Shown: positions 1 through 32,735 of the stretch, in pieces
Layout of the letters: the number at the start of each line of letters is the position of its first letter
Position numbering within the stretch: the first letter of the stretch is position 1
Assembly: GCA_016793045.1 (NCBI GenBank)
Contig: JAEUKZ010000202.1
Location: 1-32,735 of the forward strand
Reading direction: 5' to 3'
DNA: 32,735 nucleotides
From: Alphaproteobacteria bacterium
GTDB lineage: Bacteria > Pseudomonadota > Alphaproteobacteria > CACIAM-22H2
Translations under genes and position numbers: made by a program
The notes under the pieces: generated by a model
Seen by the model: only the letters and a program-made list of their open reading frames with translations
The model's database searches: none
Told to the model about the DNA's origin: nothing

Positions 1-277
1 CGCGACGAAGTTCACGATAGTTATAGATCTCACCGTTGAACGCGATGACGCGGCGGCCGTCGTGGCTGAGCATCGGCTGCTTGCCGGCACCGGAGGTGCC
101 GATAGCGCTGAGACGCCGATGGCCGAGAATGCAGAATCCAACTGAGGCTACCCACACCTCATCGCCGTCCGGGCCGCGATGGGCCAGGACCGCATTCATG
201 CGGCGCACAGCGGCGAATGCGGCGTCGCGTGCGGCAAATGACCGTATCGGCGGAAAGACTCCGGCGATGCTGCACAT
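1..277 (-). CDS. asnB: Asparagine synthetase (glutamine-hydrolysing), N-terminal fragment
   Basis: The 92 visible codons read leftward from the ATG at 275-277 and leave the window, so the gene is cut by the edge. The product starts MCSIAG, which leaves Cys2 as the N-terminal nucleophile of a class II glutamine amidotransferase. It continues with LAHRGPDG (residues 31-38), LGHRRLSAI (51-59), QPM (67-69) and FNGEIYNYREL (80-90). These are the standard glutaminase-domain motifs of AsnB-type enzymes, which take ammonia from glutamine to amidate aspartate with ATP. The usual third residue is Gly (MCGI) and here it is Ser. The synthetase domain is outside the window, so a specialised AsnB of a polysaccharide or exosortase locus is possible. 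The family call is firm and the exact role is not. Confidence 0.9.
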   Translation of the reverse strand, partial: MCSIAGVFPPIRSFAARDAAFAAVRRMNAVLAHRGPDGDEVWVASVGFCILGHRRLSAIGTSGAGKQPMLSHDGRRVIAFNGEIYNYRELRR

Positions 278-558
278 GCGATGGTTGTCCACCGCCCCGT
301 ACCTGACTAGGCGCACCGCGAACGGTCAAGCAACTGGCCTTGCTGCGAACAGACCGGGGCACCGCCGCCCGAGGCATTTCAATTCATCCTGCGGTCGTCC
401 GCGCCGGCGCCCAGCCGTGACGACCGGTGAGGGGCCGACGCGGCAATCGCAAGGAGAGCAGTGGTCCGAACGACGGGCAGCCATTCCACCCGCAAGACGC
501 GACCGTTCCGGCCGCGAAGCGGCTCCGCCTCGAACCGAACGCGCATCAGGTCATGCCG
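278..558. other. Intergenic stretch between patatin-like and asnB genes
   Basis: This gap of about 280 bases separates two minus-strand genes and should hold the promoter and leader of the asparagine synthetase gene. Open frames across it have no recognisable domain and are composition-driven. I see no convincing -35/-10 pair, hairpin terminator or repeat. Confidence 0.5.
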
Positions 559-2010
559 CTAATTGGCCCTGAAGCGGACACCGCGGGCATCCGGGCCGAG
601 TTCGCGCCGAAAGGTCGCGAGGTCGCCCGAATTGCGGGTCTGGTCCTCGCCGACGGCGATCAGTTCGTCGATCGTCTCCTTCGGCAGCGTGAGCGTCGTC
701 GGCGTCAGCTGAAGGCGGCGGCGCTGCGCTGCATCGACAATCTGGCCGAGGCCGAGCCGAACAAAGTAGCTGCGGACGTCATCGCAAGGATGGCCGTCGA
801 TCGTGCGCGCTGTTGCACAGCGGACCTCGCTCAATCGTCGCGCGAATCGACTGAGTTCCTCGCGGGCAAGCAATTCGGTTTCGAAATTGTACTGGTTCAT
901 CGGCGTACCGGTCGTCGCGTTGAGGATCTGCGCAAGTCCGGTCACGGTCCGTCGTTGCGCCCAGGAATCGTCGATCTGCCCTGCACCATCGACTGATATG
1001 AGCAGCACGCGGCGTGTGCGATTCGAGAAGCGCGCGCGCATCGTAGCCGGAGTGCCCAGGATGATCAGGCCGTTGATCACACCGCGCAGGGCGAGATTGT
1101 CCGAGACCCCGCCGTCGAGAAGATGCGCGTAGCGCGCGCGGCGCCCGTCCATGTACTGCTCGATCGACGTCCTGACGAAGCGGCTTCGCGACAAGGGATC
1201 GCCGTTCGTCCGGTCCCCTTCCTCGGCCTCCCGCAGGGCGGCAGGACGGCGGCCGCCGCAGCGGTCGGCATGGTTCGCGACCGTGATCGGCGTGAACAGC
1301 ACCGGCACCCCGGCCGACGCCGCGACTGCGCGCGCCACCGGCATCCGGGAAAGGTCGGAGCACAGCACGTCGAACTGGTCCTGGCTGAACGTGAAGGCGG
1401 TGCCGAAGCTGATGTCGGTCGCGTTGACGAGAAGCATGGGCCGCCCTCGCCGCTGAAGATCGGCATAGGTGGCGCCGTGATACATGCGGCGGTCATAGAT
1501 CGCCTGCATCGCATCGTTGGTGCCGTAGTTCGGATCGAACAGCCACTGCCAGTTCCACGGAAGGAGATAAATCCCGTAAACCTCGGCGTTGATGTCGCGC
1601 CGGAGGAAGTCGGATTCGAAGTCGGTGAAGAGCCGCTCGCGATGCAGCCCGTAATACGCCGCGATCATGCTTCCGCCAGATACCGACGAGATGATGTCGA
1701 TCTCGTCGAGCAGGCGGCGGTCCCGGCCGCCCGAGCGGACCGTCGTGTCGCGCAGGCCCTTGAAGACCCCGAGCGACAGTGCCGCCGATCGCGCCCCTCC
1801 GCCCGACAATGCGAGGATCACGATCATCTCGCTCGACCCGTCGTTGGCGGCCAGCGACGCGAGCCGATACCCGCCTTCGGTGATCGTCCGGGCACCCTCC
1901 GGAGCGAGTTGCTCGGGTGCGAGCGGCACGTTGAGGGCGACGGGCGCGCAAGCGGCGAGCGCGAGGGTCACGCCGACGATCGCCGACCGAAGCGAGCGGC
2001 AATACCGCAT
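559..2010 (-). CDS. Patatin-like phospholipase, predicted lipoprotein
   Basis: The product is a 483-residue acyl hydrolase predicted to sit on a lipid anchor in the envelope. An N-terminal hydrophobic signal ends in the lipobox LAAC with the lipid-carrying Cys at residue 21. The patatin fold is marked by the oxyanion motif SGGGAR (about 69-74), the nucleophile elbow SVSGGS with Ser111, and the catalytic Asp in DGGVSDN (Asp299). The first Gly of the usual GxSxG is Ser here. I chose the ATG at 2008-2010 because AAGGGGGA lies just upstream. An in-frame GTG at 2028 would add six residues between that Shine-Dalgarno and the signal peptide. Substrate (phospholipid or lysophospholipid) is unknown. 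The gene is the most downstream member of the minus-strand envelope run, followed only by asnB. Confidence 0.85.
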   Translation of the reverse strand: MRYCRSLRSAIVGVTLALAACAPVALNVPLAPEQLAPEGARTITEGGYRLASLAANDGSSEMIVILALSGGGARSAALSLGVFKGLRDTTVRSGGRDRRLLDEIDIISSVSGGSMIAAYYGLHRERLFTDFESDFLRRDINAEVYGIYLLPWNWQWLFDPNYGTNDAMQAIYDRRMYHGATYADLQRRGRPMLLVNATDISFGTAFTFSQDQFDVLCSDLSRMPVARAVAASAGVPVLFTPITVANHADRCGGRRPAALREAEEGDRTNGDPLSRSRFVRTSIEQYMDGRRARYAHLLDGGVSDNLALRGVINGLIILGTPATMRARFSNRTRRVLLISVDGAGQIDDSWAQRRTVTGLAQILNATTGTPMNQYNFETELLAREELSRFARRLSEVRCATARTIDGHPCDDVRSYFVRLGLGQIVDAAQRRRLQLTPTTLTLPKETIDELIAVGEDQTRNSGDLATFRRELGPDARGVRFRAN

Positions 2011-2185
2011 ACATCCCCCTTCGGCCACATCGGCCCCCTGCCGGTCCGTTGCATCGATCTCTGAAGCGCGCGTCGATCGATGCCGCGAGTCGGCGACGAA
2101 CGATGACGATCACGAGATCTTCAGGCAGCGCGAGGCAGACGGAGCATCCCGTCTCGCCACCGCCGCCGGGTTGAAGATCTTGCCG

Positions 2186-2572
2186 TCAGCCAAAGATCCG
2201 CCAACGTCCGTCGCTGCCCCTGCACCACAGCAGGATCACGACTTCGGACTGGGCACTCGCGCGACCGAGGGTGCGATACTCGAGCTGCCGGCACTGCTGA
2301 CCACGACGGGCAACCTCACTCATCAGCGTGATCGTGCCGCGGTTGCCGGTGCGCGCATTCTCCCACTCGACCGCCCGTGGATCGGACGGGCCGTCGAGAA
2401 GGCTTCGGCCGCGGTCGCCCACGATCTGCGCGTCGCCCGGCCCCGGGCGAAAGGTGCCGAAGGTCAACCCGTACTGCGCATGCGCGGCCGTGCTCGACGC
2501 GATCGCTGCAATGGAAGCCAGTACGGCTGCCGCTGCAATCTTGGCGGCCGTATCCACGAAACGGAAAGCCAT
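2186..2572 (-). CDS. Small secreted protein with 17 kDa surface-antigen-like domain
   Basis: The 128-residue product has a Sec signal peptide with cleavage predicted after AHA (residue 32). The mature part carries WENARTGNRGT (70-80), GQQCRQ (91-96) and a terminal CRGSDGRWRIFG. That spacing of W-N-TG-G, G-CR and CR-DG-W resembles the C-terminal domain of the rickettsial 17 kDa antigen/RT0821-type surface proteins. It lacks the glycine-zipper and lipobox found in full family members. Cys94 and Cys117 could form a disulfide. The ATG at 2570-2572 has AAGGAG about ten bases upstream. It lies 106 bases from the HdeA-like gene on the same strand. The role is unknown; a periplasmic or surface envelope protein is the safe description. 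Confidence 0.7.
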   Translation of the reverse strand: MAFRFVDTAAKIAAAAVLASIAAIASSTAAHAQYGLTFGTFRPGPGDAQIVGDRGRSLLDGPSDPRAVEWENARTGNRGTITLMSEVARRGQQCRQLEYRTLGRASAQSEVVILLWCRGSDGRWRIFG

Positions 2573-2678
2573 AGCGGGTCACTCCTTGAAGGGACGAGAT
2601 GAGCCGGCTGCGGGCACCGCCCTACCCCTGATGCCGGGCCGATCGAATGGCGGGCGCCTCAGTGCCGTGTTCGAAGCT

Positions 2679-3062
2679 TCACTGGCGGGGTCGTGTTGCC
2701 ACCCGCTGTGGAACGAGCGCTGCCCTGAACGACTGCGCGATCGGCATTGCCGGACGGGCCGCGCATTCCGCCATCGCGTTGGCGATCCGGCGTTCGAGCT
2801 GCGCGGTGTCGACGACCCGAATTCCCGCTCGCGCCGCGAGGTAGCCGTAGTAGAACATCGCCGCGTGCGAGCGGTCGTCGTCCGACAGCCCGACGAGATG
2901 CGCGCAATCCTCCTGCTCGATGTTCCAAAGCCGGCCAGGTCGGTCCGGCGCAACCTCCGCTTGCTGCACGGCCGCAGCGCTCCGAGGCGCTGGCTGACCC
3001 GGCTGCTGGGCGCAGCCGGCGAGCGCTGCCGCGATTGCCGCAACGAGGATTCTGAACTTCAT
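2679..3062 (-). CDS. HdeA/HdeB-like lipoprotein
   Basis: The 127-residue product begins with a short lipoprotein signal, MKFRILVAAIAAALAGC, with lipobox LAGC and Cys17. After a linker comes a compact helical domain, about residues 50-105: EDCAHLVGLSDDDR, then FYYGYLAA, then a C-terminal helix ending AMAEC. Two cysteines (53 and 100) bracket the domain as the disulfide does in HdeA, the periplasmic acid-stress chaperone. The similarity is in pattern and size, so chaperone activity is inferred. The start is well supported by GGAGGGAG upstream of the ATG at 3060-3062. The same reading frame stays open upstream into the next gene without a stop (see findings). An unrelated small lipoprotein with a similar helical fold is the alternative. 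Confidence 0.68.
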   Translation of the reverse strand: MKFRILVAAIAAALAGCAQQPGQPAPRSAAAVQQAEVAPDRPGRLWNIEQEDCAHLVGLSDDDRSHAAMFYYGYLAARAGIRVVDTAQLERRIANAMAECAARPAMPIAQSFRAALVPQRVATRPRQ

Positions 3063-3102
3063 GGTCGCTCCCTCCAGGGTGGGCCGGCGCTTGGCGCCGA
3101 GG

Positions 3103-3891
3103 TCAGTAGCACGCGCCGCTGCGGCGGGCCGCGCCGCGCCGCGCCGCGCCGCCGACGCCGCCCGCCGCGGCTCCGATCGCTGCTCCACGCCCGGCATTCT
3201 CGGAGATCGCCCCGACCACGGCGCCGCGCGCAGCCCCCCGTGCCGCCCCCCGCAGCGGGCTTGCGTAGGCTTCGCATGGAGGCAAAGTCGCGGCCGGTAC
3301 GCCGGCAGGCGATGGTGCGGCTTGGGTTGACTGTGACGGGGATGCGCTCTGAAACGGTGGAGCGGCGGCTCCAGGCGGACCGGCCTGCGTCCGTCCCGGA
3401 GCTGCGCTTGCTCTTGCCGGGGTCGCCGCCGCCTGGACCCCGCGCGATCGCGCGTCGACCGCGCCAAGGGCGCGCCAAACGTCGTTGGGCTGGCGCGCAT
3501 AGGCGTCGCCGAGCGCCGCGGTCGCGCGGAGATCACGCGCAAGAATGCCGAGCAGGTCCGGCGCGTAGCGCGCGAGAAACTGCACGCCGGTATTCCATGT
3601 CGCCTTGAGCTCAGGCTCCGGCCGCGCCAATGCCGCAGCCGCCTCGGCGATATCGGCGGGATATCGGCACGCATCCATAAGCGCCGGGACCATCGATTGC
3701 GGCACGCCGCCGATCGGAGCCACCAGCGCCTCGAGCTGCGATGCCGACAAGTTCGCCGACGCCGGTTGCTCCGCCGCCGGCGTCGATGCCGCCGGCAAGG
3801 GCTGTGCCAGGATGGCCGTTGACGTAACACTCGAGAGCGTGACCGCTGCCGCAAGCGTGCGGATCACTCTCCCCTCGAAGCGGATCTTCAT
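3103..3891 (-). CDS. Exported DUF3300-like protein with C-terminal glycine zipper
   Basis: The product has 262 residues. An N-terminal signal sequence ends near LAQ (residue 30). Residues 57-88 (LVAPIGGVPQ, then MDACRYPADIAEA) match the N-terminal pattern of DUF3300 proteins, in which a conserved pocket of P, L and YP residues recurs. A Pro/Ala/Ser-rich linker follows. The last 50 residues are a Gly/Ala repeat (GAARGAARGAVVGAI, then GRGAAIGAAAGGVGG), a glycine-zipper pattern that usually inserts in or lies on membranes. The ATG at 3889-3891 has GGGGAGA seven bases upstream. The final codons contain a GCGCC tandem tract at 3131-3150. No enzymatic motif is visible. Function is unknown; envelope location is likely. 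Confidence 0.65.
   Translation of the reverse strand: MKIRFEGRVIRTLAAAVTLSSVTSTAILAQPLPAASTPAAEQPASANLSASQLEALVAPIGGVPQSMVPALMDACRYPADIAEAAAALARPEPELKATWNTGVQFLARYAPDLLGILARDLRATAALGDAYARQPNDVWRALGAVDARSRGVQAAATPARASAAPGRTQAGPPGAAAPPFQSASPSQSTQAAPSPAGVPAATLPPCEAYASPLRGAARGAARGAVVGAISENAGRGAAIGAAAGGVGGAARRGAARRSGACY
3131..3150. repeat. GCGCC pentanucleotide tandem repeat inside the DUF3300-like gene
   Basis: Four exact copies of GCGCC run from 3131 to 3150, followed by a partial GCC. The unit is five bases long, so gain or loss of a unit shifts the reading frame near the C-terminus of the minus-strand gene. Confidence 0.8.
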
Positions 3892-3948
3892 TGCAGATCT
3901 CCCCAGCGTGGTAACGTCCGAACTGCAGCCAGCGAACGCTCCACGCGA

Positions 3949-4812
3949 TCAGAACCGCATGTTCATGCCGAGCACGGGGCCGTGCTGCACCATGTTCCAT
4001 TCGAAGCGCCGCAGGCCGCTTCCCGTCCGGTAGTCCTGGCCGAGCGCGCGATAGCCGAACACGGCTTCGGCCTGACGGCCCATCATCGTGATGCGGTAGC
4101 TGGCGAGCCCGATCGTCTGCCAGGCGAAATCGGAGCCCAGGCCGAAGCCGCCGATGTCGCCGCGCAGCCGCATCGACCAGCGTTCGCTGAGATCGACGCG
4201 CACCCGGGCGCCGATGAACGGCTCCGCCCAGGTCTGATTGAGGCTTGCGTTCGGCCCGGCATTGAGACTCAGCTGCTGCGAGATCACGGAGATGCGCGCC
4301 CCAGCGAGCCCCTCAAGGACGACCGGGTTCGTGCGCATCGCAAGTGCATTGAACATGTCGAAGCGCGCCAGCGTGAGGGCGCCACCGATCTCGAAGATCC
4401 CGGCGTCGGACTGGAAGCGGCCGGTCCCAGGCCCCACCCCGAGGTTCTTGACGACCGCGTGGGTGTAGACGGCATCGACGATGATGCGCCAGTTGGCGCG
4501 CCCGATCTCCGCGTGCCCCATGAACCCGATCAGGCGGTCGGTGTTCCTCAGCGTGTCGAAGAAGCTGGCACTCACGTCGGATGAACTCGGACCCACCTGG
4601 GTGCGACCGTTCATGTTGAGAAGCCAGAGGTAGGGCGCGACCTCGACCTGCAGGCGATCCGCCGCCGGCGGCGAAGCGGTCGCGGCGTTTCCGCTCTGTG
4701 CCGACGCCGAGCCCGCTGCGGCAACCAGGAAAAGCCCACATGCCCAGGCCGTTCCGGCCGCCGCTCTCAGTCGGCGCGACGGTCCGCTTCTTGCGATCCT
4801 CGAATTCTTCAT
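3949..4812 (-). CDS. Outer-membrane beta-barrel protein
   Basis: The 287-residue product has an N-terminal signal ending ASA (about residue 38). The rest alternates polar and hydrophobic residues in strand-length blocks, and the protein ends in GMNMRF with a terminal Phe, as recognised by the BAM machinery. LQVEVAPYLWLLNMNG near the mature N-terminus resembles the first strand of small porin-like barrels seen in alphaproteobacteria. I prefer the ATG at 4810-4812 because it gives a normal signal peptide and has a G-rich stretch nine bases upstream. An in-frame ATG at 4828-4830 would add six residues. The gene sits downstream of the sulfatase on the same strand, so co-transcription is possible. 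Transport role is unknown. Confidence 0.7.
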   Translation of the reverse strand: MKNSRIARSGPSRRLRAAAGTAWACGLFLVAAAGSASAQSGNAATASPPAADRLQVEVAPYLWLLNMNGRTQVGPSSSDVSASFFDTLRNTDRLIGFMGHAEIGRANWRIIVDAVYTHAVVKNLGVGPGTGRFQSDAGIFEIGGALTLARFDMFNALAMRTNPVVLEGLAGARISVISQQLSLNAGPNASLNQTWAEPFIGARVRVDLSERWSMRLRGDIGGFGLGSDFAWQTIGLASYRITMMGRQAEAVFGYRALGQDYRTGSGLRRFEWNMVQHGPVLGMNMRF

Positions 4813-4896
4813 GGCTGCGCCCCCACGCATCGTTCCGCATTCTTGTCGTTGGAAGTCGGCGGCCGGGACGACACCGGCCGCACGCGATCGATCCTC

Positions 4897-6702
4897 TCAG
4901 CGCGCACCGGGCTGCGGGAAGTACCAGCGCCCATCGCGCAGCGGCAGGCTGCGGCCATCGTCGTTTCCGACCTCTTCGTCGATGCGCGCGGTGAGCTTGG
5001 CGTTGAGTGCCATGATCAATTCGCCGTTCGCCCGCATGTCCGCCGCAAGATTGCGCAGTTCGTCGGGATCGTTGCGCAGGTCGTAGAGTTCGAGATCGTT
5101 GTCCGCGACCAGCGCTTCGAGAGTTGTCGGCCGGTTGTGCCGCAATGGCGCGAAGTAGCGCGTGAAACGATAGCGGCCGTCGAAGATGCTGCGTAGCGCC
5201 CCGCGCCGGTTGAAGTCCGGCTGCGCGGCCATGAGCGCCTCCATCTTCTGTTGCGGCGGCACGGTCGGCGAGAGGATGACGGGCAGGACCCGCGCCGCCC
5301 ACGGTGCGTCGAGGTAGGAGAACATGTTGAAATTGAACAGCGCAGCGGGTCGCAGGGCATCGAAATCCGCCTGCTCCGGCGCCGAAAGGAGACGCGACAT
5401 GTCGCGGCCCTTCAGGCCCTCCGATGCGAGCGCCGCGGGTCGTCCTGCAATTCCGGTCAGGCCGATCAGCGTCGGCGCGATGTCGAGCTGCGACGTCACC
5501 GCCTTGCACGACTTTCCGCCCGGATAGGCCGGATGGAGAATCATCAGGGGAATGTGGTTCTGCTCCTTGTATGCGGTGGAGCCCTTGCCGCGCATCTGAT
5601 GCGCTCCGCCCAGTTCGCCGTGGTCCGCGGAGACGATCACGATCGTGTTCTGGTCGAGCCCGGTCGTCGCGAGGTCCTCGAGGAGCCGCACGATGTGCGC
5701 GTCGCTGTCGCGGATGCAGTTGAAGTGATAGTCCTGCAACGCCTTCCAGCGCCGGTCCTCGTTCGGCCACTGGCCGAGCAGGGTGTTCTGCGTCTCCTGG
5801 TACATGCGATGCGCCGGCGGCCGCCCCGGCGCGTCGAACGGCTGATTGCGCGATGCCGGCAGCGGGACGTTCCATTCCGCCTTGTAGAGTTCGTTTTCAG
5901 GCGCCGGCGCGATCGGCATCGCGGACTGCGCGGCCTGCACCGTGTTCCCCGGCGGGTCTGAATTGAAATACATGACGTCGTGCGGGTTCACGAGATTGAC
6001 CGCAAGGAACCAGGGCGTCCGCCGCGCCTTGAGATCCTGCGCCTTCGTGCGCAGCCATGCGGATGTCACGGCCGACGTGACTCCGTCGTAGATGTAGCCG
6101 CCATGCGCGCCGTCGATGATGTCGCCGAGGCCGACATAGTCTTCGAAGCCATACGACTTGATGATGTTCGAATAGTCCGCGAGGGGCACGTCGACGACGC
6201 GGTGCGCGCGATCGAGATTGAAGCTGAGATGCCACTTGCCGTGATACGCGGCGTGATAGCCAAGCTGCTGCATCCGCTTTCCGATCGTCGGCAGATCGGT
6301 CGACATGCTGGGTTGCCACGGCGCATCGAGATTGTCGAACACGCCGGTCTGCTGGATGTGCTGGCCGGTGTAGAGGACCGACCGCGCCGAAGAGCAGACG
6401 CACGAAGCGCCTTGATAGTTGGTGAACATGACGCCGCGCCGCTTCATGTACTCGCGGCCGGGAACCGGAAACGGCCAGTTCTCGAGGAAGTGCTCCTGGT
6501 CCACCAGGATGAAGAGGATGTTGTAGCCGGTCGGCGGGGCGGCGGGTGCCTGCGCCGGCGAGGGAAGCGAGCCGAGGGGCGCAGCCTGTGCCACCTGCGG
6601 ACTCGAGCCGGCCAGCAGCCCAGATCCAGTCGACGCGGCCGCCGCGCCGAGCAGCACCGCACGCCGCGAAGCACCGGAACCCTGTTCCTTGGCGTTATCC
6701 AT
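4897..6702 (-). CDS. Tat-exported sulfatase with atypical formylglycine motif
   Basis: The 601-residue product belongs to the alkaline phosphatase/sulfatase superfamily and probably hydrolyses a sulfate ester in the periplasm. The N-terminus carries a twin-arginine signal (SRRAVLLG, residues 12-19) ending near AQA. Metal-site and active-site motifs follow in family order: NILFILVDQ (61-69, metal Asp68), the modification site CSSAR (103-107) followed by SVLYTG, HGKWH (154-158), NPHD (239-242), and SADHGELGGAH (358-368, metal Asp360 and His361). The usual CxPxR core has Ser in place of Pro. GAGGAGG sits close before the ATG at 6700-6702. The AraC regulator gene lies directly upstream and the beta-barrel gene directly downstream, which may be an uptake partner. 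Substrate unknown. Confidence 0.88.
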   Translation of the reverse strand: MDNAKEQGSGASRRAVLLGAAAASTGSGLLAGSSPQVAQAAPLGSLPSPAQAPAAPPTGYNILFILVDQEHFLENWPFPVPGREYMKRRGVMFTNYQGASCVCSSARSVLYTGQHIQQTGVFDNLDAPWQPSMSTDLPTIGKRMQQLGYHAAYHGKWHLSFNLDRAHRVVDVPLADYSNIIKSYGFEDYVGLGDIIDGAHGGYIYDGVTSAVTSAWLRTKAQDLKARRTPWFLAVNLVNPHDVMYFNSDPPGNTVQAAQSAMPIAPAPENELYKAEWNVPLPASRNQPFDAPGRPPAHRMYQETQNTLLGQWPNEDRRWKALQDYHFNCIRDSDAHIVRLLEDLATTGLDQNTIVIVSADHGELGGAHQMRGKGSTAYKEQNHIPLMILHPAYPGGKSCKAVTSQLDIAPTLIGLTGIAGRPAALASEGLKGRDMSRLLSAPEQADFDALRPAALFNFNMFSYLDAPWAARVLPVILSPTVPPQQKMEALMAAQPDFNRRGALRSIFDGRYRFTRYFAPLRHNRPTTLEALVADNDLELYDLRNDPDELRNLAADMRANGELIMALNAKLTARIDEEVGNDDGRSLPLRDGRWYFPQPGAR

Positions 6703-6889
6703 CTGTTTCCTCCTCAGGACTTGACTGCCGCGACACTCTTGCGCGCGATCTGGCGCTAGGTTTCACACGCGACGGTCGACGCGGATATCCGATTTCCGCA
6801 GACGCGGAGGAAATACGGCGACGTGCGATGGCCAGATGCCGCGACGTCAGCCGGTCAGGACGCTGTATGGGGACCTTTCGGTCGCGCGA

Positions 6890-7897
6890 CTAGCGCCGGG
6901 CGCGTGCGAGCGTCTCCGACGGCTTTTCGCCGAACAGGCGGCTGTACTGCTCGGCGAATCGGCTGAGATGAAAGAAGCCGAGCGCCGTCGCGACTTCGGT
7001 GACCGTCGTGTCGCTGCATGGCTGCGCGAGCAGCCTGCGCACACGATTGAGCCGCATCGCCGTGATGTAGGACTTCGGCGGCAGGCCGAGACAATGCTTA
7101 AACGCGTCCTCAAGCGTCCGCAGGGGAACCCCGAGCGCCACGCAGAGCTCCGTCACCGTGGCCGGCGGTTCATCGCTCGAGCACACAAGCTCCTCGGCCT
7201 TGCGCACGATCCGCCGCCGCGCCGACCAGCCGCGAATCGGATCCGGCAGGCGGATCGCGCGCAGCAGCGCGTCCATCATCGCCCGGTCGAAGCGGCCGAG
7301 ATCGCCGAGAATGTGCGGAGATCCGACTGATTGACCACTGCCGCCGGCCCCTTCCTCGAGGATACTGCGCGAAAGCGCGACCACATCCGCATTGCTCGAC
7401 GTCAAGACTTGGCCGCGCCGGAGAATCTGCGACATGCGCTGGCCCAAGGCGGCGTCGGCCAACTCGTCGAGGCGATTCGCGGAGGCCGAGATCGTCAGGA
7501 AATTCGCGGCGGGCGGAAACTTGTAGTCGATCGCCTCGTAGGGATAGCGAACGGTGATCGAATCCGCGCCCATCGAGTGGTGGTTGATCGACATGGCACC
7601 GTCGCCGCTGACCAGCAGGCCGAACGCGTACGCCCCGCGCGGCATGAAGCCTGCGCCGGCAAAGGACTGCTGGTGACGGTGCAGGATCACCTGGACACCC
7701 GGGCTCGAAACGGAATCGAGCGCCGCGGAAAAGCGCCCGCTGGAGAGTTGATTGTAGCCAGCGTCCCACCCGACGCCCCGCAAGTGAGTCACGAACGCGT
7801 CGACGTCGCTCGTCGCCAGCGTGAACGAGCGAAGCGCCGAGCCCACTGGACCGGGCATTCTCTGCCCTGGCGATTGACTGGAGGACGGATGATTCAT
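6890..7897 (-). CDS. AraC-family transcriptional regulator
   Basis: The 335-residue product has an N-terminal effector-binding half, which shows no motif I can name, and a C-terminal AraC DNA-binding domain (about 230-330). In the latter, VTELCVALGVPLRTLEDAF is the first helix-turn-helix, KSYITAMRLNRVRRLL is the linking helix, and VTEVATALGFFHLSRFAEQY followed by LFGEKPSETL is the second. The layout resembles ethanolamine-regulator-like AraC proteins. The ATG at 7895-7897 has no strong ribosome-binding site. The gene is divergent from the beta-barrel gene at 8073 and upstream of the sulfatase, so either is a plausible target. The inducer is unknown. Confidence 0.88.
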   Translation of the reverse strand: MNHPSSSQSPGQRMPGPVGSALRSFTLATSDVDAFVTHLRGVGWDAGYNQLSSGRFSAALDSVSSPGVQVILHRHQQSFAGAGFMPRGAYAFGLLVSGDGAMSINHHSMGADSITVRYPYEAIDYKFPPAANFLTISASANRLDELADAALGQRMSQILRRGQVLTSSNADVVALSRSILEEGAGGSGQSVGSPHILGDLGRFDRAMMDALLRAIRLPDPIRGWSARRRIVRKAEELVCSSDEPPATVTELCVALGVPLRTLEDAFKHCLGLPPKSYITAMRLNRVRRLLAQPCSDTTVTEVATALGFFHLSRFAEQYSRLFGEKPSETLARARR

Positions 7898-7980
7898 CGA
7901 ACTGACTAGCGGAATATTTACCCGGGCGACGGCGCCGCGTCCAGTCCGCTTGGCGAGGCAAAGGAAATTTCTTTTCGATC

Positions 7981-8000
7981 TGCAAATGCTGGTGTTTGCA
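7981..8000. promoter_or_regulatory. Candidate operator TGCAAA-N8-TTTGCA
   Basis: A perfect six-base inverted repeat with an eight-base spacer lies in the 175-base divergent gap between the AraC gene and the plus-strand beta-barrel gene. The position and symmetry fit a regulator binding site. AraC proteins often bind direct repeats, so the partner is uncertain. Confidence 0.4.
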
Positions 8001-8072
8001 GATAACGGATAGTGGCCGCTTGACGACCGTAATAGTCAGTCGAAACGCGAAAATCTCAGTGGTTGTCCTTAA

Positions 8073-8990
8073 ATGTGCAGTGCAACGGGAACCGGAGGGC
8101 GTGGCGGCCCAGGACAGAGACCCCGCCTGACGATCCTACTTGTCCTTGCGTTCTCGCTTCTCGGCAGTCACGTGGCCGTATTCGCGCAAAGCCAGCGGCC
8201 GACCCTCGTTGGTGCTTGGCGGCGAACGGGCGGCGTCGGCCCTGCGGCACCTGCAGCACCGCCGCCTGGCGGGCAACCGCGGGACGCAGCCTTGATCGCG
8301 GCGGCCCCGGCCGCGCCCCCCCGATTCTACGTCCGCGCCGACTTTGCACTCGGGCTGCAATTGAACGTCGACCAGACGGCGGCTGACTGCGGCGCGACGA
8401 GCATCATCGAACTGTGCGGGTACAGCGCGCGGGGAAACGTCGGCGATTCACTGGGTGGCACGCTCGGGCTCGGCTATCGCATGACACCTTGGCTTCGTGG
8501 CGACGCGACGTTCGCCTTCCGGCAAGGCCGCCGGCTGGCGGGCGGCATCGACAGCTTCGACGGACAACCCGCTGCCGGTACTGTCGCGCTGAGCACACGC
8601 GCCTACACGCTGATGTTCAATCTCTATGTCGATCTCGCCCCGGCGATCGGGATGACGGAGGGCTGGTTCCAACCCTATGTCGGCGCCGGGATCGGTCCGT
8701 CGTTCAACCATGTCGCCGGCGGTGTGGTCGCCGGAACGCTTCCGGCGGGTTTCGGGTTCGCGCAACTTGGCAGCGGAACCGCCACCGGCTTCGCGTGGAA
8801 CGCCACCGGCGGCATTGCCCTGCGTCTGGCGCGCAGCATCGGCGTTGATCTCGGCTATCGATACGTCGACCTCGGCAGATTCGAAACGGGGTCCGGAACT
8901 GCGCAACCATCCGGTGCGGCGGTCGATCAGATCCGCTTGAACACACGGCTTCACGAACTCTTTCTTGGATTGCGTATCGCGTTCAACTGA
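8073..8990 (+). CDS. Outer-membrane beta-barrel (opacity-type) protein
   Basis: The 305-residue product begins with a basic N-region, a hydrophobic core (LTILLVLAFSLLG, about 19-31) and a predicted cleavage after AVFA (38). A Pro/Ala-rich linker leads to a barrel domain from about residue 88 (FYVRADFALGLQLN) with repeated amphipathic strands such as LGGTLGLGYR, WFQPYVGAGIG and IGVDLGYRYVDLG. It ends ELFLGLRIAFN, a typical last strand. The pattern matches small eight-stranded opacity/OmpA-like barrels of alphaproteobacteria. Two cysteines lie in one extracellular-type loop. The ATG at 8073 has no clear Shine-Dalgarno. It is divergent from the AraC gene, which may control it. A surface adhesion or structural role is possible but not shown. 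Confidence 0.75.
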   Translation: MCSATGTGGRGGPGQRPRLTILLVLAFSLLGSHVAVFAQSQRPTLVGAWRRTGGVGPAAPAAPPPGGQPRDAALIAAAPAAPPRFYVRADFALGLQLNVDQTAADCGATSIIELCGYSARGNVGDSLGGTLGLGYRMTPWLRGDATFAFRQGRRLAGGIDSFDGQPAAGTVALSTRAYTLMFNLYVDLAPAIGMTEGWFQPYVGAGIGPSFNHVAGGVVAGTLPAGFGFAQLGSGTATGFAWNATGGIALRLARSIGVDLGYRYVDLGRFETGSGTAQPSGAAVDQIRLNTRLHELFLGLRIAFN

Positions 8991-9003
8991 CGACCGGCGG
9001 TCC

Positions 9004-9261
9004 ATGCGGGCGAGCAAGCGCATCTCGATAAGCCAATTCCTGGCCATGCTGCGCGAGGCCGAGCAGGCGACTTCGATCGCGCGGATCTGCCGTCGCCAGG
9101 GGATCTCCGCGTCGACGTTCCGGCGATGGCGCAAGCGCTTCGCCCCCGGAACCGAGACGGGCCGCCACCTGCTCGACGAGAATCGCCGTCTCAAGCGGCA
9201 CGTCACGTCACTCACGATCGAGAAGTTCATGCTGCAATGCATAATCCGTCGGAAACCGTGA
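9004..9261 (+). CDS. Orphan IS3 OrfA-like helix-turn-helix protein
   Basis: The 85-residue product (from the ATG at 9004) has the layout of an IS3-family OrfA. A helix-turn-helix covers about residues 5-45 (ISQFLAMLREAEQATSIARI, then RRQGISASTFRRWRKRF), and a short leucine-bearing helix follows (LLDENRRLKRHVTSLTIEKF). Real OrfA proteins are followed by an OrfB DDE integrase reached by frameshift. None follows here, and I see no terminal inverted repeats. The gene is therefore a remnant or a repurposed DNA-binding protein. Its TGA overlaps the ATG of the mechanosensitive channel gene by one base, so the two may be translationally coupled. It starts 13 bases after the beta-barrel gene. Confidence 0.65.
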   Translation: MRASKRISISQFLAMLREAEQATSIARICRRQGISASTFRRWRKRFAPGTETGRHLLDENRRLKRHVTSLTIEKFMLQCIIRRKP

Positions 9262-11459
9262 TGGATGGGTTGTCAGGCCAGCGGCATCGGCGCTGCTGCG
9301 GCCGTATTTCAACGAAGCGTGTTGCTCCGATCGGGTCACCGGCCCTCCTCGCTGCGGTCGCACTTCTGTGGGCCGCAGTCCTCTGCGGAGGCGCGCTCGC
9401 GCAGCCTTCGGTCGCGGCGCCGCCGGCCATACCGCCAACTCCCGAAGAGCAGGTGCGCGCATTCACGCGACTTCTCGCAGAGCCGTCGGTGCGCAGCTGG
9501 CTCATTCAGCACGTCGGGGCGCCGCAGCCCCCCTCGCCGTCGAGCGATGCAATGCTCGGCACGTCCATCAACGATCTGCTCGACCGCAGACTCGAGGCCT
9601 TGCGCAGCCATGTCGGCGAGATCGCGAGTTCCGTTCCGCGGTTGCCTTCCGACCTTGCCGACGCGATTGCGCGGCTTGACGCCGATTCGGGTGCTGCCGG
9701 GCTGATCACGACGTCGCTCCTGTTCGCCCTCGCCGTCATGGTCGGCCTCGCGGCGGATTCACTGGTGAAGTGGGCGCTCCGTGGGGAGCCGTCGCGCTTC
9801 GCCGCGCAGGCGCCGGTCGACGTCGGGCGAAGTCCGCGTGCGCTCATACAGGGGGCCGCGATTGCCGTGGCGCGCTTGGCGGCGTTCGCGGCGGCGAGCA
9901 TGGGCGCCGTGGTCGCCGTCGGCCTGTCGCCCGTACAGCGCCAGGTCGCCGTGCTGTATCTGGTCGCCGCGGCGACCGTTCGCGGCTGCGTCCTGATCCT
10001 GCGCTTCGTGCTTTCTCCGCGGTCCGCAGCGCTTCGGATCGTGCCGATGGCTGACGATCGCGCCGACCTGTGGCGACGGTATGGTCTGGCCGGCGTGGTC
10101 TGGTTCGCCGCGGGCTATGCGACGGTCGCGGCATTCGGGCGCCTCGGGCTGCCCATGCCATCGCGCCTGTTCATCGCCTATCTGTTCGCGACGGGCCTGC
10201 TTGCAACCGTGCTCCGACTCGTCTGGAGCCTGCGGCGCGTTCGCGTCCAGACTGGACAAGTCATTCCGCCCGCTGCACTGGCGACCGGATTTGTCGCGCT
10301 TTGGCTTCTCTGGCTGATGGACGCCATTCCGCTGTTCTGGTCGCTCGCCGTCGTTCTTGCCCTCCCGCCGCTGATCCGAACGTCGCGATCGGTCGTTCGC
10401 AACATGCTGACCGCAAGCGACGAGCGAGCGGATGGCCACAACGTGGCCACGGCGGTTCTGATCGAGCGGGCACTGCGGGCGGCATTGCTCGCGGCCGGAG
10501 CCATGATGATCGGCTGGGCCTGGAAGCTCGATTGGAACGCTGTGATGAGCCAGGACTCCACCCTGTCGCGATTGCTGGCCGGAGCGATCTCCGCATCGAT
10601 CATCCTGCTGACTGCCGATCTTCTTTGGCAGCTCGCCAAGACCTCGATCGACGAGAAGATCCGCCGGGCCGACGCCCTTGCGACCGCCGCGGCGTCAAGT
10701 CTCGAAGCCTCGCGACGCCAGGCGCGGCTCCGGACGCTGCTGCCGATCCTGCGCAATCTGCTCGGAATTCTTATGCTGACGATGGCGGCGCTCATGGCCT
10801 TGTCGGCGCTCGGCGTACAGATCGGCCCGCTGCTCGCCGGCGCCGGCGTCGTGGGCGTTGCGATCGGCTTCGGGTCGCAGACCGTCGTTCGCGACATCAT
10901 TGCCGGCGCGTTCTACCTTCTCGATGACGCGTTCCGTGTCGGCGAGTACATCCAGAGCGGCGCCTACAAAGGCACGGTCGAAAGCTTTTCGCTGCGATCG
11001 GTCCGGCTGCGCCATCATCGGGGCGCGCTCTACACCGTGCCGTTCGGGACGCTGGGCGCGGTGCAGAACATGAGTCGCGACTGGGTGATCGACAAGATCA
11101 TGGTCGCGATCACCTATGACAGCGATCTGGCGGCGGTAAAGCGGGTCGTCAAGCAGGTGAGCAGGGAGATGTCCGTCGATCCCGAGCTTGGCCGGATGAT
11201 CATCGAGCCGCTCAAGTCGCAGGGCATCGCCGCCTTTGCCGATTCCGGCATCCAGGTGCGCCTCAAGGTCAAGACCTTGCCGGGGGACCAGTTCGTCGTT
11301 CGACGGGCGGTGTTCGAGCGCATCAAGACGGCGTTCGACGTGGCCGGCATCAGGTTCGCGGTCCCGACGGTGGCCGTGACCGGCCAGGCGGAAGGCCATG
11401 CCGCCGCGGCCGCGCAAGTCGCCCTCGCCTCGGCCGCAACGGTTGCGGCCGGGCCATGA
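9261..11459 (+). CDS. Large MscS-family mechanosensitive channel
   Basis: The 732-residue product is an inner-membrane channel of the MscS/MscK class, which releases solutes on hypo-osmotic shock. An N-terminal signal or anchor (about 26-48) leads to a periplasmic stretch. Many transmembrane segments follow, and then the conserved MscS core from about residue 526: GAGVVGVAIGFGSQ (pore helix), VVRDIIAGAFYLLDD, FRVGEYI, then GTVESFSLRSVRLR and VPFGTLGAVQNMSRDW of the cytoplasmic beta domain. I chose the ATG at 9261-9263 because it makes a one-base stop/start overlap with the upstream gene and gives a sensible signal. Longer in-frame starts (9126, 9237) run inside the OrfA-like gene. At over 700 residues it is far longer than E. 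coli MscS (286) and closer to the MscK/YbdG-type relatives. Confidence 0.88.
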   Translation: MDGLSGQRHRRCCGRISTKRVAPIGSPALLAAVALLWAAVLCGGALAQPSVAAPPAIPPTPEEQVRAFTRLLAEPSVRSWLIQHVGAPQPPSPSSDAMLGTSINDLLDRRLEALRSHVGEIASSVPRLPSDLADAIARLDADSGAAGLITTSLLFALAVMVGLAADSLVKWALRGEPSRFAAQAPVDVGRSPRALIQGAAIAVARLAAFAAASMGAVVAVGLSPVQRQVAVLYLVAAATVRGCVLILRFVLSPRSAALRIVPMADDRADLWRRYGLAGVVWFAAGYATVAAFGRLGLPMPSRLFIAYLFATGLLATVLRLVWSLRRVRVQTGQVIPPAALATGFVALWLLWLMDAIPLFWSLAVVLALPPLIRTSRSVVRNMLTASDERADGHNVATAVLIERALRAALLAAGAMMIGWAWKLDWNAVMSQDSTLSRLLAGAISASIILLTADLLWQLAKTSIDEKIRRADALATAAASSLEASRRQARLRTLLPILRNLLGILMLTMAALMALSALGVQIGPLLAGAGVVGVAIGFGSQTVVRDIIAGAFYLLDDAFRVGEYIQSGAYKGTVESFSLRSVRLRHHRGALYTVPFGTLGAVQNMSRDWVIDKIMVAITYDSDLAAVKRVVKQVSREMSVDPELGRMIIEPLKSQGIAAFADSGIQVRLKVKTLPGDQFVVRRAVFERIKTAFDVAGIRFAVPTVAVTGQAEGHAAAAAQVALASAATVAAGP

Positions 11460-11833
11460 CAAAGACCTGAACGCCGGGCTGCACCGCGCCGACGGTGGAA
11501 GCGTTCTTTGCCCGTCGGACGACGCCGCATGAACAGGAGTGTCCGGTCGGCGGCGAGCTCGCGGTTCGCCGTCCCCGTGAAGGAGCGCCCCGCGCTCGAA
11601 TTTCGGACAACCGACCGCCGCACGGAGCGTCCGACGGTCCCCGCTGCCGATCGCGCTGCGGAGACGCGCACTGCCGCCACTTCGCTTTTGGATCCGGCAG
11701 GGCGCGATCCCAGGCCGGGCTTGTGCGCGGACGGCATGCATGTACGAATTGGCGCCGGCACAGCACCGTCCCGAACGCGCGGCACCCGCTTCGCACCGGG
11801 CACGCGGGTCGAACGAGGGGGAGAATGCTCCGG
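11460..11833. other. Intergenic stretch without recognised gene
   Basis: This gap of about 370 bases lies between the mechanosensitive channel and the SDR gene. Open frames cross it but encode Arg/Pro/Ala-rich sequence with no domain or usable ribosome-binding site. It should contain the SDR promoter. A GCATGCATGTACG stretch near 11736 faintly resembles the LacI-type sites further on, but not well enough to call. Confidence 0.5.
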
Positions 11834-12601
11834 ATGTCAAAGACAGGATCGCAGCCCGTGTCGACGCGGCTCGATGGCCTGAAGGCCGTCGTCACTGGCG
11901 CTGGACGCGGCCTCGGCCGCGCCTGCGCCGCCGCGCTCGCAACGGCGGGTGCCGAAGTCGTCGCGGTCAGCCGCACGAGCACGGATCTCGATGAACTGGT
12001 GAAGGAGATTGCAACCGCAGGCGGGCGCGCGTCTGCCGCCAGCTGCGACGTCACCGATGCCCGGGCCGTCCGCGCCGTCCTCGACGCCGCGCAGCCGGTC
12101 GACATCCTGGTCAACAATGCGGGCGGCAACGCTCCGCAGGCCTTTCTCGATGTCGACGAGGCGACGCTCGACCGCCTGCTGAACTTGAACCTGCGCTCGG
12201 CGTTCCTTGCGGCGCAGGCTGCAGCCCGCCACATGGTGTCGCGCGGGCGCGGCGTGATCATCAACATGTCGTCGCAAATGGGTCATGTCGGCGCACCGAA
12301 CCGGACGGTCTACTGCGCCACCAAGCACGCGGTGGAAGGCCTTACCAAGGCGATGGCGGTGGAACTCGCGCCGTTCGGCGTGCGAGTCGTCGCGGTAGCG
12401 CCGACATTCGTTGAGACGCCGATGACTCGGCCGTTCCTCGCCGATCCCGCTTTCCGCGACACCGTGTTGCGCTCGATCCCGCTCGGACGGACGGCTCAGC
12501 CGGAAGACGTCGCGGCGGCTGTGGCATTCCTCGCCTCACCCGCCGCGTCGATGATCACCGGCACGAGTCTGCTCGTCGATGGCGGCTGGACGGCACGCTA
12601 G
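11834..12601 (+). CDS. Short-chain dehydrogenase/reductase (SDR)
   Basis: The 255-residue product is a classical SDR that oxidises or reduces a hydroxyl/keto group with NAD(P). The Rossmann motif is TGAGRGLG (21-28), NNAG is at 94-97, and the catalytic residues are Ser147, Tyr160 and Lys164 (YCATK). The C-terminal TGTSLLVDGGW is typical of the 3-oxoacyl-reductase/polyol dehydrogenase branch. AGGGGGAG at about 11816-11823 lies ten bases from the ATG at 11834. Another in-frame ATG at 11825 is too close to that site. The gene is followed after 45 bases by a LacI-type operator and the HisD-like gene, so it probably belongs to the same catabolic locus. The substrate cannot be read from the sequence. 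Confidence 0.87.
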   Translation: MSKTGSQPVSTRLDGLKAVVTGAGRGLGRACAAALATAGAEVVAVSRTSTDLDELVKEIATAGGRASAASCDVTDARAVRAVLDAAQPVDILVNNAGGNAPQAFLDVDEATLDRLLNLNLRSAFLAAQAAARHMVSRGRGVIINMSSQMGHVGAPNRTVYCATKHAVEGLTKAMAVELAPFGVRVVAVAPTFVETPMTRPFLADPAFRDTVLRSIPLGRTAQPEDVAAAVAFLASPAASMITGTSLLVDGGWTAR

Positions 12602-12646
12602 CGCGCTTGCGGGGGATCGTGCGCACTGGCATCGTAGCGCGCGATT

Positions 12647-12658
12647 GCATACGTATGC
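12647..12658. promoter_or_regulatory. LacI-type operator, site 1 (GCATACGTATGC)
   Basis: A perfect 12-base palindrome centred on CG lies 58 bases upstream of the HisD-like ATG. LacI-family operators characteristically have a central CG dinucleotide. The half-site TTGCATACGTA recurs before the first SnoaL gene and before the ABC operon, and the lacI-type gene lies immediately after the HisD-like gene. Confidence 0.75.
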
Positions 12659-12675
12659 GCTTCAACGGACTGTCT

Positions 12676-12708
12676 GCGGCCGATCGGCCGCTCCAGACCG
12701 ATCTGGGG
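12676..12708 (+). promoter_or_regulatory. Two adjacent hairpins in the HisD-like gene leader
   Basis: GCGGCCGATCGGCCGC (12676-12691) is a perfect palindrome able to fold as a six-base-pair stem with a GATC loop. Directly after it, CCAGA (12693-12697) pairs with TCTGG (12702-12706) across a CCGA loop, extendable by two weaker pairs. The second stem includes part of the GGGGGA ribosome-binding site (12705-12710), so it could limit translation initiation. Confidence 0.4.
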
Positions 12709-12715
12709 GAATGTG

Positions 12716-14014
12716 ATGATCAGGATCCTGAAGCAGGGACGCGATGAAAGTGCGGTAGCGGCGGAGGATGCGCGCGTGCGCGCGGTCGTCGAGGAGATCA
12801 TCGCCGACGTCGTTAAGCGTGGCGACGATGCCGTGCGTACGCTCTCGCAGCGCTTTGACAAATGGGCGCCAGCGACATTCCGCCTGGGCGCAGCGGAGAT
12901 CGAGAGATGCCTTGCCGCCCTCCCCAAGCGCGCCATCGACGACATCAAGTTCGCGCAGACGCAGATCAGGAATTTCGCCCAGGTCCAGCGCGAATCGATG
13001 CGCGACGTCGAGACCGAGACCCTCCCCGGCATCGTCCTCGGCCATCGCCACATTCCCGTCAACAGCGTCGGCTGCTACGTCCCCGGCGGCAAGTACCCGC
13101 TGATCGCTTCGGCGCACATGAGCGTGGTGACGGCGCGCGTCGCCGGCGTGAAACGCGTGATCGCCTGCGCGCCGCCCTACCAAGGCGCGCCCCACCCGGC
13201 GATCGTCGCCGCGATGCATCTCGCCGGCGCTGACGAAATCTATGCGCTGGGAGGGGTCCAGGCGATCGCCGCAATGGCGGTCGGCACGCAGACGATCGCG
13301 CCATGCGACATGGTCGTCGGCCCCGGCAACGCCTATGTGGCCGAAGCCAAACGCCAGCTCTTCGGCCGGGTCGGAATTGACCTGCTCGCCGGCCCGACCG
13401 AGACGCTGATCATCGCCGACGAGAGCTGCGACGGCGAGATGGCGGCGACCGACCTGCTCGGTCAGGCCGAACACGGCCCGAACAGCCCGGCGATCCTGCT
13501 CACCAACAGTGAGGCGCTGGCGCAGGCGACGATGAAAGAGGTCGAACGCCAGCTCGCCGTTCTGTCGACCGGCGAGGTTGCCGGCCAGGCATGGCGCGAC
13601 TTCGGCCAGGTGATCGTCTGCGACACCGAAGACGAGATGATCGCGGAGGCGGACCGGATCGCTTCCGAGCACGTCCAGGTGATGACCCGCGATCCCGACC
13701 GCTTCCTCGCGCGGATGTCGAACTACGGTGCGCTGTTCCTCGGGCCCGAGACCAACGTATCGTACGGCGACAAGGTGATCGGCACCAACCACACGCTGCC
13801 GACCCGGCGGGCGGCGCGCTACACCGGCGGCCTCTGGGTCGGCAAGTTCCTCAAGACCTGCACCTATCAACGCATCAAGACGGCCGAGGCCTCGGCAATG
13901 ATCGGCGAGTTTTGCTCGCGACTGTGCGCGCTCGAGGGATTCGCCGGCCACAAGGAGCAGGCCGATCTGCGCGTACGGCGCTACGGTCGGCGCAACGTCC
14001 CGGCAGCGGAATAG
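12716..14014 (+). CDS. Histidinol dehydrogenase-family dehydrogenase (catabolic, not his operon)
   Basis: The 432-residue product belongs to the HisD family of zinc-dependent, NAD-linked enzymes that oxidise an alcohol to a carboxylate in two steps. Predicted zinc ligands are all present: Gln250 and His253 ([10 protein letters not shown]), Asp352 ([10 protein letters not shown]) and His412 (FAGHKEQ). The catalytic pair is Glu318-His319 ([11 protein letters not shown]). Nucleotide and substrate motifs [11 protein letters not shown] and [13 protein letters not shown] are intact. The context is a LacI regulator, sugar-type ABC genes and an SDR, with no other his genes. This fits the HisD-like branch that includes the sulfopropanediol dehydrogenase HpsN better than histidine synthesis. 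GGGGGA lies five bases before the ATG at 12716; a GTG at 12713 is also in frame. The actual substrate is unknown. Confidence 0.85.
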
Positions 14015-14022
14015 CCGGCGCC

Positions 14023-15078
14023 ATGAAGCGGCCGACGGGGAAGCCGGCGAAGGGGCGGCAGCGCCGCGCCCGCCGCGCGACTTCGGTGGACGTGGCGCGG
14101 CTCGCCGGCGTCTCGCAGTCTGCGGTGTCACGCTGCTTCACGCCGGGCGCAAGCATATCCGAAAAGACCCGCAGCAAGATCCTGGCGGCGGCGCAGCGCC
14201 TCGACTACGCACCCAACGCGATCGCTCGCACGCTGATCAGCGGGCGCTCGCGCATCGTCGGCGTCGTGCTGCCCAACATCACCAACCTCTTTTACCCCGA
14301 AGTGCTGCACGAGCTGAGTCTGCGGCTCCAGGCCGCCGGCCTGCGCGTGCTTTTGTTCAACGTGCCCTACGGCCAGCAGATCGACGACGTGATGCCCGAT
14401 GTCCTGCAGTACCAGGTTGACGGCATCATCACCTCGGCGCGCTGCTCGGCGGCCGTGGGCGCGGACTGCCGGCGCCGCGGCGTGCCGATTGTCTTCTACA
14501 ATCGGGAGTTTCCCGAACTTCCCGGCAGCTCGGTCAAATGCAACCAGGTGGCCGGGGCGGCCCGGCTGGCCGACCTGCTGATCGATGCCGGACATCGACG
14601 GATCGGCCTGATCGCCGGCCCCGACAACTCGCCGACCGCCCATGATCGCGAGCGCGGCTTCGTTCAGCGCCTGCGCGCGCGCGGCGTCGACCTCTGCGCG
14701 CGCGCAGGCGGCGATTTCCTCTACGACATCGCGCGCGCCGCCGCACGATCGATGCTCGGCCAGCCGCGGCGGCCCGATGCACTGTTCTGTGCCAACGACA
14801 CGATGGCATTCGGCGCAATGGACGCGGCGCGGCACGACGTCGGCCTGGCGGTGCCGGATGACGTGTCGATCGTCGGCTTCGACGACTCGGGACCGTCGCG
14901 CTGGCGCGGCTACGATCTGACCACCGTCCGCCAGCCCCTCGAGGCGATGACCGCCGCCGCGGTCGAGCTGCTCGTGCAGAGCTTCGGACAGCCGGGAATG
15001 CCGGCCGCGCGTCGGCTGATCGACGGGGAACTGGTGGTGCGCAGCTCGGCCCGCGTCGCGCCGCCTGCGTCCGATTGA
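14023..15078 (+). CDS. LacI/GalR-family transcriptional regulator
   Basis: The 351-residue product has an N-terminal LacI helix-turn-helix (about 20-42: TSVDVARLAGVSQSAVSRCF) and the hinge-helix motif LAAAQRLDYAPNAIARTL that reads the operator minor groove. A periplasmic-binding-like effector domain starts at RIVGVVLPNITNLFYPEV. The C-terminal half contains PDALFCANDTMAFGAMDAA and VPDDVSIVGFDDS, standard for sugar-responsive members. The gene begins eight bases after the HisD-like stop, so it is probably co-transcribed with it. A matching operator lies both upstream of that pair and just downstream of this gene. It most likely represses the locus and itself until an inducer, perhaps the transported substrate, binds. 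The basic N-terminal tail before the helix-turn-helix is longer than usual. Confidence 0.92.
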   Translation: MKRPTGKPAKGRQRRARRATSVDVARLAGVSQSAVSRCFTPGASISEKTRSKILAAAQRLDYAPNAIARTLISGRSRIVGVVLPNITNLFYPEVLHELSLRLQAAGLRVLLFNVPYGQQIDDVMPDVLQYQVDGIITSARCSAAVGADCRRRGVPIVFYNREFPELPGSSVKCNQVAGAARLADLLIDAGHRRIGLIAGPDNSPTAHDRERGFVQRLRARGVDLCARAGGDFLYDIARAAARSMLGQPRRPDALFCANDTMAFGAMDAARHDVGLAVPDDVSIVGFDDSGPSRWRGYDLTTVRQPLEAMTAAAVELLVQSFGQPGMPAARRLIDGELVVRSSARVAPPASD

Positions 15079-15098
15079 CCTGCGACCTTGCACCGCAT

Positions 15099-15115
15099 TT
15101 GCATACGTAGTACAA
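15099..15115. promoter_or_regulatory. LacI-type operator, site 2 (TTGCATACGTAGTACAA)
   Basis: This site shares TTGCATACGTA exactly with sites 1 and 3 and ends in TTG/CAA inverted arms. It lies between the lacI-type stop and the first SnoaL-like gene, 60 bases upstream of that gene's ATG, a good position to block transcription. Confidence 0.75.
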
Positions 15116-15175
15116 AACGGCCAAAGGGCACCGCACGTGAATCGGCGGCCTGAATTGCGAGGGACCGGCCCGGGC

Positions 15176-16300
15176 ATGGATCAGCGCAGCGCATCCGAGA
15201 GATCCCCGCCCGCGCGCGCTCCGGCCCCGCGGCGGCCGAAAGCCGCCAGCCGACACGCCGACGAGCATGGTTCCGTTCCGGCCGAGCATGGCCGGAACCT
15301 CCGAGGCCCGCGCGACGGCTCTGATGCGGTCTATGCGAACATCGTCGACTACGTCATCCGCAGCACCCACCGCATATGGGAGGAGCGCGGCGTCGGCCTG
15401 ATCTACAGCCATTACAAGCACGACTGCGTCGTCACCACGCCGCTCGCGGTGACGCGCTCGCGCGACGAGGTGGTCGCCTCGACGTTGCGCACCCTCGCGG
15501 GATTTCCGGATCGGCGGGGCCACGACAACGAAGTGGTCTGGAGCGGTGACGATTCCGAAGGCTTCTATTCGTCGCACCGCGTCACCGCGACCACACGCAA
15601 CACGGGTTGGAGCGACTTCGGCCCGCCGACCGGCAAGAAGGTCGTCTGGCGCACGATCGCGGACCGCGTCGTCCGCGCGAACCGTGTCTGCGAGGAATGG
15701 CTCGTCTGCGACTGCATGGCCGTCGTTCACCAAATGGGGCTCGACGTGCGCATGGTGGCGCAGAAGATCGCCGGCCAGAAGGTCGCGCGCGGCGAGACGC
15801 TGCCCGACTACGGCGGGGTCGACCGGACACTCGGCCAGAATCCGCCGCCTGACGCATTCACTGCACCAGGTGCACACGATCCAGCCGAGCGGCTCGTCTG
15901 CCAGGTGCTGCACGACCTGTGGAACCGCCGCCGCTTCGACGTGTTGCGCACCGCCTATGCGCGCAACGTCGTGGCGCACGTGCCGCCGCTCATCGACATC
16001 AGGGGCCAGAACGCCTACGCCGACTACGTTATCGCCCTGCTGGCGATGATCTCAAACGCCGGCCTTATCATCCACCATGTTTGTTCGATCCCGGACGGCC
16101 GCGGCGGCCGCAAGGTCGCCGTGCGCTGGACGCTCGACGGGCACCATGACGGCGCCGGCCGACTCGGCGACCCCACGGGCAAGCGGCTGACGCTTATGGG
16201 CATGTCGCACTATCACGTGCGCGGCGGCAAAGTCGTCGAGGAATGGGCCGTCTTCGACGAGCTGAGCCTGCTCGTTCAACTCGAGATGCCAACCCAGTGA
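15176..16300 (+). CDS. Two-domain SnoaL/NTF2-like protein 1
   Basis: The 374-residue product has two SnoaL/NTF2-type alpha+beta cone domains in tandem. The first is about residues 45-200 (ANIVDYVIRSTHRIWEERG, FYSSHRVTATTRN) and the second about 235-370 (LVCQVLHDLWNRRRFDVL, KVAVRWTLDGHHDG, GMSHYHVRGGKVVEEWAVFDE). Proteins of this fold act as polyketide cyclases, isomerases, dehydratases or small-molecule binders, so the reaction cannot be assigned. It is a clear paralogue of the next gene and more distantly of the one at 24044. The ATG at 15176 is used; a GTG at 15137 is an alternative. The first 40 or so residues are Arg/Pro/Ala-rich and show little similarity to the paralogue, and they contain a hairpin-forming repeat. 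The true start is therefore uncertain. Confidence 0.78.
   Translation: MDQRSASERSPPARAPAPRRPKAASRHADEHGSVPAEHGRNLRGPRDGSDAVYANIVDYVIRSTHRIWEERGVGLIYSHYKHDCVVTTPLAVTRSRDEVVASTLRTLAGFPDRRGHDNEVVWSGDDSEGFYSSHRVTATTRNTGWSDFGPPTGKKVVWRTIADRVVRANRVCEEWLVCDCMAVVHQMGLDVRMVAQKIAGQKVARGETLPDYGGVDRTLGQNPPPDAFTAPGAHDPAERLVCQVLHDLWNRRRFDVLRTAYARNVVAHVPPLIDIRGQNAYADYVIALLAMISNAGLIIHHVCSIPDGRGGRKVAVRWTLDGHHDGAGRLGDPTGKRLTLMGMSHYHVRGGKVVEEWAVFDELSLLVQLEMPTQ
15275..15298. repeat. Perfect nine-base inverted repeat near the SnoaL 1 start
   Basis: GTTCCGGCC (15275-15283) and GGCCGGAAC (15290-15298) are exact reverse complements separated by six bases. The repeat lies in the poorly conserved N-terminal part of the SnoaL-like 1 gene and could fold as a hairpin in the message. 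Confidence 0.5.
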
Positions 16301-16317
16301 GGCGCAAAGGAATCGGC

Positions 16318-17409
16318 ATGAGTTCGAAATCCATATCCGCGCCCGCCCCCGAGGGCGTGCGTCAGGTCGTCTACAACGACATTTCGGCGATCATGGGGCC
16401 CGAAGGGCCGCGCCGGCAGAACCTCAGCGGATTCGACCCGATCTACGCGGACTTCGTGGACTATATCATCCGCTGCACGCACATCATCTGGGACGAACGC
16501 GCCGTCGGCCTCATCGACACGCATTACACGCACAATTCGGTCGTCTTCACGCCTTACCACACGGCGTATTCGCGCGAGGAGATCGTCGCGTCGACCCTGC
16601 GCTCGATGGCCGGCTATGCCGACCGACACGGTTTCGGCAACGAAGTGATCTGGAGCGGCGACGACAAGACCGGCTTCTACTCGTCGCATCGGGTCACGTC
16701 GGTCTGCCGCAATACGGGCTGGACCGAATTCGGGCCGCCGACCCATCGCAAGCTCTCATGGGTCACGGTTGCCGACTGCATGGTGTTCGAGAACCGGATC
16801 TACAAGGAGTGGATCGTTCGCGACTATCTTGCGATCGTGCTCCAACTCGGCCTCAATCCCCGCGAAGTCGGCGCGTCGATGGCCGCCAAGAAGGCCGCCA
16901 AGGGCGAAACGCTTCCGGACTACGGCGACATCGACCGCCTGCGCGGCCAGCTGCCCGCGCCCGAGGCCTGGACCGGCCCGGAAACCGACGATCCGGTCGC
17001 CGCGATGGTCTGCCAGTTCCTTCACGACGTCTGGAACCGCCGTAGGTTTGACCGCATCGCGCAGATCTACGCGCCGCACGCGGTCACCCATGTGCCGCCG
17101 ATGCGCTCGATCATCGGCCGCGAGGCCTATTGCGGCTATGCGATCACGCTGCTGGCGATGATGACCAACGCCGGTCTGCACATCCATCACGTCTGCTCGG
17201 TGCCCGGCACCGGCGGCGAGCGGCTGGTGGCCGTTCGCTGGACCCTCGACGGCCATCACGACGGCCCGGGCCGCCTCGGCGAGCCGACCGGCAAGCGGCT
17301 GAGCCTGTGGGGCATCTCGCACTTCCGCGTCGGCGGCGGACAGATCCTCGAGCACTGGATGGTGGCCGACGAACTCAGCCTCTACGTCCAGCTTGCGATG
17401 CCGGCATGA
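16318..17409 (+). CDS. Two-domain SnoaL/NTF2-like protein 2
   Basis: The 363-residue product is a close paralogue of the preceding one. Shared blocks include IWDERAVGLI, VASTLRSMAGYADRHG, NEVIWSGDD, FYSSHRVTSVCRNTGW in the first domain and VCQFLHDVWNRRRFDRI, VAVRWTLDGHHDG, GRLGEPTGKRLSL in the second. Both domains have the NTF2 cone pattern. Repeated His, Asp and Trp residues (SSHR, DGHHDG, VADELS) would line the two pockets and are candidate catalytic or binding residues. AAAGGA precedes the ATG at 16318 by seven bases, and only 17 bases separate it from the previous stop. The pair is therefore one transcript, probably under operator site 2. No close characterised relative comes to mind. An isomerase, dehydratase or lactone-opening role in the catabolic pathway is possible. 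Confidence 0.82.
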   Translation: MSSKSISAPAPEGVRQVVYNDISAIMGPEGPRRQNLSGFDPIYADFVDYIIRCTHIIWDERAVGLIDTHYTHNSVVFTPYHTAYSREEIVASTLRSMAGYADRHGFGNEVIWSGDDKTGFYSSHRVTSVCRNTGWTEFGPPTHRKLSWVTVADCMVFENRIYKEWIVRDYLAIVLQLGLNPREVGASMAAKKAAKGETLPDYGDIDRLRGQLPAPEAWTGPETDDPVAAMVCQFLHDVWNRRRFDRIAQIYAPHAVTHVPPMRSIIGREAYCGYAITLLAMMTNAGLHIHHVCSVPGTGGERLVAVRWTLDGHHDGPGRLGEPTGKRLSLWGISHFRVGGGQILEHWMVADELSLYVQLAMPA

Positions 17410-17426
17410 GCGGCGGAACGCCCGGC

Positions 17427-17443
17427 TTGCATACGTAGTCCAA
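17427..17443. promoter_or_regulatory. LacI-type operator, site 3 (TTGCATACGTAGTCCAA)
   Basis: The site differs from site 2 by one base over 17. It lies 18 bases after the SnoaL-like 2 stop and about 150 bases before the ABC binding-protein ATG, placing the import operon under the same regulator. Confidence 0.75.
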
Positions 17444-17500
17444 CGGCCTCGGCCATGACCGAAGGGTGGGAGAATCCGCACCGACGACGCAGTTTCGCTT

Positions 17501-17523
17501 CGTCACCCCGGCGAGGGGTGACG
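17501..17523 (+). repeat. Leader hairpin of the ABC operon (CGTCACCCC stem)
   Basis: CGTCACCCC (17501-17509) and GGGGTGACG (17515-17523) form a perfect nine-base-pair stem with a GGCGA loop. A weaker stem (GCCGG 17540-17544 with CCGGC 17552-17556) follows. They lie between operator site 3 and the start codon of the binding-protein gene. They could be a REP-like element or part of a structured leader. No T-run follows, so a terminator is unlikely. Confidence 0.55.
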
Positions 17524-17591
17524 CCACGACGGGGAGGAAGCCGGGTCTCATCCGGCAATCGCGCATAGGACATCCGAAGAAGGAGACAACC

Positions 17592-18911
17592 ATGCTTTTC
17601 GATCGCAGACAGTTCCTCGGTGCGACCGCCGGCGCCGCCGCCACCGCGGCACTCGGCCAGAACGCGTTGGCCCAGGCCCCTGGGGCGGCGTTCGTCCCGA
17701 CGCCGGGCAAGCCGTGGAACGGCACCGAGCTCAAGGTGCTGTGCGTCGTCGCTTCGCAGTTCCGCGCCCACGAGGCGCGCGTGCCGCAGTTCACCGAGGC
17801 GACCGGCATCCGCGTCACCTACACCAATGTTCCGTTCGGCAATCTGCGTGAAACGCTGACGGCCGAAATGGTCGGCGGCGCGCGGACATACGACCTCGCG
17901 GTCGCGATGGACAGCTGGGTGCCCTCGCTCGCCAATCTGTGGGACCCGATCGACGAGCGCGTGCGTGCGGCGAACGTCGATCTTGAGCGCTATCCCAACG
18001 CCTTCCTGCATGCCGGCCGCATCGACGGCAAGCTGCTCGGCCTGCCGGTGCGCTGCCACGTGCAGCTCATGTTCTACCGCAAGGACCTCTTCCAGCAGGC
18101 GGGCATGCAGCCGCCGAACACCTGGGACGACGTCGTCAATGCCGGCAAGGCGATCCAGGAGCGCAACCCGAACGTCTCCGGCATCGCGATGTACTACGGC
18201 AAGAACGCCGGCCAGAACCTGATGATCTGGTACAACTTCCTGTGGGGCAAGGGCGTCGACCTCTTCGACGCGCAGGGCCGCCCGTCGTTCAACAGCGAAG
18301 GCGGCATCGCGGCGACGCGCGACTACATCGGCCTGCTGCGCGAACATCGCGTGGCCTCGCCGGGCTCGCTCACCTTCAACGAAGGCGACGCGACGACGTC
18401 GTTCGTGCAGGGCAACGCCGCGATGATCCCGGTGTGGTGGTGGGTCATCTCGCGCATGACCGATCCCAACCAGTCGCGTCTCACGCGCGAACAGGTCGGT
18501 TTCGTGCCGCTGCCCACCTATGCGGGCGCGCCGCGCTCGACCTACACCAACTCCTGGCCCTTCGGCATCACGCGCGGCTCGACGAAGAAGGATGCCGCCT
18601 TCGAGTTCCTGCGCTGGATGACCCACCCCTCGATCGAGCGCAGCATCCTCCTCGACCCCCGGGAGACCGACGTCGTCTCCGTCCACTGGTCGAACCTGCG
18701 CGACCCGGAGGTCAACCAGCGCTTCAACGGCATGCACAACTTCGCCGCCCAGACGCTCGAGCGCACACGCGTGTTCACCTACACGACGCAGACGCTGCCG
18801 ATGATCGAGGTGATGGAGAACATCATGTCCGACATGGCGACGGGTGCGAAGCAGATCCCCGAGGGACTGAACGAAATGGCGAGCCGCGTCGCGCGGATCG
18901 TCCGGCGTTGA
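17592..18911 (+). CDS. ABC transporter substrate-binding protein (sugar type)
   Basis: The 439-residue product is a family 1 extracellular solute-binding protein that captures a substrate in the periplasm for the membrane complex encoded next. It has a Tat-type signal (DRRQFLGATAG, residues 4-14) with cleavage near ALA (27). The mature protein opens with GTELKVLCVVASQF and has FTEATGIRVTYTNVPF, DLAVAMDSWVPSLANLWDP and FVQGNAAMIPVWWW, all typical of the sugar-binding cluster. AAGGAG lies seven bases before the ATG at 17592. The leader contains a LacI-type operator and a hairpin. Related proteins bind mono- or oligosaccharides, polyols and glycerol-phosphate-like compounds. The ligand here is unknown. 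Confidence 0.9.
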   Translation: MLFDRRQFLGATAGAAATAALGQNALAQAPGAAFVPTPGKPWNGTELKVLCVVASQFRAHEARVPQFTEATGIRVTYTNVPFGNLRETLTAEMVGGARTYDLAVAMDSWVPSLANLWDPIDERVRAANVDLERYPNAFLHAGRIDGKLLGLPVRCHVQLMFYRKDLFQQAGMQPPNTWDDVVNAGKAIQERNPNVSGIAMYYGKNAGQNLMIWYNFLWGKGVDLFDAQGRPSFNSEGGIAATRDYIGLLREHRVASPGSLTFNEGDATTSFVQGNAAMIPVWWWVISRMTDPNQSRLTREQVGFVPLPTYAGAPRSTYTNSWPFGITRGSTKKDAAFEFLRWMTHPSIERSILLDPRETDVVSVHWSNLRDPEVNQRFNGMHNFAAQTLERTRVFTYTTQTLPMIEVMENIMSDMATGAKQIPEGLNEMASRVARIVRR

Positions 18912-18929
18912 TTCCATCCGGCTGAGGAT

Positions 18930-18974
18930 TTCCGGATGCGGGCGGGTGGACCGACTGCCCACCCGCATCCGGAA
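18930..18974 (+). promoter_or_regulatory. Strong hairpin between binding-protein and permease genes
   Basis: TTCCGGATGCGGG (18930-18942) pairs perfectly over 13 bases with CCCGCATCCGGAA (18962-18974), and inner GGG/CCC pairs extend the stem. No T-run follows. The likely effect is stabilising the upstream message or partly stopping read-through, so that more binding protein than permease is made. Confidence 0.8.
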
Positions 18975-18991
18975 CCCAAACGTCGATTGCC

Positions 18992-19867
18992 ATGTCCGAT
19001 CGCCTTCTCAAATACCTCCTGCTGCTGCCGGCAATTCTCATCGTCGTGCTGACGACGGTCTATCCGCTGGCCTTCTCGCTGATCACGTCGTTCCGCGACT
19101 GGGATCTTACGCGCAATCTCGAGCCCACCGGCTTCGTCGGGTTCGAGAACTACGTCTACGCGCTGACCGAGGATTACGACTTCTACGACGCGGTGCGCGT
19201 CACCGTCTGGTTCGTCGTTCTCGACGTCGCCGCGACGGTGCTGATCGCGCTCGGCCTCGCGGTCATTCTCCGGCGCAACGGCACACTGCACCGCGCCACG
19301 CGCGTGCTGCTGATCCTGCCCTTCGCGATGAGCCCGGCTCTGATCGGGATTTCCTGGCGCTTCATGTTCAATCCGGAGGTCGGGGTCTTCACCTACGTGC
19401 TCGGCGTGCTGTTCCCGTGGCTGCGCGGTCAGGCCTGGCTCGCCGATCCCACGCTCGCCATGGCGGCGATGGTGAGTTGCGACGTCTGGCACTGGATGCC
19501 GTACATGACCCTGGTCCTGCTCGGCGGTCTCGCCTCTCTGCCGCGCGACAGCGAGGAAGCCGCGCGGATCGACGGCGCGAGCGAATGGCGCGTGTTCCTC
19601 GACGTCACGTTGCCTCAGCTCCGCCCGGTGATCGCGGTCGTGACCATCCTCAAGACCGTCTTCGCCCTCAAGATGTTCGACCAGGTGGTGACGCTCACCG
19701 GCGGCGGCCCGGGCAACCGGACCGCGACGCTGGCATACCTCGTCTACCGGGTCGCATTCAGCGCCTTCGACATGGGCGCGGCCTCGGCGCTGGCCTGGAT
19801 CCTGACGGCCGTGCTGATCGCGCTCGGCGCATACTACATGCGCTTCCTGATCGTGAAGGCACACTGA
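18992..19867 (+). CDS. ABC transporter permease 1 (MalF/UgpA type)
   Basis: The 291-residue inner-membrane permease has about six transmembrane helices, the first at about 8-28 (LLLLPAILIVVLTTVYPLAF). The cytoplasmic EAA loop, which contacts the ATPase, is EEAARIDGASEWRVFLDVTLP near residues 188-208. It follows the binding-protein gene after a hairpin and is followed two bases after its stop by permease 2. It has only a weak ribosome-binding site. Length and layout match sugar permeases of the MalF/UgpA branch without the extra MalF periplasmic loop. Confidence 0.9.
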   Translation: MSDRLLKYLLLLPAILIVVLTTVYPLAFSLITSFRDWDLTRNLEPTGFVGFENYVYALTEDYDFYDAVRVTVWFVVLDVAATVLIALGLAVILRRNGTLHRATRVLLILPFAMSPALIGISWRFMFNPEVGVFTYVLGVLFPWLRGQAWLADPTLAMAAMVSCDVWHWMPYMTLVLLGGLASLPRDSEEAARIDGASEWRVFLDVTLPQLRPVIAVVTILKTVFALKMFDQVVTLTGGGPGNRTATLAYLVYRVAFSAFDMGAASALAWILTAVLIALGAYYMRFLIVKAH

Positions 19868-19869
19868 CG

Positions 19870-20724
19870 ATGGCGGCGGACTTCGAAGCCCCGCGGATCT
19901 CGTACGCGACGCGCCGGCGCCTCGCCCGCGTGGCGGAGACGACGATCCTGCTGATCACCCTCGCGATCATCGTCTTTCCGATCGCCTGGATCATCACCAC
20001 GGCATTCAAGACGCCGCGCGACGTCTACGACCTGTCGATCGTCTTCCCGCCAACGGTCCAGAACTTCGTCATCGCGTTCAACGCGCCGTGGAATCTCGGC
20101 AGCAAGCTGGTCAACAGCATCGTCGTGTCGACCGTCACGGTGGGCATCGCGATTCCGATCGCCACGCTCGCCGCCTACTCGTTCTCGCGCTTCGAGTTCT
20201 TCATGAAGCGGAGCTTGTTCCTGCTGGTGCTGGCGACGCAGTTCATTCCCGCCGTCGTGATCATCCTGCCGTTCTTCCTGATGTTCCGGGACGTGGCCCT
20301 GATGGACACGCGCACCGGCCTCATCATCGTCAATCTCGCGATCGTCACGCCCTTCGCGGTCTGGATGATCAAGGGCTACCTCGACGCCATTCCGAACGAA
20401 AGCGAGGAGGCCGCGCTGGTCGACGGCGCCAGCCGCGTGCGGGTGATCTTCGACGTCGTCGTGCCGATGGCGCTCCCGGGAATGATCACGGCCGCAGTGT
20501 TCTGCTTCATCCTGACCTGGAACGAGTTCATCTTCGCCCTGATCCTCACGCGCGAGAACGCGGTGACGCTGCCGGTCGGGCTGATCAGCTTCCGCACCGA
20601 GCGCGGCGACTGGTGGGAGCTGATCGCGGCCTCCGGGATCATCATCACGGTTCCGATGTTCATGCTGGCGCTGGTGATTCAGCGCCATTTCGTCAAGGGA
20701 ATGACGATGGGCGCGGTAAGGTAG
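19870..20724 (+). CDS. ABC transporter permease 2 (MalG/UgpE type)
   Basis: The 284-residue product is the second membrane subunit of the importer. A first helix at about 22-42 (ETTILLITLAIIVFPIAW) precedes FKTPRDVYD, a segment typical of MalG-type subunits. The EAA loop is EEAALVDGASRVRVIFDVVVP near 179-199, and the C-terminus ends FVKGMTMGAVR, the usual MalG-like tail. The ATG at 19870 lies two bases after the permease 1 stop, indicating translational coupling. The ATPase gene begins two bases after its own stop. Confidence 0.92.
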   Translation: MAADFEAPRISYATRRRLARVAETTILLITLAIIVFPIAWIITTAFKTPRDVYDLSIVFPPTVQNFVIAFNAPWNLGSKLVNSIVVSTVTVGIAIPIATLAAYSFSRFEFFMKRSLFLLVLATQFIPAVVIILPFFLMFRDVALMDTRTGLIIVNLAIVTPFAVWMIKGYLDAIPNESEEAALVDGASRVRVIFDVVVPMALPGMITAAVFCFILTWNEFIFALILTRENAVTLPVGLISFRTERGDWWELIAASGIIITVPMFMLALVIQRHFVKGMTMGAVR

Positions 20725-20726
20725 TC

Positions 20727-21782
20727 ATGGCAGAAATCGTCCTTTCCGGCGTCACCAAGCGCTTCGGCGACTTCGTCGCCGTCCACACGCTCGACCTCGC
20801 GGTCGTCGACCGCGAGTTCCTCGTTCTCCTCGGCCCATCGGGCTGCGGCAAGACGACGACGATGCGGATGATCGCCGGCCTCGAGGAGCCGAGCGCAGGG
20901 GAGATCCGCATCGGCGGCCGGGTCGTCAACGACCTGCCGCCGCGCGCGCGCGACGTCGCCATGGTCTTCCAGAACTACGGGCTCTACCCGCACATGTCGG
21001 TGGCCGACAACATCGGCTACCCGCTCAAGCTGCGCGGCGTGCCGCGCGAGGAGCGTGCAGCTCAAGTCCGCGCCGTTGCAGCGAAGGTCCGGCTGGATGG
21101 CCTGCTGGAACGAAAGCCCGCCGCGCTGTCGGGCGGCCAGCGCCAGCGCGTCGGCCTCGCCCGCGCGCTGATCCGCAAGCCGACGGTCTTCCTGATGGAC
21201 GAGCCGCTGTCGAACCTCGACGCCAAGCTGCGCGTCGAGATGCGCGCCGAACTCAAGCATCTTCATCACGAGCTCGCGGTGACGACCGTCTACGTGACGC
21301 ATGACCAGATCGAGGCCATGACGCTCGCCACGCGCGTCGCGGTGATGAACAAGGGGATCATCCACCAGCTCGGCACGCCCGACGAGATCTACAACGAGCC
21401 TGCAGACCTGTTCGTCGCCGGCTTCATCGGCTCGCCAGCGATGAACCTCATCGACGGCCGGATCGACGACGGCACCTTCGTCGCCGGCCGGTTGCGGATC
21501 GACGGCCTCGGCCGGAGTACGCGCGAATCGGTCGTGCTCGGCATCCGGCCGGAGGACATGACGATCGGGCCGGCGGGATCGGGGCACGGCGACCTGCCCG
21601 TCTATTCCAGCGAACTCACCGGCGACTCGACGCTGATCACCCTCGCCGACGGCAACACGCGCATCGCGGTGCGGGCGGACAAGACCGTCCGACCGGCGAT
21701 CGACGATGTCGTCGCGCTGCGGATCGATCCGCGACGCTGCTACCTCTTCGACGCCGCGACGACGCGCCGGCTCGCAATCTGA
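20727..21782 (+). CDS. ABC transporter ATPase (MalK/UgpC type)
   Basis: The 351-residue ATPase energises the importer on the cytoplasmic side. Walker A is GPSGCGKT (36-43), the Q-loop is at Gln82 (VFQNYGLYPHM), the signature is LSGGQ (134-138), Walker B is VFLMDEP (154-160) with Glu159, and the switch His is His192 (THDQIEAMTL). A C-terminal TOBE/MalK-like regulatory domain (about 235-351) includes LGIRPEDM. This class can pair with several sugar permeases. It completes a full importer with the three genes upstream, and the bicupin gene follows after 23 bases. Confidence 0.93.
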   Translation: MAEIVLSGVTKRFGDFVAVHTLDLAVVDREFLVLLGPSGCGKTTTMRMIAGLEEPSAGEIRIGGRVVNDLPPRARDVAMVFQNYGLYPHMSVADNIGYPLKLRGVPREERAAQVRAVAAKVRLDGLLERKPAALSGGQRQRVGLARALIRKPTVFLMDEPLSNLDAKLRVEMRAELKHLHHELAVTTVYVTHDQIEAMTLATRVAVMNKGIIHQLGTPDEIYNEPADLFVAGFIGSPAMNLIDGRIDDGTFVAGRLRIDGLGRSTRESVVLGIRPEDMTIGPAGSGHGDLPVYSSELTGDSTLITLADGNTRIAVRADKTVRPAIDDVVALRIDPRRCYLFDAATTRRLAI

Positions 21783-21805
21783 GCTTCACACCAAAGGCCT
21801 CAACG

Positions 21806-22834
21806 ATGACCCAGCCCTGGACTCCGGAACGCATGGCGCAGCGGATCGTGCGCTACGGCGAACTGATTCCCTGCACCGCCGCCTTCATCGACGCGAAGAC
21901 GCCCGGGTCGCACCTCAAGGAGAACTTCACGATCATCGGTCCGGGCGTCGCCGAGAACCCGCGCCAACACGTGCACATCCGCGAACCGCACGGATTCAAC
22001 ATCGGCGGGGCGCGCCAGCCACCGCGGATCGTCAACTCGCAGCACAGTCACGACACCGCGGAGGTCTTCATGGTGCTCAAGGGCACCTGGAGCTTCATTC
22101 TCGGCCCCAGGAAGGAGGACGGAGCGGTCACGTTGCAGCCCGGCGACGTCATCTCCATCCCCACCCACGTCTTCCGCGGGTTCGAGAATGTCGGCAGCGA
22201 GATGGGATTCCTGTTTGCGATCCTCGGCGGCGACGACCCGGGGCACGTCACATGGTCGCCCGACGTTCTCCATGCCGCGCATGGCCACGGCCTCATCCTG
22301 CTCGAGGACGGGCGGCTCGTCGACACCACGATCGGCGAGCAGATCCCTGCGGGTGCGAAGGTCGCGCGCCCTCTCGGCGCCGCGGAGATGGCGCGCTTCC
22401 ATCGCTACGGCGCCGCAAAGATGGGCTTGGTGCGCCGCGACGAACTCGTTCCTGCGCCTGCAGCCGGACTGCCCGGTATCGAGCAGCGTTGCGCGCTGGT
22501 GATCGCCGACGATCCAGCGGCACCCATCGCATGGCCGCATGGCTTCAGCCTGCGCGCCCTGCAGCTGCGCAACGGCGAGGCCAGCCGGCCGGCACGTTTC
22601 GATCGCCAGGTCGTCCTGCTTGTCCATGACGGCCAATGGCGGCTCGAGTGGGACGACCGGCACGGCGGCCACGGCGCGGTCGATCTTGCCGGCGGCGACA
22701 GCGTCACGGTTCCCGACGGCGTCGACCACTCGGTCCGGCAGGTGGCACCCGGCGGCGGGCTTTGCTGGATGGTGACGCGCGGCGACCGTCCGGTCGCGGC
22801 GCTGCAATCCGGTGCCGCCGCCACCGTCGCCTGA
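21806..22834 (+). CDS. Bicupin protein
   Basis: The 342-residue product appears to contain two cupin barrels. The N-terminal cupin keeps metal ligands: HSH at 80-82 and Glu86 in QHSHDTAEVFMVLKG, and His121 in IPTHVFRGFEN. The C-terminal barrel (about 235-330, with WRLEWDD, GGDSVTVPDGVDHSVRQV) keeps the fold pattern but lacks the full HxH...E set, so it may be structural. Bicupins include oxalate decarboxylases, dioxygenases, isomerases and sugar-acid enzymes; the N-terminal region here has no match I can name. AAAGG lies upstream of the ATG at 21806. It is the fifth gene of the probable ABC operon and lies 11 bases from the MetE-like gene. A metal-dependent step on the imported compound is the likely role. 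Confidence 0.8.
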   Translation: MTQPWTPERMAQRIVRYGELIPCTAAFIDAKTPGSHLKENFTIIGPGVAENPRQHVHIREPHGFNIGGARQPPRIVNSQHSHDTAEVFMVLKGTWSFILGPRKEDGAVTLQPGDVISIPTHVFRGFENVGSEMGFLFAILGGDDPGHVTWSPDVLHAAHGHGLILLEDGRLVDTTIGEQIPAGAKVARPLGAAEMARFHRYGAAKMGLVRRDELVPAPAAGLPGIEQRCALVIADDPAAPIAWPHGFSLRALQLRNGEASRPARFDRQVVLLVHDGQWRLEWDDRHGGHGAVDLAGGDSVTVPDGVDHSVRQVAPGGGLCWMVTRGDRPVAALQSGAAATVA

Positions 22835-22845
22835 GGGGCTCCGCG

Positions 22846-24000
22846 ATGCACGTTTCGACCGACCGGATCCTCACGACCCATGTCGGCAGTCTGCCGCGCT
22901 CCGCTGCCGTCACCGAGATGGTCTACGCCGAGGAGAACGACAGGCCGATCGACCATCGCCGCTTCGACGCGGTGATCGCCGAGGCGGTGCGGGACGCAAT
23001 CGCCCGCCAGCGCAAGTCGGGCGTCGACGTCGTCAGCGACGGCGAAATGAGCAAGATCAGCTACGCGACCTATATCCGTCATCGGCTGACCGGCTTCGCC
23101 GGCGATTCGCCGCGCCGCGTGCCGCAGGATCTCGAGGCCTATCCGAACTATCTCGGCCGGGCGGCGAAGGGTGGCACGACGCCCACCTATCGCCGGCCGC
23201 GCTGCGTCGGCCCGATCGCGGTCAAGACGCTGGACCCGCTGCATGTCGACATCGCGACAATGAAGGCGGCGCTCGCCGGTTCCGGCGCGACGGAAGGCTT
23301 CATGAACTCCGCATCGCCCGGCGTGATCGCGCTGTTCCAGCCCGACGAGCACTATGGCGACCACCGCAAGTACCTCGAGGCGATCGGCAATGCGATGCAG
23401 GCCGAGTATGAGGCGATCGCTGCCTCAGGTCTGCTGATACAGATCGACTCGCCCGACCTCGCGCTCGGCCGTCACATGATGTTCAAGGGCCGCGGCGAGG
23501 CCGAGTTCCTCGCCATGGCCGAACTGCACGTCGAGGTTCTGAATCACGCGCTGCGGAACGTTCCGCGCGACTCCGTCCGGCTCCACATCTGCTGGGGCAA
23601 CTACGAGGGGCCGCATCACTGCGACATCGACCTCGAGAAGATCCTGCCGATCGTCGTCAAGGCGCGCGCGCGCGCGATTTCCTTCGAAGGCGCCAATCCG
23701 CGCCATGCCCATGAGTGGCGCGCCTTTACCCGCACCAAGATCCCGGACGATCTGGTGCTCATGCCCGGCGTGCTCGATTCGACGTCGAACTTCATCGAGC
23801 ATCCCGAGCTGGTTGCCGAGCGCATCGAGCGATTCGCGGCGATCGTCGGCCGAGAACGCGTCATTGCGAGCTCGGATTGCGGCTTCTCGACGTTCGCCGG
23901 CTTCGGGGTCGTCGATCCGGACATCGTGTACGCGAAACTGGAAGCGCTCGCCCAGGGAGCGGCGATCGCGAGCGCACGGCTTTGGGGCCGTCCGGACTGA
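22846..24000 (+). CDS. Stand-alone MetE C-terminal-like zinc methyltransferase family protein
   Basis: The 384-residue product corresponds to the catalytic C-terminal barrel of cobalamin-independent methionine synthase and lacks the N-terminal half. TTHVGSLPRS (10-19) is the phosphate/folate-side signature of the family. The thiol-activating zinc ligands are all present: His247 and Cys249 (RLHICWGNYEG), Glu281 (ISFEGANPR) and Cys345 (SSDCGFST). Single-domain relatives include archaeal core MetE and epoxyalkane:coenzyme M transferase, and many uncharacterised ones occur in catabolic clusters. So it could move a methyl group onto a thiol or add a thiol to an electrophile. GAGGGG lies eight bases before the ATG at 22846. 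Its place between the bicupin and SnoaL-like 3 argues against housekeeping methionine synthesis. Confidence 0.83.
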   Translation: MHVSTDRILTTHVGSLPRSAAVTEMVYAEENDRPIDHRRFDAVIAEAVRDAIARQRKSGVDVVSDGEMSKISYATYIRHRLTGFAGDSPRRVPQDLEAYPNYLGRAAKGGTTPTYRRPRCVGPIAVKTLDPLHVDIATMKAALAGSGATEGFMNSASPGVIALFQPDEHYGDHRKYLEAIGNAMQAEYEAIAASGLLIQIDSPDLALGRHMMFKGRGEAEFLAMAELHVEVLNHALRNVPRDSVRLHICWGNYEGPHHCDIDLEKILPIVVKARARAISFEGANPRHAHEWRAFTRTKIPDDLVLMPGVLDSTSNFIEHPELVAERIERFAAIVGRERVIASSDCGFSTFAGFGVVDPDIVYAKLEALAQGAAIASARLWGRPD

Positions 24001-24043
24001 CGACGCCTCGCCCTGCAGCAACCCCACGCCCGACCGAGGGACC

Positions 24044-25012
24044 ATGAAAGGCTTCAATCCGCGCTTCAAGGATCTGCCCGACTTCATCCTCGGGATCACC
24101 AAGGAGATCTGGGAGGATCGTGGAATCGCGACGCTGCACCACTACTACGGGGAACGTCTGGCGGTGCGCTCGCCGGCGTCGGTCGTCGTCGGCAATACCA
24201 ACGTGATCGCGGCCACGATGGCGACGCTCGCGGAGTTTCCCGACCGCACGCTGCTGGGCGAGGACGTGATCTGGCTGGGCAACGAGGACGACGGATTCCT
24301 GTCGTCGCACCGGCTGCTCTCGACCGCGACGCACAGCGGCGACGGCGCCTACGGCCGCGCCAGCGGCCGGAAACTCTGCTACCGCATCATCGCGGACTGC
24401 GCCGCGCGCGAGAACCAGATATACGACGAATGGCTGGTGCGCGATCAGGGCGCAATCGTCCGCCAGCTCGGGATCGATCCGAAGCGCTACGCGGCCGACC
24501 GTATCGCCGCCGAAGGCGGACCGGCCAGCTGCATCAAGCCGCTCACGCCGGACACCGACGTCACGCCGAGCTATGCCGGACGCGGCAATGACAATGAGTG
24601 GGGGCAGCGCTATGCCGACCTCCTCACCCGCATCATGTCGGCCGACTTGGCCGCGATCCCGAAGATCTACGACCGCGCCCTGCAGCTCGAGATGCCCGGC
24701 GGCGTCACCGGCCATGGCTGGGAGGCGGCGGACCGCTTCTGGCTCGGCCTGCGCAGTGCGTTCCCCTCGGCCGAGTTCCGCATCGACCACGTGATCGGGC
24801 GGGAAGACCCGATGATGCCGCCGCGCGCAGCGCTGCGCTGGAGCCTGTGGGGACGCCACGACGGCTTCGGCGCGTTCGGCGAACCCACGCATGCGATGGT
24901 CTACGTCCTCGGCATCAGCCATGCCGAGTTCGGCCCGTGGGGGCTGCGGCGCGAATGGGTGCTCTACGACGAAACGGCGATCTGGAAGCAGATTGTCATC
25001 AAGACCGGCTGA
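24044..25012 (+). CDS. Two-domain SnoaL/NTF2-like protein 3
   Basis: The 322-residue product is a third, more diverged member of the SnoaL-like set in this locus. The first domain keeps DFILGITKEIWEDRGIATL, VIAATMATLAEFPDRT, DGFLSSHRLLSTATHSG and IYDEWLVRDQGAIVRQLG, which align with the same blocks in the other two. The second domain keeps LRWSLWGRHDGFGAFGEPT and LGISHAEF. The closest parts are the SSHR and EEW/DEWLVRD segments, so these may carry function. GAGGGA stands very close to the ATG at 24044. It is the last gene of the probable ABC operon, 43 bases after the MetE-like gene, and is far from the other two copies. Confidence 0.78.
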   Translation: MKGFNPRFKDLPDFILGITKEIWEDRGIATLHHYYGERLAVRSPASVVVGNTNVIAATMATLAEFPDRTLLGEDVIWLGNEDDGFLSSHRLLSTATHSGDGAYGRASGRKLCYRIIADCAARENQIYDEWLVRDQGAIVRQLGIDPKRYAADRIAAEGGPASCIKPLTPDTDVTPSYAGRGNDNEWGQRYADLLTRIMSADLAAIPKIYDRALQLEMPGGVTGHGWEAADRFWLGLRSAFPSAEFRIDHVIGREDPMMPPRAALRWSLWGRHDGFGAFGEPTHAMVYVLGISHAEFGPWGLRREWVLYDETAIWKQIVIKTG

Positions 25013-25183
25013 CAACGAACGCGCCTTCTGCGGCCGTTGCACGCCAGGCGCCCGGTTCCCGCCCGATTGAAGGCAACGGACCGCCGGGGCGGCATGCAGC
25101 CGAACCATGCTGTGCGCGGTGACCGCCCTGCCATCCGATCGGCTCCCGCCAACAGCGGCAGATCCCGATTGATCGCGCCGACT

Positions 25184-25202
25184 GTATCGTCCAAACTGAT
25201 AC
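25184..25202. promoter_or_regulatory. Candidate operator GTATC-N9-GATAC
   Basis: A perfect five-base inverted repeat with a nine-base spacer lies 59 bases upstream of the ArsR-type regulator gene. It could be an autoregulatory site, but five-base arms also arise by chance, and I found no equally good copy before the transporter operon. Confidence 0.25.
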
Positions 25203-25261
25203 TCTTCAATCCCCCGGATTGAAACGAACTCGCGCACCCTATTCGAGTTGGCCTTGCATCC

Positions 25262-26224
25262 ATGTCGTCTCTCCCCGGAAATTCGCCCCGCCGCGCCTTC
25301 CTGACCGTGGTTCCCGAGCAGGATGCGGACGTCGTACGCGGACTCACCTCGGCCGTTCGGCTCGACATTCTGCGGACGCTGCGTCAGCGCGGACCGCTCA
25401 ACATCAACGGGATCGCGGAAGCGCTCGGTTTGCCGCAGTCCACCGTTGCCACGAACATCCAGGTTCTGGAGGACGTCGCGCTCGTGCATACGGAGGCGGT
25501 GAAGGCGAGCAAGGGACAGCAGAAGGTCTGCTCGGTGCGCTTCGACGAGATCGTGATCCGGCTGGATGGAAGCCCGGTCCGCAAGGCGCAGGACATCATC
25601 GAAGTGGGAATGCCGATCGGCCTCTACACCGGATATGAAGTAAGCGCTCCGTGCGGCCTTTGCTCGACCGAAAGCATCATCGGACCACTCGACGTTCCGG
25701 ACCTGTTTCTCGACCCGGCCCGCATGAACGCCGCCCTGATTTGGTTCGGCCGCGGCTTCGTCGAATACAAGTTTCCGAACAACGCCAAGGTGCTCAAGAC
25801 CGAGCTGTCCGCGCTCGAGTTCAGCCTGGAACTCTCGTCGGAGGTTCCGGGCACCAACACCAACTGGCCGTCGGACATCTCGCTGTGGGTGAACAGCACG
25901 AAGCTCGGCACCTGGAACTCTCCGGGTGACTATGGGGACAAGCGCGGTCGCTTCACCCCGTCCTGGTGGAAACTCGGCGGGTCGCAATACGGCGAGCTGA
26001 CGACCTGGCGAGTCACCGAACGCGGGACATTCGTCAACAACAAGCGTGTATCGGGGATCACACTCGCCGCGTTGAAACTGCACGAACATCACTCGATCCG
26101 CCTGCGCGTCGGCATCGAAGAGGGCGCGCGTCACCCGGGCGGCGTGAACATTTTCGGCCGCGGCTTCGGCAACCACGATCAGGATATCGTGATGCGGCTC
26201 CATCTGAAGCGCAGGGCGGCCTGA
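25262..26224 (+). CDS. ArsR-type winged-helix regulator with long C-terminal domain
   Basis: The 320-residue product opens with an ArsR-like winged helix (about 20-92). LTSAVRLDILRTLRQRGPLN is the first part, INGIAEALGLPQSTVATNI is the helix-turn-helix, and the wing follows to QQKVCSVRFDEI. Typical ArsR proteins stop near 110 residues. Here about 210 more follow, rich in strands and aromatics (FVEYKFPNNAKVLKTELSAL, TNTNWPSDISLWVNSTKLGT, GDYGDKRGRFTPSWWKLGGS). They look like a beta-sandwich that could bind a carbohydrate. A Cys pair lies in the linker (APCGLCSTES). It precedes an Opp-type transporter and a GH51 arabinofuranosidase gene, so it probably senses an arabinoside. The ATG at 25262 has a poor ribosome-binding site. 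Confidence 0.78.
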   Translation: MSSLPGNSPRRAFLTVVPEQDADVVRGLTSAVRLDILRTLRQRGPLNINGIAEALGLPQSTVATNIQVLEDVALVHTEAVKASKGQQKVCSVRFDEIVIRLDGSPVRKAQDIIEVGMPIGLYTGYEVSAPCGLCSTESIIGPLDVPDLFLDPARMNAALIWFGRGFVEYKFPNNAKVLKTELSALEFSLELSSEVPGTNTNWPSDISLWVNSTKLGTWNSPGDYGDKRGRFTPSWWKLGGSQYGELTTWRVTERGTFVNNKRVSGITLAALKLHEHHSIRLRVGIEEGARHPGGVNIFGRGFGNHDQDIVMRLHLKRRAA

Positions 26225-26365
26225 GCGCGCCGCCCGCGGCAGGGTGTTCGTATCAGGATTTTGGATTATTATCGGATATACGGTTGACGTGGCCGCATGC
26301 GCACGCTTACCCTTTTCGCAATCCGCCAAATCAATCGGCGGTATCAAGATAGGGAGTGAACGGCC
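26225..26365 (+). promoter_or_regulatory. Probable promoter region of the Opp-type operon
   Basis: This 141-base gap is unusually A/T-rich around 26250-26285 for this window. TTGACG at 26284-26289 is a fair -35 box, with TTACCC 17 bases downstream as a weak -10. GGGAG at about 26352 is the ribosome-binding site. A CCGCC-N9-GGCGG inverted repeat (26323-26341) lies in the leader and may be an operator. Confidence 0.4.
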
Positions 26366-28264
26366 ATGACGCTGACCAGGCGCTCGGCGCTTCTGTCGCC
26401 GCTGGCTCTTACGGCGCTCGCGCATCTTCCCGCAGCCGCGCAGGAGGTGATCGCCGGGCTTCCACGCCGCGAGACGATCATCCTCGAGAACCCGGAGGGG
26501 ACTATCCGCAATTCGGGATGGTTCAACATCTGGGCGCTCAATGCCGGCGGCCAGTCCACGGGGCTGCAACAGCTCACGCTGGACACGCTCTGGTACATCG
26601 ACCCCGACCGCGGGATCGACGGCCAAGCATGGGACAACTCGCTTGCCGCCGCGCCGCCGGAGTACAACGCGGACTTCACCGAGATGCGCGTGCGCCTGCG
26701 CGACGGCATCTTCTGGAGCGACGGCGTCGAGTTCACCTCGGCCGACGTCGTTCACACGGTCCAGACGCAGATCGCGCATCGCACCCTGCGCTGGCACGCC
26801 ATCCTGGCGCTCAACGTCGAGCAGGTGACCGCACCCGACGCGCGCACCGTCGTCTTCCGCCTGCGCCGGCCGAACTCGCGCTTTCACGCGCAGTTCACGG
26901 TGCGTTGGGGTGCCATCTGGATCATGCCGAAGCATGTGTTCGAGCGGCAGGCGGATCCCGCGCGCTTCGATTTCAACCCGCCCATCTCGCTCAGCGCCTA
27001 TGTGCTGCGCAACTTCGATCCCAACGGGAAATGGTACATCTGGGAGAAGCGGCAGGACTGGCGGCGCACCTCTCTCGCCCGCTTCGGGGAACCCGGACCG
27101 CGCTACGCCGTCTACGTCGACCCCGGCCCGCCGGATAGGCGCGTGATCTCGCAGCTGAACCACGAGCTCGACGTGATCCATGACACGTCGCCAGAAGGGG
27201 TGTTCACGCTCGCCCGCCAGTCGCAGACCGCACGCGGCTGGTTCCGCGGTTTACCCTATGCCCATCCCGACCCGACCCTGCCATCGGTGATCTTCAACCA
27301 CCAGAACGCGCTGTTTCAGAACCGCGACGTCCGCTGGGCGCTGGCGCTGCTGATCGACATTCGCGCCGTCTCCATGGCGAGCTATCGCGGAGCAGCAACG
27401 ATATCGGCGATCGCCATCCCGCCGACCGGCACGCATCCCTCGGACTATCACTCGGCGCTCGAGCCGTGGGTCGCGGATTTCGAGCTCGACACCGGGCGCC
27501 AGAAGATCAAGCCGTACGAGGCCAACGTCGGCCGCGCCATCGCCGACTCGCTGCGTCCAAGCATGCGCGACCAGATTCCTACCGACCCGGAGCAGATCGC
27601 GCGCTCCTTCGGCTTGGGCTGGTGGCGAATGAACCAGCAGGCCGCGGCCGAGCTGCTCGAGCGCGCCGGCTTCCGCCGCGTCAACAACCAGTGGCAGACC
27701 GCGGACGGACGGCCGTTCAGCGTCCGCTTGATGGTGGAGGGCGAAGCCCGGCCGATCATGACCCGCGCCGGCACCATGATCGTGCAGAACTGGCGGCAGT
27801 TCGGCATCGACGCGCGGGTCGACGTGGCTCAGGGGACGTTCTTCGACCGCCGCGGCGCTGGTGACTTCGACACGCTCATCGGATGGTCGGTGGAGACCTA
27901 TGGCGGCCACCCGGACCTGAGCTACTTCCTCGACAGCTGGCACTCGGCCTATGTTGCCCAACCCGGCCAGGTGCAGCCGCTGCGCAACTGGGGGCGCTGG
28001 CGCGCGCCCGAGCTCGACGCGCTCATCGAGCGGATGCGCACCGTCGGCTTCAACGACCCGCGCACCGTCGAGGTCGGCAAGGATTTCGCGAAGCTGATGG
28101 TCCGCGAGATGCCGATCATTCCGCTGATGGCCTACAACGTCTTCACGATGATGGACGAGCACTTCTGGACCGGGTTCCCCAATGCGGAGAACCCGTACAC
28201 CAATCCCGTCACCAACTGGGGCAATTCCCGCTACATGTTCACGCGCCTGCGGCCCCGGGCGTAA
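26366..28264 (+). CDS. ABC transporter substrate-binding protein (Opp/Dpp type)
   Basis: The 632-residue product is a family 5 solute-binding protein, the large class that binds oligopeptides or oligosaccharides. A signal with twin Arg (TRRSALLSPLALTAL) ends near AAAQ. Family landmarks are TLWYIDPDRG, VRLRDGIFWSDGVEFTSADV (about 107-126), VFRLRRPNSRF, and the late FDTLIGWSVETYGGHPDLSYF. Several such proteins in plant-associated bacteria carry plant cell-wall oligosaccharides. The GH51 gene at the end of this operon suggests an arabino-oligosaccharide ligand rather than a peptide. The start at 26366 is supported by GGGAG upstream. A terminator-like hairpin follows the gene. Confidence 0.9.
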   Translation: MTLTRRSALLSPLALTALAHLPAAAQEVIAGLPRRETIILENPEGTIRNSGWFNIWALNAGGQSTGLQQLTLDTLWYIDPDRGIDGQAWDNSLAAAPPEYNADFTEMRVRLRDGIFWSDGVEFTSADVVHTVQTQIAHRTLRWHAILALNVEQVTAPDARTVVFRLRRPNSRFHAQFTVRWGAIWIMPKHVFERQADPARFDFNPPISLSAYVLRNFDPNGKWYIWEKRQDWRRTSLARFGEPGPRYAVYVDPGPPDRRVISQLNHELDVIHDTSPEGVFTLARQSQTARGWFRGLPYAHPDPTLPSVIFNHQNALFQNRDVRWALALLIDIRAVSMASYRGAATISAIAIPPTGTHPSDYHSALEPWVADFELDTGRQKIKPYEANVGRAIADSLRPSMRDQIPTDPEQIARSFGLGWWRMNQQAAAELLERAGFRRVNNQWQTADGRPFSVRLMVEGEARPIMTRAGTMIVQNWRQFGIDARVDVAQGTFFDRRGAGDFDTLIGWSVETYGGHPDLSYFLDSWHSAYVAQPGQVQPLRNWGRWRAPELDALIERMRTVGFNDPRTVEVGKDFAKLMVREMPIIPLMAYNVFTMMDEHFWTGFPNAENPYTNPVTNWGNSRYMFTRLRPRA

Positions 28265-28277
28265 GCAGGTCTGCGGT

Positions 28278-28306
28278 GCGGGGCGATCGCGCGTCGCCCC
28301 GCTTTT
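28278..28306 (+). terminator. Terminator-like hairpin after the Opp-type binding-protein gene
   Basis: GCGGGGCGA (28278-28286) pairs perfectly with TCGCCCCGC (28294-28302) across a seven-base loop and is followed by TTTT. This is an intrinsic terminator in form. It lies inside the operon, 13 bases after the binding-protein stop and 25 bases before the permease ATG. Partial termination that favours the binding protein is the likely effect. Confidence 0.8.
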
Positions 28307-28331
28307 CCACGCGGCGATCAGGGAGCGGTCG

Positions 28332-29357
28332 ATGCTTGCCTATGGGCGCCACCTGCTGAAGCGTCTGGGGCAATTCGTCCTCGTCGTCTTCATCGGCGTC
28401 AACATCACCTATATCGTCACGCATGCGACACCGATCAATCCGGTGGAGCAGACGATCGCGGCAGTCACCAATTTCGGCAACACCAGTCCCGACGCCATCG
28501 AGGACATGCGGCGCTCGCTGAAAGCCCTGTACGGCCTCGAAGGCAACATCTGGGAACAATATGTCGGCTTCTGGGGGCGCGTGCTGGTCGGCGATTTCGG
28601 GCCGTCCCTCTCTGCCTTTCCGACCCCGGTCTCAACCTTGATCGGCCGCGCGCTGCCCTGGACCATCGGTCTGCTGCTCGTCGCCACCGTGATGGCGTGG
28701 CTGCTCGGCAATCTCCTCGGCGGGCTGGCGGGGTACTTCCCGCGCAGCCGCACGTTTCGCGTCGTGGGCGTGATCGCGATGGCGCTGCATCCGATCCCCT
28801 ACTACATCGTCGCCTTCGTGCTGCTGATCATCTTCGGCTTCCTCTGGCCGATCCTGCCGATAGCCGGCGGCTCAGGCATGAACATCCGCCAGGCGTTCAC
28901 GGCCGAGTTCGTCCTGAGCACGCTGAAGCACTCCATTCTGCCGGCGCTTTCCCTCGTGCTCGCGAGCGCGGGCGGCTGGTTCATCGGCATGCGCGCCCTG
29001 GTCTCGAACGTCGTCACCGAAGACTACGTGACCTACGCCGAACTGGCGGGCGTGCCGAAGCGGCGCATCCTCGGCTTCTACGTCATGCGCAACGCGCTTG
29101 CACCGCAGCTCACCGGCCTCGCCATGTCGCTCGGCGCGATATTCAACGGCGCGATCATCACCGAGCAAGTCTTCGGCTATCCCGGCGTCGGCACGCTGCT
29201 CGTCGAGGCAGTCCACAAGGGCGACTACAGCCTGGTTCTCGGCGTGACCACGGTCTCGATCATCGCCGTCGCAGCCGCGGTCTTCATCATCGACCTGCTC
29301 GCGCCTCTCATCGACCCGCGCGTGCGCGCAGTCGACACGGCGGAGGCGCACGCCTGA
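28332..29357 (+). CDS. ABC transporter permease 1 (OppB/DppB type)
   Basis: The 341-residue inner-membrane permease starts with a conserved first helix (LKRLGQFVLVVFIGVNITYIV). A periplasmic segment follows, then five more helices, and the cytoplasmic loop YAELAGVPKRRILGFYVMRN that docks the ATPase. FNGAIITEQVFGYPGVGTLLVEAV near the C-terminus is the standard DppB motif. GGGAG is six to seven bases upstream of the ATG at 28332. Its TGA overlaps the next ATG by one base. Confidence 0.92.
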   Translation: MLAYGRHLLKRLGQFVLVVFIGVNITYIVTHATPINPVEQTIAAVTNFGNTSPDAIEDMRRSLKALYGLEGNIWEQYVGFWGRVLVGDFGPSLSAFPTPVSTLIGRALPWTIGLLLVATVMAWLLGNLLGGLAGYFPRSRTFRVVGVIAMALHPIPYYIVAFVLLIIFGFLWPILPIAGGSGMNIRQAFTAEFVLSTLKHSILPALSLVLASAGGWFIGMRALVSNVVTEDYVTYAELAGVPKRRILGFYVMRNALAPQLTGLAMSLGAIFNGAIITEQVFGYPGVGTLLVEAVHKGDYSLVLGVTTVSIIAVAAAVFIIDLLAPLIDPRVRAVDTAEAHA

Positions 29358-30220
29358 TGTTCGCGGTCCTCGGGGATCTCCTGCGCGTGAACCGGGAGTT
29401 CGCTCTCGGAGTCCTGCTGACGGGCATCGTCGTCGTCGTCGCGCTTGCGTCCTTGTTCTCGCCGTACCCGCCGCTCGACGTCTACGTCGTGCCGCCGGAC
29501 GTTCCGCCGGGCGAGGGGTTCCTGCTCGGAACCACGTCGCGCGGGCAGGACGTCTTCTGGCAGCTCGCTGAGGCGACGCGCAACACGCTTCTGTTCGGCA
29601 TTGCCGTAGCCGCGATCAGCCGTGTCATCGCGCTGACAGTCGGGTTGTTGGCCGGATATCTCGGCGGGGCCGTCGATCGCATCCTGATGTCGATCAACGA
29701 CACCTTCATCGTCGTGCCGCTCTTTCCAATCCTCGTGCTGTTCTACTTCGTCATGCGCGACCGGATGTCGTGGGCGATGCTCGCCCTGGTAATGGCGTGC
29801 CTGGGCTGGGCCTACGATGCGCGGCTCATCCGCTCGGTCGCTATGAGCCTGAAGACCAGGGAATTCACGCGGCAGGCCGTCTTCTCGGGCATGAGCACGT
29901 GGCAGATCGTCACCCAAGAGCACCTCCCCTACGTGCTGCCGATCGTTTTCTCGACGACGCTCAACAACCTGAACTGGTCGATCGGCCTCGAGGTCACCTT
30001 GTCGGTGCTCGGCTTCACGGACGTCAATACCCCGACGATCGGCGGCATGGTCTTCTGGGCGAACCAGCACACGGCGCTCGTGGCGGGGATCTGGTGGTGG
30101 ATTGCGGCACCGGTCGTGCTCATCGCCACGCTCTTCATCGGGCTGTTCCTCATCGCCGCCTCGGTGAGCGAATACATCGACCCGCGCTCGCGGCTCGCGC
30201 GAATCGGAGCGGCCAAGTGA
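29357..30220 (+). CDS. ABC transporter permease 2 (OppC/DppC type)
   Basis: The 287-residue product is the second permease. A first helix (about 17-36) is followed by a short periplasmic stretch with LLGTTSRGQDVFWQL, the usual DppC signature (LGTDxxGRD) in altered form. The ATPase-docking loop reads TRQAVFSGMSTWQIVTQEHLP, and the last third contains GLEVTLSVLGF. Stop and start codons overlap by one base with both neighbours (29357 and 30220), so translation is coupled. Confidence 0.9.
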   Translation: MFAVLGDLLRVNREFALGVLLTGIVVVVALASLFSPYPPLDVYVVPPDVPPGEGFLLGTTSRGQDVFWQLAEATRNTLLFGIAVAAISRVIALTVGLLAGYLGGAVDRILMSINDTFIVVPLFPILVLFYFVMRDRMSWAMLALVMACLGWAYDARLIRSVAMSLKTREFTRQAVFSGMSTWQIVTQEHLPYVLPIVFSTTLNNLNWSIGLEVTLSVLGFTDVNTPTIGGMVFWANQHTALVAGIWWWIAAPVVLIATLFIGLFLIAASVSEYIDPRSRLARIGAAK

Positions 30221-31259
30221 TGGTGGTCGCACGGCAGGATCCGGCCCCACCCGCCGCATCCACCTCCGACAATCCGACGGCGCTGTCGGTGCGCGACCTC
30301 CACGCGCACTATCGAGTCTCGCATTTCGGCATCCGGCGCGACGTGCGCGCCGTGGACGGGATCTCGTTCGAGGTCGGCCGCAACGAGATCTACGGCCTCG
30401 CCGGAGAGTCGAGTTCCGGAAAGAGCACGCTCGTGAAGACGATCGCGCGCGCCATCCGTCCGCCGCTCTTCCATGTTGGCGGAGAAGTCGTGTTCGAGTT
30501 CCCCGATACCGGCCGCTTCTCGCTCTATGAGCTGCCGGAGGAGGATCTCGCTCGGCTGCGCTGGCGGCACCTGTCGTACATCATGCAGGCGTCGATGAGC
30601 GTGTTGAATCCCGTTCGTCGCGTGCGGCACAGTTTTGCCGACTTCGCGTTCCGACACATCGGGAAGCGAGCGCCGGAGTTCTGGGCGCTCGTTGCAGGGC
30701 ACTTGGAGCGGCTTCATCTGTCCGCATCCGTGCTGGACAGCTATCCGCATGAACTGTCGGGCGGGATGCGGCAGCGCGTCACCATCGCGCTGGCGACGGT
30801 TTGCCGACCTGACTTCGTGATCGCCGACGAGCCGACCACCGCTCTCGACGTGGTTGTCCAGAAGGGCGTGCTGGAGATGATTCGCGAGATCCAGCAGCAG
30901 ATGGGTTCCTCGGTGCTCTTCGTGACGCACGACATGTCCGTGCATGCGTACCTCGCCGATCGCCTTGGCATCATGTACGCGGGCAGGCTGGTTGAGGAGG
31001 GCCCCACTAGGGAGATCCTCCTAGCGCCGCAGCATCCCTACACGCGCCACCTCGTCGCGAGCCTGCCGCGAATCGGCGATCGTTCGGAGCGACACGGGCT
31101 GGAGGGCAGGCCGCCGAGTCTGGCGGCGCCGCCCCCGGGGTGCCGCTTCCATCCGCGCTGTCCTCTTGCCATGCCGATATGCGCGCAGGAAGTGCCGCCG
31201 CTCGAGGACGCCGCTCCCCGGCATCGCGTCGCTTGCCACGCGGTCAAGCGAGGCTCCGC

Positions 31260-31263
<4 letters not shown>
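30220..31263 (+). CDS. ABC transporter ATPase 1 (OppD/DppD type)
   Basis: The 347-residue ATPase has Walker A GESSSGKS (62-69), signature LSGGM (179-183), Walker B with IADEP (201-205), and switch His237 (VTHDMS). The C-terminal oligopeptide-transporter extension is present: PGCRFHPRCPLAMPIC and a later Cys339, giving four cysteines (308, 314, 321, 339). In DppD-type proteins such cysteines bind an iron-sulfur cluster. It is one half of the heterodimer with the next gene, which starts inside its stop codon (ATGA overlap). Confidence 0.92.

Positions 31264-32735
<1,472 letters not shown>

Follow-up and report, generated by a model that had tools for sequence, protein, structure and literature searches.

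Double-cone SnoaL-like proteins of two old types in a recurrent gene array that looks like an undescribed catabolic pathway

Three genes in one array of the window (the whole stretch of DNA that was analysed, 32,735 nucleotides) encode proteins of the SnoaL/NTF2 superfamily with two fused cones each, here called A, B, and C, and the gene set around them looks like an undescribed catabolic pathway. From sequence features, and with moderate confidence, we propose that these proteins catalyse non-redox steps by which a polyhydroxylated compound, once imported, is broken down. The sequence itself shows which domains the proteins have, how the genes are ordered, that the module recurs, and that an importer is encoded along with HisD-like, SDR, cupin, and MetE-like proteins (Table 1); the pathway steps were deduced. 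From the SDR gene to C (11.8 to 25.0 kb), every gene lies on the plus strand, separated by short gaps. Upstream of the module, on the minus strand (4897-7897), a gene for a sulfatase-family protein adjoins one for an AraC-type regulator; on the other side (25262-32735), an HTH regulator is followed by an oligopeptide-type ABC transporter that runs into the contig end. No PKS or NRPS domains were found by Pfam in the window ORFs scanned, and polyketide biosynthesis was rejected as a role on that ground.

Table 1. Genes of the array in the window, and a single-cone SnoaL gene found in related modules.
Feature	Coordinates	Strand	Evidence
SDR-family oxidoreductase	11834..12601	+	Pfam adh_short_C2 6e-63; start inferred from SD-like context
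HisD-like dehydrogenase, catabolic subfamily, GKYPL not GRYAH	12716..14014	+	Histidinol_dh 4.5e-140; best PDB relative HpsN 8v35
LacI-family regulator	14023..15078	+	Pfam LacI + Peripla_BP_3; start inferred
SnoaL copy A, double cone (D1 ~48-200, D2 ~236-372)	15176..16300	+	Pfam SnoaL, tree, hhalign
SnoaL copy B, double cone, tandem sister of A	16318..17409	+	Pfam SnoaL, tree, model pLDDT 83.2
Substrate-binding protein (SBP), sugar-type ABC importer, Tat-type signal	17592..18911	+	SBP_bac_1 4e-43, TAT_signal; start inferred
ABC permease 1	18992..19867	+	blastp to annotated sugar permease of related module
ABC permease 2	19870..20724	+	BPD_transp_1 5e-20; start inferred
ABC ATPase, MalK/UgpC type	20727..21782	+	ABC_tran + TOBE_2; start inferred
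Cupin protein	21806..22834	+	Cupin_2 2.4e-12
MetE-like protein, Zn-ligand motifs intact	22846..24000	+	Meth_synt_2 1.3e-16; HxC, E, DCG motifs; start inferred
SnoaL copy C, double cone, ancient subfamily	24044..25012	+	Pfam SnoaL, tree, model pLDDT 88.7
Single-cone SnoaL next to HisD	L005:5294-5824; equivalents in L010, L014, L057-L062		

The reading frames of A, B, and C are open across their coordinates and encode 374, 363, and 322 aa. All three products belong to the Pfam family SnoaL (PF07366; E-values 2.4e-29, 4.9e-22, and 2e-12), with bit scores of 102, 78.5, and 47.5 against a curated cut-off of 28.4, and a genome search identified them as the sole double-cone SnoaL genes of this genome. 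A and B share 57-59% identity and either shares 27-30% with C, far above chance (B versus C, E 4.6e-44), which together with the common family bears out the original prediction of paralogy. The two cones of A/B differ in their identity to C, at 35-37% for D1 and just 24-26% for D2.

When the alignment was split in halves, the D1 and D2 profiles proved homologous to each other (hhalign probability 98.7, E 2.8e-16). AlphaFold models of C and B, built from input alignments of 12 and 18 sequences, respectively, each contain two complete NTF2/SnoaL cones, seen as two cone-type series of helices and strands, and Foldseek matched these models to SnoaL, IdmH, and AclR. Profiles and models thus agree on the fused double cones that had been predicted, and structure prediction, proposed at the outset as a check that might reveal no cone at all, does show cones in B and C. 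The cone fold of A is taken from the sequence identity to B given above. The nearest solved folds include single-cone enzymes; a sequence search for a solved double-cone homologue found none.

The copies are not equivalent. They had been described as one fold retained three times, but a tree of 57 double-cone proteins places C in a separate ancient subfamily (clade support 99/99 including outer members, 100/99 for its 20-row core), apart from the clade that contains A and B (99/99, with 100/99 for its 19-row core). Identity of C orthologues is 51-73% in alphaproteobacteria; in Vibrio, and in a single genome from another class of the phylum, it is 58-60%. A/B-type relatives are 40-46% identical. 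Of the 289 genomes sampled from the class, 23 (~8%) encode C-type proteins or their relatives. Judged by these sequences, the locus is composed of two old types, C and A/B, of which the A/B type was doubled by local tandem duplication.

Within the A/B clade, A and B are sisters (98/94) that fall outside the remaining A/B-type proteins, and their genes lie in tandem, 17 bp apart. This arrangement favours a reading in which A and B serve mainly to raise dosage and are largely redundant, so that the functionally distinct proteins number two, C and one of the A/B type. We consider this possible though rather unlikely, because A and B are just ~58% identical and because, of 136 columns conserved among the remaining 17 A/B proteins, 13-14 are changed in A alone and 13-14 in B alone. 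The lone changes include Cys to R164 in A and Arg to V149 in B, both on the strand that carries an invariant Ala-Asp; such departures are compatible with split roles and fall short of proof. The concern that the copies might be recent redundant duplications therefore touches the A/B tandem pair, but even these two have diverged and have kept the clade-invariant residues.

The motif blocks originally thought to be common to the three proteins are partly confirmed. SSHR is present in A, B, and C, and the D2 block reads WTLDGHHDG in A and B and WSLWGRHDG in C, but the supposed DEW/EEW block of D1 (EEW in A, DEW in C) is KEW in B. Most A/B orthologues beyond the window have TSHL in place of SSHR, and HHLG, HHTG, or HHFG in place of HHDG. 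The family invariants are an S-H pair and an H-x-G frame, not the exact words SSHR and HHDG, and the Asp of HDG is variable: A/B relatives have Leu, Thr, or Phe at this position, and several C orthologues have Ser or Glu. The frames GxH-x-G and xxW-x-x-x-D also occur in solved single-cone relatives, e.g., IdmH, and thus mark the superfamily.

When both clades are taken together, conservation reaches at least 90% in 42 columns. In C numbering, these include W23, R26, Y35, R68, S88, H89, R114, D118, E129, W130, D134, and Q141 in D1, and Y209, H249, R265, W266, H272, H293, D309, and Q316 in D2; among them, potentially catalytic side chains include H89, D118, E129, and D134 (D1) and H249, R265, H272, H293, and D309 (D2). 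SnoaL catalysis uses Asp121 and His107 (PMC6830212). According to a sequence alignment via the 1sjw match, these positions are occupied by L/I/V and A in D1 and mostly by V/A/T and S/T/C in D2, so SnoaL chemistry by those residues is unlikely; the position of SnoaL His119 is an invariant Glu in D1. We rejected SnoaL-type aldol cyclisation, as Asp121 and His107 are missing in both cones. The idea that conserved His and Asp positions hint at catalysis survives in modified form: the invariant polar residues suggest a function beyond the fold, but the HDG Asp is not conserved and the SnoaL pair is absent. Both cones have further invariant residues that would suit a different, putative active site.

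With Asp121 and His107 gone, catalysis is not guaranteed, and the proteins may instead bind a ligand or act in regulation; in many cases, NTF2 folds serve for binding alone. A, B, and C could be non-catalytic binders or carriers of the NTF2 type that keep a reactive intermediate sequestered, shuttle it, or sense it for the LacI regulator, and both the loss of the SnoaL residues and the presence of one to five copies per module would suit such a role. We regard it as unlikely, as charged residues are invariant in both clades and both domains and the genes are placed among catabolic enzymes.

Versions of the module are carried by chromosomes as well as plasmids in Roseibium, Ruegeria, Paracoccus, Martelella, Ensifer, Vibrio, Pantoea, Deinococcus, and Priestia, a spread that covers Alpha- and Gammaproteobacteria, Deinococcus, and Priestia, with one to five SnoaL genes per locus. 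Multi-SnoaL modules annotated as "ester cyclase" (Ruegeria, Paracoccus, Ensifer, Vibrio, Deinococcus, and Pantoea) have the same gene set and SnoaL subfamilies as the window, whereas copy number and accessory enzymes (RraA, HpcH, OtnK, and amidase) vary. Frequent extras elsewhere are an RraA or HpcH aldolase, an alpha/beta hydrolase, and an amidase or C-N hydrolase. The window contig has neither an aldolase nor an alpha/beta hydrolase, and RraA and hydrolase homologues are encoded on other contigs of the genome. In the Pantoea and Priestia modules, an MFS transporter replaces the ABC importer. A single-cone SnoaL protein (related to SnoaL 1sjw, E 3e-11) adjoins HisD in many modules and is absent from the window. 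A literature search for the module (SnoaL or ester cyclase with HisD, LacI, ABC importer, or roseobacters) found no account of it, which is weak evidence because the search was mainly of open-access work.

The 19 C-containing loci encode a sugar SBP (18), another SnoaL protein (18), a cupin (18), HisD (16), LacI (16), a MetE-like protein (15), and an SDR (14); as the loci were chosen for holding a C orthologue and some are cut by contig ends, these counts are descriptive, with no formal test. Two small alphaproteobacterial genomes (1.4-1.6 Mb; L066 and L067) retain a module version with C, HisD, cupin, and MetE-like genes, which suggests a widely available substrate.

NTF2 proteins dimerise, and the double-cone copies occur together in 18 of the 19 loci, as would be expected if A, B, and C were subunits of one hetero-oligomer. 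This proposal of the original prediction appears distinctly unlikely. Some modules (L004 and L013) have a single double-cone gene each, so an obligate A+B+C complex is not general, and the A/B pair is a lineage-level duplication. Multi-copy occurrence as such fits a hetero-oligomer or successive steps alike.

The closest solved relative of the HisD-like protein in the window is HpsN, a DHPS-3-dehydrogenase (8v35, E 2.5e-118), and the SBP is distantly related to SmoF. Both relationships would be in line with a module that degrades a sulfonate such as DHPS, with HisD acting as HpsN. In HpsN, however, the motif GRY[AS]H ends in the sulfonate-recognising His126, whereas the window HisD has GKYPL; module HisDs carry G[KR][FY]P[MLI], with Leu, Met, or Ile in place of His126 in 39 of 39 readable members. 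The missing histidine disfavours DHPS or sulfonate catabolism and makes this reading extremely unlikely. A role in histidine biosynthesis is likewise disfavoured, because a second HisD on another contig of the genome (42% identical to the window HisD) has a different motif, GTAAY. As the module motif differs from those of both HpsN and the other HisD, the window HisD is probably an enzyme of a third kind, distinct from both histidinol dehydrogenase and DHPS dehydrogenase. The MetE-like proteins have the Zn-ligand motifs HxCWGN and DCG in 19 of 19 cases, and the Glu was found in the window protein by alignment; these motifs suggest thiol or methyl chemistry.

In the catalytic reading that we prefer, A, B, and C would act as soluble proteins within the pathway encoded by the array. 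The importer may take up a small polyhydroxylated compound. The HisD-like enzyme would convert a primary alcohol into a carboxylate, and the SDR would oxidise a secondary alcohol. A, B, and C themselves may isomerise, dehydrate, or ring-open intermediates that either follow one another or are alternatives, with one conserved step by C and a second step common to A and B or split between them. Of the two cones, D1 is the better conserved and the more likely to be catalytic, and D2 may be a second site or a structural partner. Elsewhere, the alpha/beta hydrolase and an RraA or HpcH aldolase would complete the breakdown.

A more specific and highly speculative version is that the double-cone proteins catalyse new ring-opening or isomerisation steps, while the HisD-like enzyme oxidises a hydroxymethyl group and the MetE-like protein removes a methyl group, in an undescribed, widespread pathway for O-methylated cyclohexenone sunscreens (mycosporine-like amino acids and gadusol) as the candidate substrate class. 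The match lies in the hydroxymethyl and O-methyl groups, the enaminone, and retro-aldol chemistry of mycosporines and gadusol, and the candidate is a chemical inference only; a literature search on mycosporine catabolism found nothing relevant. Whatever the substrate, recurrence of the module across the class and across phyla points to a common environmental compound without an assigned breakdown route. Multi-copy double-cone proteins are the hallmark of the module and could supply new non-redox chemistry, with a fold whose known examples so far are mostly isomerases or belong to biosynthesis.

The polyketide cyclases SnoaL (1sjw) and AknH share the cone fold, the PF07366 profile, and the GxH-x-G and xxW-x-x-x-D frames with A, B, and C, but they have a single cone and a biosynthetic context, whereas A, B, and C have a double cone, a catabolic context, and no equivalent of Asp121 and His107. 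The best single-cone fold matches by Foldseek are IdmH (6hnn), AclR, and SnoaL2 (2gex and 8r2b), with a TM-score to the target of ~0.65-0.82. IdmH resembles A, B, and C in having no Asp/His pair of the SnoaL type; all three matches differ in being single-cone proteins of polyketide pathways with ~14-22% identity. Two NTF2-type cones in one chain, as in A, B, and C, are found in the fused epoxide hydrolase Lsd19 (3rga), and Lsd19 and the MonBI-MonBII chain are, among the matches listed, the sole solved chains that span both cones of B (335 and 324 columns). Both belong to polyether biosynthesis and are only 7-13% identical to B, and the rmsd of ~17 Å over both cones suggests that the relative placement of the cones may differ from that in Lsd19 and MonBI-MonBII.
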